64,000 nucleotides of DNA from Caldicellulosiruptor saccharolyticus DSM 8903 (GTDB lineage Bacteria; Bacillota; Thermoanaerobacteria; Caldicellulosiruptorales; Caldicellulosiruptoraceae): assembly GCF_000016545.1 (NCBI RefSeq), contig NC_009437.1, positions 62,001 through 126,000 on the forward strand, in the 5' to 3' direction. Below are positions 1-64,000 of this stretch, piece by piece. The notes below the pieces were generated by a model. It was not told the origin of the DNA. It did no database searches and saw only the letters and a list, made by a program, of their open reading frames with translations. Both the position numbers and the translations under genes were made by a program. Each line of letters begins with the position of its first letter. Position 1 is the stretch's first letter.

Positions 1-24
1 AGAGTCCCTGACTCATTGCAAGTT

Positions 25-54
25 GTTTCAATCCCCAAAGGGAAGGCTACAAAC
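25..54 (-). CRISPR. CRISPR repeat at window edge (array likely continues leftward)
   Basis: A 30-bp repeat reading GTTTCAATCCCCAAAGGG and ending AGGCTACAAAC on the plus strand. The same unit occurs at seven other places in the window. Read on the minus strand it ends in ATTGAAAC, the usual 5' handle of type I-B/III crRNAs, so the array is probably transcribed leftward. Only one repeat is visible and the array probably runs off the left edge. A minus-strand promoter lies at 124-152, upstream in that direction. Confidence 0.8.
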
Positions 55-123
55 CCGTAGATGGCTTGAGAAATCTTACAAGGAACAAATGGTTAAGTTT
101 TCAAGCTGCTGTAGGTTATTTCT

Positions 124-152
124 ATTATACTCCACAAGCTCTTGAAAGTCAA
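124..152 (-). promoter_or_regulatory. Putative CRISPR leader promoter (first array)
   Basis: On the minus strand TTGACT (147-152) and TATAAT (124-129) are separated by exactly 17 bp and point toward the repeat at 25-54. The other leaders have the same box spacing but place the -10 only 20 bp from the last repeat, against about 70 bp here. The sequence between repeat and promoter does not match the other leaders, so this leader is a diverged or different type. Confidence 0.6.
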
Positions 153-163
153 CACATACCAGA

Positions 164-230
164 AATTACCTTTTGCTGTCGATCCCCGGGGGTTTTTGGG
201 GGGATTACAGGTCGACAGCAATTGGTAAAT
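164..230. repeat. Long imperfect inverted repeat upstream of the first CRISPR leader promoter
   Basis: The arms are 164-182 (AATTACC, two bases, TTGCTGTCGA) and 212-230 (TCGACAGCAA, two bases, GGTAAAT). They enclose a GC-rich centre with a second inverted pair, ATCCCC and GGGGAT. The GGTCGACAG word in the right arm is also present near the upstream end of the other CRISPR leaders. A cruciform, a protein-binding site or an RNA hairpin are all possible. Confidence 0.6.
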
Positions 231-397
231 GCAAAAGTCAAAATACATCACAAATCTCAGAGTACATAATTAAAAATAGCAATTTTTGCACAAGCAAAAA
301 TAATATAAAATGAAAAAAATGACATATAAAGCTAATTAACTTTGCATAAAATTTGACCTTAATAATTAAATGATGGTATGTAAAATTAAAAAGTGTA

Positions 398-1519
398 CTA
401 AGTAACGAGGATTGCAAGTTCAAAATGGTACGTGGTGAAGACATATTTACCACCAAATTTATTACAGAACAGAGAATAGAAGGTGCCTACTTTTTTCATA
501 ATATCCTCAAGAAGTAATGTAGGAAATTGAAATATATGGGAGGAGACCAGAGATTTTGAAGCTATGAATTTTTCGAATGGTGTCCTCCCGTTCATTCCTT
601 TACCATTATGAGGTCTGAAAAAGTTCCATGTATCTTGCCATTTCTGGGCTCTTTGAATAAATTCATCTTTTGTTTTACATCTTTCAGCATGAATCATTAA
701 AAAATACTCATCATCAGCTCTATGTGAATTTTCAATTATACCCATTAAATGCTTTGCTTTTGGTGGAATAGGATTTAGTTCTACACCCAAAAATGACAGC
801 ATCTCATTCCACTGCTTTAACTTTCTTTCGCTTCCTCCACAAAATTCTGCTCCATTGTCTAATCGGATCTTTATTATATTTCTTACATTATGAGTTCTTA
901 ACCATAATGCAACTAAGGATATGAACATAAATCCAAAAGCGGATGAAAGTTCGTAAGAATAGGCTGTAAATCTTGTTCTTGTTGCAACATCTATTATGTT
1001 CCACTCATAGCAAGGCAAATTGTATCTTTTCATATGTTCATATACCTCCTTGGGAAGACTTTCTTTGTCTAAAAGATGTTTTGTATCAAGCTGAAATTCA
1101 GAAAATGGGATAAGAGTTTCATAATCGTATAGACTTCTTTCACCTTTTTTTGTTCTTTTTGTTTTTCGAGCTACAGAGTTTCTTCTAAGAATTGACTTTA
1201 TTGTGTTTTCACTTATTTTGATACCATATTTTCTGAGAAGATAAAAAGACAAACGTCTATATCTAAAACCAGTTTTTTTAGACTCTTCGACAATAAAATT
1301 TTCGAGTTCAGAAGAAAGCTTTTTGGGAGAAGATTTAGGTTTTTTTGATTTATCTTCAAGAGGACCGTAGACAGCTCTTCTTACGGTATGTCTTGATACA
1401 CCTAATATTTTAGCAGTTTTTGATACGTTTTTGTTATTTGATTCAAAGACTTTTCGAACTAATTCTCTAGCTTTTTGAGGGGATATTTTTCTTAGTTCGT
1501 GGTATGATATAATATTCAT
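398..1519 (-). CDS. IS481-like DDE transposase
   Basis: Numbered from the longer reading that begins at 1537 (379 residues), this integrase-type transposase has an N-terminal helix-turn-helix (about residues 37-57, VSKTAKILGVSRHTVRR) and a DDE core with D151 (FQLDTKH), D227 (IRLDNGAEF) and E269 (IIENSHR). I prefer the inner ATG at 1519, reading MNIISYHE, because GGGAGGA lies at the right distance before it. The frame crosses the left direct repeat, so its last residues and stop codon come from flanking DNA if the boundary at 427 is right. The ribosome site lies in an inverted-repeat arm. Confidence 0.8.
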   Translation of the reverse strand: MNIISYHELRKISPQKARELVRKVFESNNKNVSKTAKILGVSRHTVRRAVYGPLEDKSKKPKSSPKKLSSELENFIVEESKKTGFRYRRLSFYLLRKYGIKISENTIKSILRRNSVARKTKRTKKGERSLYDYETLIPFSEFQLDTKHLLDKESLPKEVYEHMKRYNLPCYEWNIIDVATRTRFTAYSYELSSAFGFMFISLVALWLRTHNVRNIIKIRLDNGAEFCGGSERKLKQWNEMLSFLGVELNPIPPKAKHLMGIIENSHRADDEYFLMIHAERCKTKDEFIQRAQKWQDTWNFFRPHNGKGMNGRTPFEKFIASKSLVSSHIFQFPTLLLEDIMKKVGTFYSLFCNKFGGKYVFTTYHFELAILVT

Positions 1520-1684
1520 AGTAGGCTGTCCTCCCATCCTGGTAGTTTTTCTATTTTTCTTTTGAATATTAGATTACACTTTTTAATTATATCAAACAGG
1601 AGGGAGGCAGCCTCAACTCTTTTTATGAAATTTTCTTCTTCGTACATTCTTTCGCTGTGGTAAATATCTCTACACCTATTCGAG
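427..1684 (-). mobile_element. IS481-like insertion sequence between CRISPR leader and cas8b
   Basis: It carries one DDE transposase. A 15-bp direct repeat, TTGCAAGTTCAAAAT, lies at 412-426 and 1685-1699. Just inside are related inverted ends: GGTGAAGACATATTTACCAC on the left, and on the right (reverse complement) GGTGTAGAGATATTTACCAC. The inverted ends start about 7 bp inside the direct repeats, so the exact tips are uncertain. It sits between the leader region and the cas8b promoter. Confidence 0.6.
1523..1613 (-). promoter_or_regulatory. Fold-back repeat covering the IS481-like transposase ribosome site
   Basis: The proximal arm 1523-1541 (AGGCTGTCCTCCCATCCTG on plus) is nearly complementary to the distal arm 1597-1613 (CAGGAGGGAGGCAGCCT), with a mismatch and one bulge. 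The proximal arm contains the transposase Shine-Dalgarno on the minus strand. A transcript entering from outside would pair the arms. One starting between them would not. Confidence 0.6.
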
Positions 1685-1703
1685 TTGCAAGTTCAAAATT
1701 TGG

Positions 1704-1732
1704 TTGTATCTTGAAAATAAAATTGGTATAAT
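1704..1732 (+). promoter_or_regulatory. Putative promoter of the type I-B cas operon
   Basis: TTGTAT (1704-1709) is followed after 17 bp by TATAAT (1727-1732). It lies 21 bp before the cas8b ATG and directly beyond the right direct repeat of the IS481-like element. The insertion therefore left both boxes in place but replaced whatever lay upstream. Confidence 0.55.
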
Positions 1733-1752
1733 TAACATAAAAGTGAGGTGAG

Positions 1753-3825
1753 ATGCTATTGATAGAGGAAATAGTTGAGATTGGTGATGTTCTAATTGGT
1801 GATGCATCTGGAAATGATGCCCATTTATCTGTTCTTACAGAAGATATTGAGGTTCCATCTGGGGATGAAAAGAGATATGTTGCAAAAATTGACTTTTCTA
1901 CAAATGAGAAAAAGATTAATATAGACTGTGCTGAAGAAATTGATGATGAAACTGCTAAAAAATATGTTTATGTTGGTTCGGCAGAAGGGGCAAATTCGTC
2001 ACAATGGTTTGCTTCTACGACATCTTTTGCATATTTTCTGACAGAAACCATTCCAAACCTTGTTGAATGTGAAATACCTGTAGTATCTGACATATGTAAA
2101 AAAATATTGGATATGTATTTTGTCAAAGTCAAAGAATATCTAAGCAAGTCTTCTGAACTTATCGATGAAGAAAAGAGGTATTTGCAGCAGAGAATAGAGA
2201 AAAAATACGTTTATTTTTTAGATACTGACAATATAGTGGTAAATGACAACAAGAGACTGACTGAAAAGCCGCTATCACAGATTTACAAAGAACTAATTAA
2301 CAATGCAAAATCAACAGATAAGATTTTTAAGCAATTGAGAGATGTTTTTACAAAGGAATGTACAAATGGATTAAAAAAATTAACAGAACTAAAACCTCAG
2401 CAAATAGGCTTATATGTACTTTGCGTTGATGGAAAGCCTTTGACAAGCTATCCAGAGTATATTGACGCTGTTATTGCATACAAACGCCAGGTCAAAAAAG
2501 GCACAGAAAAGACTAAAAAGAAGCAAAAAGAAGGTAATATATGTTATATATGTTTGGACACAGATAACTTATCATTCGAAGGATTTAAAAAGACAAAGTT
2601 TAAATATTTTACGACAAACCAGAATATATTTGCATCTTATCTTGACCAAAAGAACTATGCCAAGAACATAACTGTATGCGAAAAATGTCTTTTAAAGCTT
2701 GTGGCAGGAGATATATTTTTAAGAAATAAACTTAAAACCCAGCTTGGCTCTTTTGATGTATATGTTCTGCCAACTTTTGTTTACACAAGTGCAAAGTTAA
2801 CAAAAAACTATTTAGAAGAACTTTCCCAAAATATCACGAATTCGTTGAACACTGCATGGAACTATAACAGCCTGGAAAAACTGCGAGATGATATATACAA
2901 CTTTCTTTCATATTTCGACCAAAATCACTATTTTTTACTGAACCTGATTTTTTACAGAGAAGCACAAGCAAGTACAAAGATAATAAGGTTTGTACCTGAC
3001 ATCAATCCTTCAATTTTCGACAAGATTTACAATGCAGCATCAAAAGTCTTTTCTCAATATACTGACCTCATTGGGAATGACCCTTCTTTTAAGATTTCCC
3101 TTGAAAGCATCTATTACAGCGTTCCAATAAGGCTCAAAAACATAAGTGAGAGTAAAGAAGCGCAAAGGCTTTTGAACATCTACGATGCTATTTTTTCTGG
3201 CAAGAGAATAGCAAGAGATGTTCTCATAGAAAATTTTATAAAGGCAGTAGGTGTTGTTGTTTACGGGAAAGAAGGGTATAACCTTTCAAAGTTTATAGGA
3301 AACGACATTGCTTCAATGGTTATCAGAATGGTTTTTGTTATAAGATTTTTAGAAATTTTGGATTGTTTGGAGGTGGAAAGAGGGATGGATGTTGCGCAGC
3401 TGAACTTGTCAGAAGACCTCAAAAACTATATCCAACAAATGAATTATGATGAGCCAAAGACAGCTCTGTTTTTGCTTGGAGTTTTGATTGGCGAGATAGG
3501 AGCAAAACAATATCTTGCTACCAAAGATAGGCAAGACGACTCTGCTGGGCACAAACCAATTTTGAACAAGATAAATTACAATGGGATTGACAAACCAAAG
3601 CTTATAAGACTGTGCAATGATGTTCACAACAAGCTGAGGCAGGAAAAGATTTTGCCATACACCGAGATGATTTTTGCCGAGATGAAGAGGCTTTTGGACA
3701 AGCACATAGATTCATGGAAGCTTGACAAGTATGAAACTCTTTTTTACATCCTCTCAGGTTATGCATACAAAACTCAAAAGGTTATATTAAATGCTTCTTC
3801 AAACTTTCAGGATACATCTAATTAA
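1753..3825 (+). CDS. cas8b: Type I-B Cascade large subunit Cas8b (Csh1/TM1802-like)
   Basis: A 690-residue protein, the right size and position for the large subunit of type I-B Cascade, which takes part in PAM reading and Cas3 recruitment. A zinc-finger-like set is visible: CYIC at about residue 264 and CEKC at about 309. Cas7 and Cas5 follow with short gaps, so this is the first gene of the interference operon. The ATG at 1753 has GAGGTGAG just upstream. The subfamily call rests on context, length and the cysteine pairs, because Cas8 proteins diverge strongly. No cas6 precedes it; an insertion sequence does. Confidence 0.8.
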   Translation: MLLIEEIVEIGDVLIGDASGNDAHLSVLTEDIEVPSGDEKRYVAKIDFSTNEKKINIDCAEEIDDETAKKYVYVGSAEGANSSQWFASTTSFAYFLTETIPNLVECEIPVVSDICKKILDMYFVKVKEYLSKSSELIDEEKRYLQQRIEKKYVYFLDTDNIVVNDNKRLTEKPLSQIYKELINNAKSTDKIFKQLRDVFTKECTNGLKKLTELKPQQIGLYVLCVDGKPLTSYPEYIDAVIAYKRQVKKGTEKTKKKQKEGNICYICLDTDNLSFEGFKKTKFKYFTTNQNIFASYLDQKNYAKNITVCEKCLLKLVAGDIFLRNKLKTQLGSFDVYVLPTFVYTSAKLTKNYLEELSQNITNSLNTAWNYNSLEKLRDDIYNFLSYFDQNHYFLLNLIFYREAQASTKIIRFVPDINPSIFDKIYNAASKVFSQYTDLIGNDPSFKISLESIYYSVPIRLKNISESKEAQRLLNIYDAIFSGKRIARDVLIENFIKAVGVVVYGKEGYNLSKFIGNDIASMVIRMVFVIRFLEILDCLEVERGMDVAQLNLSEDLKNYIQQMNYDEPKTALFLLGVLIGEIGAKQYLATKDRQDDSAGHKPILNKINYNGIDKPKLIRLCNDVHNKLRQEKILPYTEMIFAEMKRLLDKHIDSWKLDKYETLFYILSGYAYKTQKVILNASSNFQDTSN

Positions 3826-3846
3826 AATAGGAGGGCTGATGTAAAG

Positions 3847-4731
3847 ATGGAAAAGAAGATTATTGATAAGAACAGCGAGATTTTGTTTACCTATGATGCT
3901 AAGCTTTGCAATCCAAACGGTGACCCGGATGAGGAAAATCGACCAAGGATGGATTGGGAAAAAGAAATAAACCTTGTGTCAGATGTTCGTGTAAAAAGGT
4001 ATATCCGTGATTATGCAGACGACCAGGGTATTCCAATTTATGTTCGAAAGATTGAAGGCAAGAGCGTAAAGCCAGAAGAAGTAATCAAAAGCGTAGGAGA
4101 AGACATCGACGAACTTGAGACCTTCATTGACATAAGGCTTTTTGGTGCAACAATACCTATTAAGAAAGAGACGAGAACTTACATCGGGCCTGTACAGTTC
4201 AACTGGGGATATTCACTTAACAAGGTTGAACTTTTAGAAGCATCTATCACAAGCCATTTTGCAAGCGATGAGAAAAAACAGCAGGGTGCTATAGGAAAAG
4301 ACTACAGAGTGAAATACTCTTTCATAGCTTTTTCTGGAATAGTGAGCGCAAGAAGAGCAAAAGAGACTAGACTTACAGAAGATGACCTAAAGTTTTTGGA
4401 TAGAGCAATGAAAGAAGCAATTCCACTTCAGGCAACCAGAAGCAAGATAGGTCAGTATCCGAGGCTTTACATGAGAGTAGAGTATTTAGATGATAAGACC
4501 TTGCTTGGAGACCTCAGAGATTATGTCAAGCTTATAGAAGTTGTCGAAAAACCGCGAAAAATTGAAGATGTTCAGCTTGACATCACAGATTTGGCTGAGT
4601 TTTTGCATAAGAACAAGAATGTAATTTCAAAGATTTACTATTTCAAACACCCAGAGCTTTGCCTTGTTTGCGGTGGCAATGTTGTGGACTTTAAAGATGC
4701 ATTTGGTACTTTTGAGCTTGAAGAAGTTTAG
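3847..4731 (+). CDS. cas7: Type I-B Cascade backbone Cas7 (Csh2)
   Basis: A 294-residue RAMP-type protein that would polymerise along crRNA. The N-terminal stretch CNPNGDPDEENRPRMD is the signature of the Csh2/Cas7 family. A GPVQFNWG segment and a CLVCGG motif are also visible. The gene starts 21 bp after cas8b, with GGAGGGCTGATG upstream, and cas5 follows 20 bp later. No truncation is seen. Confidence 0.92.
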   Translation: MEKKIIDKNSEILFTYDAKLCNPNGDPDEENRPRMDWEKEINLVSDVRVKRYIRDYADDQGIPIYVRKIEGKSVKPEEVIKSVGEDIDELETFIDIRLFGATIPIKKETRTYIGPVQFNWGYSLNKVELLEASITSHFASDEKKQQGAIGKDYRVKYSFIAFSGIVSARRAKETRLTEDDLKFLDRAMKEAIPLQATRSKIGQYPRLYMRVEYLDDKTLLGDLRDYVKLIEVVEKPRKIEDVQLDITDLAEFLHKNKNVISKIYYFKHPELCLVCGGNVVDFKDAFGTFELEEV

Positions 4732-4751
4732 AAAAACAAGGTGAGAAGAAA

Positions 4752-5504
4752 ATGAAATTTTTAGTGTTTGACCTCAAAGGTAAGTTTGCCCACTTTAGAA
4801 AATTTTATACAAACTCATCATCGCTTTCGTATCTTGTGCCACCGAGGACTGTGATTGAAGGTATGGTTGCAGCTATCTTGGGTTTTGAGAGGGATAGTTA
4901 TTATGGGGTGCTCTCAGCAGAAAACCTTTTAGTTGCAGTACAAAAGATAGAAAGGACATATAAGATTGTACAGACGGTGAACTATATAAAAGCAACAACT
5001 GTAAATGAACTAAAAAATCCAAATACCCACACACAGGTGCCGCTTGAGATCTTGGCTGGCTACAATGGATTTGTAGGTTTTAGAGTTTTTGTTATGCCAA
5101 AAGATGAGGAGATATATTCTCTCTTGAGGGCAAGGCTTGAAAGTGGCAAGTCAGAATTTCCGATATACTTTGGCAGTGCTCCGTTTGCTGCAAAAACTGA
5201 GTTTTTGGGTGAATTTGAAGCCTGCAGGTGGGAAGACAGCAGGGCAGGTATTTTAACTGTGCTTGATGCAGGCTTAATAAAATCTCTAAGCTTAGAGTTA
5301 GAGTCTACTTCTTCTCTTGCTCTTATGAAAGACAGGATGCCGTGCGATTTTGACAAAGATAGGTTTGCCACAAAGGTCAAGACGTATATTCACGACGAAA
5401 ATCTCAATCCTATCTGGGTAGATTTGGATAGCAGTGCGCAGGACAAGGTGTATTATATAAAAGAATTTTCAGGTGACAGAAAAGAATGCATTTGTGTGAT
5501 GTAA
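4752..5504 (+). CDS. cas5: Type I-B Cascade subunit Cas5
   Basis: A 250-residue Cas5 (Cas5h/Cas5b type), the RAMP protein that holds the crRNA 5' handle. Family hallmarks are the N-terminal FDLKGKFAHFRKFYTNSSS, then PPRTVIEGMVAAILGF. AAGGTGAGAAGAAAATG sets the start. It is separated from cas3 by 92 bp holding a terminator-like hairpin, unlike the tight spacing upstream. Confidence 0.9.
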   Translation: MKFLVFDLKGKFAHFRKFYTNSSSLSYLVPPRTVIEGMVAAILGFERDSYYGVLSAENLLVAVQKIERTYKIVQTVNYIKATTVNELKNPNTHTQVPLEILAGYNGFVGFRVFVMPKDEEIYSLLRARLESGKSEFPIYFGSAPFAAKTEFLGEFEACRWEDSRAGILTVLDAGLIKSLSLELESTSSLALMKDRMPCDFDKDRFATKVKTYIHDENLNPIWVDLDSSAQDKVYYIKEFSGDRKECICVM

Positions 5505-5514
5505 AAAATCTTTT

Positions 5515-5547
5515 GCCATTTGGGGGATAGCCCAGATGGCGTTTTTC
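5515..5547 (+). terminator. Terminator-like hairpin between cas5 and cas3
   Basis: GCCATTTGGG (5515-5524) pairs with CCCAGATGGC (5531-5540) over 10 bp with one G-U, has a 6-base loop and is followed by GTTTTTCTTG. It lies inside the cas operon, so it may limit transcription of cas3, cas4, cas1 and cas2 relative to the Cascade genes. Confidence 0.6.
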
Positions 5548-5596
5548 TTGTTTTGTCAAAAAAGTTTTTATATATTGTCAAAAAGGTGGGATTTGT

Positions 5597-6037
5597 ATGG
5601 AGTATTATTCTCACAAAAATCCTGATAAGCTTCTTTATGATCACCTTCTTGAAGTTTATCACTATGCTATGGAGGCAAATGTTGAGCTTAAGAACTGGGA
5701 AAAAGAAGCGCTGCAAATTATATGTCTTTGTCATGACTTTGGGAAATTTACAACATTTTTTCAAAGTCATCTTAGCGGTGTATCAAGCAAGCATTCACAG
5801 CATGGTTTTTTATCAGCCATCTTTGGAGTCTTTTGCTGGATGCAAAAGAAAGGACTGTGCTTACAACAGATGAACCCCCCAGCTTCTTTAGATGAAGTCA
5901 TATCTCTTTTGATTTACGCTTGCATTCTTCACCATCACGGAGATGTCAAGGATATTAGCAAGAACCTGCCAGAAAAGTTTAAAGGAGATTTCAAGGCAGA
6001 TATAATGTTATTGTCAATACCTTTTCCCCACTTTTGA
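5597..6037 (+). pseudogene. cas3: cas3 5' fragment: N-terminal part of the HD nuclease domain
   Basis: It encodes the start of Cas3, the HD nuclease-helicase that degrades target DNA in type I interference. Visible metal-ligand motifs are DHLLEVYHYA, CHDFGKF (the HD pair), SQHGFLS and CILHHHGD. True cas3 sequence ends at 6005, where an IS21-family element begins. The last ten codons and the stop come from the element. Joining 5597-6005 to 9805-11819 restores an open frame of 807 codons across the junction, a normal Cas3 length. This fragment alone lacks the last HD-domain aspartate. Confidence 0.92.
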
Positions 6038-6071
6038 TAATATTTTTTCCCCACCTGTTTTCAAAAAAAAT

Positions 6072-6863
6072 TTAATTATCATTATTTAACTGATTTGAGT
6101 CATTCTTGGAATCATATGTTAAAGCTTTTATAGCACCCTCCCTTTGCTTCATCCTATAACTTTCACCTTTGATAACTACAAAATGACAGTGATGTACAAA
6201 TCTATCTAAAATCGCTGTCGCTAAAACTGGATCATAAAATATCCTCGGCCACTCTTCAAATACTTTGTTTGTGGTTATTATTATCGATCCTCTCTCATAC
6301 CTCTTTGATATTATCTCATAAAAATCATCTACACTGCTTTGATTAAATTTCCTTAAGCCCAGCTCATCTATTATTAACAAATCCACATTAACATAGTTTT
6401 TTAGCTTTTGTTGATACGAATTATCCGCTCTTGAAATATACAACTCTTCTAACATCTCATTTGCTGTGGTAAACAAAACTCTATATCCAAGTGCTACAGC
6501 TTTAAGTCCTATCGCTATTGCAAGATGTGTCTTCCCTGTCCCTGGTGGTCCTATGAAGGCCACATTCTCCCTTTTTCGGACAAATTCACAGGTCGCCAAA
6601 TTGTATATAAACCTTTTATTAATTGAAGGCTGATAATTAAAATTGTATTCTTCTAACGTCTTGTGCCATGGAAACTTCGCTTTGCTTATCCTCTTTTGAT
6701 TACTGTTTATTCTCCTGTTACTCACTTCATCATTTATCAATATCTCAAAAAACTCTTGATATGAAAAGTTATTCTTAATAGCTTCCTCTACTCTTAAATC
6801 AAAACTTTTTATTATCCCGGATAATTTCAAATCCTTTAACTTCCCCAACAAAAGATCATTCAT
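6072..6863 (-). CDS. istB: IstB-like AAA+ ATPase of the IS21-family element
   Basis: A 263-residue transposition helper ATPase. Walker A is GPPGTGKTHLAIA (about residues 104-116) and Walker B is LLIIDELG (about 162-169). Its ATG overlaps the natural istA stop in an ATGA arrangement at 6860-6863, the usual translational coupling of istA and istB. The frame looks intact, but its partner istA is interrupted upstream by the IS256-like insertion. Confidence 0.92.
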   Translation of the reverse strand: MNDLLLGKLKDLKLSGIIKSFDLRVEEAIKNNFSYQEFFEILINDEVSNRRINSNQKRISKAKFPWHKTLEEYNFNYQPSINKRFIYNLATCEFVRKRENVAFIGPPGTGKTHLAIAIGLKAVALGYRVLFTTANEMLEELYISRADNSYQQKLKNYVNVDLLIIDELGLRKFNQSSVDDFYEIISKRYERGSIIITTNKVFEEWPRIFYDPVLATAILDRFVHHCHFVVIKGESYRMKQREGAIKALTYDSKNDSNQLNNDN

Positions 6864-6976
6864 CTTTGCAATTCTCCTATCTCAAGCAATTTGTCATATT
6901 CCCTGATATCCCTGTAAAGCTCTGTTCTTTCCTCATTAATATAGCTCTCATCTTCATAGGGAGTTAAAATAAAATT

Positions 6977-8248
6977 GTGTCCACTGTATAATTAGTGTTG
7001 AAATAATCACCAAAGGGGGGCTCACGATTATGGAGAAAAATGAAATTTTTGAAACCGCTAAAAATATGGCTATCGAGCAAGTATTAAATATGTATTGCTC
7101 CAAAGATGATCCTACTCGCCCAGCTTTAAAACAGCTTTTGGAAAACTTGCTCGATTGCTTTATGTTATCAGAAAGAACTGTTTACCTTGCTAAAAACGAA
7201 AACGATAAAGGCAATGGTTTTTACGGCAGAAAACTTGCAACACCTGTTGGCAGCCTTGAAATTTCTGTTCCTCGCACACGCTCTGGTAACTTTCGACCTT
7301 CCATTCTCCCTGACCGCTACAAAAGGGTTGACAGCTCATACACTGACCTGCTCATGTCTTTAGTCGCCAATGGTTACTCAGAAAGTTCTCTTGTCCAAAC
7401 TCTTAAAAGCATGAATCTGCCTTATTCTGAAGACGAAATCGAAAAAATCAAAAACGATCTTAAAAACGAGCTTCAACTTTTCAAACAAAGAGAACTTCCT
7501 GAAAGTGCTTTTGCTCTTATCATTGACGGTTACCATTGCGAAATTAAAGATAACTCAAAAGTTAAACAAGCTACTTGCTATGTCGTGCTTGGCATTGATT
7601 TAGAAGGCAAAAAAGATATCTTCGGTATCTACACTTTCTTCGGCAAAGAAAACAAAGCCGATTGGATGAGAGTCTTTGACGACTTAATTACAAGAGGTCT
7701 TAAAAAAGTCTTAATAGTTGTAAGCGATGATTTTCCAGGCATTATCGATGCTGTTAGACTCGCTTATCCCCTTGCCGACCATCAACTATGTTTTGTTCAC
7801 CTTCAACGCAATGTCAGAAAACATATGGCAAAAGATGATGCTTCCGTTTTCAACAAAGAGCTTGATAAACTAAGAACTTCCTCTGCTGATTTTGACGAAG
7901 CTATTTCAAAGTTCAAACTTCTTTGTGAGCAATACTCCTCAAAATATCCTCGATTCATAAAAGGTATTTGCGAAAAAGCAGAGTTCTATCTTGCACATAT
8001 GAGGTATCCTGAAGATTTAAGAAAGTACATTTATACTACTAATGCTGTAGAAAGCGTAAACAGTATGATTGAAAAGATAAGAATAAACTCCGGTGGTTAT
8101 TTTCAATCTGTAGAAGTTTTAGAGATAAACATATATTTACAAAGAGAAAACTTGCGTCGGGGCAAGTGGAAAAACGGAGTACCTATTCTTAAAAAATGTA
8201 GTTACAATATATTACAGCTCTACAATATACGCTATGAAATGGAAACAC
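6977..8248 (+). mobile_element. IS256-like (mutator-type) element nested in istA
   Basis: A 1272-bp element with short imperfect ends, GTGTCCACTG on the left and GTGTTTCCATTT in reverse complement on the right. AAAATT is duplicated at 6971-6976 and 8249-8254. Deleting the element with one copy restores an open istA reading through to its natural stop overlapping istB. A 6-bp duplication is shorter than the usual 8-9 bp of IS256, so the tips could shift by a base or two. Confidence 0.82.
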
Positions 8249-8259
8249 AAAATTCTTGA
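7030..8259 (+). CDS. IS256/mutator-family transposase
   Basis: A 409-residue mutator-type transposase. Catalytic acidic residues fit D in LIIDGYHCEI, D in VVSDDFPGI and E in TTNAVESVNSMIEK. The middle motif DHQLCFVHLQRNVRKH is typical of the family. AAAGGGGGG precedes the ATG. The frame runs past the proposed right tip at 8248, so the last codons and the TGA lie in istA sequence. The gene otherwise looks complete. Confidence 0.92.
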   Translation: MEKNEIFETAKNMAIEQVLNMYCSKDDPTRPALKQLLENLLDCFMLSERTVYLAKNENDKGNGFYGRKLATPVGSLEISVPRTRSGNFRPSILPDRYKRVDSSYTDLLMSLVANGYSESSLVQTLKSMNLPYSEDEIEKIKNDLKNELQLFKQRELPESAFALIIDGYHCEIKDNSKVKQATCYVVLGIDLEGKKDIFGIYTFFGKENKADWMRVFDDLITRGLKKVLIVVSDDFPGIIDAVRLAYPLADHQLCFVHLQRNVRKHMAKDDASVFNKELDKLRTSSADFDEAISKFKLLCEQYSSKYPRFIKGICEKAEFYLAHMRYPEDLRKYIYTTNAVESVNSMIEKIRINSGGYFQSVEVLEINIYLQRENLRRGKWKNGVPILKKCSYNILQLYNIRYEMETQNS

Positions 8260-9655
8260 CAAGTCTCTCTTCATACTCAGGTAAATCGCTTATCCCTTTT
8301 TCACATATATTCTTCACAAGCTTGTAACTCAATCCTCTGAATTTTAAAGCCCTCTTACACGCATTGTCTACCATCTTTGATCCATATCTTTCTTTTAATG
8401 CTATTATCCCACTTATGCTTCTGTAGTCATACTTCTTAAATCCTTCTTGCTCGGTAAATTCTTCAAAAAACTTCAACGCCCACTCCCCAATTTCTGCCAT
8501 TTGCTCCCTCTGTCTTGACATTATATCCTCAATTGTTATATTCTTAGACGAGGGATAGTGTTCTTTGTTGGTTACGTATTTGCCCTTCTCATTGTTTTTG
8601 ACAATCTGATGAAGGGCTATTTCTTTACCCTCAAAGAACACCCTCAAAAAACTGCCAATCTCAACTACCTCTACTTCACCTCCTGCATACTCATATGGCA
8701 CTGAATAATAGTTCCCTTTGTATATGAGATGACAGTTAGTAGCTACTTTATGAATTGAACTTCTTGATATGTAATATTCCTCAACAGGAAGAGCTATTAA
8801 CTTCTCTTTCTCTTCTGAGATGAAAACTTCTTTGGGAACTTTCTTGGTTGTGCCATGTACTCTCACATTTGCTACATTGTCAAGCCAGTTTTTTAAATAC
8901 TCCCTCGCCTCATCAATATCCTTAAATTCTTCCCCAGAAAAACAATTTTGCTTAACATACTTAATTGCTGATTCTACTTTGCCTTTATCAGTCGGTGTGT
9001 ATACCCTACATGGCTGAGGTAAAAATCCATAGTGGCTTGCAAAACTTGCATAATCTTTTTGTATTTGCGCCTCATAAAAATCAACATTCAATACACCTGC
9101 TTTTAAGTTGTCTATCTTTACAACTTCTACTACCCCACCAAAATACTTAAATGCGTTCTTATGACACTGTATAAATGTTTCAACTGTCTGCTCAAATACT
9201 ATCTCTGCATACATATATCTTGAATAACTTAAAACCATTGTAAATACCCATGCTTTTTTGAATTTGCCATCAACTTTTATCTTGCCTATATATCCAAAAT
9301 CAACTTGAGCTTCTTCTGCAGGCAGTGTTGTTAAAACCATGTACACCTTTGAATTTGCTATCTTTTGTTTTACCTTTTGGACATATCTTCTTACATTCGA
9401 GTAGCTTCCTTCAAAACCAAATTCCGCTTTCAAGTCTTGATGTATTTTCTTTGCTGAAAGTCCTTTATTAACCTTTACCTCAATGAACTCCCTGTAATTA
9501 TCTAATACAGAACCTTTTGATTTTCTCTCGACTTCTCCTTTCTGTTCAATGTCATGGATTACTTTTCTAACAGTTTTTCTATCCACGTCTAACAATCTTG
9601 CTATTTGACTTTTGTTGTATCCCCGTTTGAAAAGTGTGTAGATTGTTGTGTGCAT
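8189..9655 (-). pseudogene. istA: istA transposase, interrupted near its C-terminus
   Basis: This IS21-family IstA has an N-terminal helix-turn-helix (YNKSQIARLLDVDRKTVRK) and a DDE core with AQVDFGYIG, VVKIDNLKAG and KGKVESAIKYVK. Genuine istA codons end at about 8249 with LVKNF. Residues after that are read from the nested element. The rest of the gene (FILTPYEDESY to ELQR and stop) is at 6860-6976. I choose ATG 9655 (MHTTIYTLFKRG), preceded by GGGGG; an upstream ATG at 9670 is possible. About 39 C-terminal residues are lost, so activity is doubtful. Confidence 0.85.
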
Positions 9656-9686
9656 TGCAACCCCCAACATTTTCTTGTTATCTTCT

Positions 9687-9730
9687 CCTTCTGTAGTTTT
9701 CCCATACTTTCCATTCTACACTACAGAAGG
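9687..9730 (-). promoter_or_regulatory. Fold-back repeat upstream of istA
   Basis: CCTTCTGTAG (9687-9696) is an exact inverted copy of CTACAGAAGG (9721-9730), with 24 bp between. On the minus strand the proximal arm runs into AAGGAG, a ribosome-site-like sequence ahead of istA. The layout resembles the fold-backs at 1523, 15212 and 44294. Confidence 0.5.
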
Positions 9731-9797
9731 CTTCTTTTTAAGTGGCAGGTGGGGAATTTTTAGTGTCATTTCTGATGATTTTATTTTATCATTAACA

Positions 9798-11819
9798 GAT
9801 ATAAACCTTGTTCAGAAAATAGATGATGCCTATGTTCAGATTGAGGATTTGAGGTGCAACGCTGAAGATATAAAACCTTTGCTTGAAAAAATTGGACTTG
9901 GCAACGAATTTGAAAAGTTTTTGGCACAGCAAAGGGGTTTTATAGAGGATATCCTAAGATATCTTAAAAGAATTGAATATGGCATTCGCTTGATTGGTAT
10001 GATACCGCAGGCTTTCAAAGATGGAACTGAGCTTTATTTTGCCCAGCAAAAGTTGTATTCTCTTCTCATATGGGCAGACAAGATGTCGGCTGCAAATTAC
10101 AAGTTACTGTTTCCTTGCTATGCTTCGTCAGACAGACTTATTGTGGCAAGAGACAAAGTTATCAAACCAACTCAGGACAAAAATCTGCAGAGAATAAGGC
10201 AAAGTGTGTTTGAGGCTGTGCTTTCAAATATTGAAAAGAACAAAGAGAAAGATATATTTTCAATCACAACACCAACTGGTACAGGAAAGACTTTGGCAGG
10301 AGTTTTTGCAGCATTAAAACTGAAAGAGATTTTGAAAAAGTCTGGAAGGATAATATATGCTCTTCCGTTTACCTCTATAATAGACCAAAACTACCATGTT
10401 GTCGAAAATCTATTTGAGGCAATAGAAGATTTTGAAAAAAACAGAGACAGGTACTTGTTAAAACACCATCATTTAACTGATGTTGAGTTCAAGGGTAAAG
10501 AAGGAGCGCTAAAAGAAATTACAGATGAAATTACTGTATTTGAAAAAGTTGCTTCAGAGTGTTTTATAGAAAACTGGACATCTGGGTTTGTAGTGACAAC
10601 ATTTGTCCAGCTGCTTGAAACTTTAATTTCGAACAGAAACAGGATGCTCAAAAAATTTCATACTTTTTATGACTCAGTACTTCTCCTTGATGAGATTCAG
10701 GCAATTGATGTTGAGCTTTTGCCGCTTGTTGAAGAGGTCTTGAGAAAACTGACACAGCTTTTCAGGTGCAAGATTATTCTCATGACAGCCACAAAACCGC
10801 TTATATTCGAAGATGCTTGTGAGCTTGCAGGGTTTTGTGACTATTCAATTTTTAACAGAACAAAGCTTATGTATCACCACAGCGATTTAAAAGTAGCTGA
10901 ATTTGTGGATTTCTTCTTACAAGAGGTATATGAAGACGAAAAATCGTTTTTGATTGTTGCCAACACCATAAATCAGTCGCATCAAATCTACAATGGCATA
11001 AAAAACAACCTCAAAAATAAAGAGGTTATTTACCTTTCAGCAAGCCTTGTACCAAAAGATAGAAAAGATATTATAAAGAAAATAGAAAAAATGTTAGAAA
11101 GCGGAGCAAAACCCATTGTTGTTTCAACTCAGGTGATTGAGGCAGGGGTAGACATTGACTTTGATTGTGTAGTAAGAGACATAGCTCCTATTGATTCAAT
11201 AATCCAGTGTGCAGGAAGGTGCAACAGGCACAATGAAAAAAGCCAGGGTAGTGTGCTGGTTGTAAACATGAAAGATGAAAGTGGCATAACCTTTGCAAAA
11301 AGAGTTTATGGCAACACGGCAATTGAAATATCAAGAGGACTTCTTTTGAAGCATCTTGAGGTGGAAGAAAAAGACTATGGTATGCTGATTGATAATTATT
11401 TCAGGATGATAAAAGAAAATAAATCATTTAAAAAGTCTGAAGAGTTTTTGAAGGCAATAAGGCTTTTAAAGTTTGACAGTATTCTGGAAAAGGAAGAGCT
11501 CACAATCTCAAGGTTTAGTCTTATCCAGCAGCGGGGTGGGTATGTCAGCGTCATCATAAGAAGCAATGAAGAAATAGAAGATGCTTATCAAAGGTATATA
11601 GACTCTTTTTCCATTAAAGATTATTACGAAAGAAGAGAAATCTATCTTAAACTTAAAAATATCCTTTTTGAATACACAATTTCTGTACCAATAAAATACG
11701 CCCAGATTTTTGATGAAGAGAAAGGAATATTATCTTTGCCACCCACATCCTGCCAGCGATACTATAGCCCTAAGACAGGATTTGTGTATGACCCAAACGA
11801 CCATATTATTTTTGCCTGA
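9798..11819 (+). pseudogene. cas3: cas3 3' fragment: end of HD domain plus helicase
   Basis: The rest of Cas3. It begins with the end of the HD domain, including LIWADKMSAA with the final HD aspartate. The superfamily 2 helicase follows: TPTGTGKTLAG (Walker A), LLDEIQAID (motif II), MTATKP (motif III), AGVDID and QCAGRCNRH (motifs V-VI). The frame is open from 9648, but codons before 9798 are IS21 sequence. A helicase-only protein could start from an internal ATG or IS-derived start, but the metal site is divided between two fragments. cas4 follows 28 bp downstream. Confidence 0.92.
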
Positions 11820-11847
11820 GTTTAAGAAACAGGATGGTGTTTTGAAA

Positions 11848-12345
11848 ATGGATATTTACATGACAGGTGTTTACATCTGGTATTACAACATCTGCAAAAG
11901 ACAGGTGTGGCTCATGGCACATAGCATCTTGCCAGATGAGAACGACGATAACATTGTGCTTGGCAGGTTTCTTCATGAGTATTATTACAGGAAAGATCAG
12001 AAGGAAATAAAATTCGGCAATGCAGTGTTTGACATTCTGTATCAGGACAAAGATGAGATAGTGATTGGTGAAACAAAGAAATCTTCAAGGTTCAAAGAAG
12101 CATCGAGGTATCAGCTTTTGTTTTATATAAAGCTTCTAAAAGAAGCAGGAATTTCAGCAAAAGGAGTGCTTTTTTATCCAGAGGAAAGAAAAAAGGAAGA
12201 GGTTGTTCTGACAGCTGAGGAAGAAGAAAAATTGGAAAAGATGATAGCTGACATTGAAACGATAATTGAAAAAGAAAGCCCGCCTCCTGCAGCCACATGC
12301 CGATATTGTCCAAAGTGTGCTTACAGGGAATATTGTTTTGCTTGA
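11848..12345 (+). CDS. cas4: Cas4 RecB-like nuclease for spacer processing
   Basis: A 165-residue Cas4 from the ATG at 11848 (MDIYMTGVYIWYYN). It has a first iron-sulfur cysteine (ICKRQ), GRFLHE, the PD-(D/E)XK core around VFDILYQDKDEIVIGETKKS, the RYQLLFYI motif and a C-terminal cysteine cluster CRYCPKCAYREYC. Cas4 trims prespacers and helps choose PAM and orientation with Cas1-Cas2. cas1 follows after a 50-bp gap. Confidence 0.93.
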   Translation: MDIYMTGVYIWYYNICKRQVWLMAHSILPDENDDNIVLGRFLHEYYYRKDQKEIKFGNAVFDILYQDKDEIVIGETKKSSRFKEASRYQLLFYIKLLKEAGISAKGVLFYPEERKKEEVVLTAEEEEKLEKMIADIETIIEKESPPPAATCRYCPKCAYREYCFA

Positions 12346-12395
12346 AAATAAAAGGTTTTGTCCGCAAAAAAAAAGATTTTCCGGGGTGATTTTAA

Positions 12396-13388
12396 GTGAA
12401 AAAAGACCTTTATGTTTTCAATTCAGGATTTTTAAGAAGGAAAGATAACACCATCATGTTTGAAACAGATGAGGGCAAAAAGTATTTTCCTGTTGAAGAG
12501 ATAGAATCAGTTTTTATATTTGGAGAGGTTGACATAAACAAAAGATTTTTGGAGTTCATGACAGAAAAGAATATATGTGTACACTTTTTTAATAGGTATG
12601 AGTACTACGTTGGGACATACTACCCGCGAGAACATTACAACTCAGGCATTGTGATACTCAAGCAGGTAGAATTTTACAACGACTATAATAAAAGAATAAC
12701 CATTGCAAGGTCAATTGTTGAAGGTGCTGTTTTGAACATGCTTGTGGTTCTGAGGTACTACAATTCCCGTGGAAATATGTTAAAAGATGAGATAGAAACT
12801 ATCGAAAGAATGCGCCATAACATAAGCGCCTGCAGTGATGTAAATACGCTTATGGCTTTGGAGGGGAATATAAGAGAAATCTACTATAAGTGTTTTAACA
12901 AGATACTGGATGATGAAAATTTTACATTTGTCCGCAGGAGCAAAAATCCACCTCTTGACAGGATAAATGCTCTGATTAGCTTTGGAAATTCTCTTTTGTA
13001 TGCTACAACTCTTGGAGAGATTTACCAGACACAGCTTGACCCACGCATTGGGTATCTACATTCTACAAACCAGCGTAAGTTTTCTTTGAATTTGGATATT
13101 TCTGAAATCTTCAAGCCCATAATTGTTGACAGAGTAATTTTTTCTCTTGTTAACAAGAAAGTGCTGAGCGAAAAACATTTTGAAAAGGAACTAAATGGAA
13201 TTATTCTAAATGACCAGGGCAAAAAATTGTTTATCTCTGAGTACAACCAAAAGCTTTACTCAACCATTATGCATCCAAAATTGAACACTCAGGTGAGCTA
13301 CAAAAGGCTTATTCGGATGGAAGCATATAAGCTTCAGAAGTTGTTTTTAGAAAATATAGAATACAAACCTTTTGTTGCAAGGTGGTAG
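12396..13388 (+). CDS. cas1: Cas1 integrase (type I-B)
   Basis: A 330-residue Cas1 starting at GTG 12396 after GGGGTGATTTTAA. The metal site expected of the family is present: E156 (ALEGNIREIYY), H222 (GYLHSTNQRK) and the acidic pair D234/E237 (LDISEIFKP). It overlaps the longest frame of cas2. No defect is visible, so spacer acquisition may be possible even though cas3 is broken. Confidence 0.95.
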   Translation: MKKDLYVFNSGFLRRKDNTIMFETDEGKKYFPVEEIESVFIFGEVDINKRFLEFMTEKNICVHFFNRYEYYVGTYYPREHYNSGIVILKQVEFYNDYNKRITIARSIVEGAVLNMLVVLRYYNSRGNMLKDEIETIERMRHNISACSDVNTLMALEGNIREIYYKCFNKILDDENFTFVRRSKNPPLDRINALISFGNSLLYATTLGEIYQTQLDPRIGYLHSTNQRKFSLNLDISEIFKPIIVDRVIFSLVNKKVLSEKHFEKELNGIILNDQGKKLFISEYNQKLYSTIMHPKLNTQVSYKRLIRMEAYKLQKLFLENIEYKPFVARW

Positions 13389-13393
13389 GAGCT

Positions 13394-13657
13394 ATGTTTG
13401 TGATTCTTGTTTATGATGTCAATGAAAAGAGGGTTGCAAAAGCTCTCAAGAAATGTCGAAAATACCTTACATGGGTTCAAAACTCTGTTTTCGAAGGCAA
13501 CATATCAGAAGCAACCTTAAGAAGGCTTATTCTTGAACTTGAAAAAGTTCTTGACCTTTCAGAAGATTCGGTTATTATCTATAAATTTCAAAATACATGG
13601 TATTCAGAAAGGCAAATTATTGGCATTGAGAAAAATCCGGTTGATTTTATAACATGA
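13394..13657 (+). CDS. cas2: Cas2 adaptation protein
   Basis: An 87-residue Cas2 from the ATG at 13394, chosen because GGTAGGAGC lies just before it. The first strand ILVYDVNEKRVAK carries the usual aspartate, followed by CRKYLTWVQNSVFEGNISEATL. It ends the I-B operon and is followed by a strong terminator at 13713. Confidence 0.95.
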   Translation: MFVILVYDVNEKRVAKALKKCRKYLTWVQNSVFEGNISEATLRRLILELEKVLDLSEDSVIIYKFQNTWYSERQIIGIEKNPVDFIT

Positions 13658-13712
13658 AAAATTTAAGTATATGTTTGAAATTACAATCTTCTCAATCTCC
13701 AAAAAACATGTT

Positions 13713-13748
13713 AAAGCACCCAGCATCTGCACTGAGGTGCTTTTTTTA
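13713..13748 (+). terminator. Intrinsic terminator after cas2
   Basis: AAAGCACC (13713-13720) pairs with GGTGCTTT (13736-13743), followed by TTTTATT. It closes the type I-B operon. Confidence 0.8.
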
Positions 13749-13847
13749 TTGTTTCAGCCACAAAGTGAAGCTTCCCCATCTTCTTAAAATTTTTTGCCAT
13801 TATTAGCACCTACCCTTGTGACTTGATGTTATGCTCCTTCGAGTGCA

Positions 13848-14795
13848 TTATCTTCTACTTTTTTTATTTTTAAATCTTTGCTTTATAGCACTTTTTATTA
13901 TGTTTTCAACTTTTTTGTCTTCTTTTTCAATCAGAGCTCTGTCTTTTTCATTTAACATTTTTTTAGCTTTTAATTGTAGCTCTTTAATTTCTCCTTCGTA
14001 TTCTTCTTTAAGGTTGTATTTCTTAAGCTTTTCTATTATTTTATTAGTCCATTCAATGAATTCTTTATATTCTTCTAAACTCCATTTTTTATTTCGTTCT
14101 TCAATTATTGTAGGTATACAGCTTTTGTTTGGATTTGGTTCGCTACTAAATAGTAGCTGGCCGTCTCTGTTAAATACTTCTATTTTATCACATAGTTTTT
14201 CTTTCTCTATAATTTCTATTGTTTTTAGCATTCCAGAGGATGCTTCATCGTGAGCTCTTTTTTCAGAAAATCTTGCTATTTTTCCAGCTGTAGATTCAAA
14301 TTGTTCCATATATCTTGAGTAGATTGCAGCTCTGCTTTTAAGTTCATTTACTGCAACAACTCTCAGAATTATTTCATAACCTAATTGTTTTAGCTTCTTC
14401 ATTGTTTCACAGATTTGAGGTGTTCTCAAAGTTCCTTCAAAGATGATGTTAAATTTCTTGTTCATGGCTTCTTCAAAGATTTTTCGTGTCCATTCTCTTA
14501 CATCTGGGTCTGTTAATTTAGCGAATAGCTTGTCATGATTTTTAAATATTTCTTCAGCTTTTGGGTGGTATCTTCTAATATCGTCACCGTTTATTTCCAC
14601 AACGTTGCCGTCTTTGAAAAGTTCATTTTCTGATAATGTTATTATTTTGCTTTTTCCAGCACCGGGTTGTCCGCCAAGAATGACTATTTTAGGGTAATCA
14701 ACTGGACTTTTGTTTTCAAAAGTGTTTTTCCTAATTTCACACAAGATTTCATCATGAACTTCTCTATTTAGTTTATAAAGATTTTCATTAATCAT
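13848..14795 (-). CDS. Zeta-toxin family kinase
   Basis: A 315-residue protein with the zeta/PezT P-loop fold. Walker A is GGQPGAGKS (about residues 41-49), followed by EINGDDIRRYHP, the usual acidic substrate-side motif, and NIIFEGTLR. Zeta toxins phosphorylate UDP-N-acetylglucosamine and block wall synthesis; activity here is inferred. A lysine-rich, probably helical tail follows (about residues 230-315). The partner gene 14834-15115 lies upstream on the same strand. It converges on the cas operon. Confidence 0.85.
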   Translation of the reverse strand: MINENLYKLNREVHDEILCEIRKNTFENKSPVDYPKIVILGGQPGAGKSKIITLSENELFKDGNVVEINGDDIRRYHPKAEEIFKNHDKLFAKLTDPDVREWTRKIFEEAMNKKFNIIFEGTLRTPQICETMKKLKQLGYEIILRVVAVNELKSRAAIYSRYMEQFESTAGKIARFSEKRAHDEASSGMLKTIEIIEKEKLCDKIEVFNRDGQLLFSSEPNPNKSCIPTIIEERNKKWSLEEYKEFIEWTNKIIEKLKKYNLKEEYEGEIKELQLKAKKMLNEKDRALIEKEDKKVENIIKSAIKQRFKNKKSRR

Positions 14796-14833
14796 TTGTG
14801 TTTTCCCCTTCTTGATTTGAAAGACTTCAGCAT

Positions 14834-15115
14834 TTATATAACTTCTTCTTTGTCAATTAACCTATAAAGGAGAGCATAAGTAGTTAGTGCCCTTTCAATC
14901 GCATCCTTATCACCACGATAGACGTAATCTCTTTCTTTACACAGTGTTTTTCTGATTTCTTCTATTTTTTGAAGCTTTTGTTCTTTTATTTCTTTATCAA
15001 GATCTGAATGTACAGTTTTTAATTTTATATTGGTTAGACTGCCAAGAAGTCCCGCAATTATGTCAATGGCAACTTCGTGTTTGATATCCTCTTGAATAGT
15101 TTTTATATCGCTCAT
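14834..15115 (-). CDS. Small antitoxin-like partner of the zeta toxin
   Basis: About 93 residues, rich in Lys and Glu and probably helical. It lies 38 bp upstream of the zeta-type kinase on the same strand, the usual order of epsilon/zeta and PezA/PezT modules. I see no clear helix-turn-helix, so it looks more like a plain epsilon-type binder than PezA. The third ATG is chosen because GGAGG is best spaced to MSDIKTIQED. Confidence 0.6.
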   Translation of the reverse strand: MSDIKTIQEDIKHEVAIDIIAGLLGSLTNIKLKTVHSDLDKEIKEQKLQKIEEIRKTLCKERDYVYRGDKDAIERALTTYALLYRLIDKEEVI

Positions 15116-15158
15116 CTTCATCATCCTCCTTCAATTAAATAATAGTAGCCTTTTGCAG

Positions 15159-15177
15159 AAACGCTCAAAATGAGCGT
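15159..15177. promoter_or_regulatory. Inverted repeat upstream of the toxin-antitoxin pair
   Basis: AACGCTCA, three bases, TGAGCGTT is a perfect 8-bp inverted repeat about 44 bp upstream of the antitoxin start. It could be an operator for autoregulation, or part of the neighbouring insertion-sequence end. Confidence 0.4.
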
Positions 15178-15211
15178 TATCAAGCTTTTTAAAATCTCTA
15201 AAAAAGTCTTC

Positions 15212-15273
15212 CTTCCTCCTCATAGATAGTGTAAAATTTATCTATATAAAACATACTTTCTATGAGGAGGAAG
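15212..15273 (+). promoter_or_regulatory. Fold-back repeat covering a transposase ribosome site
   Basis: CTTCCTCCTCATAGA (15212-15226) is a perfect 15-bp inverted copy of TCTATGAGGAGGAAG (15259-15273), with 32 AT-rich bases between. The right arm contains GAGGAGG, the ribosome site of the transposase starting at 15279. A transcript from outside would form a 15-bp stem over the ribosome site. Confidence 0.75.
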
Positions 15274-15278
15274 TTAAA

Positions 15279-16722
15279 ATGTTTAAACACCATCATAAAC
15301 AACTTTCTTTCTTAGAACTCTATGAGCACGTTAAAAACGTTGCTCTCAACAAACCTCATTCGCTCCTTGGCTTCTTCAATAACTTCATCGACCTCTCTCA
15401 ATTCATCCCTCAATCCTTCTACAAAGCTTACTACCACTACTTCGGTAAACATAGAGAAATCTCATTAGAGTCTATCCTATGCGCTTTCTTCGTCCAAAAA
15501 ATACTTAAACTATCTACTCTCTCTCAGCTCCGTGCTGTTCTCCTTAACTCCTTTGAACTTAGAAACTTCTGTAACCTCATTAAAGTCCCTTCTATCTCTA
15601 CCTTCTCAAGATTCAGAAAATTCTTTTGCTCTGAAATAGAAACTCTATTCTACAATATCGCAAAATACGCTCAAAATCTATCTTCCCAACTAAATCCTGA
15701 ACTCGCTTCTACCATTATCTTCGATACTACTGCACTTAAACCTATCCTCAAAGAAAATAACCCTAAATTTATCCAGTCTCAACTTAAAAAACTAAATCTC
15801 AAAACCCTGACCTCGAAACATCTGTCATCTATTCACTTACATATTCTAACCTCCCCAAGTTCGCTTCTGCTTCTCCTGTTTTCTCACTTATGTTCGCCAA
15901 TGGTCACTTCTGCTATGGCTTTAAATTTGCCATCCTCACAAATGGCTTCGGTATACCTCTTGTAATCTCCCCTGCTACCGCTCATTCTTTCAATAATTCT
16001 CTCGACCCTGCTTTGTCTAAAACTATCTCCGACTCAAAAGCTCTTGTCCCTGCTTTAATATCATTAAAAAATAACTTCACAAATGACTCTTTCTCTACCA
16101 TCAATCGCTGACAGTGCACTCGACTCATATTCCATCTATTCCACTTTATTCAAAGACTTCAATTTCTCAAAAGCTATTATCCCTCTAAATCCCAGAAACT
16201 CTAAATCTACTTCTAATACCCCTACCTCTGACCCCAATATCTCTATCTCACCAGATGGTACTCCAATTTGTAATAAATTCAATCTACCTTTCAAATGTGA
16301 AGGTATGTGCAGGGGTAAAAATCGCTCGCCAAGAATTAAGTGGCGCTGCCCTCTCTCCTCTTTCCAAAGATAATAAACGCACCTGCTCTTGCCCTGAGCC
16401 CTGTACTTCTTCTAAATCGGGCAGAATGTTCTACACCTACCCAGATGCCAACTTGCGCTTTTGCCCCGGTATCAACAGAAACTCTATCCAGTTCGAAAAA
16501 CTCTATCATTCAAGAGTTACTATAGAGCAAACTATCTTCCAGCTTAAATCTTCACTCGGTCATGATACATTGTTCTCCCGCGACCATATCTCTCTTTTTT
16601 CTGACTTCTTGCTCTCTGCAATTTGTATGCTCCTTATTTTTATTCTCTCTTTTGCTATCCTAAAGTCTCAAAAATCTATTACCTATAAAAAACTTCAAAA
16701 ACTTAAAAAACTCATAGCTTGA
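15279..16722 (+). pseudogene. Decayed DDE transposase (IS4/IS1182-like)
   Basis: A transposase of about 480 residues spread over three frames. The first frame (to about 15810) has TIIFDTTALKP, a probable first catalytic aspartate. The second continues with FSLMFANGHFCYGFKFAILT. The third and last give a cysteine-bearing segment and the end HSRVTIEQTIFQLKSSLG, with the probable catalytic glutamate. At least three frame changes make it inactive. The start and ribosome site are intact. No clear terminal repeats were found. Confidence 0.8.
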
Positions 16723-17094
16723 ACTTGATTTCAACTTTTGAAAATTTGCATTTTTTATTCAATATAAATTGCCTCTTCTAAAAGCCCTTTTAAAGTTACT
16801 TTCTAAAAGGGTTTGAGATAGTTTTGTCTTCTTTGCTTTTAGTATTATTTACCAGTTCTTTAGCCTGCTCTTTTATTGTTGATAATGTTGTTTTTGGTAA
16901 CTATTGGTGTGAATACTTCTCATTTTTCTTGTTCTTTATTACTCTGCTTCTATTTTATTGTTTATACCTTTATGCATTTTGCAAACGGCTATTAAATAAT
17001 AGCACTTTTGAGCTGAAATATGCAAGTTTTTGTTAGAAAAAATTTTGAACAGAGTTGAGTTATTCTGATGCTAGAAATAGCGTTAGCTGTGTGC
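16723..17094. other. Intergenic stretch without a recognisable gene
   Basis: AT-rich sequence after the transposase pseudogene. A 70-codon hydrophobic frame at 16824-17036 has no ribosome site or recognisable similarity. A weak hairpin (about 16780-16812, AAGCCCTTTTAAAG with CTAAAAGGGTTT) could be the insertion-sequence end or a terminator. Confidence 0.4.
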
Positions 17095-17190
17095 GTTTCA
17101 ATCCCCAAAGGGGAGGCTATAAACAAGCAGGACAAGCTTAAAATTAAATGGAGCAGAACAGTTTCAATCTCCAAAGGGGAGGCTACAAAC
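17095..17190 (-). CRISPR. Two-repeat CRISPR mini-array
   Basis: Repeats at 17095-17124 and 17161-17190 flank one 36-bp spacer. The leader-distal copy has GGCTATAAAC and the leader-proximal copy ATCTCC, each a one-base variant. A 250-bp leader follows on the right, so transcription is leftward. Confidence 0.9.
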
Positions 17191-17440
17191 ACGTTGAAGA
17201 GCTTGATTTTATTATATCAACTTTATGCACACCTGTCAATGTTTTTATATCAAAACATCTGTGGAAAACTAATATCAGCTAAGAAAAATCAAGCAATAAA
17301 ACCCTATCAACCCTTTCCGTCTATCCAGCTGCTGCCAGAGATTAAAGCAAACTCACATTCTTAAAATCTGAAACCGTATACAAATCAAACATCAAAATTT
17401 TGCTACCTCAGGTCGACAGATTTGACTTTCGGTCAAATTG
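17191..17440 (-). promoter_or_regulatory. 250-bp CRISPR leader, copy A
   Basis: It runs from the last repeat to GGTCAAATTG. On the minus strand TTGACA (17234-17239) and TATAAT (17211-17216) are 17 bp apart, with the -10 exactly 20 bp from the repeat. GGTCGACAG lies at 17411-17419. Length and box positions match copies at 28831, 31317 and 39038. Confidence 0.85.
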
Positions 17441-17532
17441 TAGACTTTATACAATTTTGCTGCATAAATTATCAAAACCAAAATTCTCTGTGCAGCTTTT
17501 CTTGTATTTGTTTTTATCCTGCAGAAAAAACA

Positions 17533-17576
17533 AAAAAGGAAGCCAGCCTCAATCAGAAAAGCCAGCTTCCTTTTTC
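17533..17576 (-). terminator. Hairpin beyond the 3' end of the rpn remnant
   Basis: AAAAGGAAGC and GCTTCCTTTT form a 10-bp stem with a second AGC/GCC pairing inside. On the minus strand it lies just after the rpn pseudogene stop and is followed by a T-rich stretch. Confidence 0.5.
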
Positions 17577-17592
17577 TCAAAAAAAGCCTTTT

Positions 17593-18042
17593 TTAATTTT
17601 TCAACCTTGCACGAATCTCTTGTATCTTCTTAAGAGAAAGACCAATTATATCTGCTATCTCTTAGTCACTATATCCTTTCATAATCATCTTCTCTGCTGT
17701 TTCTATCTTCCCCTGTTCAAATCCTTGCTGAATTCCTTGCTGCAGCCCTTGCTGAATACCTTGCTGTAGTCCTTGCTGAAGCCCTTCAAAAATAAGCTCT
17801 TCTCTTATCTTTCGCAAATTCTGAAAAAGTGGCATGACCTTAACACATCCTCTTAATTCTTCTATCGCTTGCCTTGCCGTCTCAATCTCTTTCTTGGCAA
17901 GCTTTCTGAGCGCAGCAGGCAAACATGCCTTCAAAACCTCTATCACCTTCTCTTCAGCACTCTGCAAGTATTCTTCAAACTCTAAAAATAACTTTAAATG
18001 TTTTCTTAAGAACATTATAGCAAATAGAGAGGAAAACATCAA
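17593..18042 (-). pseudogene. Remnant of an Rpn-family (PD-(D/E)XK) nuclease gene
   Basis: Only the C-terminal third remains. It matches the intact copy at 29213-30184: PLFQNLRKIREELIFEGLQQG, a run of (L/I)QQG tetrapeptides, then ETAEKMIMKGYSD. A TAA stop at about 17662 replaces a glutamate codon, after which the frame continues EIADIIGLSLKKIQEIRARLKN. The catalytic N-terminus is missing. Sequence just upstream of both genes also matches (ATCAAACATATTTTCTTAT), so they descend from a duplicated block next to a CRISPR leader. Confidence 0.8.
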
Positions 18043-18180
18043 ACATATTTTCTTATTCGTGGGCTAAAATAGTAACCTGTGCTTATTTTAACATAAGATG
18101 GCGTGAACTTCAGAAAAATCAAAAACACAATAGAAATCTAACTAAAACTGTGTTATAATATTTATTGACTTCAAAATTAT

Positions 18181-18224
18181 TAACTTTAAAGTTAGTAACT
18201 CTGGAGTTAGTAACTTTAAAGTAG
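18181..18224 (+). promoter_or_regulatory. Three tandem 14-bp palindromes before the ATPase gene
   Basis: TAACTTTAAAGTTA (18181), TAACTCTGGAGTTA (18196) and TAACTTTAAAGTAG (18211) repeat with a 15-bp period. The first two are perfect or near-perfect palindromes. The third runs into the AGGTGA ribosome site of the next gene, whose ATG is at 18233. A TATAAT at 18154-18159 could be the -10 box, placing the palindromes in the leader RNA. They could be an operator array or a translation switch. Confidence 0.6.
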
Positions 18225-18232
18225 GTGATTTT

Positions 18233-19618
18233 ATGTTTGTTGGGAGAAAGTATGAACTTGAAACGTTGAACAGACTTTATAACGAAGACAAATTTCACTT
18301 TGTTGTTGTGTATGGAAGAAGGCGTGTTGGAAAAACTACTCTGCTTACTCAGTTTTGTAAAAACAAACAATCAATATTCTTTGTTGCTGAGGAATACAAT
18401 GATAAAATTAACCTTGAATCTTTTTCTGATAAGGTACTGTCTTATTTTAACCTTGGTGGGTTAATAAGTCGGTTTGAATCATGGGAGAAGGCATTTATGT
18501 TTTTGGCACATCAGGCAAAGGATAAGAGATTGATTGTTGTAATTGACGAATTTCCTTATATAGTAAATACAAACAAAAGTATACCATCACTTCTGCAAAA
18601 TTTGATTGACCATCATTTAAAGAACACCAAACTTTTTTTGATTGTCTGTGGATCTTCGGTAAGTTTTATTGAAAAGGAAGTTTTAAGCTATAAAAGTCCT
18701 TTGTATGGACGAAGAACTGCTCAGTTAATAGTGGAACCGTTTGATTTTTTTGAGAGCAGAGAATTTTTCCCTAATTATAATTTTGAAGAACAGGTGATTG
18801 CATATGGAGTTTTAGGAGGAATTCCTCAATATTTGAGTATCTTTGACAATACAAAAGACATATACGAAAATATCAGGACAAAAATATTGGACAAATCATC
18901 ATATCTTTATGAAGAACCAAAACTGCTTTTAAGACAAGAGGTAAGAGAACCTGCTTTGTATAATTCGATAATAGAAGCTATCGCAACAGGAAGCAGCAAA
19001 TTAAATGAGATAGCTACAAAGGTTGGAGTTGAAGTTGATAAATGTGCAAAATATATTTCTGTACTTATAGATTTAAAAATTCTTGAGAGGGTAACTCCTC
19101 TTTTCTCGGAGGCAAAAAGCAGAAAAAGTATTTATAAAATTAAGGATAATTTTTTTAGATTCTGGTATCGATTTGTTTTTACCAACAAGAGTTTAATTGA
19201 ACAGGGACTGATTGATGAAGTTATCGATAATAAGATCAAGCCTTTCATGAATGAGTTTATTGGAGAGGTTTATGAACAAATATGTATGGATTACCTTAAA
19301 ATTTTAAACAAGGAGAAAAGATTGCCTTTCATTTTTGAAAATATAGGTAAATGGTGGGGGAATAATCCCTACAAAAAGCGTGAAGAAGAAATTGATATAG
19401 TAGCATTCAATCAAGATAATATACTATTTGGTGAATGCAAGTGGAGAAACCAAAAGGTTGACATGTCTGTTTTAAATAACCTGATAGAAAAGAGTATGAT
19501 TTTCAACTACTGTAAGAAATTTTATGTTTTATTTTCAAAAAGTGGTTTTACAGATGAGGTAATAAGTTTTGCCAAACAAAATCCTCATGTATTGTTAATT
19601 AGTGAATTTGAGGTTTAA
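18233..19618 (+). CDS. Archaeal-type P-loop ATPase with C-terminal DUF234 nuclease-like domain
   Basis: A 461-residue protein. Walker A is VVYGRRRVGKTTLL (about residues 26-39) and Walker B is LIVVIDEFPY (about 102-111). A winged-helix segment follows (NEIATKVGVEVDKCAKYISVL, about 255-280). The C-terminal domain carries EEEIDIVAFNQDNILFGECKW, a PD-(D/E)XK-like core (E-ID ... ECKW) typical of DUF234. Such ATPases are common in archaea and thermophiles, function mostly unknown. It lies between a CRISPR mini-array and the type III-A locus, on the strand of the csm genes. No transposon traits are seen. Confidence 0.8.
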   Translation: MFVGRKYELETLNRLYNEDKFHFVVVYGRRRVGKTTLLTQFCKNKQSIFFVAEEYNDKINLESFSDKVLSYFNLGGLISRFESWEKAFMFLAHQAKDKRLIVVIDEFPYIVNTNKSIPSLLQNLIDHHLKNTKLFLIVCGSSVSFIEKEVLSYKSPLYGRRTAQLIVEPFDFFESREFFPNYNFEEQVIAYGVLGGIPQYLSIFDNTKDIYENIRTKILDKSSYLYEEPKLLLRQEVREPALYNSIIEAIATGSSKLNEIATKVGVEVDKCAKYISVLIDLKILERVTPLFSEAKSRKSIYKIKDNFFRFWYRFVFTNKSLIEQGLIDEVIDNKIKPFMNEFIGEVYEQICMDYLKILNKEKRLPFIFENIGKWWGNNPYKKREEEIDIVAFNQDNILFGECKWRNQKVDMSVLNNLIEKSMIFNYCKKFYVLFSKSGFTDEVISFAKQNPHVLLISEFEV

Positions 19619-19794
19619 AACAAAAAGATTTGTAATTTTGTTTTTCGCATATTTTTTGAACTATTCAACTACCAAAAAAGGCTATAAAATAAATCTTAAA
19701 ATGATTAAACTTACAAAGATGATTAAACTTACAAAGAGGAACAAGAAAATTGCCTACTCTAAAAAAGTTTAAAAGAAAAAAGGGGGAGTGTAAA

Positions 19795-20340
19795 ATGGGA
19801 ACAGTTACCTGTTCTGTGCTTGTAGGCACATCTCACCAGAACCACGGTGGAATCATTCCAGAGTATATCTTGAATCTTTGGGAAAATGATAAACCTGCAT
19901 GGGTGCTAAGAAAAATTTCACAGGAAAACCGCTTTGAAGACGACAAGAAGAATAGCACAGACAGCACAATTGTCTGGATTCCCACTGTTGAGAACATGTT
20001 TGAGGACGCACTTTTGATGATAGGGATTTATATTCTCAGAGACAAAAATTTGGTTGAGCTTGCAAAAAAGTATTTTAAGAAAGACTTGAGCGAGAGGCTT
20101 ATGCTTTATCAAGATATAGACCAACAAAACCTTGAAAAGCTTTATGAAACTTGCAGAAAAATAACGGCAAATTATAAGATTGTTGTAAGTGTTTTGGATG
20201 ACTCTTCCATTAACAAAGAACGATTGAAGTGCCTGTATGATTATTCGATGGATTGTGAAGTTTTAAAAACAATTTATATAAGAGAGTTCAGCGCATGGAC
20301 TGGCAGACAAGAAATAAGAGGAAGTCTTGAAGAAAATTAA
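19795..20340 (+). CDS. Uncharacterised protein upstream of the type III-A operon
   Basis: A 181-residue protein I do not recognise. It begins MGTVTCSVLVGTSHQNHGGI, a beta-strand and glycine-rich start. It has no signal peptide or membrane segment, and its middle is helical and charged. GGGGGAG lies 6 bp before the ATG at 19795. A frameshifted second gene follows 45 bp later, then cas10. The shared strand and closeness suggest a type III-linked role, but that is inference. A 19-nt word at 19644-19662 recurs exactly at 31703-31721. Confidence 0.55.
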   Translation: MGTVTCSVLVGTSHQNHGGIIPEYILNLWENDKPAWVLRKISQENRFEDDKKNSTDSTIVWIPTVENMFEDALLMIGIYILRDKNLVELAKKYFKKDLSERLMLYQDIDQQNLEKLYETCRKITANYKIVVSVLDDSSINKERLKCLYDYSMDCEVLKTIYIREFSAWTGRQEIRGSLEEN

Positions 20341-20384
20341 ATGAGCAATTTTTAAATGAGTTTCTAAAAGAAAGGTGAATAATA

Positions 20385-20737
20385 ATGATATGGGACCCTT
20401 ATTTAGAGTATTGTCTTTCACAAACCTCAGAAGTAGAAAAAGTAGAAATTACTGAGCAAATAGAAGGAGTTTTCCTGCAAGCAAAAGAAGAGAACCTGCC
20501 GTTTATAAACTATCCTTTTTAAGGCTTATTGGCAAGAATATAGAAACAGGCGAGATATTGTTTTCTGTGAACTTAGAAAAGTCCTTTTTGGGCTTTATGT
20601 TTATTGGTGCACATGTAAAAAATGGTCATATCAATTTTGGATTAGCAAAAGGAATATCCGATTATGAAGATTTCAAGAAAAAGGCTCTTGAATGTGCAAG
20701 GGCAATTATTGAAAATAATTTGTTTGAACTTAAGTAA
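20385..20737 (+). pseudogene. Frameshifted unknown gene directly before cas10
   Basis: The first frame gives MIWDPYLEYCLSQTS to INYPF and stops at 20522. The next frame continues without delay: RLIGKNIETGEILFSVNLEK to IIENNLFELK and stop at 20737. The break is at a run of five T (CCTTTTTAAGG). One more T would give a continuous protein of 117 residues (116 plus the restored leucine). The ribosome site is AAAGGTGAATAATA. Family unknown. Cause could be mutation, slippage or a sequencing error. Confidence 0.65.
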
Positions 20738-20851
20738 AATTTTTGCCTGTAAATATTTTCTTCAAAGATATTTTGTTGTATAATGGTATAAAGTGTATTG
20801 TTATTACTGAATCTGTCGAATACACAACAAAAAAGAAGGTGGGCAAGAAAG

Positions 20852-23335
20852 ATGATTTTTTACAATGCTCATCAAACAGAAGAAGATAAGAACTTTGACT
20901 ACACTCTTTTTCTTGGCGCAATCCTGCACGATATTGGCAAATTTTTTATGAGAACAGAAAACCAAGATGCTAAAAAGAACATCTCAAAAGAGTATGAAAT
21001 GTTTTACAAGGGAGAAGGCAAATATTCACCGCGTCATCAGGAGTGGAGTGCGTTTTTTGTCGAACATTTTTTGCCAGAAAGTTTAAAAACGGTCACATCT
21101 CTTGTTCTGTATCATCACAGACCATCTTCATACCAGCAGTTTTTGATAAGCGTTGCTGACAAGATTTCGGCAAAAGTTGACAGAAAAGACTTAAGCGACG
21201 AAGAAGCAGCAGATGACAAGTCAAAGTACTTGATCTCTGTTTTGTCCCAAATAAGCCTTGATGAAAAAAAGGGAAATACGAAAACTCCTTATTATAAGCT
21301 TCTGAAAAAAAGGTATGAAGTTGAACCACCTTCCAAAAGTTTCAACACAGATGCAAAGGATGACTATCAAAACCTGTGGTCAGAGTTTTCAAAAAAGGTA
21401 AATGCTTCAAAAAATGGCTTTGGAAGCTCATTTGACTTAGAAGATTTTGCAACTGCCATTTACAACTTGCTTAGAATTTACACATACAACATTCCATCTG
21501 CTTTTTACTATTCGCAGCCTGACATATCCCTTTGGGCGCACAGCAAGTCAACTGCTGCAATTGCATTTTGTCTTGACAGGCAGCTGAAAAAAGAGTTTTC
21601 CCAGGAAAATGAAAGAGTAAGAGTTTTGGAGGCAATCAACACAAAGCTTTTGCCTGGGAATGAATCTGCGATAAAAAAGGGTGACTATCCGTACTTTTGC
21701 CTTGTGAAAGGCGACGTTTCCGGAATTCAGGATTTTGTTTTTGACACAAAGATGGACGGAGCTTTGAAGGCTCTCAAGGCAAAGTCATTTTACATCTCAT
21801 TTTTGCTTGACACCATTGCAAGATACATCCTCAAAGAAGAAAAAATGCCAATCTGCAACCTCATATACAACGGTGGAGGGCACTTTTACCTTCTGATGCC
21901 TGGGTATTTTATGAGGAAACTTTCGCAATATCAGCAAAAAATCGACAAAATTCTTTTTTCTGCACACAGAAGGGCTCTGAGTGTGCTTTTAGAGGCTGCA
22001 GAGGTTGATTTGTACGATTTTGCACACAACTTTGGCGACTGTTTTGATAGAGTTTCAAGAAATATTCAGAAAAAGAAGGCTTGCAAGTTCAAGAATGTGC
22101 TGGAAGAAACGAAAATGGAATTTTTCGAGCCATGGGAAGATTATGAACAAAAGTGTCCTCACTGTGGAAGAAAGATAGAACCAAAAGAGGATGACCCTGA
22201 TTTTTGTCGCTTTTGCAAAAGTTTTGTAGATTTTGGTGATGATCTTATGAAAAGCTTGTTCGTTATAGATTCGTGGGGAAGAGAAAAAGAGTTTTCAGAA
22301 TTTTCTGATATTCACAATGTACTTAAAGCTTTTGGTAGATACGTTCAATTTTCCAATCACTATGAAAGCGTTTCAAACACGCTGATTTTGGACAGAAGCA
22401 GGATAGAAGATTTGCAGAGAAAGCAAATGGAAATTGAAAAAGGGCAAAAAGGGCCAAAATCAGGGTTTGAAAGCGAGTTCTGTGAAGACCTTGACATCTC
22501 AACCCATGTACCTTTCAAAAATGAAGATGAAAAAGTGCTAATGCTCATAGATGACATAGCAGAGTCAGCAAAAGGGATTAAAACATGGGGCATTGTTCGA
22601 GGAGATGTTGACAATCTTGGCGACATCTTCAAAAAGGGGCTTGGAGAGGATAATTCGATTTCAAGAGTGATGACATTGTCAGAGGAGTTTTCGATATTCT
22701 TTGGCTATTACTTCAACAAACTGATAAAAGAACAAAATGGGAATATCATGGTCATCTACGCAGGTGGGGATGACTTTTGCATACTTGGTCAATGGGATGT
22801 TCTTCCACAGACAGCGCACAGGATTTATACAGAGTTTAGAAGCTTTTCTTGTTGGAACTCTGATGTCACTCTTTCGATGGGCTTTGAAATAGCACCAGAT
22901 AAAAAGTATCCAATTTACAGGGTTGCGATGGTATGTGGCGATCACTTAGAGCAGGCAAAAGAGTATGAAAGGGAAAATGGCAAGAAAAAGGACTGTTTTG
23001 CATTTGGTGCAAACTTTGTTGGCTGGGAAGAGTTTGAGGATTTGAAAAAGCTCAAAGAATTGATTGCTGACCTTGTTGGGAACAAAAATGTCTCAAAAGC
23101 GCTTATAAACGGCATCTATGCCGTTTGCAGTCTTAAAAAGATGGCAGATGACCAAAGAGAACTTTTCAAGGCATGGCGATTTGTGTATTTCATGGCAAGG
23201 CTGAAGGAGAGGTATTCTAAATGTTCAACCGAACTTGAAAGTGTTTTAAACAAAATCATTGATGAAAAGACAAATACTCTTTACAAACACTCTTACTTGG
23301 CAGCGCGCTGGGCTGAACTTGAGCTGAGAAGATAA
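20852..23335 (+). CDS. cas10: Cas10/Csm1, type III-A effector subunit with HD and GGDD domains
   Basis: An 827-residue Cas10. The N-terminal HD nuclease motif is ILHDIGKFF (H26-D27), with YHHRPSS further on. A zinc-ribbon CPHC ... CRFC lies at about 435-457. The cyclase-palm motif YAGGDDF has GGDD at about 638-641. Both ssDNase and cyclic-oligoadenylate synthesis look possible, and the latter would feed Csx1 at 33658. The ATG at 20852 follows AAGGTGGGCAAGAAAG. csm2 starts 25 bp later. Confidence 0.93.
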   Translation: MIFYNAHQTEEDKNFDYTLFLGAILHDIGKFFMRTENQDAKKNISKEYEMFYKGEGKYSPRHQEWSAFFVEHFLPESLKTVTSLVLYHHRPSSYQQFLISVADKISAKVDRKDLSDEEAADDKSKYLISVLSQISLDEKKGNTKTPYYKLLKKRYEVEPPSKSFNTDAKDDYQNLWSEFSKKVNASKNGFGSSFDLEDFATAIYNLLRIYTYNIPSAFYYSQPDISLWAHSKSTAAIAFCLDRQLKKEFSQENERVRVLEAINTKLLPGNESAIKKGDYPYFCLVKGDVSGIQDFVFDTKMDGALKALKAKSFYISFLLDTIARYILKEEKMPICNLIYNGGGHFYLLMPGYFMRKLSQYQQKIDKILFSAHRRALSVLLEAAEVDLYDFAHNFGDCFDRVSRNIQKKKACKFKNVLEETKMEFFEPWEDYEQKCPHCGRKIEPKEDDPDFCRFCKSFVDFGDDLMKSLFVIDSWGREKEFSEFSDIHNVLKAFGRYVQFSNHYESVSNTLILDRSRIEDLQRKQMEIEKGQKGPKSGFESEFCEDLDISTHVPFKNEDEKVLMLIDDIAESAKGIKTWGIVRGDVDNLGDIFKKGLGEDNSISRVMTLSEEFSIFFGYYFNKLIKEQNGNIMVIYAGGDDFCILGQWDVLPQTAHRIYTEFRSFSCWNSDVTLSMGFEIAPDKKYPIYRVAMVCGDHLEQAKEYERENGKKKDCFAFGANFVGWEEFEDLKKLKELIADLVGNKNVSKALINGIYAVCSLKKMADDQRELFKAWRFVYFMARLKERYSKCSTELESVLNKIIDEKTNTLYKHSYLAARWAELELRR

Positions 23336-23360
23336 AAATTAATTTTGGGGAGAGGGTGAA

Positions 23361-23777
23361 GTGGTTATGCCAGCACAGGGTGGTAACAATGCATTGGCTT
23401 TGAAAGATGATATTTTGAGCAAGATTGAAACTGCTATTGACCCCGAAAAAGACAAAGATGGCAAGGCTTTTTCAGATGTTGCTGAAAAGACAGGTCAACT
23501 TTTAAAGGAGTCGGGCGTCACCATTACTCAGATCAGAAAGTTGTTTACTGAGGTAAAAAGACTTTCTCCAGAAGATGACAATTACAAATACAAATTGAAG
23601 CTTTTGAAAGCAAAGCTTGCGTACACCGCAGGTAGATTTAAAAAAATGAAACATTTTCAGGAAATAATCGACAAGGCTCTTCCTGTTGCAGAAAAGAGCC
23701 CAGAGGCTCTAAACAGGTTCAAAGACTTTTTTGAAGCAGCTGTTGCATATCACAAATACTTTGGTGGCGACCAATAA
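23361..23777 (+). CDS. csm2: Csm2, small subunit of the type III-A complex
   Basis: A 138-residue, mostly helical protein in the csm2 position between cas10 and csm3. ITQIRKLFTEVKRL and KLLKAKLAYTAGRFKK match the Csm2 family pattern. It forms part of the inner filament of the Csm complex. The start is GTG 23361 or ATG 23367; GAGAGGGTG upstream suits either. Confidence 0.88.
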   Translation: MVMPAQGGNNALALKDDILSKIETAIDPEKDKDGKAFSDVAEKTGQLLKESGVTITQIRKLFTEVKRLSPEDDNYKYKLKLLKAKLAYTAGRFKKMKHFQEIIDKALPVAEKSPEALNRFKDFFEAAVAYHKYFGGDQ

Positions 23778-23806
23778 AAATATCTCAAAAGGGGGAGACT
23801 ATTGCC

Positions 23807-24598
23807 ATGGATGTAATCTTGAAGGGGAAATACATTATAAAATGTAAAATAAGAGCTGTAACAGGTCTTCACATTGGTGAGGGCAACAACAGCATTGAGA
23901 TAGGCGGAATTGACAATGCAGTTGTGAAAGATGCAGAAGGCAAGCCTTACATTCCAGGTTCTTCTCTCAAAGGTAAGATGAGGGCATTGATGGAGTTTGC
24001 GGAGGGCAAAGTAAAAGATGATCTGATGGTTGTGGCAGTTAAGAAAGGTGACAAACCGGAGATATGCCTTCACATGTGCGATGACAAAGACTGTCCTGTT
24101 TGTGGGCTTTTTGGTAGAAATCACGGCTTACATGATAAAAAGAGTGGCGGGAAAATTGATCTTACGGATGCAGTCATTCCAACAAGGCTCATTGTTCGCG
24201 ATGCAAAGCTGATAGAAAGCTCTATCACAGATGAGATGAAAGAGAACCTTGACCTTGAATGGACAGAAGTAAAGTTTGAGAACAACATAGACAGAATAAC
24301 CTCAAAGGCACATCCAAGACAGAGCGAAAGAGTTCCTGCAGGCGCTGAATTTTCAGCAGAGTTTGTTGTCAACAGGTACGAGGTTGACGGAAGCGATGAT
24401 GGTGAGAAGTACTTAAGTAAGTTCATCAAAGCAATGAAGCTTTTAGAAGATGATTACTTGGGAGGTCAAGGTTCAAGAGGAAACGGTAAAGTTAAGTTTG
24501 TGGATATAGAAATATTTTACAAAGATTCAAGCGACTATGAAAAAGACAGTAACGACCTAAAACCAATTGCAACTGCACCGAGCCTGGACCAGCTTTAA
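23807..24598 (+). CDS. csm3: Csm3, crRNA-binding backbone and target-RNA nuclease
   Basis: A 263-residue RAMP. IEIGGIDNAVVKD holds the conserved aspartate that cuts target RNA every six bases in Csm complexes. IPGSSLKGKMRALMEF is the classic Csm3 motif. GGQGSRGNGKVKF near the end is the glycine-rich RAMP loop. It also has MCDDKDCPVCGLFG with a cysteine pair. GGGGGAG precedes the ATG. It appears complete. Confidence 0.94.
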   Translation: MDVILKGKYIIKCKIRAVTGLHIGEGNNSIEIGGIDNAVVKDAEGKPYIPGSSLKGKMRALMEFAEGKVKDDLMVVAVKKGDKPEICLHMCDDKDCPVCGLFGRNHGLHDKKSGGKIDLTDAVIPTRLIVRDAKLIESSITDEMKENLDLEWTEVKFENNIDRITSKAHPRQSERVPAGAEFSAEFVVNRYEVDGSDDGEKYLSKFIKAMKLLEDDYLGGQGSRGNGKVKFVDIEIFYKDSSDYEKDSNDLKPIATAPSLDQL

Positions 24599-24641
24599 AC
24601 TTGCAACAAAGTAGAATTTGTTATTTAAAAAGGTGATAAAG

Positions 24642-25652
24642 ATGGGCAAAGGCAAATTGTACAGGGTATTAATGCACTTTACCACACCTCTTCACATCGG
24701 CGAAAAGGAAAAGATATACAATATAACCCAGACGTTTGCGCATTCAGACATGCTGATGTCGGGGATAATAAACGCATATTCACTATTGTACGGCAACAGT
24801 AGTACAAACCAGCTGGTGGAGAGTTTTTTGCAGAAAAGTCTGCCTTTTGAGATTTCTTCTACGATGCCATATGTCGGCAATGAATTTTTTGTACCAAAAC
24901 CGATTGGGTTGCACCTTCATCTTTACAAGGATAGAGGCATAATTGAGGTTGAAAAGGACAAGGAAATCAAAAAGGTGAAATTCATAAGAGAAAAAGATTT
25001 GCTGAGCAATTTCCCAGGAAAATACAGAGTAGCAGGGAGCTTCTTGCTGCCCAAAGATATGCTTCACAAATTTGGTGATAGCGAAAAAGCACCATCCTTG
25101 GGAAAAATTAAAGAGAGGGCAAGGGTTTCAATAGACAGGCTAAGTTCTTCCTCAAACATATACTATTTTTCTCACTTTGAGTTCAAAGACAATGCGGGAC
25201 TGTGGTTTTATCTCAGAATAAACGACCAGAGCTTGGAAGATAAGGTCAAAGCCGCAATGAGACTTTTGAGCGATGAAGGACTTGGCGGCGATAGAACCTG
25301 CGGGCTTGGCAGCTTTAAAGTTAACTTTGAAGAATGTAGCATGCCAGAAGAAAATGACAGAGCAAAATATTACATGAGCCTGTCACTTGTAAATCCTCAA
25401 AGTGAAGATGAGTTAAAAAGTGCGCTGTATTATGAAATTTTGACGCGAAGCGGCTACATCTACTCAAAGGCAGGGCTTGGCATAAAAAGAAAAGCTGTAA
25501 GAGCATTTGCAGAAGGGACTGTATTTTCAGGAAAAGTTTGCGGCAGGGTGGTTGATGTAACACCTCAGAACTTTTCTCAGCACAGGGTATATTGTTTTGG
25601 GCTTGCGTTTTTGCTTCCCCTGCCGGAAGGGGTGATGATGATTGACAACTGA
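24642..25652 (+). CDS. csm4: Csm4, 5'-handle RAMP of the type III-A complex
   Basis: A 336-residue RAMP. HFTTPLHIGEKEK at the start and DEGLGGDRTCGLGSF (the glycine-rich loop) are Csm4 features. It binds the crRNA handle and Cas10. The ATG at 24642 follows AAGGTGATAAAG. Its stop overlaps the csm5 start region, indicating coupling. Confidence 0.92.
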   Translation: MGKGKLYRVLMHFTTPLHIGEKEKIYNITQTFAHSDMLMSGIINAYSLLYGNSSTNQLVESFLQKSLPFEISSTMPYVGNEFFVPKPIGLHLHLYKDRGIIEVEKDKEIKKVKFIREKDLLSNFPGKYRVAGSFLLPKDMLHKFGDSEKAPSLGKIKERARVSIDRLSSSSNIYYFSHFEFKDNAGLWFYLRINDQSLEDKVKAAMRLLSDEGLGGDRTCGLGSFKVNFEECSMPEENDRAKYYMSLSLVNPQSEDELKSALYYEILTRSGYIYSKAGLGIKRKAVRAFAEGTVFSGKVCGRVVDVTPQNFSQHRVYCFGLAFLLPLPEGVMMIDN

Positions 25653-26808
25653 ATTTTTTGAAAGCAGGGTATACGAGGTAGAAATTCTGACTCCAACTGT
25701 AATTGGCGGGCAGGACAAAATCCAGAGCTTTGAGTTTGTCAGAGACGGCGCTTATTTGTATTTTATAAACTTCGATAGGCTACTTGAGGAAAATCTTTTC
25801 AAGGAAAGCTTTGTTGATGAGCTGACACGCGGACTTTCAGGAAACCTCAAAGATTTCAACATCCACGATGTCATGACAAAATACAACATGGATTTTAGGC
25901 AATTCTCAAAGTACAAGTTAAAGCTTGAGGGGGTTCAAAAGTTTCCAAGAGAAATTGTGGCTTTTGTCAAGAGCGCAGGAAGGTTTTATATTCCAGGGTC
26001 GTCCCTCAAAGGTGGGATAAGGTCTTTTGTGACAAAGGCGCTAAAGAAGGATTTAATAAAGCACTATGAAGATGCGCTAAACCCAAAAGGTAGGGTTAAC
26101 CCGCAACATCTTAGCAGCGATGCAGATAAGAAAGTATTTTCGTCACCGGACCAATCACCCTTTAAATACCTTCAGATAAGCGATAGCAGTTTTGCAGATC
26201 CAGATGATGTAGCAGTTTTTGAGATAAAAGTTATGAACATTTGCAGCGGTCAGGTTAAGTGGTTTGCGGGGGTGAAAGAGGGAAAAACAAACAACGTAGA
26301 TAACCCAGAACAATCTTCTTCAATCCTTGCAGAGGGAATAAAGCCTGGGGTTAAAGTTTTTGGCAGCATGAAGGTTGAGAAAGACTTTGTTGATGGAAAC
26401 GAGGTTGTAAGTGGGCTCAAAGGGAAAATTGGTATAAATGTTTCAGCAGCTTCTCCTGAAGAGTTTTTAGCAGAGGTTATGAGAGCTGTTGCCAGAGATT
26501 ACATTAAAAGAGAGATAGATTTCTACAGCAAGTACAATCAAGCTCAGATTGTCTCAGAGTACCGTAAGCTTTTGGATATTTTGAACTCTCTTGAACCAAA
26601 TCAGTTTTTAATTCAGATAGGATTTTCAACAGGGTATTTGTCAAAGACTGTGGGGATATTTTTTACAAAGACTCACTTTGAGAAGTTAAAGATGATTGAC
26701 AAAAAATCTAATATATATCCTGATCTTTTCCCGAAGACAAGAAGAATAATCTTCAAAAACGGGCAAGTTTACACAGTCCCCGGCTGGATAAAGGTAACCA
26801 TTAGATGA
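25642..26808 (+). CDS. csm5: Csm5, 3'-end RAMP of the type III-A complex
   Basis: A 388-residue RAMP starting at TTG 25642 inside the csm4 end. LTPTVIGGQDKIQSFEFV and FYIPGSSLKGGIRSFVTKAL are Csm5 signatures. It caps the filament and takes part in crRNA 3' maturation. Its stop overlaps the ATG of the cas6-like gene by 4 bp. Confidence 0.92.
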   Translation: MTTEFFESRVYEVEILTPTVIGGQDKIQSFEFVRDGAYLYFINFDRLLEENLFKESFVDELTRGLSGNLKDFNIHDVMTKYNMDFRQFSKYKLKLEGVQKFPREIVAFVKSAGRFYIPGSSLKGGIRSFVTKALKKDLIKHYEDALNPKGRVNPQHLSSDADKKVFSSPDQSPFKYLQISDSSFADPDDVAVFEIKVMNICSGQVKWFAGVKEGKTNNVDNPEQSSSILAEGIKPGVKVFGSMKVEKDFVDGNEVVSGLKGKIGINVSAASPEEFLAEVMRAVARDYIKREIDFYSKYNQAQIVSEYRKLLDILNSLEPNQFLIQIGFSTGYLSKTVGIFFTKTHFEKLKMIDKKSNIYPDLFPKTRRIIFKNGQVYTVPGWIKVTIR

Positions 26809-27428
26809 TGGGATGTGATGAAAAAGTGGTAAAATACTTTTCATTTCATTTCTGGGCAAGGGAGGATGGCGTATTTTTGCCATCCTCTTATTACTCTAAG
26901 GTATATGAAGCTTTGAAAAGTCTTCTTGCCACAGAGCATTTTACCATCTCACCCATTAGAACAAAAAACAAAAAAGAAGTTGAAGATGGCATATGGGTGT
27001 TCGAAGATTTTAGAATATACCTTGCCACACCTTTTTTAGAGCTTGTTACACAGAACATATTAAAGATTTATGAAAATTTAAATGCTTTGTTTGATGATAT
27101 TTACTTGAAGAGAATTTCATGCAGGACCCAGCAACCAAAGATAATTGGAAATTTGTTAAGTGGAGTGTTTGCTCAAAAAGACGGTGCTTGCTTAGAATAT
27201 GACAGGCAGCCAGAGATTTTTTCAGAGATGCTAAGAAGACATCTTTTGAGCATATACTATCAAAAGTTTGGAGTATACCCGGAAGACCAGAGGTTTTTCT
27301 TTGTGATAAAAGATGGTCTGAAGAAACAGCATTTGATTGAATCGAGAATTGAGTATTTTGGCAAGTATGAAATTTTTGCCTCAAAAGAACTTCTGGAAAT
27401 GTTTTGTCAAACGTTTTGTGTAAAATGA
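26805..27428 (+). CDS. Cas6-like crRNA endoribonuclease, probably truncated
   Basis: A 207-residue protein at the end of the csm operon, where cas6 is common. The order of segments fits Cas6: FSFHFWAREDG, ISPIRTKN, FRIYLATPFLELVTQNIL, LLSIYYQKFGV, and RIEYFGKYEIFASKELLEMF just before the expected glycine-rich loop. The protein stops there with FCVK. The same frame continues past the TGA as AWARKKLIELNCT to a TAA at 27470, which looks like a normal Cas6 end with its loop glycines lost. The RAMP assignment is by pattern, not by a strong motif. If correct, crRNA processing may be impaired. Confidence 0.5.
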   Translation: MMGCDEKVVKYFSFHFWAREDGVFLPSSYYSKVYEALKSLLATEHFTISPIRTKNKKEVEDGIWVFEDFRIYLATPFLELVTQNILKIYENLNALFDDIYLKRISCRTQQPKIIGNLLSGVFAQKDGACLEYDRQPEIFSEMLRRHLLSIYYQKFGVYPEDQRFFFVIKDGLKKQHLIESRIEYFGKYEIFASKELLEMFCQTFCVK

Positions 27429-27736
27429 GCATGGGCAAGAAAAAAGCTTATTGAATTAAATTGTACTTAAATAGAGATAAAAGGGAAGAAATATTTTAAA
27501 AAACAAAGGATAAAAGTAAGCTGGAGAAATACTGAATGTGATGAAGATAAAGGGGCCGAAAAATTTCATCACATATGAGGAAGGCTTAGAATTTATTGGT
27601 ATAAGGAAATGATGTAGTGACAAAATTGAGGTCCATATTTTGTCAATCCCAGCCCTCTCAAGCTTTTTGGGTTTTAAACTGACAAAGTCAAGAAAATTTG
27701 AGGCAAGAAAATAAATAATTGAGATTAAAATATAAA

Positions 27737-27763
27737 AAGGGAGAGGAAACATTCTCTCCCTTT
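27737..27763 (-). terminator. Terminator of hicAB, also facing the csm operon end
   Basis: AAAGGGAGAG (27737-27746) pairs perfectly with CTCTCCCTTT (27754-27763). On the minus strand it overlaps the hicB stop and is followed by TTTTTATATTTT. No other gene lies between the csm operon and hicB. Confidence 0.75.
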
Positions 27764-28178
27764 AAGCTTGTAAACGTTCTTTTATGCCAAGCTTTACTTT
27801 TAAGGCTTCTTGAAGAACTTGAGAAAAATTAATGTGAGCTTCTTCAGCAGCTTTATTTAACCACCTTGGTAATGTTACAGTTTTGTTTACACTTTTATTT
27901 GCCATTTCTTCCCTCACTGGTGGCATATAGACAATAATTGGAACGACAAAAGCTCCTCTCGGAATATCTAATTTTTCTGGTGGTGTGGGTTCGGGGATTT
28001 CTTCATTATCTTCTTCTAAACCATAAAGGTGTAGTTCTAATGCCTCTTTAGCCATATATAGAGCTTCTTCAAGTGTTTCTCCTTCTGTTATACATCCAGG
28101 CAAATCAGGGAAAGTAACACAATATCCACCGTTTTCACCTGGCTCAAAAACTGCTGGGAAAATATATTTGTCTGCCAT
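27762..28178 (-). CDS. hicB: HicB-family antitoxin
   Basis: A 138-residue HicB. The N-terminal fold is the degraded RNase-H-like domain, with FEPGENGGYCVTFPDLPGCITEGETLEEAL. The C-terminal NKTVTLPRWLNKAAEEAHINFSQ is a ribbon-helix-helix DNA-binding unit. ATG 28178 (MADKYIFPAVFE) is chosen because AGGAGG lies 7 bp upstream. It follows hicA on the same strand. It probably neutralises HicA and represses the promoter at 28473. Confidence 0.93.
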   Translation of the reverse strand: MADKYIFPAVFEPGENGGYCVTFPDLPGCITEGETLEEALYMAKEALELHLYGLEEDNEEIPEPTPPEKLDIPRGAFVVPIIVYMPPVREEMANKSVNKTVTLPRWLNKAAEEAHINFSQVLQEALKVKLGIKERLQA

Positions 28179-28266
28179 AATAAACCTCCTTTCTTTTATG
28201 GTGTACCTCAAAACAGTTAACTTCCAGAAAGTTAAACTCTATGTTAATATCTTAAGCAACAGGGTT

Positions 28267-28449
28267 TTATTTTAACCCTGCTTGCTTAAGAATACTGTTT
28301 AGTGTCTTTGGGTCAAGGTCCTTGTTGTGATATGGAACTGTCACTAATCCTTTTTTAACAGGGTGCCTAAACTGTTTGTGTGAACCTTTTTGTCTAACTT
28401 CATACCATCCGTCTTCTTCAAGTATTTTTATTAATTCTTTGGGTTTCAA
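28267..28449 (-). CDS. hicA: HicA-family mRNA interferase toxin
   Basis: About 60 residues: KPKELIKILEEDGWYEVRQK, then GSHKQFRHP with the family's active histidine, and LNSILKQAGL. HicA toxins are double-stranded-RNA-binding-fold ribonucleases. The TTG at 28449 has GGAGG well spaced; a GTG at 28455 overlaps the ribosome site and is less likely. First gene of the hicAB operon. Confidence 0.92.
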   Translation of the reverse strand: MKPKELIKILEEDGWYEVRQKGSHKQFRHPVKKGLVTVPYHNKDLDPKTLNSILKQAGLK

Positions 28450-28472
28450 ATTCACCTCCTCCTTACAGCTAT

Positions 28473-28502
28473 ATTATAACACGTGTTAATTACACGTGTC
28501 AA
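28473..28502 (-). promoter_or_regulatory. hicAB promoter with twin ACACGTGT operators
   Basis: On the minus strand TTGACA (28497-28502) and TATAAT (28473-28478) are 18 bp apart. Between and overlapping them are two copies of the palindrome ACACGTGT at 28479-28486 and 28492-28499. Centres are 13 bp apart, close to one helical turn. This fits autorepression by the HicB ribbon-helix-helix domain. Confidence 0.8.
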
Positions 28503-28559
28503 TAGGCTTTTAAAAAATTTCAGGAAAAATTTTTTAGCTTTATATGATATCATAGTAGT

Positions 28560-28656
28560 GTGTTGATATGCTACGTTGCACGCAGCGATGTTATTCGCTG
28601 ACGCAGTGCAGCAGCAAAACCGAATACAAAGCTCCACATTTGAGGGGCTTTTTTTA
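28560..28656 (+). ncRNA. Candidate structured small RNA with its own terminator
   Basis: A GC-rich patch in very AT-rich sequence. TGCAC (28577-28581) pairs with GTGCA (28606-28610), and inside it CAGCGA (28583-28588) with TCGCTG (28595-28600). An intrinsic terminator follows: AAAGCTCC (28628-28635), GGGGCTTT (28644-28651), then a T run. No plus-strand gene lies upstream to use it. GC-rich structured islands in AT-rich thermophiles often mark RNAs. A weak TATGAT lies just upstream. Confidence 0.4.
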
Positions 28657-28670
28657 TTGTTGATAGAGTG

Positions 28671-28830
28671 GTTTCAATCCCCAAAGGGCAGGCTACAAAC
28701 GCTGTTCTGCGTACAAGAGGTGGTTTTGGATGCCCTGTTTCAATCCCCAAAGGGCAGGCTACAAACGGTTTTAGACGCTGAAGAGGAAAGCAAAGAAGAA
28801 GTTTCAATCCCCAAAGGGCAGGCTACAAAC
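28671..28830 (-). CRISPR. Three-repeat CRISPR mini-array
   Basis: Three identical 30-bp repeats at 28671-28700, 28737-28766 and 28801-28830, with spacers of 36 and 34 bp. The repeat variant has AAAGGGCAGG. A 250-bp leader lies on the right, so transcription is leftward, ending near the hicAB promoter region. Confidence 0.95.
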
Positions 28831-29080
28831 ACGTAAAAAAGCTTGATTTTATTATATCAAGATTATGCATCCCTGTCAATGTTTTTATATCAAAACATCT
28901 GTGGAAAACTCACATCAAGCCAGAAAAATCAAGCTATATAGCCACCTCAAAGTCTTCCGTCTATCCAGCTGCTGCCAGAAACTTTGCAAAAACCATGTCA
29001 AATCTTTATGAAACCGCATACAAATCAAACCTTAAAATTTTACTACCTGAGGTCGACAGATGTGACTTTTGGTCAAAATG
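28831..29080 (-). promoter_or_regulatory. 250-bp CRISPR leader, copy B
   Basis: Minus-strand TTGACA (28874-28879), 17 bp, TATAAT (28851-28856), with the -10 20 bp from the repeat. GGTCGACAG lies at 29051-29059 and the block ends GGTCAAAATG. It is nearly identical to copy C at 31317-31566, differing at few positions. Confidence 0.9.
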
Positions 29081-29156
29081 AAATAATATAAATTGTCTTT
29101 CGAATAATAACTCAAAAGTTGAAATCTCTATTCTGCTGCTTGCTAAAACAATAAAA

Positions 29157-29187
29157 GCCACAAGCAGCACCAAAAAATGCTTGTGGC
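29157..29187 (-). terminator. Terminator of the rpn gene
   Basis: GCCACAAGCA (29157-29166) pairs perfectly with TGCTTGTGGC (29178-29187). On the minus strand it is followed by TTTTATTGTTTT, 26 bp past the rpn stop. Confidence 0.75.
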
Positions 29188-29212
29188 AAAAGGATATTTT
29201 TCAAAATTTCAA

Positions 29213-30184
29213 TCAATTTCTATGCTTTGCACGAAGTTCTTTTATTCTCTCAAGCGAAAGCCCTGTAATCTCTGCTATCTCCTCATCTTTGTAACCTTTT
29301 AAAATCATCCTCTCAGCTGTCTCTATTCTGCTCTGCTCAAAACCTTGCTGAAGTCCTTGCTGAAGCCCTTGCTGCAGTCCTTCAAAAATCAACTCTTCTC
29401 TTATCTTTCTCAAATTCTGAAATAGTGGCATAACTTTTTCACCCCCTCTTACACTCTCATCAATCGCTCTTTTAGCAGCCTCAACTTCTATCTCATCAAG
29501 CTCCTTCAAAGCAGCTGGCAAACATACCTTCAATACCTCTATCTCCTTCTCCTCTGCACCCAATAAATATTCTCCAAGCTCTAAAATTAGTCTCTCTAAC
29601 TCCTCATACCTTTTTATCCTGTTGAGCTTCAATATTAAGCTCAGTATGTCTTTTACCTGCAAAATGCTTTCTGCTTGGTTTAAGTCAATCAATATATACT
29701 CAAAATCAATTACGCAATTTCCAAACTCCTCAAATCCTAAAATCTTTTCCTTAAGTCTTCTTGCGGCTGTCCACCTGTCTTCCCCGTCGTAAAATACTAT
29801 CGGCACAACTGCCGGCAATGTAAATCCCTTTTTCTTTATTTCCCCTCTGTCAAAATCCTTGATATAGTCTCTGTATATATCTGTGATGTAAAACAAAAGC
29901 CTCAAGGGCATTGAATGGTCAACTGAAGACTGGTGTTCAAACAAAATGTAAAAGATAATTTCTTTTTCTTTTAGGCTTACTTTGTAAAGCAAATCACTTT
30001 CTTCTTGAGAAAAATCAGGTAGCACATAGCTTTTGTCAATTCTTTCAAGCTGGTCTTCTGTGAGGTTTTTGAATATTCCAATCTCATCAAGCCTTTTCAA
30101 AAGCCTGAGGAAAATGCTTTTGTTAGAGAATATGTATTTGTACTCAAGGTCGTTTATGTTATGAGGGAGCTGGTTATTATTCAT
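29213..30184 (-). CDS. Rpn-family recombination-promoting nuclease (PD-(D/E)XK)
   Basis: A 323-residue protein from ATG 30184, preceded by AGGTGAAAACA. The N-terminal half carries YKYIFSNKSIFLRLLKRL and the nuclease core KEKEIIFYILFEHQSSVDHSMPLR (E-x-Q type), then GFTLPAVVPIVFYDGEDRW. The C-terminal half is helical, ending in GLQQGLQQGLQQGFEQ repeats and MILKGYKDEEIAEITGLSLERIKEL, a helix-turn-helix-like tail. Rpn proteins are transposase-related nucleases, several linked to recombination or phage defence. It lies 132 bp from CRISPR leader B. A broken paralogue is at 17593, also beside a leader. Confidence 0.85.
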   Translation of the reverse strand: MNNNQLPHNINDLEYKYIFSNKSIFLRLLKRLDEIGIFKNLTEDQLERIDKSYVLPDFSQEESDLLYKVSLKEKEIIFYILFEHQSSVDHSMPLRLLFYITDIYRDYIKDFDRGEIKKKGFTLPAVVPIVFYDGEDRWTAARRLKEKILGFEEFGNCVIDFEYILIDLNQAESILQVKDILSLILKLNRIKRYEELERLILELGEYLLGAEEKEIEVLKVCLPAALKELDEIEVEAAKRAIDESVRGGEKVMPLFQNLRKIREELIFEGLQQGLQQGLQQGFEQSRIETAERMILKGYKDEEIAEITGLSLERIKELRAKHRN

Positions 30185-30268
30185 TGTTTTCACCTGAGGA
30201 GTTATTCTGAAAACATTATAGCAGATGGGAAGGGAAATATCAAACATATTTTCTTATCCTCTTCTTCC

Positions 30269-30364
30269 GCATCAATCCCCAAAGGGCAGGCTACAAATCA
30301 CAAGGTTCGATAGCGGTCAAGAGGGATAAAGAGCATTTAAATCCCCAAAGTAAAGGCTACAGAA
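30269..30364 (-). CRISPR. Degenerate two-repeat CRISPR locus
   Basis: Variant repeats at 30269-30298 (GCATCAATCCCCAAAGGGCA, then GGCTACAAAT) and 30335-30364 (ATTTAAATCCCCAAAG, then TAAAGGCTACAGAA), separated by a spacer-sized 36 bp. No leader follows on the right. It lies just upstream of rpn. Likely non-functional. Confidence 0.75.
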
Positions 30365-30391
30365 TTTTTGTTGCCATAGGAGTGTATTTTA

Positions 30392-30783
30392 TTATGAATA
30401 CAAAAGTTTTTCGAGTCTTTTATCAAATGTATAGACTGTATAACCTTTGCATTTGTTTTGGGCAACTAATATAGCATCAACAAAATCAATGCTTTTATCT
30501 ACATAAACTTTTAGCGCCTCAGTTAACACTTCTAAGTCTTGAACAAAGATATTTGGATGATTAAATAATTTTATCAACGTGTTGCAATGTCTTTCCTTTC
30601 TACTTTGTAAACTTTTTCTAACACGTAAACAATTTCGGCAACTACTTCATTCAAAATTAATACTTCATTGTTTTTGATAATTTCCTTGGCAATTTGATTA
30701 AGCTCAGCAATGTCATTTAGTAAAAAACGCAGAATCACATTGGCATCAATTAGTTTTAAAATTTTCTTCTTGTTCTTTCTCAT
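30392..30783 (-). pseudogene. VapC-like PIN-domain toxin, frameshifted
   Basis: PIN acidic residues are split between two frames. The first part holds KLIDANVILRFLL and LNEVVAEIVYVLE, ending at KDIATR and stop near 30574. The second continues in another frame with IKLFNHPNIFVQD, then DKSIDFVDAILVA and YTVYTFDKRLEKLL. One missing base near 30577 explains the break. It overlaps the antitoxin gene upstream by 38 bp. Probably inactive. Confidence 0.8.
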
Positions 30784-31018
30784 ATATTTCCCTCACAGTA
30801 TTCTTCCATGCTTCTTCTTCACTGGGGATTAAATTAGGGTTTTTATATTTGCCAAACACACCAGACAATTCGTTTAGAATTTCATCACCTTTTTTACTTT
30901 TTTTTCTTTTATTTGAAGGTATTCTGACTATCAGTTCAACAGGCATATTTTTTGCTGCTTCTGGAATGTCCACTATTTTCTCAAGTTGATAGCCATTTAC
31001 TATTTTCCTAATTATCAT
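30746..31018 (-). CDS. VapB-like antitoxin
   Basis: About 90 residues, overlapping the PIN-domain gene as VapB-VapC pairs do. The N-terminal MIIRKIVNGYQLEKIVDIP could be a short beta DNA-binding part; the C-terminus is charged, ending in AWKNTVREIYEKEQEENF, a typical toxin-wrapping tail. AAGGTGA sets ATG 31018. Antitoxin family not certain. Confidence 0.65.
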   Translation of the reverse strand: MIIRKIVNGYQLEKIVDIPEAAKNMPVELIVRIPSNKRKKSKKGDEILNELSGVFGKYKNPNLIPSEEEAWKNTVREIYEKEQEENFKTN

Positions 31019-31157
31019 TTTAGTCACCTTTTAATAAAACTACTTCTAACAATAAATTTTAACATATCGGAAAAAAGTGTTCAATCAAACAAACCAAGAA
31101 GAACACTTAATTTTATTGATACTATAGATACAGGAATTTTGCAATCTCAACCACAGC

Positions 31158-31316
31158 GTTTCAATCCCCAAAGGGCAGGCTACAAACCCAGTTCCCCAAA
31201 AGCGAGCGTTACACGTTGGCGGCGTTTCAATCCCCAAAGGGTAGGCTACAAACCATAATTTAAGCTTATTAACCTCTTGTCTCCGTGTTTCAATCCCCAA
31301 AGGGTAGGCTACAAAC
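31158..31316 (-). CRISPR. Three-repeat CRISPR mini-array
   Basis: Repeats at 31158-31187, 31224-31253 and 31287-31316, with spacers of 36 and 33 bp. The leader-distal repeat has GGGCAGG and the two leader-proximal copies GGGTAGG. Leader C follows on the right; transcription leftward. Confidence 0.95.
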
Positions 31317-31566
31317 ACGTCAAAAAGCTTGATTTTATTATATCAAGATTATACACCCCTGTCAATGTTTTTATATCAAAACATCTGTGGAAAACTCACA
31401 TCAAGCCAGAAAAATCAAGCTATATAGCCACCTCAAAGCCTTCCGTCTATCCAGCTGCTGCCAGAAACTTTGCAAAAACCATGTCAAATCTTCTTGAAAC
31501 CGCATACAAATCAAACCTTAAAATTTTACTACCTGAGGTCGACAGATGTGACTTTTGGTCAAAATG
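31317..31566 (-). promoter_or_regulatory. 250-bp CRISPR leader, copy C
   Basis: Minus-strand TTGACA (31360-31365), 17 bp, TATAAT (31337-31342), placing the likely transcript start about 10-15 bp before the first repeat. GGTCGACAG is at 31537-31545 and the block ends GGTCAAAATG. Past this point all leader copies stop matching each other. Confidence 0.9.
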
Positions 31567-31782
31567 AAATAATATTCTATTTGTGTGTTTTAAAAATACA
31601 AATTGTTAATCACCCATCTTGTGATTTTGCGGAGTAGTTATAGGTAACCAAGTATGAGTTTAATTGAAGCAGCCCAGTAAATGAATTTAACATGAAATCA
31701 ACTTCGCATATTTTTTGAACTGAAAAAGCCAAAATAATAGATAAAATACAAATTGTAGGTAAAATTTAGGGGAGTTGAGAAA

Positions 31783-32952
31783 ATGAAGAAGAAATTTGTA
31801 AAGGTGTTGAGTTTAACTTTAACATTGGCTTTGATTTGCCTTTTTAGTCATACCATTTCATATGCGTTGACTTCGCCTGTGACGGTTAAGCTTTCAGACT
31901 ATAAAGTTTATATAGATGGCGTTCAGTTGCCTGTTTACAGTGTTAATGGTAACTTGATGGTCAATGTTTTTCATCTAGATTACTATGGCTACAAAATTCT
32001 AAGTTCTGAAAATGGAGTTTATTGTTTCAGACAGCTTGGAGAGTCAGTAGTTGGTGTACCTCACAGCAAATGGAACGAAAAAATTAATACAGTTAACATC
32101 AAACCTAAAAACTGGTGCATTTTAAATGGTCAGCAGGTACCGGTATTGTATTTGAATAAACAACCTTTTATATTTCTAAATGAACTTTACAGGAAAAACG
32201 GTGTAAAAATGAATGGCAAAAGGGTAGATATTGTTTTAGGAATCTTGGATGGAGAGCAAAAAACTTCTGAGTATTATGACCAGTTAAATTTTTTGTTGAA
32301 AATACTAAAGAATGATACCAAAATAGTGGAATATACAATAGCTTATGCATATTATGACCCAAAAAAGAGGAAAAGCTATTTAGGAACAAGTGAGGATATC
32401 GACGAGTTATTTGATGAAATGGAAAAAAATAATTATACTCTATTACAATACTATGTTCTTGGCTGTACTTATTACGACAGTGACTATGATAAGCAAGTTT
32501 ACGTTTTTGAAGATTGTGTTGACCTGATAAAATACTACACTACTCAAGAATATATCAACAAGTTAAGATTTATATTTGGATTGTATCAAAAGGCTAACAA
32601 CAACTGTCCAATATATGTAAGTAGCACCGAAGTAGACACCAAGACTTACAATTTTCCAGTTGCTAAAATTGAACTTTTTAATCTTTCTTTAACTCCTGTT
32701 GATGCGATAGAACTTTCGTTTTCGTGTTTAACAATTTTTGGTCAGCCGGCAAAAGACAGCAGTGGCTCAATGCAGTATACAGGAATAAAACAAAACATTT
32801 GCATACCTGCGCTTGACAACTACATGACATTATGGGATTTGTCGAAATATTCTTCTGTGGGTAAAATTTCAAATGTTGTGATAAAAAGATTGCATTTTAT
32901 TGACGACAGTATATGGATAAATCAAAAGTCAACAGGTGGAAAGAGTTTTTAA
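31783..32952 (+). CDS. Secreted protein of unknown function
   Basis: A 389-residue protein with a clear signal peptide (MKKKFVKVLSLTLTLALICL, probable cleavage near SYALTSP). The first part, YKVYIDGVQLPVYSVNGNLMVNVFHLDYYGY, resembles the copper-amine-oxidase-N-like repeats of Firmicutes surface proteins. The rest is Tyr- and Asn-rich without a known fold. GGGGAG precedes the ATG. It starts 217 bp after leader C. An exact 19-nt word shared with 19644-19662 lies upstream at 31703-31721. Confidence 0.6.
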   Translation: MKKKFVKVLSLTLTLALICLFSHTISYALTSPVTVKLSDYKVYIDGVQLPVYSVNGNLMVNVFHLDYYGYKILSSENGVYCFRQLGESVVGVPHSKWNEKINTVNIKPKNWCILNGQQVPVLYLNKQPFIFLNELYRKNGVKMNGKRVDIVLGILDGEQKTSEYYDQLNFLLKILKNDTKIVEYTIAYAYYDPKKRKSYLGTSEDIDELFDEMEKNNYTLLQYYVLGCTYYDSDYDKQVYVFEDCVDLIKYYTTQEYINKLRFIFGLYQKANNNCPIYVSSTEVDTKTYNFPVAKIELFNLSLTPVDAIELSFSCLTIFGQPAKDSSGSMQYTGIKQNICIPALDNYMTLWDLSKYSSVGKISNVVIKRLHFIDDSIWINQKSTGGKSF

Positions 32953-33162
32953 AGATACTTTAAAAAACCTCTTGTATTTGCAACAGTTTTGGTTCTGTTC
33001 TTTAGTTGTTAAAGGGCTTTTGAGAGGGATTAAGAAAAGAACTTCAAGGTGCTTTAAAATGTGTATACTAATTTTTATAAAGGAAACTAAGTATATACAG
33101 ATTTGAGCAGAAAGAGAAGATTGTTTTTACTCCTCTTTCCCGCCTTTTTTATGAAATCAATA

Positions 33163-33191
33163 TTCAACTTTTTGGCAAAGTAGTATATAAT
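33163..33191 (+). promoter_or_regulatory. Putative csx20-csx1 promoter
   Basis: TTCAAC (33163-33168), 17 bp, TATAAT (33186-33191), 23 bp upstream of the TTG start at 33215. The csx20-csx1 pair therefore has its own promoter, apart from the csm operon. Confidence 0.55.
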
Positions 33192-33214
33192 CTAAATTAA
33201 AGGAGTGAAAAGTT

Positions 33215-33613
33215 TTGAATAGGCTGTTTTTGATATTTAATCACATTCTCACAGAAGAACAGGAAAAAGAAGCAAGAGAGGTGCTTGGAGTTGAGGAGAT
33301 AATTTCACTTCCTCAAGATTTGCAGAATTTTTGGAGCAACATACCGCCGGATGTTGATTTAAATGAGGAAATGTTCAAACCTATTGTTTCATTTTTGAGT
33401 AGAAACAAAAGCCAAAACCTCAACTACTGCCTTATTCAAGGAGATTTTGGCGCAACAGTGTATCTTGTCAGCTGGTGCTTCAAAAATGGTTTTATTCCTA
33501 TTTATGCCACAACTAAAAGAACAGCTCAAGAAGTTATAAAGCCAGACGGTTCTGTTGAATTAATAAAGATCTTCAAGCATGAGAGATTCAGAAGATATAT
33601 CCTTTGCAGCTAA
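33215..33613 (+). CDS. csx20: Csx20-like type III accessory protein, candidate ring nuclease
   Basis: A 132-residue protein. LNYCLIQGDFGATVYLVSWC and then FIPIYATTKR are the motifs I associate with Csx20. That family is listed among candidate ring nucleases that remove cyclic oligoadenylate. It starts at TTG 33215 with AGGAGTG upstream. csx1 follows 44 bp later, which fits an on/off signalling pair. Confidence 0.7.
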   Translation: MNRLFLIFNHILTEEQEKEAREVLGVEEIISLPQDLQNFWSNIPPDVDLNEEMFKPIVSFLSRNKSQNLNYCLIQGDFGATVYLVSWCFKNGFIPIYATTKRTAQEVIKPDGSVELIKIFKHERFRRYILCS

Positions 33614-33657
33614 AAAAATTTTGTCTGCAAACCTTTTTTGAAGAAAGGGGTTTTTAT

Positions 33658-35085
33658 ATGAAGATTATTTACCAAATTGGACGATTTGACAATCCCAAAG
33701 CTGCGCTGAAAGAGTTTTTTATAACCAAATTTAACGATGAGGTTGTAAACTTTTCAAAAGTTTCAGAGCTTTCCAGCTTTGTTTTAAGGGATTTTTTAAG
33801 ACAGCAAGGGCAAGAGGCAAAAGCAGCCGTGATTTATCCTGTCAGCATTGTTCTAAATGAAAGGCTCAAAGATTGGGTAGAAGATGACTCATTAAAAGAG
33901 GAACTGGAAAGGATATATGAAAATCCTTCAGAATATCTCAAATCTCCTTTTGATATAATAGACAGGCTTCCTCTTGAGAGGCTGAGAGATGAAACAGTTG
34001 TGATTCATTCGCTTGGGACATATCTTAAAAATGTAGAGCTTGATGGTAGCTATGACGATATAGTCCTTGAGATTCTGTTTGACATGATAGAAAGGTATAT
34101 GAATGAAGATGTGGATGAGATTTATCTTGACATCTCAAGTGGGCACAACATATACATATCAGCAATGATAGAGGCATCAAGGCATTTTGCGGTTTTTACA
34201 AGACTTATGCACTGGATTCATGAAGAAAAGCGTCCAAAGATATACCTTACGTTTTCAGACCCTATTATAGGAAGCACAGCAGAATCTTTTGAGATACACA
34301 TTCAGCCACAGAGCTATACAGCTTTTTTCTCATCCCCGATCAGCAAAAAAGAAGCCTGCGACCACAACTTTTCGTTTTTGAGAAATATCTATCAAGAGCC
34401 ACAAGATGACCAGAAAGGCAACAATAAAGTTTTGCAAAAACAACAAATACGACAGAAGAGAAGGTCTTTGAAAGAAAAGATAGAAATGTTTACCATTTTA
34501 TTCTCAGCAATCAAAAATAACGTTCCACTGTATTTATACTACCATCCATACCATTCTATAGATGAGATTAAAAATGAACTTAAAAATCTCATCAGCCATG
34601 CAAAAGACCAGCTTTTAAAAGACTTTAAAAGTTCTCCAAAGCTCAACAAAAAAGCATACTTAGATGCAATTTTGAGTTTGGAATTTTACATGGGCATTGT
34701 TGAGGTTTTAGTTTTAGAAAAATACAACATCACAATGTTTTGCCAAGAGACTGGGTTTGATTTGGAGAATCTTGGGAAGACTTTTGCAGAGATTTATACA
34801 ATATTTGGTATTCCGATGAACTGGACGATGCTTGGCAATGAGATTTCAAACGACACTGAAAAGATACAGGCGTATGGTGAGACTCAGCAGTGGACAAGGC
34901 TTAGAAAAATTGTCGACCCAACAAAACCAATTGCCGATGAGCCAGACAAGAGAAATTTCTTTGCACATTCAGGGCTTGAAGGTAATGTCACAGAAGTCAA
35001 GTACGACGGCCTCAAAGTGTATGTTAGATATATTCAGGGACTTCCACAGGGCATGATAGATTGCTGGTTGAAAGAAAGAGTGTAA
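33658..35085 (+). CDS. csx1: Csx1-like CARF-HEPN ribonuclease
   Basis: A 475-residue protein from ATG 33658 (MKIIYQIGRF). The N-terminal CARF half has the ligand-binding motif DISSGHNIYISAM (about 158-170). The C-terminal HEPN half ends with RNFFAHSG, the R-x4-H active motif (R432, H437). Cyclic oligoadenylate from Cas10 at 20852 would activate RNA cleavage. The frame upstream of 33658 lacks a good ribosome site. A strong terminator follows at 35115. Confidence 0.88.
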   Translation: MKIIYQIGRFDNPKAALKEFFITKFNDEVVNFSKVSELSSFVLRDFLRQQGQEAKAAVIYPVSIVLNERLKDWVEDDSLKEELERIYENPSEYLKSPFDIIDRLPLERLRDETVVIHSLGTYLKNVELDGSYDDIVLEILFDMIERYMNEDVDEIYLDISSGHNIYISAMIEASRHFAVFTRLMHWIHEEKRPKIYLTFSDPIIGSTAESFEIHIQPQSYTAFFSSPISKKEACDHNFSFLRNIYQEPQDDQKGNNKVLQKQQIRQKRRSLKEKIEMFTILFSAIKNNVPLYLYYHPYHSIDEIKNELKNLISHAKDQLLKDFKSSPKLNKKAYLDAILSLEFYMGIVEVLVLEKYNITMFCQETGFDLENLGKTFAEIYTIFGIPMNWTMLGNEISNDTEKIQAYGETQQWTRLRKIVDPTKPIADEPDKRNFFAHSGLEGNVTEVKYDGLKVYVRYIQGLPQGMIDCWLKERV

Positions 35086-35114
35086 AATATGTTGGTTTAT
35101 CACAGTAAAATTGT

Positions 35115-35157
35115 AAGGCTTGCGGCCGGCTTGGCAAATCTTCCCGCAAGCCTTTTT
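35115..35157 (+). terminator. Intrinsic terminator after csx1
   Basis: AAGGCTTGCGG (35115-35125) pairs with CGCAAGCCTT (35145-35154; 10 bp), followed by TTTTATTT. Confidence 0.85.
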
Positions 35158-35263
35158 TATTTGGCTGCGTCTGCTTTGGAATTTTTTAGACATTTATGTA
35201 AAAGAAAATTTTCTGTCTTTTCTTTCTCAGGGTTGTTTTTTGAGTAGCTTACTATTTGGAAAA

Positions 35264-35293
35264 ATTTCAATCCCCAAAGGGCAGGCTACAAAC
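35264..35293 (-). CRISPR. Solitary CRISPR repeat
   Basis: One copy, ATTTCAATCCCCAAAGGG to AGGCTACAAAC, with a single change in the first base. No second repeat and no leader are seen in the flanks. The space from 35158 to 35391 otherwise holds no gene. Confidence 0.7.
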
Positions 35294-35391
35294 CTAAGCC
35301 GTTTTTTGCCAAAATCCTCATTATTCTAAATGCCTTCTCCCTCTTGCATGACCTTATCTGCAAGTGTTCCATGAATTACATTTCCGAAATT

Positions 35392-35745
35392 CTACTTACT
35401 CTTAGGATTAAAAATAAGCGCTATTACATACCCAAAAAACACAGCTGCGGCAATGCCGCCAGCTGTCCTTGACACTCCCCCTGTGAAGGCTCCTATTAGC
35501 CCAATTTTCTTCACCTCTTCAATAGCACCTTTTGCTAAAGAATATCCAAAGCCAGGGAGAGGGACTGTTGCCCCAGCACCTGCAATATCAACAAGCTTTT
35601 GGTAAAGTCCAAGACCTTGCAAGATTGCGCCAAGGGTTACAAAAAGCACAAGCACCCTTGCGGATGTCAGTTTTGTCTTGTCAATCAAAATCTGACCAGC
35701 AACACAGATAAGCCCGCCAACTACAAATGCCATTAAATAATCCAT
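35392..35745 (-). CDS. spoVAE: SpoVAE-like membrane protein
   Basis: A 117-residue hydrophobic protein with about four membrane segments. GAGATVPLPGFGYSLAKGAIEEV is the SpoVA C/E signature. SpoVA proteins form the spore dipicolinate channel. Last gene of a spoVAC-spoVAD-spoVAE operon. Confidence 0.92.
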   Translation of the reverse strand: MDYLMAFVVGGLICVAGQILIDKTKLTSARVLVLFVTLGAILQGLGLYQKLVDIAGAGATVPLPGFGYSLAKGAIEEVKKIGLIGAFTGGVSRTAGGIAAAVFFGYVIALIFNPKSK

Positions 35746-35786
35746 TTGTCATCATCACCTCTACAAAAGCAGATAAATCAAAGGAT

Positions 35787-36800
35787 TTACTCAATCTCAA
35801 TTGAAAGTGCATGAGCAATCACAGGGATACTTTCACCAAGCTGAACTGTTGAAGAAGACAAAAGCGCTCCAGTTGGCACAATTAGGATTCTTTTGAATGT
35901 TTTTTGAAGCATGAGCTTGTAGAAATATCCACCAAAGATGCATGCAGAGGCTGCACATCCGCTTGCCCCAGCACCAGTGTCTTGTGTCTTTTGGTCGAAC
36001 ATCAAAATCCCACAGTCCAAAAGCTCAAATGACAAGGTTTTCCCTTCTTTTTTGAAAAGCTCTTCAAGAAGCTTTCTTCCCACGTATCCTAAATCACCTG
36101 TGACAATTATATCGTAGTAGGTAAAATCTCTTTTTGTATCCTCAAGATGTGTTGTGATTGTGTCAAACGCAGCAGGTGCCATACACGCACCCATGTTGTT
36201 CGAGTCTTTTATGCCGTAGTCCAAGATTTTTCCAACTGTAAAGTGAGTGATTTTAGGCTTTTGAGTGCCATCCTCAGGCTTTATCAAAAAGGACGCTGCG
36301 CCTGTGACAGTCCACTGTGCTGTCGGGGGGCGCTGGCAACCAAGCTCTAAAGGATATCTGAACTGCTTTTCAGCAGAGCAAAAGTGAGATGACGTTGCAG
36401 CAATTATGTTTTTCGCAAACCCACCGTCAACAAACACACACGCAAGCCCAACAGAGAGTGCAAAAGTTGAACATGCGCCATAAAGCCCTATAAATGGAAT
36501 ATTCAAATCTCTTGCTGCAAAGTGCGAGCTTGTGAGCTGGTTCAAAAGGTCGCCGCTTAAGATCAGGTCAACCTCATCAGGAGTAAAACCACTTTTTTGA
36601 ATAAGTTTTGAAATTGCTATGTTCAAGAGCTTTCCTTCCGCAAGCTCCCAAGATTTTTGCCCGGCATACTCATCTTCAACTACCATGTCAAAGAAGAGCC
36701 CAAGCGGACCTTCCCCTTCCTTTTTACCAACAATGGTAAAACAGTCTGAGATTATAGGGCAGTTTTCAAACTTGAAAGTAGATTTTCCAACCTTTTTCAA
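35787..36800 (-). CDS. spoVAD: SpoVAD, thiolase-like spore protein
   Basis: A 337-residue thiolase-fold protein with LYGACSTFALSVGLACVFVDGG, EKQFRYPLELGCQRPPTAQWTV split over two strands, and GAGASGCAASA. SpoVAD binds dipicolinic acid for uptake into the forespore. It lies 41 bp before spoVAE. Confidence 0.95.
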   Translation of the reverse strand: MKKVGKSTFKFENCPIISDCFTIVGKKEGEGPLGLFFDMVVEDEYAGQKSWELAEGKLLNIAISKLIQKSGFTPDEVDLILSGDLLNQLTSSHFAARDLNIPFIGLYGACSTFALSVGLACVFVDGGFAKNIIAATSSHFCSAEKQFRYPLELGCQRPPTAQWTVTGAASFLIKPEDGTQKPKITHFTVGKILDYGIKDSNNMGACMAPAAFDTITTHLEDTKRDFTYYDIIVTGDLGYVGRKLLEELFKKEGKTLSFELLDCGILMFDQKTQDTGAGASGCAASACIFGGYFYKLMLQKTFKRILIVPTGALLSSSTVQLGESIPVIAHALSIEIE

Positions 36801-36848
36801 TCTGCCAAAGCCCCCTTTGCTGGCTTTTTAGATCAGCCTTGAGGCCAA

Positions 36849-37307
36849 TTAAATCTTTGGGAAAATTTTGATAAAATAGTAGACAAGACCAATTAGTATT
36901 GAGGTAGATATTCCATAGACCAATACAGGTCCTGCAATCAAAAACATTTTGCTGCCAACTCCAAACACAAATCCTTCCTTTTTGTACTCAACAGCAGGTG
37001 AGACAATTGAGTTTGCAAACCCGGTGATTGGAACAATGCTGCCAGCCCCTGCAAACCTGCCTATTTTGTCATACACGCCAATTCCTGTCAAAAACGCGCC
37101 AAGGAAAATCATTGTGATGGATGTAAGTGTCTGTGCCTCATCTTTTGGAAAGTACATTGAATATAGGTTTAAAAAGGCTTGACCAATATCACAAATAATT
37201 CCACCGACAACAAAGGCAAATATGCAGTTTTTGAGAAGGTTTGTTTTTAGCTCATGGGCTTTTACCATATCTTGATACTCTTTTGCCTTCTTTTCTTTAA
37301 GGTTCAC
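36849..37307 (-). CDS. spoVAC: SpoVAC-like membrane protein
   Basis: A 152-residue membrane protein whose short charged N-terminus (KEKKAKEYQDMVKAH) is followed by four or five membrane helices and GAGSIVPITGFANSIVSPAVEY. First gene of the operon. GAGGAATCTATAGAGGTG precedes the start. Confidence 0.93.
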   Translation of the reverse strand: MNLKEKKAKEYQDMVKAHELKTNLLKNCIFAFVVGGIICDIGQAFLNLYSMYFPKDEAQTLTSITMIFLGAFLTGIGVYDKIGRFAGAGSIVPITGFANSIVSPAVEYKKEGFVFGVGSKMFLIAGPVLVYGISTSILIGLVYYFIKIFPKI

Positions 37308-37519
37308 CTCTATAGATTCCTCCTTAAAAAATGGATTTCAAAAAGATATTATTTTAAGTTTTTTTGAGATTTATGCACATACAAATGAGATTTGCAGTCA
37401 TCTGAGCGACATTTGATAGCAAATCTCACTCAGAACAACCAAACAAATATTCGTATAATTTTTGAAAGTGGCACAGCTACCCGATAAAATAGAAGCTGTA
37501 GAAAGGAGGTGAGGCAAAG

Positions 37520-37732
37520 ATGGCAGCAAATCCACTTACAGGAAATCTTTTAATTAAACTTCAAAATGGAACAACTTCAACTGGCAAAATCAGAGTCAAA
37601 ACACTCTCTTATGACATCCGACCAGATGCGCAGGATTTGGATGTTTATCAGGTTGCTCAAGCTATAGCAAGCCTTCAGACAAAGCCACTTTACGCAATCA
37701 TCAGGCAGAACAACTTTGAGCTTGTGTACTGA
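37520..37732 (+). CDS. DUF1659-family small protein
   Basis: A 70-residue protein, GNLLIKLQNGTTSTGKIRVKTLSYDI, that looks like the DUF1659 family. Paired with a DUF2922-type gene 66 bp later, the common arrangement in Firmicutes. Function unknown. The ribosome site AAAGGAGGTGAGG is very strong. Confidence 0.75.
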   Translation: MAANPLTGNLLIKLQNGTTSTGKIRVKTLSYDIRPDAQDLDVYQVAQAIASLQTKPLYAIIRQNNFELVY

Positions 37733-37798
37733 TACACTTGAGGTCTTGAGACTTTAATGCCTAAAAAAGTCTTTTTGCAAGAAAGGAGGTGAGAAGCA

Positions 37799-38008
37799 GT
37801 GCTCACTTTGGTTTTGACATTCAGGCTTCAAAATGGCAAAACATTCAGGCTTTCAATCCCAGACCCCAAGAGCAATTTGACAGCGCAAGAAGTTGAAAAT
37901 GCAATGAATTTGATAATCCAGAAGAACATTTTTTCAGTGTCTGCACCAATTGTTGAGAAGGTTTCAGCAAGAATTATAGACAGAAATGTAAATCAGCTCA
38001 TTGGCTAA
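37799..38008 (+). CDS. DUF2922-family small protein
   Basis: A 69-residue protein starting at GTG 37799: LTFRLQNGKTFRLSIPDPKSNLT and later NAMNLIIQKNIF. It fits DUF2922, usually found beside DUF1659 and YvrJ genes as here. AAAGGAGGTGAG precedes it. Function unknown. Confidence 0.75.
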   Translation: MLTLVLTFRLQNGKTFRLSIPDPKSNLTAQEVENAMNLIIQKNIFSVSAPIVEKVSARIIDRNVNQLIG

Positions 38009-38016
38009 AAATTGGT

Positions 38017-38053
38017 GGGGCTGTCTTCTTTAAGCTACACAGAAGGCAGCCCC
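38017..38053 (+). terminator. Hairpin between the DUF2922 gene and the YvrJ-like gene
   Basis: GGGGCTGTCTTCT (38017-38029) pairs with AGAAGGCAGCCCC (38041-38053) over 13 bp with one G-U. No long T run follows, so it may be an RNA processing or partial termination site. Confidence 0.55.
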
Positions 38054-38100
38054 GATATGTCTTAATAAAAGTAAATTTAAATTAACAGGAGGTGATATCA

Positions 38101-38250
38101 GTGCAGGAGATTATAACAAACATTGCTAACATAGGTTTTCCGATTGTACTTTGCGTATATCTTTTAACAAGGTTTGAAAGCAAAATTGACAAGCTTTCTG
38201 ACACCATAGACAAGCTCTCAGAAAAAATAATACAGATTAAAAGCAATTGA
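38101..38250 (+). CDS. YvrJ-family short membrane peptide
   Basis: A 49-residue protein from GTG 38101. One membrane segment (IANIGFPIVLCVYLLTRFESK) is followed by a short coiled tail (IDKLSDTIDKLSEK). CAGGAGGTGATATCA is the ribosome site. YvrJ-like peptides often sit with DUF1659/DUF2922 genes, as here. Confidence 0.7.
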   Translation: MQEIITNIANIGFPIVLCVYLLTRFESKIDKLSDTIDKLSEKIIQIKSN

Positions 38251-38327
38251 CTTGCAAACAATTGTTCGTTATAATAAATATAAAAGTTGTAAAATCTGGT
38301 GAAGTATCAGAAGGATGGTGGTTTTAA

Positions 38328-38840
38328 ATGGATAAGATTCCAAGAGATATTATATACTTTGTGCCACAGTATCTTGATAGCGGCGATGGAGTTATGCTTC
38401 TTCTTTTAAACGGTGAAAAGAAGGTCTGTCATATGTCAATCAGAAGCTTTACAAAAAAGCTCTATTCTATGTATGCAATTGATCCTTTTACAATAAAAAA
38501 GCTCATCTCAAAGAAGATAGGGCAGAAAAACCTTCTTCCAATTGTTCTTCCAGATGTTACATTTATTCCTGTCAAGACCAGAAAGGCAAAAGTAGCAACA
38601 GACCCTATCTTTGGCTATGTAAACTTGTCTCAGGTTTTTAAAATAGATGAAAAGGAAGAAGGTTTTGAAATTTTATTCAAGTGCGGAGCAGTTTTGCAGT
38701 GTTTTGGCTCTGCAAAGTATTTTAAAAGAAGGATAACAGCTGCAAGCATAATTAGCGACTATTTCTCTTCAATGTGGGCAAAAGGAGTGTGCACAATAAA
38801 AGAAGAGTGTGAGCTTGAAAATGTCTTTAGCTTAGAGTAG
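38328..38840 (+). CDS. Unknown protein, weak ComK-like pattern
   Basis: A 170-residue soluble protein. PIFGYVNLSQVFKIDEKEEG and FEILFKCGAVLQCFGSAKYFKRRITAASIISDYF loosely follow the order seen in ComK competence regulators (G-x-x-x-S, then I-x-F-x-x-G, then helix). The match is weak, so treat it as hypothetical. A CRISPR relic begins about 100 bp downstream. Confidence 0.4.
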   Translation: MDKIPRDIIYFVPQYLDSGDGVMLLLLNGEKKVCHMSIRSFTKKLYSMYAIDPFTIKKLISKKIGQKNLLPIVLPDVTFIPVKTRKAKVATDPIFGYVNLSQVFKIDEKEEGFEILFKCGAVLQCFGSAKYFKRRITAASIISDYFSSMWAKGVCTIKEECELENVFSLE

Positions 38841-38941
38841 GGCTAATAATTCATTTTGCATGTGGCATCAGGGCTGCAACATCTTTTGCAGCTGTGGTGA
38901 CCACATTTTTTATAAAAAATTCAGCAAGAAAACTCCTACCT

Positions 38942-39037
38942 CTCTCAATCTCCAAAGGACAGGCTACAAACTTGCTCTCTTTTTCAAATGTTTCTGCAGT
39001 AATATCTTACTCACTCCCAGAAGGGAAGGTTACAGAC
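38942..39037 (-). CRISPR. Degenerate two-repeat CRISPR locus
   Basis: Variant repeats at 38942-38971 (CTCTCAATCTCCAAAGGACA, then GGCTACAAAC) and 39008-39037 (CTTACTCACTCCCAG, then AAGGGAAGGTTACAGAC; the leader-side copy is the most diverged). The gap is a spacer-sized 36 bp. A decayed leader follows. Confidence 0.8.
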
Positions 39038-39287
39038 ACGTCAAATAACTTGATTTTATTATATCAATACTATACACACATGTAGATGTTTTTATATCAA
39101 AACATCTATGAATAACTAAGTTTAATATAGGAAAATCAATGAACGAAACCACCTTAAAGCCTTTCGTCTATACAGCTGCTGCCAGAGATTTCAAAAAAGC
39201 TACGCCAAATCTAAATGAAACCGCATACAAATCAGACCTCAAAATTTTTACACTGGAAGCCGATGGATATAACTTTTGGTCAAATTG
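39038..39287 (-). promoter_or_regulatory. 250-bp CRISPR leader, decayed copy D
   Basis: The same 250-bp length and the same -10 position (TATAAT at 39058-39063) as intact leaders. The -35 has changed to TCTACA (39081-39086). GGTCGACAG has become AGCCGATGG. Substitutions are spread along the block without net insertions or deletions. From here to 39484 no gene is seen. Confidence 0.8.
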
Positions 39288-39484
39288 TAAAATCAATTTA
39301 TATTCAGAGCATAAATATAAATCAAGAATTGTACAATCAATTTTACATACTTTTTGAACTTTCCATTGAATCAATAAAGCAGCTGTTATGAAATATATGA
39401 ATGTTCAATTTATCAAGAAAATGGTATATATAAGCTTTGCTAAAGAAGAGTGGTTGTACAATAAAGTTTTCAACGAAATATAGG

Positions 39485-41275
39485 TTACAGCCTGATTAAG
39501 AACCTTTCTATTGCATCATTTGCATTTTCAACATAAATTGGCATTGGCACAGCTTCGAGACCAACTGCGTCATAGCTTACAAGAAGCCAGCAGCCTTTTT
39601 TGAATTTGAAAGTTTGCTTAAACATATCTTCACCTATACCAAAAGCGTCAGTAATTCTTTCTTGGTCAGATTTTCTTGGGAGTTTGCTCACAAAGTATGT
39701 ATGGGGCTGTGCCATGATGTTTGTGTTAAGATAAGTTATTCGCTGAGTGGCAATTCCAACGCCAAGCCCGAATTTCCTTCCTCTTCTTGCAAGGTTCATC
39801 ACAACTTCACTTGAACGCTCATAAGAATCTTTTGCATCCTGTGGAATAAATTCGTCTGCCTCATCAAATATAAAGCTCACTATAGGTTCGATTATTCCAT
39901 TTCTACGCCTATCTTCAAAGATTGACATGCCAAGCTGATACGCTTTGTTTCGAAGATCATTTGGGTCATGAGATTGGAATATCAAGAGCGATTTTTTAGA
40001 ACCATCATTCAGTAGATTCAAAGTGGTTTCTTGGTCTATGGTATACTCTGGTCTTGTGGAATTTGAGGTAAGTTCCCTATATTTATTTTCAAGTTCTTTA
40101 ACAAACAATTCCAAGTTTGAACGAGCTATGCTGTTCAAATCCCCTGAAAGATAATTGTTTTTTATTCTTTCTATAGTAGCCTTACAAAGATTAACATCAA
40201 GTGGGCGGTTAACCTGCTTCATCTTTTCAACAAGCTCTCTTAAAGTTGCTTCGCTTCTTCCAAGATATCCCTTAAAAAGCTGCTTTTCATGGAGTCTTAC
40301 AAAATCAGCCAAGGTCAAACCTGAATCTTGCCACAGTTTTATCTTTTTATCATTTAAAATTTTATAGAATGCTTTTGTAAAAAGGTCTCTGTATTTGGCA
40401 AGACCTTTTGGGTACAAAGAAGAATATGCCATGTCCTTAGCTGCTTTGATAAGCAGTTTTTTATGCTCTGCTACCTCTGGATTGCTTCTAAAAACCTCTA
40501 AGACAGATCCAACAAATGTCTTTTCGCCAAGTCCGATGATATAGGCTTGGTCAATTGAATACAGAAGGTCGACAAGCAGGGTTGAGTACTCGCTCATCAA
40601 GTCAAAAATTACTATTTTTACAGGAAATTCTACATCAAGCATAATTTTTCTAATGAGAGTGCTCAAAAGATTTGACTTTCCAGCACCTGTAAAGCCAAAG
40701 ATTCCAAAATGAAGTCTTAAAAGCTCTTCAGTTTTGAGCAAAATCTTGACATTTTCATCTCTTATTAGATGCCCAATTTTTATTATCTGTTCTTGACCAT
40801 CAATTCCGTGGTTGATTATTCTGTTTGTCAAATTAACATCAAGCAAAAATGCTTTTGCGCCTATCATAGGAAGATTTGACTCAATTCCAATTTCTAATTT
40901 TCCACTGCTGTTTATAACAATCTCAAAATTGGTTGGGATTGCAATACATTTTATCTTTGTTGCATCATCAAGTGGTTCATCCTGCTGGTCTTCCCAGTCT
41001 CTATAAACATTTTCAGCAGCTTCGACCAAAAAACCAGGATATCCACTCAGGTCATTGTTAAGACCATAGTGCAAAGGCAAAATGGATGAGATTTCAAGAA
41101 TACAATAGTGAATCTTGTCAGAAGATGACGAAAAGTTCTGGATTGCCAAAAGAGACCCTTCTTTTATCTCATTTATTGCTTTTTTGGTATAGTCAAACCA
41201 AACCTCAGCCCTGTATCTGGTGTAAAAATCCGAATCTACTTTCATAAGTATTCCACTTATTTCCTGATTAAACAT
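39485..41275 (-). CDS. HerA-like hexameric DNA translocase
   Basis: A 596-residue FtsK/HerA-type ATPase. The N-terminal HAS-barrel-like part holds ISGILMKVDSDFY; Walker A is GFTGAGKSNLLS (194-205); Walker B is VSFIFDEADEFIP (about 466-478); then NLARRGRKFGLGVGIATQR and sensor-like QPHTYFVSKLPR. It follows the nurA-like gene with 19 bp between, so the two are co-transcribed. HerA-NurA pairs resect DNA ends in archaea; bacterial pairs occur in thermophiles and defence islands. Confidence 0.87.
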   Translation of the reverse strand: MFNQEISGILMKVDSDFYTRYRAEVWFDYTKKAINEIKEGSLLAIQNFSSSSDKIHYCILEISSILPLHYGLNNDLSGYPGFLVEAAENVYRDWEDQQDEPLDDATKIKCIAIPTNFEIVINSSGKLEIGIESNLPMIGAKAFLLDVNLTNRIINHGIDGQEQIIKIGHLIRDENVKILLKTEELLRLHFGIFGFTGAGKSNLLSTLIRKIMLDVEFPVKIVIFDLMSEYSTLLVDLLYSIDQAYIIGLGEKTFVGSVLEVFRSNPEVAEHKKLLIKAAKDMAYSSLYPKGLAKYRDLFTKAFYKILNDKKIKLWQDSGLTLADFVRLHEKQLFKGYLGRSEATLRELVEKMKQVNRPLDVNLCKATIERIKNNYLSGDLNSIARSNLELFVKELENKYRELTSNSTRPEYTIDQETTLNLLNDGSKKSLLIFQSHDPNDLRNKAYQLGMSIFEDRRRNGIIEPIVSFIFDEADEFIPQDAKDSYERSSEVVMNLARRGRKFGLGVGIATQRITYLNTNIMAQPHTYFVSKLPRKSDQERITDAFGIGEDMFKQTFKFKKGCWLLVSYDAVGLEAVPMPIYVENANDAIERFLIRL

Positions 41276-41294
41276 ATCTCAATTCCCACCTTTT

Positions 41295-43175
41295 TTAGTT
41301 TTCATCTTCAAAATCTGTATTATCTCTTAATTTTCTCAAAGGCTTGGCCAGAGGAAATCTTTTTTCTTCTATGTCAGAACTTTTTATAATCCCTTTTGCA
41401 AATCTCAAGAGAGTCCTTGCGCTTCTGTCAGCTTTATGAAGCGGTTCAGGATAGCCTATAACCTCTGGAAAATGATTTTTTGTAAGAACGCTCAAAAAAT
41501 ACATATTTATTGCTTGTCCCCAGTTTGGGTAGGTTTTATTTAAGTGTATAAATGGGCAAATAGAGCCCAACTTGGGTGAATCAATTAATGTATTTTCTAA
41601 AAAATTTTTGTCAAGGCTTGGGTGCAAAAGCCTTTCAATAAATATTGCATGCCCCATTGAAGGGATTTTTTTCTTTCTGCTGATGAAAAACTGTGCAATG
41701 GATTTTGCAAATATCCTATCATCTGCAACAATGTGTCCTTTTACACCAGTTATTTCGCGTTTTTCGTTCACGAAAAGTGTTGAAAGTGCAGAGTCAAATT
41801 CCACAGAAGACCAAGGCGAATTGAGATTGTGATTGAAGTATGCGTAGTTTTCAAAAAGCAATCTGTCACTGCACAAAATGGGTATAGGATATTTTTCTAT
41901 TTTTTCTTTCATCTCAGCTGATAACAAATTGCTTGCGATGAGGAGCTTAAGATAGTTTCGGGAAAAATATCTGCTTTGTGAATCCTTTGCAATTCCAACA
42001 AGGAAGATATTATTATCCCAACACTTTTCAATTAAAGCTCTTATTCCCACTGAAATTAAAAAGTTGATGTCGTCATGTGATATTACTCTTTTAAAATTTT
42101 GGTGCGGGGTATTTTGGTACGGTGTGCCACTATCTTTGTAAAAATCTAACTCTAAGGATTTTAGGTCTTTTTTGATAAAAAGCTGAGAACAAAAATACTC
42201 AAAAAATTCAACTGTATATTGCCAACAAAGATCAGAAGATGTATCCATTTGTATGCCGTCTTCTTTAATCGTTAGGATTTGGTTTCTTTCCAAAAACCGG
42301 GAAATTCGTCTTATATCTTCAATTTTTTTACCAGTTAGCCTGCAAAGCTCATCATAGGTAAAGGCGGTTTTTGTTCTGTCTTGGCTCATTGCTTGAGTGA
42401 CTTTTGCAAGAAAATATGAATAATCCCTGTACTTCTTTTTAGATGGCACAAGCAATTGATAATTAAAAGGATGGGATAGCGAAACAACCACATTACTAAT
42501 TTTTATGGTATCGTTTCTGAACCTATGACCTAACAATCCCAAGGATTTATAATTAACATATGGAATTCTCAAGAGAGAGCTTGGCATAAGGTCTAAAAGG
42601 ATTATTTGAGGCATGTCAATAGTAGAGGATGAAGCCATATGGTATGCAAGGTAGACTTCTGCTAATCGCATGAGTGAAACATGGAGGTTTAGAATCTCTT
42701 GATAATCTTTATCAGAACTTATACCCAAGAGTTTCTTTTCTTCTTCGCTTGCGATAAATTCAATTTCATAAGGCATAATTGGTATTTGGGCCATCATTGT
42801 AACATCTCTTGAAAAGTCCCATTTTTCATACTTGATTTTTTCCGAGTAAGGAGCAAGTATGATTTTTCCTCTTGCACCGTAGGCTCCAGCAAAAAATATT
42901 AGGTAATTGGAACTTTCCCATTTTGTACAAGTGCCATCAATTGCAACAAAGTTTATTTCTCTTTTTTGAAAAAAGCTCTCTATCTTTTGAGAAAGTTGAT
43001 GCCTGAAAGTGGGGTTTGAAAAAAAACTATCCCATTCTATGGCAAAGTCAGGCATCACGTTTTCATAGAAGCCTGAAAGAGCTTGAAATATGCTACTTAA
43101 GTTTGTATTAAATCTAACTTTAGACTGGGTAATTGAATTTTTCCAAAAAGAATACATTTGGGACAGTTTAGACAT
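41295..43175 (-). CDS. NurA-domain nuclease, unusually long
   Basis: A 626-residue protein from ATG 43175 (MSKLSQMYSFWKNS), preceded by TTGGGGAA. The NurA active-site strand is EINFVAIDGTCTK (D80), and the typical end EVIGYPEPLHKADRSAR lies at about 571-587. Ordinary NurA is roughly 300-450 residues. The extra length includes a winged-helix-like segment, FTYDELCRLTGKKIEDIRRIS, and a long middle part with no recognised domain. Partner of the HerA gene downstream. Confidence 0.78.
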   Translation of the reverse strand: MSKLSQMYSFWKNSITQSKVRFNTNLSSIFQALSGFYENVMPDFAIEWDSFFSNPTFRHQLSQKIESFFQKREINFVAIDGTCTKWESSNYLIFFAGAYGARGKIILAPYSEKIKYEKWDFSRDVTMMAQIPIMPYEIEFIASEEEKKLLGISSDKDYQEILNLHVSLMRLAEVYLAYHMASSSTIDMPQIILLDLMPSSLLRIPYVNYKSLGLLGHRFRNDTIKISNVVVSLSHPFNYQLLVPSKKKYRDYSYFLAKVTQAMSQDRTKTAFTYDELCRLTGKKIEDIRRISRFLERNQILTIKEDGIQMDTSSDLCWQYTVEFFEYFCSQLFIKKDLKSLELDFYKDSGTPYQNTPHQNFKRVISHDDINFLISVGIRALIEKCWDNNIFLVGIAKDSQSRYFSRNYLKLLIASNLLSAEMKEKIEKYPIPILCSDRLLFENYAYFNHNLNSPWSSVEFDSALSTLFVNEKREITGVKGHIVADDRIFAKSIAQFFISRKKKIPSMGHAIFIERLLHPSLDKNFLENTLIDSPKLGSICPFIHLNKTYPNWGQAINMYFLSVLTKNHFPEVIGYPEPLHKADRSARTLLRFAKGIIKSSDIEEKRFPLAKPLRKLRDNTDFEDEN

Positions 43176-43343
43176 ATAAAAATTCCCCAATATTTTTTCT
43201 ATTTACCTAATATTATAATTGTTTTGACGAAAATGTACAGGGGGATTGTGATAAAAATGCGAATATTCAAAACAATTCACATTTTTAATTTGTAATTCAA
43301 GTTGTTGAATAAATAATTATACCATTAATGTTACTATATAGAA

Positions 43344-44291
43344 CTATAAATTATTCCACGTGTATTTAAAAGAAAATTTACAGTTTTCAATTTTTTGAAT
43401 ATAGACCTCTATCAAATAAGTAATCATAATCCAGTCTACATGCTTCTTATATGTTCTAAAACCTCTTAACCTTACTTGTTCTAAATTGTATTCTCCTTTT
43501 AACTTACCAAATAATCTTTCTATTTTTGTCCTCTGCTTATATAACTTTTGTCCTTCTTCGCTTCTTAAAAATTCCATATTTTTTATCCTCAAAATATTTT
43601 TTACATTACTGAAATCCTTACTATTTCTCTTATTTACCGCCGCTACAAACTTCATCCCAAGTCTATCTGACACCTCAAACCATTTCGCACAATCATAACC
43701 TGCATCTGCCAATATCACTTCAGGTCCAAATATCTTAGCTTCATACAAAAGTTCTACTACTTTACTGTCATGGATATTTGCACATGTCAACCACCATACT
43801 ATAGGTATAACCTCGCTTTCAACTGTTGCTAACACATGTAATTTATACCCATTGTAAAAACCTAAACTAACACATACTCCTACTTCTGCCTCTTTGTCAC
43901 CCCTCGAGCTTCTCAAAGGTGTAGAATCTATAGCACAAACTTTTGTCTGCGGATCTATTTCTCTCACTAAAATTCTTGCTATCCCTTCTATATATTCTTC
44001 TTCAATTACTTTTGCCCATTTCGAAAAATATGTATGATCGGGGCTCTTTTCTATCCCTATAGCCTTTTTAAATTCTTCATCTTCATTTATCTTGTATTCT
44101 AATTCCCTGAAACTGTTTATCTTGTTTTTGACTTTGTAAACAAAACAAGCTATTATATGGCTTAGCTTAAATTTCTTCGGTCTTCCTCTCCTGCTACTTT
44201 TTATCTTTAATCCCAAGGCTTTTATTACTTTCTCAATTGTCATAAGTATCTTTAAAAATTTTTGTTTTTGTGTTTTAATAAAATTAGTCAT
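43344..44291 (-). CDS. DDE transposase (IS4/IS5 superfamily)
   Basis: About 315 residues. Catalytic motifs are VCAIDSTPLRSS, VILADAGYDCAKWF and QRTKIERLFGKLKGEY. An N-terminal RRGRPKKFKLS is basic and probably DNA binding. I prefer ATG 44291 (MTNFIKTQ), six bases after GGAGG; the ATG at 44297 is too near the ribosome site. Intact. Confidence 0.9.
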   Translation of the reverse strand: MTNFIKTQKQKFLKILMTIEKVIKALGLKIKSSRRGRPKKFKLSHIIACFVYKVKNKINSFRELEYKINEDEEFKKAIGIEKSPDHTYFSKWAKVIEEEYIEGIARILVREIDPQTKVCAIDSTPLRSSRGDKEAEVGVCVSLGFYNGYKLHVLATVESEVIPIVWWLTCANIHDSKVVELLYEAKIFGPEVILADAGYDCAKWFEVSDRLGMKFVAAVNKRNSKDFSNVKNILRIKNMEFLRSEEGQKLYKQRTKIERLFGKLKGEYNLEQVRLRGFRTYKKHVDWIMITYLIEVYIQKIENCKFSFKYTWNNL

Positions 44292-44293
44292 TG

Positions 44294-44356
44294 CCATCCT
44301 CCTTAGTTACGTGTTTTTAGTCTTCTCTTGCTATAATTTTACCTTAAGGAGGATGG
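44294..44356 (-). promoter_or_regulatory. Fold-back repeat covering the transposase ribosome site
   Basis: CCATCCTCCTTA (44294-44305) is a perfect inverted copy of TAAGGAGGATGG (44345-44356). The proximal arm on the minus strand holds AAGGAGG, the transposase ribosome site. Between the arms is AT-rich sequence with TATAGC that could hold the native promoter. Confidence 0.7.
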
Positions 44357-44436
44357 CTTTTTATATATATCTATTTATTGTCTTTTCTGTTAATCTGTTT
44401 TATTCAACAAGCTATTGTAATTATGAGGTGATTTTG

Positions 44437-44587
44437 ATGAAAAAGTTTATAAATCATCGGACAAAAGCTTGATTTCTTGGAGAAGCAGTATCAACAAGAG
44501 AAGATTGAAAACCAAAATATAGAATATCTCAAAAGAACAATGAGCTGCTTTTTGAAAAATCCCCTTATTAAAAGTTATCTGGAATAA
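44437..44587 (+). pseudogene. Small gene remnant beside the insertion sequence
   Basis: GAGGTGATTTTG precedes an ATG giving MKKFINHRTKA and stop. After a frame change the DNA reads DFLEKQYQQEKIENQNIEY and KRTMSCFLKNPLIKSYLE and stop. It looks like a short frameshifted gene or fragment; no family recognised. From 44588 to the terminator at 44695 nothing is seen. Confidence 0.35.
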
Positions 44588-44694
44588 GTTAGGAAATATT
44601 TTTGACATTTTAAGTGATACAAGTCTTAATACAAAAGATTCAGAGATAAAAGTTATTTTCAACTGTGAAATGGGCAGATAAAGTAAAAAACAAG

Positions 44695-44728
44695 AGGCTG
44701 TCCACTTTGAAATATGTGTGGGCAGCCT
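44695..44728 (-). terminator. Terminator of the queC operon
   Basis: AGGCTG(TCCAC) and (GTGGG)CAGCCT form a stem of about 11 bp. Read on the minus strand it is followed by CTTGTTTTTTAC. It lies 17 bp past the queC stop. Confidence 0.7.
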
Positions 44729-44744
44729 TATTATATTAGTTTTT

Positions 44745-45422
44745 TCATGTTTTTTGGTCCCAGTCAATTTCTATTTCGTATTCAATAGGGTCTTTTACCC
44801 CAATTTTTCTGAAAGCTTCTATTCGCTCTGTACAAGTTCCACATCTTCCACATGCTTTTTCACCGCCTTTGTAGCAGGACCAGGTGAGAGAGTAGTCAAC
44901 ACCAAGTTTTAGCCCAATCTTTAGAATATCCTCTTTTTTCAAGTCTACATATGGAGCTTCAAGCTCTACAATTTGATAGTCACAAAGAAGAATTGATCTT
45001 TTCATTGCCTCAACAAATTCTTTTCTGCAGTCAGGATAAATAGGATGGTCGCCAGCATGTGCTCCATAGAAGAGTTTTTGTGCTTTTAAGGATATTGCAT
45101 ATGACGTTGCCAAGCTTAAAAAGACCATATTACGATTTGGAACAACTGTCTGCTTCATGCTCTCATCTGTGTAATATCCTTCAGGCACTGACCAGCTGCT
45201 TTTTGTCAAGGCTGATGGTGCTAAGTCTGCAAAAAAAGATATATCAACAATCTTGTGTGGAACTTTCAAAAGTTCACAGGTTTTCTTTGCAAATTCAAGC
45301 TCTTTGGAGTGTTTTTGACCATACAAAAAGCTAATAGTATAGGTTTCATATCCTTGGTTTTTGACATCATAAAGTAGAGTAGTTGAATCCATTCCACCAG
45401 ACAGAACAACAACAGCTCTCAT
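44745..45422 (-). CDS. queC: QueC, 7-cyano-7-deazaguanine synthase
   Basis: A 225-residue PP-loop enzyme. VVLSGGMDSTTLLYD is the ATP-pyrophosphatase motif and CYKGGEKACGRCGTC the zinc site. It converts 7-carboxy-7-deazaguanine to preQ0 with ammonia and ATP. QueE, the preceding step, is at 47638 on the same strand. No queD or folE lies in the window. Confidence 0.95.
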   Translation of the reverse strand: MRAVVVLSGGMDSTTLLYDVKNQGYETYTISFLYGQKHSKELEFAKKTCELLKVPHKIVDISFFADLAPSALTKSSWSVPEGYYTDESMKQTVVPNRNMVFLSLATSYAISLKAQKLFYGAHAGDHPIYPDCRKEFVEAMKRSILLCDYQIVELEAPYVDLKKEDILKIGLKLGVDYSLTWSCYKGGEKACGRCGTCTERIEAFRKIGVKDPIEYEIEIDWDQKT

Positions 45423-45457
45423 TTTTTAAAATAGCCCTTCCTTTCTTTTTCAGCTTT

Positions 45458-45832
45458 TTACTTTGCAGCAATAACGTCAACTTCAACCAACGCACCTGGC
45501 AAAAGCTTTGCTTCTACAGTTGTCCTTGCTGGATAGTTCTCTTTGAAAATGTTGCTATAGACTTCATTAAACTTAGCAAAGTCAGCCAAATTTGAAATAT
45601 ATACGTTTACTTTTACAACATCGTCAAAACAAAACCCAGCCTCTCTTAATATAGCTTCGATATTTTTAAAGACAAGCTCTGTTTGAGCTTTTATGTCATC
45701 ACCTTCTATTTTCCCAGTTTGCGGGTTTATAGCAAGCTGGCCAGACACAAAAAGCATATTGTTAATCAAAACGGCATGTGAATATGGGCCGACTGGTTTT
45801 GGAGCATCGTTTGCCACTATACACTTTTTCAT
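45458..45832 (-). CDS. ridA: RidA/YjgF-family enamine-imine deaminase
   Basis: A 124-residue RidA: NDAPKPVGPYSHAVLINNMLFVSGQ at the start and NYPARTTVEAKLLPGALVEVD with the conserved substrate arginine near the end. It removes reactive enamines made by PLP enzymes. Upstream of queC on the same strand, 35 bp apart. Confidence 0.95.
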   Translation of the reverse strand: MKKCIVANDAPKPVGPYSHAVLINNMLFVSGQLAINPQTGKIEGDDIKAQTELVFKNIEAILREAGFCFDDVVKVNVYISNLADFAKFNEVYSNIFKENYPARTTVEAKLLPGALVEVDVIAAK

Positions 45833-45873
45833 TTTTTATCAGATCTCCTTTCTTCAGAAAGTCTTTAAATATT

Positions 45874-46272
45874 TTATTCGAGCTTTTGACCGCAATATGG
45901 ACAGTACAAGAAGTTTTTTGAAACTCTGTTTCCACAGTTTGGACAAAAATCAGAGTCAATGCCTTCTTGGTACATTCCTTGCAGGTTTCTGAAAAGTTCG
46001 ACATCAGCAAGGGTAATAGGCACATCTTTGCCATACTCTAAATCATGTGCAAGTTGAGGGTTTGTAATAAGGTAAACTTTTGAACAACAACTTGTTTGAA
46101 TAAAATATCTTGTGTTCCACCTCAAAACAGGTATAAAAAAGAAATGGAGATAGTTATAAACCTTAAAAAGAGTGTACGAACCTTTGCGTGTGCAAAATGG
46201 GCATATTTCAACATCTATTTGACGAATGACTTTTGCCTTTTCTTCTATACCAAATATTCCTATAAAGAACAT
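45874..46272 (-). CDS. Zinc-ribbon protein of unknown function
   Basis: A 132-residue protein. An N-terminal CPFCTRKG half-knuckle is followed by a hydrophobic stretch, YNYLHFFFIPVLRW, then QTSCCSKVYLI. The C-terminus is a double-cysteine zinc ribbon (CPNCGNRVSKNFLYCPYCG). Similar zinc-ribbon proteins are common in Firmicutes, with no defined role. Confidence 0.7.
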   Translation of the reverse strand: MFFIGIFGIEEKAKVIRQIDVEICPFCTRKGSYTLFKVYNYLHFFFIPVLRWNTRYFIQTSCCSKVYLITNPQLAHDLEYGKDVPITLADVELFRNLQGMYQEGIDSDFCPNCGNRVSKNFLYCPYCGQKLE

Positions 46273-46439
46273 CGACTTTAAACTCAGCTCCAGCTAAAAT
46301 CTTCTTTTTAATATTTTATCATTTTAATATATGTTTTCAACCACAGAAGAAGAAACTCCTCAAAAATTTTCATGGTATAATTGAGGTATGCTATAATTAA
46401 TAAGGTATTTTAAATATTTTGTGGGGAGGGATTTTAAAG

Positions 46440-46634
46440 GTGACAGTGGTATTTGTTGGAACAAACAAACAGGTTACTATAAAAGGACCGAAAAGTGCCC
46501 AGCAGCTTGCAAAAGAGCTTGGGATAAGCTTAGAGTCACATGTTTTTATAAAAAACGGTGAGATTGTTGCTCCAGATGAAATCATACAGGATGAGGATAC
46601 AGTTGAGATAATCTCTGCAATCTCAGGTGGCTGA
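46440..46634 (+). CDS. ttuB: TtuB/MoaD-like sulfur carrier
   Basis: A 64-residue ubiquitin-like protein ending in ISGG, the diglycine tail that carries thiocarboxylate. GTG 46440 is chosen because GGGAGGG is well placed. The TtuA-type gene follows 21 bp later, so the pair probably makes 2-thio-ribothymidine at tRNA position 54, a thermophile modification. ThiS or MoaD roles are less likely by context. Confidence 0.8.
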   Translation: MTVVFVGTNKQVTIKGPKSAQQLAKELGISLESHVFIKNGEIVAPDEIIQDEDTVEIISAISGG

Positions 46635-46655
46635 TGAGAAGGGGGATTTGGTTAA

Positions 46656-47567
46656 TTGAAGTGTGTAAGATGCAAACAAAAAGCTAAAATTTTGCTCAAA
46701 AGACACAATGCAGCCTTTTGCAATGAGTGTTTTTTGTATTATTACAGAAATCAAGTAACTAAAAATATTCGCAAATACAAGATGTTTGACAAAAAAGATA
46801 AGATTTTAGCAGTAATCTCTGGTGGCAAGGACAGTATGGCTCTTTGGGATGTTCTGGTCAAAGAGGGCTACAATGTTGTTGCAATGTATATAAATCTTGG
46901 AATAGGTGAGTATTCCAACAGGTCGCAAAAGGTTGTTGAGAGCTTTGCAAGTAAAAATAACCTTCCGCTCATTGTAAAGGACATCAAAAAGGAGTTTGGA
47001 CTTGATATATACAAGCTTTCAAAGACTTTAAAACGAAGTCCTTGTTCTATTTGTGGGTCGATCAAAAGGTATTTGTTTAACAAGGTAGCATACGACGGCG
47101 GTTTTTCGGCTGTTGCAACAGGTCATAACTTGGACGATGAAGCGGCAACACTTCTTGGGAATGTCTTAAGCTGGGAAGAGGGGTATCTTGCAAGACAAGC
47201 ACCAGTGCTACCTCAAACTCATCCAAAACTCATAAAAAAAGTAAAGCCTCTTTATAGTTTAACAGAAAGAGAAAACCTCTACTATGTGCTTTTGAACAAG
47301 ATTGAGTTTTTGCATGAAGAGTGTCCTCATTCTGTTGGAGCACGTTCAATCCTTTTCAAAGAAGTACTAAATAAGCTTGAAGAGGAAAGCCCTGGGACAA
47401 AGCAAAGGTTTTTAAATGGTTTTCTTGAAAAGGGCAGAAGGCATTTTCAGGATGTGAGTGAAAAACTTGAACTAAGAGAGTGCAAAACTTGTGGCCAGGT
47501 CACAACGACCGAGGAGTGTTCGTTCTGCAGGTTTGTAAAGATTTGCAACCATCAACAAGAAACTTAA
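46656..47567 (+). CDS. ttuA: TtuA-like tRNA 2-thiolation enzyme
   Basis: A 303-residue protein starting at TTG 46656 (KCVRCKQKAKILL). The N-terminal zinc finger is CVRC ... CNEC; the PP-loop is VISGGKDSMALWD; CSICGSIKR carries cysteines for the iron-sulfur cluster; ATGHNLDDEA is typical; and the C-terminal zinc site is CKTCGQ ... CSFCRF. The TtuA/TtcA family transfers sulfur to tRNA. The preceding carrier favours TtuA. Confidence 0.88.
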   Translation: MKCVRCKQKAKILLKRHNAAFCNECFLYYYRNQVTKNIRKYKMFDKKDKILAVISGGKDSMALWDVLVKEGYNVVAMYINLGIGEYSNRSQKVVESFASKNNLPLIVKDIKKEFGLDIYKLSKTLKRSPCSICGSIKRYLFNKVAYDGGFSAVATGHNLDDEAATLLGNVLSWEEGYLARQAPVLPQTHPKLIKKVKPLYSLTERENLYYVLLNKIEFLHEECPHSVGARSILFKEVLNKLEEESPGTKQRFLNGFLEKGRRHFQDVSEKLELRECKTCGQVTTTEECSFCRFVKICNHQQET

Positions 47568-47572
47568 ACTCA

Positions 47573-47616
47573 AAAAGGGCTGGCAGCTTTGAAAATCCAA
47601 CTCGTCCAGCCCTTTT
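47573..47616 (+). terminator. Terminator after ttuA (convergent with queE)
   Basis: AAAAGGGCTGG (47573-47583) pairs perfectly with CCAGCCCTTTT (47606-47616), followed by GTTATTTATTTT. It probably works in both directions. Confidence 0.8.
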
Positions 47617-47637
47617 GTTATTTATTTTGTCCTATTT

Positions 47638-48291
47638 TTAAACTCCTCTTTCTCTATCTGGCCAGATTATCTTGTGAAGCTGAAGCTGCAGTCTGCAGTT
47701 TTGAAGTTTATGTGATAGGATAAAACTCACAATTTCTTTTGGTTCAATTTTCCCATGCACAGGACTGAAGTAGATATTGCATGAAGGCTCAAATAACCGA
47801 ATTATTTCAAAAGCTCTTTCTAAATCCTGGTTTGTTCCAACAACAAATTTCAAAACGTCAGACTTTCCAAGATATTTAATATTTTCTAATAACATCTTGT
47901 CTTCCATTCCACTTGATGGACATTTGTAATCCATTGTGATAATAGCATTTCGGTTGACATATCTTATATCAACAGAGCCATTTGTTTCAATGTTAACTTC
48001 AAAACCTTCTTTAATAAGGCTATCAATAAGGTCGTGTATGTGAGGCTGTATTAAAGGCTCGCCACCAGTTAGCGTAACCCTTTTAAAACCTATTGAATTA
48101 ACATATTCAAGGATTTGGTCAAGTGTTATTTCTTCATAGTCAGGGTTTTGTGTGGCATACCTTGTATCGCAATAAGAGCAGTTCAGATTACACCCTGCAA
48201 ATCTCAAAAAGATAGCAGGAAACCCGCTTCTTATTCCTTCTCCTTCGATGCTGACAAATTTTTCTACAACTTTGAATTTGGCTTTTTTCAT
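47638..48291 (-). CDS. queE: QueE, 7-carboxy-7-deazaguanine synthase
   Basis: A 217-residue radical SAM enzyme. FAGCNLNCSYCDTRYA is the C-x3-C-x2-C cluster site, VTLTGGEPLIQPH the SAM-side motif, and it begins with KFVSIEGEGIRSGFPAIFLRF, typical of QueE. It forms CDG from carboxy-tetrahydropterin. Confidence 0.95.
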   Translation of the reverse strand: MKKAKFKVVEKFVSIEGEGIRSGFPAIFLRFAGCNLNCSYCDTRYATQNPDYEEITLDQILEYVNSIGFKRVTLTGGEPLIQPHIHDLIDSLIKEGFEVNIETNGSVDIRYVNRNAIITMDYKCPSSGMEDKMLLENIKYLGKSDVLKFVVGTNQDLERAFEIIRLFEPSCNIYFSPVHGKIEPKEIVSFILSHKLQNCRLQLQLHKIIWPDRERGV

Positions 48292-48477
48292 TTTATCACC
48301 CTACCAGTTTTAACATCCAGTCAAGAGAAGTGTTTTTGCTAAAAAGTAAAATTCTTTTTATGCCACAATTTTAAAGCATGACAAGCAAGAGACTATGGAT
48401 TGATAAAATCAGCAGTGTAACTATTTTAATACATAAAAATTTAAATTTCAATGAAATATAAATATTCTTGGCAATAT

Positions 48478-48510
48478 AAAACCACCTTGACCTTAAGCTG
48501 AGGTGGTTTT
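48478..48510. terminator. Symmetric hairpin near the last CRISPR relic
   Basis: AAAACCACCT (48478-48487) pairs perfectly with AGGTGGTTTT (48501-48510). It lies 25 bp before the solitary repeat at 48535 and 187 bp upstream of the queE start. No gene ends here, so its direction and user are unclear. Confidence 0.5.
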
Positions 48511-48534
48511 GAGAAAAATGATTTTACTTTTTAT

Positions 48535-48564
48535 ATCTAAGTTCCCAAAAGGTAGGCTACAAAC
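48535..48564 (-). CRISPR. Solitary degenerate CRISPR repeat
   Basis: ATCTAAGTTCCCAAAAGG, then TAGGCTACAAAC: the 3' half of the unit is conserved and the 5' half is degraded. A shortened leader follows directly. Confidence 0.65.
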
Positions 48565-48755
48565 CATTAAAGAGCTTGGATAACTCAATTTAATGTAGAA
48601 AAGGCAAGGAATATAAGCACCTCAACTCTTTTGTTTTATCCGGCAGCTGCTAATAATCTGAACAAGACCTTACTCTGCCACGGTGAAACCAAATACAATT
48701 TAAATCTTAAAAAATTGCCATTGGAGGTCGACAGAAACGACTTTTAGTCAAAATG
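48565..48755 (-). promoter_or_regulatory. CRISPR leader relic with promoter deleted
   Basis: It aligns to the 250-bp leaders from AAGAGCTTG onward, but about 59 bp holding both promoter boxes are missing. GGTCGACAG (48725-48733) and the terminal GTCAAAATG remain. From here to 49027 no gene is seen. Confidence 0.7.
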
Positions 48756-49027
48756 GATATACATGCAAAAAAGATAAAAACTACAAGTGTGTAATTATAA
48801 ACCGCTATAATTAAATATTAAATAAACATAGACAATGACTTCATTCATTTTATATTGAATATAACTTTCAGGAAAGTATATAATCAAGACAAGAGAAATT
48901 TATATAAAAAGAACAAAAAGGTTCAGAGATTATTATTTAGGAGCCTGTGCAGCAAAATGTTTTTGACCTCTGGACTTATGACATATAAGAGAGTGTATAA
49001 TTTCATAAAGCTTTAGGGGTGATAAAG

Positions 49028-49291
49028 ATGATAGAGACTACACTCAATGCCCAGACAGTAAATTACCTTACCGAAAGAGAACTTGCAGATATGATAAAAA
49101 ATCAAGAGTTCAAGGAAGAATTTTCTGTGCAGATATATAACTTCTTTACCGATGTTCCACTGGAGGATATTATGCGATTTGTTATAAAATACAAGATTGA
49201 TGAGAATATTTTATTACAGTACTATGAATCTTTTGTAAAAGAATTATATCCCAATAGAGAGTTAGAGGAGATGTTGCGAGATGTTATCTGA
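49028..49291 (+). CDS. Small partner of an AbiEii-like nucleotidyltransferase
   Basis: An 87-residue acidic, helical protein (MIETTLNAQTVNYLTERELAD). Its stop overlaps the start of the next gene, so the two are translationally coupled. AGGGGTGAT sets ATG 49028. It may be the antitoxin of the pair, but no DNA-binding domain is seen. It differs from AbiEi. Confidence 0.55.
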   Translation: MIETTLNAQTVNYLTERELADMIKNQEFKEEFSVQIYNFFTDVPLEDIMRFVIKYKIDENILLQYYESFVKELYPNRELEEMLRDVI

Positions 49292-49910
49292 ATTATTTAA
49301 TAAGGCGCTACTTATTCTGGACTGTGCAAAAATACCTGAAGAAGAATGGACATTTGGTGGCGGTACAGCTCTTTCTTTGTACTTTCACCATAGAGAAAGC
49401 AAAGATATTGATATCTTTTTAACTGAAGCACAATATCTTCCATTTCTCTCTCCTCGGCTAAACGAAGTGGCAAGAGAAATAGTAGATGATTATACTGAGG
49501 CATCTAATTTTGTAAAGCTAAGGTTTCCAGAAGGAGAAATAGATTTTGTCGTTGCGCCATACTTAACCAAAGATTATTGTCAAATTATGGAAATTAATGG
49601 TAGAAAGGTGCGGCTTGAAACACCAGAGGAAATAATTGTCAAAAAACTTTTTTATAGGGCTGAAAATTTAAAAATTCGTGATATAGTAGATATTACGATT
49701 GTTTACAGAGAGAGAAAAACCATGTTAAAACAATATTTTTTATTGATTTATCCAAAAATTAAAATTATTGAGCATCGATGGGATAAACTAAAGAAAAAAT
49801 ATTTTGAGGACATTGGCAAAATCAAAATATTTAACAAAAGCTTGATAGAACAAGTACCTTTGTTATTTAACCAATTTTTGGAAGATTTGAGGCAAATGTC
49901 TCAAATGTAA
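49281..49910 (+). CDS. AbiEii-like nucleotidyltransferase (putative toxin)
   Basis: A 209-residue protein. WTFGGGTALSLYFHHRESKDIDIFL is the G-G/S-x-A-L ... R-x-S-x-D-I-D-x-F core of the AbiEii/AbiGii nucleotidyltransferases. A second acidic strand, EGEIDFVVAPYL, and ETPEEIIVKKLFYRAE also fit. The C-terminus is helical and basic. AbiE-type toxins add nucleotides to RNA; here the role is inferred. It lies beside a CRISPR relic. Confidence 0.72.
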   Translation: MLSELFNKALLILDCAKIPEEEWTFGGGTALSLYFHHRESKDIDIFLTEAQYLPFLSPRLNEVAREIVDDYTEASNFVKLRFPEGEIDFVVAPYLTKDYCQIMEINGRKVRLETPEEIIVKKLFYRAENLKIRDIVDITIVYRERKTMLKQYFLLIYPKIKIIEHRWDKLKKKYFEDIGKIKIFNKSLIEQVPLLFNQFLEDLRQMSQM

Positions 49911-49977
49911 TTTTGTACTTTGGGTGAAAGTGGTATAATTAAATTAAATCAATTGTAGGCGTTATAAGTCAAGTTTC

Positions 49978-50385
49978 ATGATAGAATTAAGATTTCACCA
50001 TCTTTTGTGTTTTCTTGGCTTTAGAGGACTTGGTTATAACAAGGAGTTTGTGGATAATTTTAGAAAGGTGTATGAGAAGGTTTTTACTGAAGGCCAAAAA
50101 GTCATACTTGTCACACACCCAGATGTTATATGCCAAAAATGTCCAAGACTTGTGGATGGTATTTGCACAGCAGAAGATAAGGTGAAAAACTTTGATGTAA
50201 AGCTTAGGGAGTTTCTTTGCAAAAACGGTATTAGCAATTTTGACAATGTTTTGCCAAGTGAGATTTACAAAGTTATAAAAAAGCTCTCAACCCAAGAATT
50301 TGAAGATATCTGCAGAAGCTGTGAATGGTTTTCCTTGGGGTATTGCAAAGAGGGGCTCTTGAAACTAAAAAGCGAACAAAATTAA
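49978..50385 (+). CDS. DUF1284-family cysteine-rich protein
   Basis: A 135-residue protein. It begins RFHHLLCFLGFRGLGYN and has cysteine clusters CQKCPRLVDGIC and CRSCEWFSLGYC. This pattern fits DUF1284, thought to bind metal or an iron-sulfur cluster. Function unknown. birA follows 68 bp later. Confidence 0.75.
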   Translation: MIELRFHHLLCFLGFRGLGYNKEFVDNFRKVYEKVFTEGQKVILVTHPDVICQKCPRLVDGICTAEDKVKNFDVKLREFLCKNGISNFDNVLPSEIYKVIKKLSTQEFEDICRSCEWFSLGYCKEGLLKLKSEQN

Positions 50386-50453
50386 TAAGTTTAAAAGAAG
50401 CCTCCAAACAAAGAAATCTGATTCTTCAAAAAGGAAGGGATTTTTTAAAAGCC

Positions 50454-51401
50454 ATGGACAAAAAGTCAATATACATATTAAAAAAACTCTATGAAGAGGA
50501 CTTTGTCTCAGGCGAAAATCTCGCAAAAGAACTTGAAATCAGCCGTATGGCAGTAAATAAAAGAATAAAGAGCCTGCAAGAGATGGGCTTTGCGATAGTA
50601 TCTTATAAGAAAAAAGGCTATCAGCTTGTTGACAAAGACATAATAAGAGTTTGGGAGATAGAAGATTTCATCTCAAAGTCTGAGTTGTTCAAGGATTTTT
50701 TATATTTTCCGCAAATAGACTCAACAAACAACTATGTAAAAGAAAATCAAGAAAACTTGAAGTCAGCAACGGTTGTATATGCAGAGAGACAGAATGCTGG
50801 CAGAGGACGGCTTGGCAGAAGCTGGACTGACTTAGAAAAAGGAGTTAAGATGTCTATTTTTCTGAGGCTTGAGGTCATTGACATAGAAAAGGTGGTTCCG
50901 CTTACACTCTTTACAGGGCTTATTGTCAACAGGGTTTTGAGAAAGTATAAAGTTCAAAGTTTTATCAAGTGGTCAAATGATATTCTTTTAAATGGCAAAA
51001 AGGTATGCGGAATTTTGACAGAGCTTTCAGGTGAGATTGAAGGTGCTGGAAATGTCATCATCGGAATAGGTCTTAATGTGAATGCAGCAAGCCTTCCTGA
51101 TGAACTTCTGGAGATTGCAACCACATTAAAGAAAGAGATAGGTATGGACTTTGACAGGACAAAAATAATTATTGAAATCTTAAAAGAATTTGAAAACGAG
51201 CTTGAGAATTTTAAAAAGTACGGTTTTTCCCACTTTAGGGATGAGTATAAAAGCTATTGCATAAACCTTGGCAGAGAGATTATCATAAATGGCGAGAAAA
51301 AGGCGTTTTGTAAAGACATAGGCCAAAATGGTGAGCTTATCTGTGTGCAGGAAGGCAGAGAAATAAAAATCCAAACTGGAGAGGTGACAATAAGGTGGTG
51401 A
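50454..51401 (+). CDS. birA: BirA, biotin-protein ligase and repressor
   Basis: A 315-residue bifunctional BirA. The N-terminal winged helix (SGENLAKELEISRMAVNKRI, about 21-40) indicates repressor function. The ligase core has AERQNAGRGRLGRSW (biotinoyl-AMP site) and FIKWSNDILLNGKKVCGILTE. ATG 50454 follows AAGGAAGGGA. The longer upstream reading overlaps DUF1284 and is unlikely. Confidence 0.93.
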   Translation: MDKKSIYILKKLYEEDFVSGENLAKELEISRMAVNKRIKSLQEMGFAIVSYKKKGYQLVDKDIIRVWEIEDFISKSELFKDFLYFPQIDSTNNYVKENQENLKSATVVYAERQNAGRGRLGRSWTDLEKGVKMSIFLRLEVIDIEKVVPLTLFTGLIVNRVLRKYKVQSFIKWSNDILLNGKKVCGILTELSGEIEGAGNVIIGIGLNVNAASLPDELLEIATTLKKEIGMDFDRTKIIIEILKEFENELENFKKYGFSHFRDEYKSYCINLGREIIINGEKKAFCKDIGQNGELICVQEGREIKIQTGEVTIRW

Positions 51402-51408
51402 AAATAAA

Positions 51409-52536
51409 TTGAGACTTATTTCAAAAGATGCAAATATAAAGAAAATTATGTACCAAAAAGGATTTGATGAAGGGGAGATTTTAGATTTTGAAAAAAGAGC
51501 AAGTAGTGTAGTTTTAAAATTTGAAAATATCAAAGATGTTTCGCACTTTGTAAAGCTTCTTTCGGACCTTGGTTATTATGTAGTTGTAAAAGATGATATT
51601 GCTTTTGCTACAACTTCAAAGTCTAATTTTGAAAGAACAAAGTGTTATCTTGCTGAGGAGGGTTTTGAGTGCAGTTTTGAAGCTGATTTTGCTATTTCAC
51701 AAAGAAGGCTTCAAGCAAAGGACAAGGTCATAAATCTTCTTAAGACAAATGTGATGGGTATAATAAATGTCACGCCAGACTCTTTTTATGAGGGCTCAAG
51801 AGTTGACTTGGCTGGGGTTTCCCAAAAAGCACTTGAGATGATTCAAGACGGGGCAGATGTGATTGATGTTGGAGGAGAGTCAACAAGGCCATTTTCAGAA
51901 CCAGTGCCAGAAGATGAGGAGCTAAAGAGGGTTATTCCTGCAATTGAAGCAATAAGAACTGTTAGCAAGGACATTCCAATCTCCGTTGACACTTATAAAA
52001 GCTCTGTTGCAAGAAAGGCAATAGAGGCTGGTGCTGACATAATAAATGATATTAGCGGTGGCACATTTGACAAAGACATGTTCAAGGTAGCAGCAGAGTA
52101 TAATGTCCCTATTATTATCATGCACATAAAAGGCACGCCCAAGGATATGCAGCAAAACCCCTATTATGAAGATGTTATAGAAGAGATTTTGCAGTTTTTT
52201 GAAAAAAGGATTGATGAGGCACTCAAAGCAGGGGTTGAGCTTGAGAACATCATCTTAGACCCAGGGATAGGGTTTGGGAAAAGGCTTGAGGACAATTTAG
52301 AAATAATAAGAAGATGTGAAGAGTTCAAAGTTCTTGGAAGGCCAATTTTGATTGGTGCGTCAAGAAAATCTACAATTGGTACTGTGTTAGGAGGGCTTCC
52401 ACCTCAAGATAGGCTTGAAGGGACAATTGCAATTTCGACAATTTGTGCACTAAAGAGGATTGAATTTGTAAGAGTGCACGATGTGAAAGAGAACAAAAGA
52501 GCAATCTTGATGACAGAAGCTATTATAAATAGCTAA
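51409..52536 (+). CDS. folP: FolP, dihydropteroate synthase with N-terminal extension
   Basis: A 375-residue protein with TTG start. The C-terminal two-thirds is a standard DHPS: VMGIINVTPDSFYEG, DVGGESTRPFSEP, DISGGTFD, DPGIGFGKRLEDN, IGASRKSTIG and FVRVHDVKENKRA. The first ~110 residues are an extra domain (FEKRASSVVLKFENIKDVSHFV) found in some thermophilic and clostridial DHPS. A small gene at 60361 resembles another version of this kind of extension. Confidence 0.92.
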   Translation: MRLISKDANIKKIMYQKGFDEGEILDFEKRASSVVLKFENIKDVSHFVKLLSDLGYYVVVKDDIAFATTSKSNFERTKCYLAEEGFECSFEADFAISQRRLQAKDKVINLLKTNVMGIINVTPDSFYEGSRVDLAGVSQKALEMIQDGADVIDVGGESTRPFSEPVPEDEELKRVIPAIEAIRTVSKDIPISVDTYKSSVARKAIEAGADIINDISGGTFDKDMFKVAAEYNVPIIIMHIKGTPKDMQQNPYYEDVIEEILQFFEKRIDEALKAGVELENIILDPGIGFGKRLEDNLEIIRRCEEFKVLGRPILIGASRKSTIGTVLGGLPPQDRLEGTIAISTICALKRIEFVRVHDVKENKRAILMTEAIINS

Positions 52537-52558
52537 GGAGAGGAGATGTGGATAAAAA

Positions 52559-52756
52559 ATGAAGGTTGTAATTGACAGGTTTGAAGGTAAGTTTGCAGTA
52601 CTTGAGCTTGAAAATGGGAAGATTGTAAATGTGCCGATTGACATAATTCCTCAGGGTGCAAAAGAAGGAGATGTGCTTTTGATAGAAATTGACAAAAAAG
52701 AGACAGAAAATAGACAAAAGAGAATTAGCAAGCTTTTTGAAGAGCTAAAAGAATAA
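52559..52756 (+). CDS. DUF3006-family small protein
   Basis: A 65-residue protein, VVIDRFEGKFAVLELENGKIV and IDIIPQGAKEGDVLLIEID, a small beta-barrel-like domain typical of DUF3006. It lies 22 bp after folP. Confidence 0.8.
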   Translation: MKVVIDRFEGKFAVLELENGKIVNVPIDIIPQGAKEGDVLLIEIDKKETENRQKRISKLFEELKE

Positions 52757-52786
52757 ATCAGCACAAAAGGAAGGAAGTTATGGAAA

Positions 52787-53257
52787 GTGTCACAGAAGAT
52801 AACTATTTTTTTAGGACTTGGGAGCAACCTTGGTGACAGGCAGAAGAATATAGAGATGGCAATAGAGTATTTAAAAGAAAAGGTAGAAATTGAAAAGGTC
52901 TCAAAGATTATTGAGACAGAGCCTTACGGGTATGTAGAGCAGCCAAAGTTTTTAAACTGCTGTGTAATGGGTAAGACACAGCTTTCACCCGCTGAGCTTT
53001 TAGATTTTGTGCTGAGTATAGAAGAGAAGATGGGCCGAAAAAGGCTTTTTAAATGGGGTCCGAGAAACATTGATATAGACATTTTATTTTATGACTCTGC
53101 TACAATAGACCAAGAGAATTTGAAAATTCCTCATCCGGAGTTACACAAGCGAGAGTTTGTACTCCTGCCACTGATTGAAATAGCACCAGATTTTGTCCAC
53201 CCAGCGTTTAAAAAGACAGTTCTTGAGCTCTACAGAGAGCTTAAAAATTCAATGTGA
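52787..53257 (+). CDS. folK: FolK, hydroxymethyl-dihydropterin pyrophosphokinase
   Basis: A 156-residue HPPK with FLGLGSNLGDRQKNIE and the signature GPRNIDIDILFYDSA followed by IPHPELHKREFVLLPL. It makes the pterin substrate for FolP. Start GTG 52787 after GGAAGG. Part of the folP-folK cluster. Confidence 0.95.
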   Translation: MSQKITIFLGLGSNLGDRQKNIEMAIEYLKEKVEIEKVSKIIETEPYGYVEQPKFLNCCVMGKTQLSPAELLDFVLSIEEKMGRKRLFKWGPRNIDIDILFYDSATIDQENLKIPHPELHKREFVLLPLIEIAPDFVHPAFKKTVLELYRELKNSM

Positions 53258-53269
53258 AAGGTGTGAAAT

Positions 53270-54061
53270 TTGGGTATGGAATTTTTAAATATGCCAGAGT
53301 TTGAGGGCAAAATAGTTGTTATTACAGGTGCTGCCCAGGGAATTGGTCTTGTAACAGCTCTATCTTTTCTTAAAAATGGAGCAGCAGTTGCAGCAATTGA
53401 CGTTGATAGAGAAGCAATTGAGGATGCAATGGAAGATTTTTTCAAAGGGTATGAAGGGAAAATACAGTTTTTTGAATGCAATTTAGCAGATATGGAGGAT
53501 ATTGAAAGCACTTGTCAGGAAATTGCTCAAAATTACAAATGGATTGACATTTTGGTAAACAATGCAGCAGTTTCTTCAACAAAGCCTATTTCACAGCGAA
53601 CAGTTGAAGAGTGGAATTATGTGATAAATGTAAACCTTCGCGCACCATATCTTATGGTAAAGTACCTTTTGCCTTTCATGAAAGAAGGAAGTAGTATAGT
53701 TAATATTGCCTCAACAAGGGCGCTCATGTCAGAGCCTAACACAGAGCCTTATTCTGCATCAAAAGGGGGGATTTTAGCACTAACTCATTCTTTGGCAGTT
53801 TCACTCTCACCCAAGAAAATCAGGGTAAACGCAATAAGCCCGGGGTGGATTGAAACCTCACCTTACAAAAAAAGAAAGTATCGCCACAAGCCAAATTTGC
53901 GCGAGATAGACCATCTTCAGCACCCGGCTGGCAGGGTAGGTAGACCTGAGGACATTGCAAATGCAATCTTGTTTTTGACATCACAAAAGAGCAGTTTTAT
54001 CACAGGTACAAACTTAATTGTAGATGGCGGTATGACAATTAAAATGATATATGAAGAGTAA
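53270..54061 (+). CDS. Short-chain dehydrogenase/reductase
   Basis: A 263-residue SDR: VITGAAQGIGLVTAL (cofactor loop), LVNNAAVSS, active-site YSASKGG preceded by VNIASTRA, and SPGWIETSPYKK. An aspartate after the second strand (AAIDVDRE) suggests NAD(H). Substrate not predictable. Directly downstream of folK. Confidence 0.88.
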   Translation: MGMEFLNMPEFEGKIVVITGAAQGIGLVTALSFLKNGAAVAAIDVDREAIEDAMEDFFKGYEGKIQFFECNLADMEDIESTCQEIAQNYKWIDILVNNAAVSSTKPISQRTVEEWNYVINVNLRAPYLMVKYLLPFMKEGSSIVNIASTRALMSEPNTEPYSASKGGILALTHSLAVSLSPKKIRVNAISPGWIETSPYKKRKYRHKPNLREIDHLQHPAGRVGRPEDIANAILFLTSQKSSFITGTNLIVDGGMTIKMIYEE

Positions 54062-54080
54062 AATTGAAGGTGATTAGAAT

Positions 54081-54635
54081 ATGCTTGCTGAGAAAAAAAA
54101 GTGTACCTATGAAGAGTTTTTGAGAATTTCTTCTGAGAAAAGAGCAGAGTTTATAGACGGTGAGATTTATTATTTGGCATCTTCCTCTTTTGAGCACCAG
54201 ATGGTAATATCAAAACTAAACATTGAATTTATGAGGTATTTTGAGGGCAGAGAATGTATTCCTGTAATATCACCATTTGATGTTGTGTTTGAGGACAAAG
54301 AGAAAAATGAGAGGCACGTTGTTCAGCCCGATATTATAGTGATTTGTGACAAAAGTAAAATCACCGATGAAGGTTACAAAGGGGTTCCTAAACTCATTGT
54401 TGAAGTGCTATCGCCTACAACTGCTTCGGTTGATTATATTAAAAAAATGCAGCTTTACAGTAGGTTTGGGGTTTTAGAATACTGGATAGTAAATCCGCGC
54501 AACAAATCACTACAGATATTCGTTTTAGAAAATGGAGTATATATTGAACATATAGCACTTTCTCAAACAGGCATTGCTGTGTCAGCTGCCTTTGAAGATT
54601 TGAAAGTGAATATAGAAAATATTTTCAATTTCTAA
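54081..54635 (+). CDS. Uma2-family (DUF820) putative endonuclease
   Basis: A 184-residue protein with the DUF820 order: TYEEFLRISSEKRAEFIDGEIY, VVQPDIIVICDKSK, then GVPKLIVEVLSPTTASVD (the D ... E-V core of the PD-(D/E)XK fold) and RFGVLEYWIVNP. Function unknown. Common in many copies in cyanobacteria and some Firmicutes. Confidence 0.87.
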   Translation: MLAEKKKCTYEEFLRISSEKRAEFIDGEIYYLASSSFEHQMVISKLNIEFMRYFEGRECIPVISPFDVVFEDKEKNERHVVQPDIIVICDKSKITDEGYKGVPKLIVEVLSPTTASVDYIKKMQLYSRFGVLEYWIVNPRNKSLQIFVLENGVYIEHIALSQTGIAVSAAFEDLKVNIENIFNF

Positions 54636-54665
54636 TGTTTATTTGGAAAAGAGAGGATTTTAAAG

Positions 54666-56018
54666 ATGTGGGGAGGATTTTTCTCAAGTTTCGATGGAGA
54701 TTCAGTAGAGATTCGCTTTTTAAAAGAGTTTTATATTCAAACATTCTTGAGCATCTTAGCCTTGATTGTTGCTATAGGTGCTGTATTCATTGCAATCTTA
54801 ATCATAAAAAGAAGGCAAAAAAGGTTTGAGAGGCTGAAAAATCTCCAGCTTGTTGAGGAGTATTTCCAGAATATTTCAAAGAGGATTTTAGAGGCAGAAG
54901 AAAAATTGCCGTATTTAAAGCTAACTATGAGCTATAAGGACGTAGAGGAGAGGTTTAACAATGTAACTTTAAACTTTACTTATTTGAAAGAGTATTATGA
55001 TGGGATAAAGAAAAGCTACTCAGAAAGTGAGCTAAAAACTTTTCTTAACATCTACAGAATAATAAAAAATGATTTGGATTTTATAGAAGAGGTCTTGAAA
55101 AACTCAGAGACAATATTGAAAAAAGAGATTGAAAGAAAAGAAAAGATTGACAGAGAGCTTGAGGCTGTTAAAAATAAGCAGGATTTAAAAAGTAGAATAA
55201 ATGAAATATATGAGATTGTCTATTCAGAGGATGTTTTAAAAGAAAAAATAGAGGGTATAAAAAGACTTGATGAGAAAATAGAATATTACAAAAACTTGCC
55301 TGAGAACAAAAAAGAAGAGTATTTGACAAATTTGATTAGTTTTGTGACAAAAGAATTTGAAGAAAAGTATCCATTGATTTTAGCAAAATTGCCCAGGCTT
55401 GCGGAGAACATCAAAAAGGAATATGATGAGCTTTTGGCAAGGCTAAAAGTATCGGAAGATGTTGGGAAACTAATTTTAATTGAAGAGTTTTTAGACAGGT
55501 TTTCAAAACTTGACTCTGACCTTTTTAAAGAAAAGACTTATGAGAAAACTTACAACAAAGCCATTGTTGACAAATTCGCAGAGCTTAGGACAGAATACGA
55601 CAATGTTGGCATGAAGTTTTACAAGATCGACCTGAAGATTGACCAAGTAGAAAGACTTATTCAAAGTGGTGCAAGACAGGATGTAGTTGAAAAAGAACTT
55701 GAAATCTTGAGTATGTTGATATCAAACTTCAAAAAGGATGCATCAGAGTGCAAACGGCTTTTGGAGAGTTTTTCAAGCTTTTTACAAAAGGCAAGATCAA
55801 GGATATCAAACAGGTACGACTTTGATATGTTAGAAAGTTATAAAGAGAGTCTGAAAGACCTTTATTATGAATGTAACTTTGATGAGTTTAAAAAACGGTA
55901 CATTGAGGCCGAAAATCTTGCACGAAATATTGTTTTAAAAAGCTTTCCTTACAGAAAAGAGGATTTTTTGAAAAGGTCTTTTAAAGACTTTTTTGATGAC
56001 TTTTTTGACAGATGCTAA
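54666..56018 (+). CDS. Membrane-anchored coiled-coil protein upstream of pspA
   Basis: A 450-residue protein. One N-terminal membrane segment (IQTFLSILALIVAIGAVFIA, about 23-42) is followed by basic KRRQKRFERLK, then about 380 residues of charged helix with coiled-coil character. The topology resembles EzrA or TPM-linked proteins, but no motif confirms this. pspA starts 57 bp later, suggesting a shared membrane-stress role. Confidence 0.55.
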   Translation: MWGGFFSSFDGDSVEIRFLKEFYIQTFLSILALIVAIGAVFIAILIIKRRQKRFERLKNLQLVEEYFQNISKRILEAEEKLPYLKLTMSYKDVEERFNNVTLNFTYLKEYYDGIKKSYSESELKTFLNIYRIIKNDLDFIEEVLKNSETILKKEIERKEKIDRELEAVKNKQDLKSRINEIYEIVYSEDVLKEKIEGIKRLDEKIEYYKNLPENKKEEYLTNLISFVTKEFEEKYPLILAKLPRLAENIKKEYDELLARLKVSEDVGKLILIEEFLDRFSKLDSDLFKEKTYEKTYNKAIVDKFAELRTEYDNVGMKFYKIDLKIDQVERLIQSGARQDVVEKELEILSMLISNFKKDASECKRLLESFSSFLQKARSRISNRYDFDMLESYKESLKDLYYECNFDEFKKRYIEAENLARNIVLKSFPYRKEDFLKRSFKDFFDDFFDRC

Positions 56019-56074
56019 TCATGTGCTACAAATTTTGATTGAATAAAAATTTCAAAAACAGGGGGTAACTTGAA

Positions 56075-56743
56075 ATGGGTGTTTTTCAAAAGATTGCTCA
56101 GTTACTTAAGGCAAACATCAACGATTTGATTGAAAAGGCTGCCGACCCTGAAAAGATGCTCAACCAGCTCATTGAGGACATGGAAGACCAGCTTCAAAAG
56201 GCAAGGGCTGAGGTTGCAAATGCTTTAGCAGATGAAAAGCTTTTGGAAAAGAAGGTTGAGGAAAACAGGAAGGCAGCCGAGGATTGGCAGAAGAAGGCTG
56301 AGCTTGCAGTTTCAAAAGGCGAAGATGAGCTTGCTGTTGAGGCTCTCAAGAGAAAAAGAGAGCATGAAAGACTTGCTCAGGAGTACCAAAAACAGTATGA
56401 AGCTCAACATGAGGCGGTTGAGAAACTCAAAAGTGGTCTTAAGATGTTAGAAGACAAGATTGAAGAAGCAAAGAGAAGAAGAGATTTGCTGATTGCAAAG
56501 TCAAAAAGGGCAGATGCTCAGATTACCATTACCCACACAATGAGCAAATTAACAGATACATCTGCGTTTGAGTCGTTTGAAAAGTACGCTCAGAAGATAG
56601 AGCAGAAAGAAGCAAGGGCACAAGCTCAAGAGGAGCTTCTAAATAGCACAAAGACATTAGAGGATAAATTTAAAGAGCTTGAAAATAGTGATGCAGATAT
56701 TTTAGATGAGCTTCAAAAATTAAAAGAAAAGATGGGCAAATAA
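56075..56743 (+). CDS. pspA: PspA/IM30-family membrane-protecting protein
   Basis: A 222-residue helical protein. It has MGVFQKIAQLLKANINDLIEK, an amphipathic start, and AADPEKMLNQLIEDMEDQL, both diagnostic of PspA/IM30 (ESCRT-III-like). Later helices include KLEMLEDK-type repeats. It would coat stressed membranes. A terminator follows at 56787. Confidence 0.92.
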   Translation: MGVFQKIAQLLKANINDLIEKAADPEKMLNQLIEDMEDQLQKARAEVANALADEKLLEKKVEENRKAAEDWQKKAELAVSKGEDELAVEALKRKREHERLAQEYQKQYEAQHEAVEKLKSGLKMLEDKIEEAKRRRDLLIAKSKRADAQITITHTMSKLTDTSAFESFEKYAQKIEQKEARAQAQEELLNSTKTLEDKFKELENSDADILDELQKLKEKMGK

Positions 56744-56786
56744 ACGCCAGAGGCTAAATTGTAGAGAGGTTTTGGGCTTTTTTAAA

Positions 56787-56822
56787 GGTGCGGGAAAGTA
56801 AAAATCCCGTACCTTTTTTTTA
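56787..56822 (+). terminator. Terminator after pspA
   Basis: GGTGCGGGA (56787-56795) pairs with TCCCGTACC (56805-56813), followed by eight T and TATTTTT. Confidence 0.85.
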
Positions 56823-56958
56823 TTTTTGGGCTTCTTTTTGGATTTTGTCGGAAAAAAGTTTTAGTAAACCTTCTGATTACAACACAAAATGCCACGGTTT
56901 ATGTTGTAGATTTTATGTTACACAAAAGATCATTTTAAAGAGGGGAGATTGATTTGCT

Positions 56959-59265
56959 TTGGACAAGATAGAGGTTTTGGAGTTTAAAAGACAGAGCTTA
57001 AAGAAAGACCAGCCAGAAGGTTCAAAAACACTATTTTTTTTCAATGCCGAAGAGTATTTTCTTTTGATTTTGGCCTTTCTACTTGGAAGATGTGACCTTT
57101 TTTCAACAAGTTTTTTTTCAACCTCTTATCTCAGTAGCTTCAAGAAAAAAGACTACACCTATTATTTAGCCTCATTATTTTCCATCTTTGGGATAGTCTC
57201 GGCGTTAAACAGGTCCTCTGTACTAAAATATGTAGTTTCAATTCTGATAATTACTGCTGTAAATCATTTTTTTGAATTTAATGTCTACATAAGGGCCATT
57301 ATTGCAGCAGGGAGTGTATTTGTTGGTGGAGTACTTTCAATTAGTATATTCAGAGGAATGCCAGTAGAAGTTTTATACCTTCTTTTAGAATCACTTTTTT
57401 GCTACTGCTTTGTACTTTTGTTTGAAAGGTTTTTTGATACTATTGGTTCAAAAAAACAGTTTTCAAGCGAGCAGGCGGCTATTACCATAGGAGTTCTGGC
57501 TCTGAGCTTTTTAGGGCTTAGCAGTACATTTGACTCTGTTGTGGATGTAAAGAAAATTTTATTTTTCATTCTGCTTTTTATAATCTCTTTTGGCCATGGC
57601 ATGATAATGTCAACTACAATGGGGTTTGTGGTTGGTCTTCTTGACAGCATTAAAGAGGGAAGCAGCATAGAGATGTCATGTATCTTTGCGTTTGCAGCCC
57701 TTCTTGCCGGGGTTATGAAAGGTTTTGGCAAGATAGGAATAGTCTTAGGCGGTTTTTGTGGATATGTAATATCAGTATTTTACATATCCTCAAACCCAAC
57801 TGTTAAGTTAAGAGAAATTTTGATTGCCTCAGCTCTGTTTTGCATATTTCCGCTTGAAAAGATTCTAATTAATGACAATAATGAAGGGGAGGAGATTCAA
57901 AAGATGATTAAGGAAAAAATTTTTGGTATTGCCTCTGTACTTGAAAACTTTGGAGACACCTCTTATCAAAAGGTGATACCTATAATAAGCAAAGATGAAG
58001 CAAAGAACATTATTGAACAAACATGTCACAAACTTTGCAGTGGCTGCCAAAATCTTCAAACGTGCTGGCAGTACTGTTATACTCAAACCAATCATAACTT
58101 AAATGAGATGAAAAATATAATATTGAAGAAGGGAAAGCTTGATGAAAACGACATCAAAGTTTTTAAATTTACATGTTTTAAATCAAAAGAGTTTGTGGTT
58201 GTTGTAAATGGATTTTTGGAGTCTTTAAAGTACTCAAAACTTGTGAGAAACGAGGGTGTTCAAAAAGAGAGCACGTTTAAAAACCAGATAGAACTTATAA
58301 AAGACATTGTGGTTGATGCTGCAAAGATGGTGGAAAAGGACCTAAAACAGGACAGGGGAACTGCTAAAGAGATAGAACTTGAACTTTGCAGGTTTGGATA
58401 TGAAGTCGAAAAGGTAGATTTTACGTTAGCTGATGATTATTTTCAAGTTGAGATTGAGCTTAAAGAAGGGTTCAAACCGCCGCGAAAGAAAGAAATAGAA
58501 GAAATTGTAAAGGAGATTGTTAAATGCGATATTGAAATAATCTCAGAGGTGCCAAAGCAAGCTGGCGGTTATACTATATCTATCATAAAAAAACCAAATG
58601 TGATAATTGACTATGCCATCTTTTCAAAAAGCAAAGAGAATGTAAATGGTGATAGAGTGTGCTTTTTGCAGCTAAAAGACGGCAAGTTTTTGGCTTGTAT
58701 CTCAGATGGTATGGGGACAGGCAAGGCTGCCGCAGATAACAGTTTTATTGTAATAGACGCACTCAAAAAGTTCACAAGCTTAGGGTTTGACAGGAAAATT
58801 GCATTAAAGTTTATAAACTCATTGCTTGCAATCAAAAACACTGAAGGGTTCGCATCTGTTGATATTGTCTGCATAGACAGGTTCAATCTTTCCTGTGAGT
58901 TTTTAAAAGCAGGTGCAACGCCAACGTATCTCAAACGCGCAAACAGGGTTTTTGAAATTTCTTCAAACTCATTGCCTGTTGGGATTGAAACAGAGACTCA
59001 GTTTGAATATATAAATCACAAACTTGAAAAGGGTGACATGATATTTATGTGTTCAGATGGGCTTTTAGAGCTTTTAGGAGAGGATGGTCAAAAAGAACTT
59101 CTTGGCTATCTTTCTTCACATGAGTTTTTGTCAACCCAGAGCGCAACTAAACAAATCTTTGAATGGGCAATTTCAAATTCCTATGGTATCAAAGACGATG
59201 TGACAATAATTGTTTTAAAAGTTGGGGGTGCAAGTGAAAAGAAAGGTGATGAAAAGGCAAGTTAA
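56959..59265 (+). CDS. spoIIE: SpoIIE, sporulation PP2C phosphatase
   Basis: A 768-residue protein. About ten membrane helices lie in residues 35-310; a middle region has CHKLCSGCQNLQTCW; the C-terminal PP2C domain has CISDGMGTGKAAADNSF (about 577-593), DIVCIDRF, MCSDGLLELLG and KDDVTIIVLKV. It dephosphorylates SpoIIAA to activate sigma F. It overlaps spoIID by 32 bp. A TTG start is assumed. Confidence 0.93.
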   Translation: MDKIEVLEFKRQSLKKDQPEGSKTLFFFNAEEYFLLILAFLLGRCDLFSTSFFSTSYLSSFKKKDYTYYLASLFSIFGIVSALNRSSVLKYVVSILIITAVNHFFEFNVYIRAIIAAGSVFVGGVLSISIFRGMPVEVLYLLLESLFCYCFVLLFERFFDTIGSKKQFSSEQAAITIGVLALSFLGLSSTFDSVVDVKKILFFILLFIISFGHGMIMSTTMGFVVGLLDSIKEGSSIEMSCIFAFAALLAGVMKGFGKIGIVLGGFCGYVISVFYISSNPTVKLREILIASALFCIFPLEKILINDNNEGEEIQKMIKEKIFGIASVLENFGDTSYQKVIPIISKDEAKNIIEQTCHKLCSGCQNLQTCWQYCYTQTNHNLNEMKNIILKKGKLDENDIKVFKFTCFKSKEFVVVVNGFLESLKYSKLVRNEGVQKESTFKNQIELIKDIVVDAAKMVEKDLKQDRGTAKEIELELCRFGYEVEKVDFTLADDYFQVEIELKEGFKPPRKKEIEEIVKEIVKCDIEIISEVPKQAGGYTISIIKKPNVIIDYAIFSKSKENVNGDRVCFLQLKDGKFLACISDGMGTGKAAADNSFIVIDALKKFTSLGFDRKIALKFINSLLAIKNTEGFASVDIVCIDRFNLSCEFLKAGATPTYLKRANRVFEISSNSLPVGIETETQFEYINHKLEKGDMIFMCSDGLLELLGEDGQKELLGYLSSHEFLSTQSATKQIFEWAISNSYGIKDDVTIIVLKVGGASEKKGDEKAS

Positions 59266-60331
59266 GAAAGTTTTTGTTGTAGACAGGTTTCTCATGGTGG
59301 CTACTGTGGTAGTTTTACTCTTTGCAAACATTCTATCAAACTGGACAAACTATGGAAAACAAAATGTTGGAAAAACTCAGATTCCAGTTCCAGCTACAAA
59401 AAATAGGGGCAGCAAGGTTGTGTCAAGTAATTTTGAAGACAAAAAAAGTGACAGTTCAAAGAACCAGATTTATGTAAATGTACTCAGAAAAAGCACAAAA
59501 AAAGTTGAGAGAATGTCTTTAGAAGAGTATGTTATTGGTGCTGTTGCAGCTGAGATGCCGGCAGAGTTCGCAACCGAGGCACTGAAAGCGCAGGCAATTG
59601 CTTGCCGCACATATGCAGCACGAAAGATTTCAAAAAAGATTCTGCATGAAGGATATGAAAAGCAAAAGGTGTATCTTTGCGATGACTATTCTCACTGCCA
59701 GGCATATATCGATATAAACCAGATGAAACAAAGGTGGGGCAAGAACTTTGACAAGTACTACAAAAAAATATATTTGGCTGTGATGGCAACAAAAGGCGAG
59801 GTTTTGGCATACAACGGGGAGATTATAGACAGTCTTTTTCACGCAGCCTCAGGTGGCAGAACAGAAGATGCCAAAGAGGTGTTTGGGCAGAGCGTTCCGT
59901 ACCTGCAAAGCGTTGTTAGCCGTGGTGAAGAGGCATGTCCAAAATTCAGTGGCGAGTTTTATTTTCCTTATGATGAGTTTGTAAAAAGGATCAAGAATTT
60001 TTATCCAAACTTAAAGTTAAACACAAGAAAGATTTCTTCCCAGGTTAAGGTTTTACAAAGAACAAACACCCAAAGGGTAAAGACAATAAAAGTAGGGAAT
60101 GTCACCATGAACGGAAATGAGTTTAGGTCAATCTTTGGGCTTTATTCAACAGAGTTCTGGATATACCCTCAGCAAAGGGGTATTGAAATAAAAACAAAAG
60201 GATATGGGCATGGTTTGGGTATGAGCCAGTGGGGTGCTAACTACCTTGCAAGGCAGGGGAAAAATTATAAAGAAATTCTCTTTTATTACTATAAAAATGT
60301 GAAGATTTGTAGGGTAAAATTAAAAGTATAA
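59234..60331 (+). CDS. spoIID: SpoIID-family peptidoglycan lytic transglycosylase
   Basis: About 365 residues with one N-terminal membrane anchor (VDRFLMVATVVVLLFANIL). The catalytic domain has MSLEEYVIGAVAAEMPAEF, with the family's active-site glutamate, ALKAQAIACRTYAARK, and the end GYGHGLGMSQWGANYLARQG. It works in engulfment of the forespore. GTG 59234 follows GGGGGTG. Confidence 0.9.
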   Translation: MKRKVMKRQVKKVFVVDRFLMVATVVVLLFANILSNWTNYGKQNVGKTQIPVPATKNRGSKVVSSNFEDKKSDSSKNQIYVNVLRKSTKKVERMSLEEYVIGAVAAEMPAEFATEALKAQAIACRTYAARKISKKILHEGYEKQKVYLCDDYSHCQAYIDINQMKQRWGKNFDKYYKKIYLAVMATKGEVLAYNGEIIDSLFHAASGGRTEDAKEVFGQSVPYLQSVVSRGEEACPKFSGEFYFPYDEFVKRIKNFYPNLKLNTRKISSQVKVLQRTNTQRVKTIKVGNVTMNGNEFRSIFGLYSTEFWIYPQQRGIEIKTKGYGHGLGMSQWGANYLARQGKNYKEILFYYYKNVKICRVKLKV

Positions 60332-60360
60332 AATCTTTGAAAAAAGGAGCAGGATAAAAA

Positions 60361-60762
60361 TTGAGGTGTTATTTAATTAGCAATGATGTCAGAACGTTAA
60401 AAGAGTATATTGAAAAGATAGGTCCAGACAAGTACGCAAAAGAATACCTTCTGAGAAAAATGATATATCTTCACATATACATAGAAAACCTCACACCAAC
60501 ACAGGCAAATATTATCAAGCAGACAATGCTCTCCATTGGCTCGGACGCTGTTGTAAACAAGGGGTGTATTGATCATTCGGTTGAGAGTTCTGACTGTCTT
60601 GTGTTTGGTAGCCTTTTGCAGCTTGAAAGGTTTTGTGAAAAGCTAAAAAAACAGCCATTTAAACTAAAAGAGGTGGCATATGAAGTACAAAAGATTGTGG
60701 AGGGGTTTAAAAATGATTGCCTTTGTTCAGGTACAGCCAGGGAAGAAAAAGATGATAGTTGA
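60361..60762 (+). CDS. Stand-alone domain resembling the dihydropteroate synthase N-terminal extension
   Basis: A 133-residue protein from TTG 60361. TPTQANIIKQTMLSIGSDAVV and SDCLVFGSLLQLERFCEKLK, then KQPFKLKEVAYEV, follow the pattern of the N-terminal extension of some clostridial DHPS enzymes. No catalytic DHPS domain follows. The next gene overlaps it. Function unknown; the resemblance is by memory of the family and needs a profile search. Confidence 0.5.
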   Translation: MRCYLISNDVRTLKEYIEKIGPDKYAKEYLLRKMIYLHIYIENLTPTQANIIKQTMLSIGSDAVVNKGCIDHSVESSDCLVFGSLLQLERFCEKLKKQPFKLKEVAYEVQKIVEGFKNDCLCSGTAREEKDDS

Positions 60763-61309
60763 AAATGGACTTAGTATAGAAAATGACTACAATAAAAAGA
60801 TTGGCCTTTGGGGAATTAATGTAAAGTGTATTTCGGGGTTTTTAAGCCCTGAGCCGATTTTTGGAGACTTTGTTGCTGTGAGAGTAGACACAGAAAGTTC
60901 ATATATAGCAAATTACGACCTTTGGACAGCATTCCAGCTTACAAAAAACGAGGAGCTTAACAAGATGTATGTGAACTCTATTGTAAATTTTAAAAGGTAT
61001 AGGTTTGGAGAGTATAGAATACCAGAGGTTTTGATTTTGTCATCGATCAAAAAAGAGGATGTGCTGGACATCTCAGAGATAAAAGAATTAAGTGATAGGA
61101 TTTTGTCAAAGAACGACCAGATATACATCAGCTGCTTAATTGAAAGAATTACACAAAATCCAAATATAGCAAAGTATATTGTACTTAACTATTTCGATCA
61201 GCTAAGCAGTAGTAATCGTGAAATAACAAAAAAGGTTGTTGAAAAAGGTGATAGCAAACTTTATATATTCATCCAGGAAGATAGGTATGCTTGGACTGTT
61301 GAGATTTGA
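60713..61309 (+). CDS. Unknown protein
   Basis: About 198 residues from ATG 60713 (MIAFVQVQPGKKKMIVE), set by GGAGGGG. Mixed alpha and beta composition, no signal peptide or known motif. It overlaps the preceding gene by 50 bp in another frame, suggesting coupling. Not recognised. Confidence 0.55.
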   Translation: MIAFVQVQPGKKKMIVENGLSIENDYNKKIGLWGINVKCISGFLSPEPIFGDFVAVRVDTESSYIANYDLWTAFQLTKNEELNKMYVNSIVNFKRYRFGEYRIPEVLILSSIKKEDVLDISEIKELSDRILSKNDQIYISCLIERITQNPNIAKYIVLNYFDQLSSSNREITKKVVEKGDSKLYIFIQEDRYAWTVEI

Positions 61310-61448
61310 CAACAAAACCCCTTGAGAGCTTAGATAAATCTAACAAAGTTGTACAGGGGGCAGTATACATTTTATATTATTTGTTATACAATTTTTATAT
61401 AAAGTCTATACCTTTGTTTCTTTTCGCAAACTCAAGGGGGACTTTTGC

Positions 61449-62384
61449 ATGAAACCCAGGATTTTCCTGGTATTTGTCTTGATTTTGACACTTCTGAGTG
61501 GCTGCAAACGCTCTGAGCCTAATGTCAAAGAGTATTCAAAAGAAGGAAGGTGGGAGATTTTCAATTTCAAAGGCAAGGCATTTTTTCTTGACTGTGACAA
61601 TTCAAACGTAATTATAAGAGGGAAAAAAGAGTTAAAAAGCGCCACAGTTCGATATGTCAAAAAGATATTTTGGAATGTTGATGATAAAACTTCTTCATCT
61701 AAATTGCTTACAAAGTCAGAAATTGAAAAGACCTTTGATGACATGGAAATAAAGATTGAGAATACGCTTGACAGACTATATATAAAAGCAAGAGCTTACA
61801 GTGGTGAAGCCATTTTAGCAAATACACTCTCAAATCCTAAGAAAGAGTTTGAGTTTGAGGTTTTCCTTCCTGAAAAGTGCAAGGTGCTTGTCCAAAACAG
61901 CAACGGTAATGTTAGCATCTCAGATATACAAGATGGTTCAATATACATAGTAAACGGCAAAGGCAATATCACAATTACAGATGCAAAGGCCTCAATAGAA
62001 GTAAAAAACGGCGAAGGAAATATAAGACTTGACTATGTAAATGGTGATTTTTCAATAAACAACGGAAATGGGAATATAAATCTTAAGGTTGAGAAGGCGG
62101 GCGTTTTTAAGGTGATAGGCACAAAAGGAAACATAAATGCCAAGATTGATGAGCTTGATGGCTTTGGTCTTTCGTCGTTTGTCAGCTTGGGTGAGGGAAA
62201 TGTAACCTTCCTTGTTGGTAAAAATATAAGAGCTCGCATTAAAGTCAATGCAAATGGTAAGGTCCAATCCAATTTTAATATGATAAAAACAGGTAAGCAT
62301 TACTATATAGACCTTGATTCTGGCAAAAATTTGATTGAAATTGTCAACCTTAATGGAACTGTTAAAATTGCAAAGAACTATTGA
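61449..62384 (+). CDS. Lipoprotein with repetitive beta-helix domain (DUF4097-like)
   Basis: A 311-residue lipoprotein. The signal and lipobox are VFVLILTLLSGC (C19). After a less regular part come repeated N-G-x-(G/V)-x-I units (NSNGNVSISD, VNGKGNITITD, KNGEGNIRLDY, NNGNGNINLKV), the pattern of right-handed beta-helix DUF4097-type domains. It sits on the outer face of the membrane. Function unknown. Confidence 0.75.
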   Translation: MKPRIFLVFVLILTLLSGCKRSEPNVKEYSKEGRWEIFNFKGKAFFLDCDNSNVIIRGKKELKSATVRYVKKIFWNVDDKTSSSKLLTKSEIEKTFDDMEIKIENTLDRLYIKARAYSGEAILANTLSNPKKEFEFEVFLPEKCKVLVQNSNGNVSISDIQDGSIYIVNGKGNITITDAKASIEVKNGEGNIRLDYVNGDFSINNGNGNINLKVEKAGVFKVIGTKGNINAKIDELDGFGLSSFVSLGEGNVTFLVGKNIRARIKVNANGKVQSNFNMIKTGKHYYIDLDSGKNLIEIVNLNGTVKIAKNY

Positions 62385-62394
62385 GAATAAAAAT

Positions 62395-62460
62395 CCAAGG
62401 GGCCATCCAAACTTTTTTTAAAAATTTAATGTGAAGATTGAAGGCCCCTTTGGCTTTTAT
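62395..62460. terminator. Convergent terminator between the lipoprotein gene and nadE
   Basis: CCAAGGGGCC (62395-62404) pairs with GGCCCCTTTGG (62443-62453), with one bulge, followed by CTTTTAT. It probably serves both strands. Confidence 0.65.
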
Positions 62461-64000
62461 TTACACCCACCTTTGAACAATTGGCATGCGCCTGCCAAAA
62501 CCAAATGCTTTTGATGTCACTTTCAAGCCCGGTGCTGCCTGTTTTCGCTTATACTCTGCTCTTTCCACCATCTTAATAATCTTTAAAACAAGGTCCTTTG
62601 GGTAGCCCATCTGGACTATTTCATCCACACTCTTTAACTCCTCAATATATGCAACCAAGATAGGGTCTAAGATTTCATAAGGTGGAAGACTGTCTGTGTC
62701 TTTCTGGTTCGGTCGAAGTTCTGCAGACGGTGGTTTTACTAAAACGTTGTGAGGTATTATTTCTCTTTCCCTGTTTATATACCTTGCAAGCTCATACACA
62801 AGCATTTTTGGCAAATCTGATATAACTGCAAGCCCGCCTGCCATATCACCGTAGAGTGTGCAGTATCCAACTGCAAGCTCAGACTTGTTACCAGTTGTGA
62901 GTACTAACCTGTTTTCCCTATTTGATATAAACATGAGGATATTTCCGCGAATTCGCGCTTGTATGTTCTCTTCTGCAAGGTCTTGCAAGGGCATTTCACT
63001 TGTGTTGAACATCCTCAAGTATGCTTTGAAAACATCTTCAATTGGATATATTCTAAACTCAATTCCAAGGTTTTCAGCTAAGCTTTTTGCGTCTTTTATA
63101 CTGTGCTCTGAAGAATATCGCGATGGCATGGCAACACCAAGCACATTTTCAGGCCCAAGCGCTTCAACTGCCAAACAGCAAACAACTGACGAGTCAATTC
63201 CTCCAGAAAGACCTACTACTGCCTTTTTGGTTATTCCTGTCTTTTCAAAGTAATCTCTTATACCAAGCACGAGCGCTTTTTTAATCCACGAGATGTCTTC
63301 ATGTATTTCAACTTCAGGCATCTTGTCAATCTTTTCAAGCTTAATTTCCAATATGTCCTCTTCAAACTCTTTTGCTTTTGCTACCAGCCTGCCGTCTGAG
63401 CTGACCACCACACTGTTTCCATCAAATATCAGCTCATCGTTTCCGCCAACCTGATTCACATATATAACTGCAGTGCCATACTTTGTTGCAGCCTCTTTCA
63501 AAACTTTTAGCCTCTGAGTTTCAAGTTTTGTGTAGTGATAGGGTGATGCCGAAAGGTTTATAAACACCTTTGCACCCTTTTGAGAAAGCTCATCAAGTAC
63601 ATTTATGTCATACATTGCATTTTCATCGTTGTTTATATTCCATATATCCTCGCATATGCTTATACCAAAGTTTATCCCTTCAATAGTCACAACCTCTCTT
63701 GCAGGGCTTGGGATAAAGTACCTGTTTTCGTCAAATACATCATAAGAGGGTAAAAGAGTTTTGTGTATAATCTTCTCTATTTTGCCCTGATGAAGAATAA
63801 TAGCGCTATTAAAAAGCTTTGAAACATGATGACTCTTTGTTGGGCTACCGACAACAACAAAACTGTCTTCCACTTCTTTTGCAATTTCTTCTATTGCCTT
63901 ATAAGCAGCCTCTATAAAGTCTTTTTGAAACAAGAGGTCTTTTGGAGGATATCCGCAGATTGCAAGTTCCGGAAATATAAGAATTTTTGCGTCTCTGTGC
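62461..64000 (-). CDS. nadE: NadE, glutamine-dependent NAD synthetase (5' end outside the window)
   Basis: The frame remains open to the right edge (DAKILIFPELAICGYPPKDL precedes the first internal Met), so the start lies beyond 64000. The N-terminal part is a nitrilase-like glutaminase (ICEDIW, VFINLSASPYH). The C-terminal part is the synthetase: AVVGLSGGIDSSVVCCLAV (ATP loop), VLTTGNKSELAVGYCTLYGD and FGRRMPIVQRW at the end. It makes NAD from deamido-NAD. Confidence 0.94.
   Translation of the reverse strand, partial: HRDAKILIFPELAICGYPPKDLLFQKDFIEAAYKAIEEIAKEVEDSFVVVGSPTKSHHVSKLFNSAIILHQGKIEKIIHKTLLPSYDVFDENRYFIPSPAREVVTIEGINFGISICEDIWNINNDENAMYDINVLDELSQKGAKVFINLSASPYHYTKLETQRLKVLKEAATKYGTAVIYVNQVGGNDELIFDGNSVVVSSDGRLVAKAKEFEEDILEIKLEKIDKMPEVEIHEDISWIKKALVLGIRDYFEKTGITKKAVVGLSGGIDSSVVCCLAVEALGPENVLGVAMPSRYSSEHSIKDAKSLAENLGIEFRIYPIEDVFKAYLRMFNTSEMPLQDLAEENIQARIRGNILMFISNRENRLVLTTGNKSELAVGYCTLYGDMAGGLAVISDLPKMLVYELARYINREREIIPHNVLVKPPSAELRPNQKDTDSLPPYEILDPILVAYIEELKSVDEIVQMGYPKDLVLKIIKMVERAEYKRKQAAPGLKVTSKAFGFGRRMPIVQRWV

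Follow-up and report, generated by a model that had tools for sequence, protein, structure and literature searches.

The window, the whole 64,000-nucleotide stretch of DNA analysed here, corresponds to C1:62001-126000 of a single-contig 2.97 Mb genome (G000), which also belongs to our family sample of 13 genomes (G000-G012). It carries two adjacent open reading frames, both found where a sequence-only reading of this DNA had placed them, which we assign to csx20 and csx1. The same window holds a type III-A operon and a disrupted type I cas3 (Table 1).

Table 1 Positions in the window of the csx20-csx1 pair, its flanking signals and the CRISPR island
Feature	Position	Strand	Basis or remark
csx20, predicted cA4 ring nuclease, 132 aa, TTG start	33215..33613	+	Profile matches, alignment, model
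csx1, CARF9 CARF-HEPN ribonuclease, 475 aa from ATG	33658..35085	+	Profiles, motif, fold
Candidate promoter block, TATAAT and AAAGGAG	33163..33209	+	Conserved in G009 and G004
Intrinsic terminator, GC-rich stem followed by a T-run	35115..35160	+	Fold and conservation
spoVA genes, convergent with the cassette	35392..37307	-	Commonest csx20 neighbour in the genus (synteny)
cas10/csm1 with HD and GGDD, probable cOA source	20798..23335	+	TIGR02578 (682 bits), motifs
csm2, csm3, csm4, csm5, cas6	23361..27428	+	NCBIfam or PADLOC family matches
Type I cas3 split by an IS21-type element	5597..11819		Profile and homology matches
Cas3 HD piece, 146-aa ORF	5597-6034		Matches the Cas3 start
istB	6072-6863	-	
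istA	8189-9670	-	
Cas3 helicase piece, 723-aa ORF	9648-11819		

The csx20 product matches NCBIfam NF040559 over the whole model (positions 1-124 of 124; E 1.8e-48) at 164 bits against a cut-off of 70, and the PADLOC Csx20 model at 196.5 bits. Its proposed membership of a candidate ring nuclease family is thus borne out, and the mismatch with the Csx20 profile that the sequence-only reading had named as a possible counter-result did not occur. The protein shares 19 invariant residues, candidates for a catalytic role, with the other members of an alignment of 20 Csx20 sequences. Its AF2 model (pLDDT 93) looks CARF-like: in a structure search with that model, 31 of the 33 top matches were CARF or SAVED proteins, judged by their titles, as were 7 among the 17 that followed. 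The ring nucleases Sso2081 (Z 6.3) and Sis0455 (Z 6.1) were among the matches; the best Z was 7.5, in a range that common folds also reach, and a Z below 8 alone is no proof. Foldseek with the same model gave nothing at E 0.001 or better, its first hit being the lobe of an unrelated ribose-binding protein. Protein searches gave one weak phage match, of 28% identity and annotated as hypothetical, and two plasmid records with csx20. According to the accessible part of PMC12409355, a tested Csx20 is a confirmed ring nuclease that prefers cA4 and cuts it fully, and at high concentration Csx20 also degrades cA3.

The csx1 frame opens at a TTG at 33604, with the ATG at 33658 as its likely start. The product matches TIGR01897, the Csx1 equivalog (151 bits; cut-off 110), Pfam Csx1_CARF (PF22230; 30 bits; cut-off 24.7), Pfam Csx1_HEPN (PF09455; 55.6 bits; cut-off 23) and PADLOC CARF9 CARF_HEPN (688 bits), in agreement with the CARF-HEPN ribonuclease identity proposed for it earlier. 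The HEPN motif at residue 432, RNFFAH, is of the R-X4-H form, within the required R-X4-6-H, and R432 and H437 are invariant across 12 aligned Csx1 sequences that include this one. The Csx1 model (pLDDT 81), whose least certain part is residues 432-442 around the HEPN motif, aligned with S. solfataricus 2i71, which we take to be a Csx1 (Z 18.7, 342 residues aligned, rmsd 5.4), with cA4-bound Csm6 6o6x (Z 16.4) and with P. furiosus Csx1 4eog (Z 14.5), the rmsd being 5.4 to 6.2 across these three; S. islandicus Csx1 6qzt aligned at Z 11.1 and rmsd 18.5. Csx1 of this class is defined as cA4-activated in the available text of PMC11229360.

The two genes had been described as sharing their own promoter and terminator, and we find the terminator well supported. 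The hairpin 3′ of csx1 (within 35100-35165) has a minimum free energy of -21.8 kcal/mol (z -2.27), and the same stem and T-run are found in G009 and G004; a generic terminator scan found 0 sites against 1.6 expected and did not list this hairpin. The promoter, the weaker half of that description, is a moderately supported candidate. A perfect TATAAT block directly before csx20 is also present in G009 and G004, though the wider flank differs in the latter. Its -35 box is poor, a sigma-70 scan called no plus-strand site upstream of csx20 (8 sites found in total against 7.0 expected, which is chance level), and a second csx20-csx1 pair in the same chromosome lacks this TATAAT. The unit consists of the two genes alone and neither is a cyclase, so Cas10 would have to act in trans: the pair is self-contained as a transcription unit but not otherwise. 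Its distance from cas10, earlier given as 6 kb, is 9,880 bp; the earlier figure fits the end of cas6 and of the operon, 5,787 bp before the start of csx20. A lone CRISPR repeat lies just past the csx1 terminator (window 35264-35293) and has a counterpart at the equivalent position of G009 (L077 11595). We rejected a defence role for the upstream ORF of 389 aa, since it had no Pfam, NCBIfam or PADLOC match and one weak PHROG match.

Cas10 carries GGDD at residue 656 and HD at residue 44; with the HEPN motif of Csx1, this bears out the key residues claimed for these two proteins. The genes csm1 to csm5 and cas6 have open frames with matches to their families (cas6 by PADLOC only), and csm1 to csm5 together with the cyclase motif of Cas10 identify a type III-A (Csm) system, the integrity of the operon being judged from open frames alone. 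The type I cas3 is interrupted by an IS21 insertion that spans about 6072-9670. The first 50 residues of the helicase-piece ORF match L004 1156-1305, the istA end of a second IS21 copy, which indicates that an IS21-type element split the gene. The broken type I system of the sequence-only reading is thus confirmed at this locus, and, with cas3 split and csm1 to csm5 and cas6 open, the further suggestion that the type III alarm outlives it appears plausible. A 409-aa plus-strand ORF between istB and istA (window 7030-8259) is possibly an insertion within the insertion. Arrays wholly within the window have at most 3 repeats; an array of about 30 repeats crosses its left edge (29 in L004, one at window 25), and a G009 array directly upstream of the same genes has 26. 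A 289-nt leader-like sequence occurs four times (window 17161-17449, 28801-29089, 31287-31575 and 39008-39296), each time by at most 3 repeats. Soon after the csm-cas6 operon, on the opposite strand, lies a HicB-like antitoxin ORF (window 27765-28211).

The chromosome encodes further type III signalling genes. The second csx20-csx1 pair lies at C1:45921-47786 (L004 3921-5786), and its products are 76% (Csx20) and 83% (Csx1) identical to those of the window. The flanks of the two pairs match poorly; IS21 istA/istB genes stand just upstream of the second pair and a CARF2 CARF-HEPN gene follows it (together L004 3921-7179, C1:45921-49179). A type III-D set at C1:542677-551875 (L149 4677-13875) comprises a CARF-PDDEXK effector, Cas10d, Cas5/Cas7 fusions and Csx19. 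By our reading of the sequence, its Cas10 has AGDE where Csm1 has GGDD, and the accessible text of PMC11229360 gives AGDE among the Cas10 variants of loci with known effectors. A presumed second Cas10 at C1:28281 proved to be a GGDEF-EAL protein, the real one being at C1:544746. We conclude that the window pair is one of several cOA-type outputs of this chromosome and is redundant, alongside another csx20-csx1 pair, the CARF2 HEPN protein and the III-D locus, and that two Cas10 proteins may feed it.

Csx20 scored over the cut-off in all 13 genomes of the bacterial family, and Csm1 and TIGR01897 Csx1 in 12 of 13 each. There are 16 csx20 places, 14 intact and 2 broken; every genome has an intact copy, with exactly one in 12 genomes and two in G000. 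The broken ones are second copies, a relic in G010 and, in G002, a copy adjoining spoVA (L089 9664-10068), the other G002 copy being intact. We discarded a count of 15 intact loci, because the second G002 copy stops at its sixth codon and has no usual start before residue ~54. Intact csx20 stands beside an open csx1 in 5 of 14 cases (G000 twice, G002, G004 and G008), beside a broken csx1 in two (G003, which has Csm1, and G009) and beside a CARF2 Csx1 in one (G012), and six copies have no adjacent csx1 (G001, G005, G006, G007, G010 and G011). Nine of the 14, the window's included, are convergent with spoVA genes, as is the broken G002 copy. Of the six intact solo copies, five lie in a gap of 3.9 to 5.0 kb between spoVA and a GGDEF-EAL gene, and so does the broken G002 copy; around the sixth, in G001, there was no GGDEF-EAL gene within the 20 kb taken. 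The corresponding spacing is 67.9 kb in G000, where the CRISPR island lies between, and 23.2 kb in G009. Five neighbours at solo loci, four from G007 and one from G010, had no Pfam or PADLOC match.

At the 12 measurable loci, the nearest csm or cas6 gene is 3.7 to 37.4 kb from intact csx20, and at nine of them the distance is 9.8 to 37.4 kb; G012, with Cas10 on other contigs, and G009, with no Cas10, could not be measured. Relics of csm or cas6 in G005 and G010 were left out of the measure, and both loci stay beyond 6 kb when these are counted. The ring nuclease survey, as far as the available part of PMC12409355 describes it, was confined to proteins no more than 6 kb from a type III locus, a limit beyond which nine of our loci fall; it took the locus edges from another program, and our distances are therefore not exactly the same measure. 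A separate scan of genome contigs gave 210 relatives, of which 80 were kept. Outside the family, 20 genomes passed the Csx20 cut-off and 13 of them were read as having a real Cas10 palm; in 12 of these 13, csx20 and the palm share a contig, ~2 to 7 kb apart (subtracted by hand). Decoupling of csx20 from csm therefore looks like a feature of this bacterial family. We rejected orphan csx20 as a general rule outside it, since six of the seven genomes without a Cas10 palm have RAMP matches, the sole one without being G133, which is 80% complete. Four genomes of the phylum (G113, G187, G327 and G386) have Csx20 matches inside open frames of 564 to 607 aa, possible Csx1-Csx20 fusions.

In a 14-row tree, paired csx20 genes and spoVA-solo ones, the broken G002 copy among the latter, split at 99/96 support; with G012 and outgroups added, this branch was not resolved. 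The paired csx1 genes group at a modest 87/88. From these groupings the pair looks as if it was inherited or moved as a unit, though not at one fixed site. Between the window pair and the G004 pair, dN/dS is low for both genes (0.075 and 0.087). Deeper comparisons, of the window with the second G000 pair or with G002, give 0.16-0.18 for csx20 against 0.09-0.10 for csx1, so that csx20 changes faster than csx1 at this depth.

In G009, a 99% complete genome on one contig, no Csm1 scored over the cut-off. Its Cmr2 is a short fragment with a stop only, the Cas10 palm search gave only a GGDEF-EAL protein (identity by homology), and RAMP matches number none against 9 in G000. Its csx20 product differs from that of the window at one residue. 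We rejected the G009 pair as intact, because codon 33 of the neighbouring csx1 is a stop; dN/dS of this csx1 against the window's is 0.18, compared with 0.09-0.10 for the other four pairs, the G009 dN/dS values being calculated from 5 and 31 differing bases. G009 retains a further open frame of csx1 type (465 aa; 110.4 bits, just over the cut-off), so not all of its effectors are broken. The spoVAD gene of G009, unlike that of its relatives, lies in three frames (L077 12117-13128), and the 389-aa ORF is also broken, so an assembly error is possible there. Coverage by ORFs of at least 250 aa is 0.34 in the G009 stretch around csx20, where two arrays lie; three further stretches of G009 gave 0.48 to 0.69, and the values elsewhere were 0.27 to 0.74.

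These counts suggest, without reaching significance, that csx20 outlasts csx1, the toxin-like partner being lost first and the off-switch later. At paired loci, csx20 is broken in 0 of 7 cases and csx1 in 2 of 7 (P 0.46, not significant); among all family hits, the counts are 2 of 16 and 8 of 23 (P 0.15, not significant), where csx1 is 3.6 times longer than csx20 and part of the csx1 fragments may reflect shared domains of unrelated genes. The broken second csx20 of G002 weakens the idea, and the broken extra copy of G010 and the faster change of csx20 in the deeper comparisons also speak against it. For the csx20 kept in G009, a recent loss of type III, an unrecognised source of cA4 and a simple lag are all possible explanations.

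We consider it very probable that csx20-csx1 is a cassette of type III signalling, transcribed on its own, that joins an effector to its off-switch and acts in trans on cA4. In the mechanism that we propose, Cas10, in the window Csm complex or in the III-D complex elsewhere, would detect foreign RNA and make cyclic tetra-adenylate (cA4). Binding of cA4 to the CARF domain of Csx1 would turn on the HEPN RNase, and a CARF-like dimer of Csx20 would bind and cut cA4 and so end the response. As the messenger would diffuse, the cassette would work in trans, and csx20 could then sit away from csm, occur twice and persist beside a broken csx1; this is how the gene arrangement is most naturally read. 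We infer the messenger, the ring cleavage, the RNase activation and the action in trans together. Some Csx1 proteins degrade their own activator, and Csx20 may therefore be dispensable. In the part of PMC12409355 available to us, ring nucleases with a known effector are linked only to cA4 effectors, and the link between Csx1 and Csx20 is particularly strong.

The cassette could instead serve mainly the III-D complex at C1:542677-551875, or both complexes as one pool, which we regard as unlikely. That set has its own CARF-PDDEXK effector and the AGDE variant found in loci with known effectors (PMC11229360, available text), and by our reading there is no stand-alone ring nuclease among the eight III-D locus ORFs scanned, both csx20 genes lying elsewhere. 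The window pair, however, belongs to the csm island, with cas6 5.8 kb away, and a shared messenger pool would make the two readings compatible. Decay of that island raises a further alternative, namely that the pair is a passenger that no longer matters: cas3 is split, the arrays wholly in the window are short, two sister pairs (G003 and G009) have a broken csx1, and the extra csx20 is broken in G002 and G010. We think this improbable, because both window genes have open frames and a low dN/dS in comparison with G004, the csm genes are open and the long array crosses the window's left edge.

Two other alternatives concern the chemistry. The window Csx20 might be a sponge for cA4 and not a cutter, as is Csx15 of Pseudomonas fluorescens, an orphan of another CARF-like family that sequesters cA4 in the accessible account of PMC13148439. 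There is little chance of this, given the full cleavage of cA4 by the tested Csx20 and the 19 invariant residues that the window protein shares, whose catalytic role is a candidate one. It is very improbable that the messenger is another cOA, such as cA6 or cA3, and that the pair is not tuned to cA4. The degradation of cA3 by concentrated Csx20 would fit such a reading, but the match to TIGR01897, the cA4-bound relative among the best folds and the restriction of ring nucleases with known effectors to cA4 effectors (PMC12409355, in the text available) argue against it.

The Csx20 and Csx1 families and their linkage are already published (PMC12409355). What is new is the presence of csx20 throughout a bacterial family, mostly as one copy far from the sensor, and its retention in one genome with no detectable sensor. 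Among the matches listed, we found no paper dealing with Caldicellulosiruptor ring nucleases or linking Csx20 to spoVA, and none on a family-wide, mostly single, sensor-distant csx20 in a search without preprints and most subscription papers. More tentatively, csx20 could be a whole-cell off-switch acting in trans on cA4, usually placed beside spoVA, one intact copy of which serves all type III systems of the cell; it may be lost after the effector and kept past the loss of type III, perhaps against other cA4. This broader idea is possible rather than probable. If it is true, surveys limited to type III neighbourhoods undercount ring nucleases; a known ring nuclease is present at only 34% of Csx1 loci in the accessible part of PMC12409355, and whether cA4 off-switches are local or whole-cell decides how the number of resettable type III systems is estimated. 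A genome with an intact csx20 and no detectable type III genes offers a natural test of the use of Csx20 without Cas10.

Compared with known systems, the window protein resembles Csx20 (NF040559; PMC12409355, as far as its available text goes) in its whole-profile match, length and adjacency to Csx1, and tentatively in its CARF-like predicted fold. It differs in that the window copy, known from its sequence, sits in its own unit 5.8 kb from csm-cas6, and in that other copies in the bacterial family lie at distances of up to 37 kb or, in one case, in a genome where no type III system was detected. Csx1 resembles the CARF-HEPN RNases of its family (TIGR01897; 4eog, 6qzt and 2i71) in having CARF and HEPN domains, R-X4-H and a matching predicted fold, whereas a PDB sequence search with it reached no chain at E 0.01. 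Orphan Csx15 is likewise a CARF-like cA4-binding protein away from type III loci, but it belongs to another family, and the tested orphan acts by sequestration, according to the part of PMC13148439 available. A parallel in gene content is with the Csx1-Crn2 and Csx1-Csx20 fusions, for which PADLOC has a CARF_HEPN_CSX20 model: effector and off-switch are encoded together in both, in the fusions as one protein and in the window as two separate genes.
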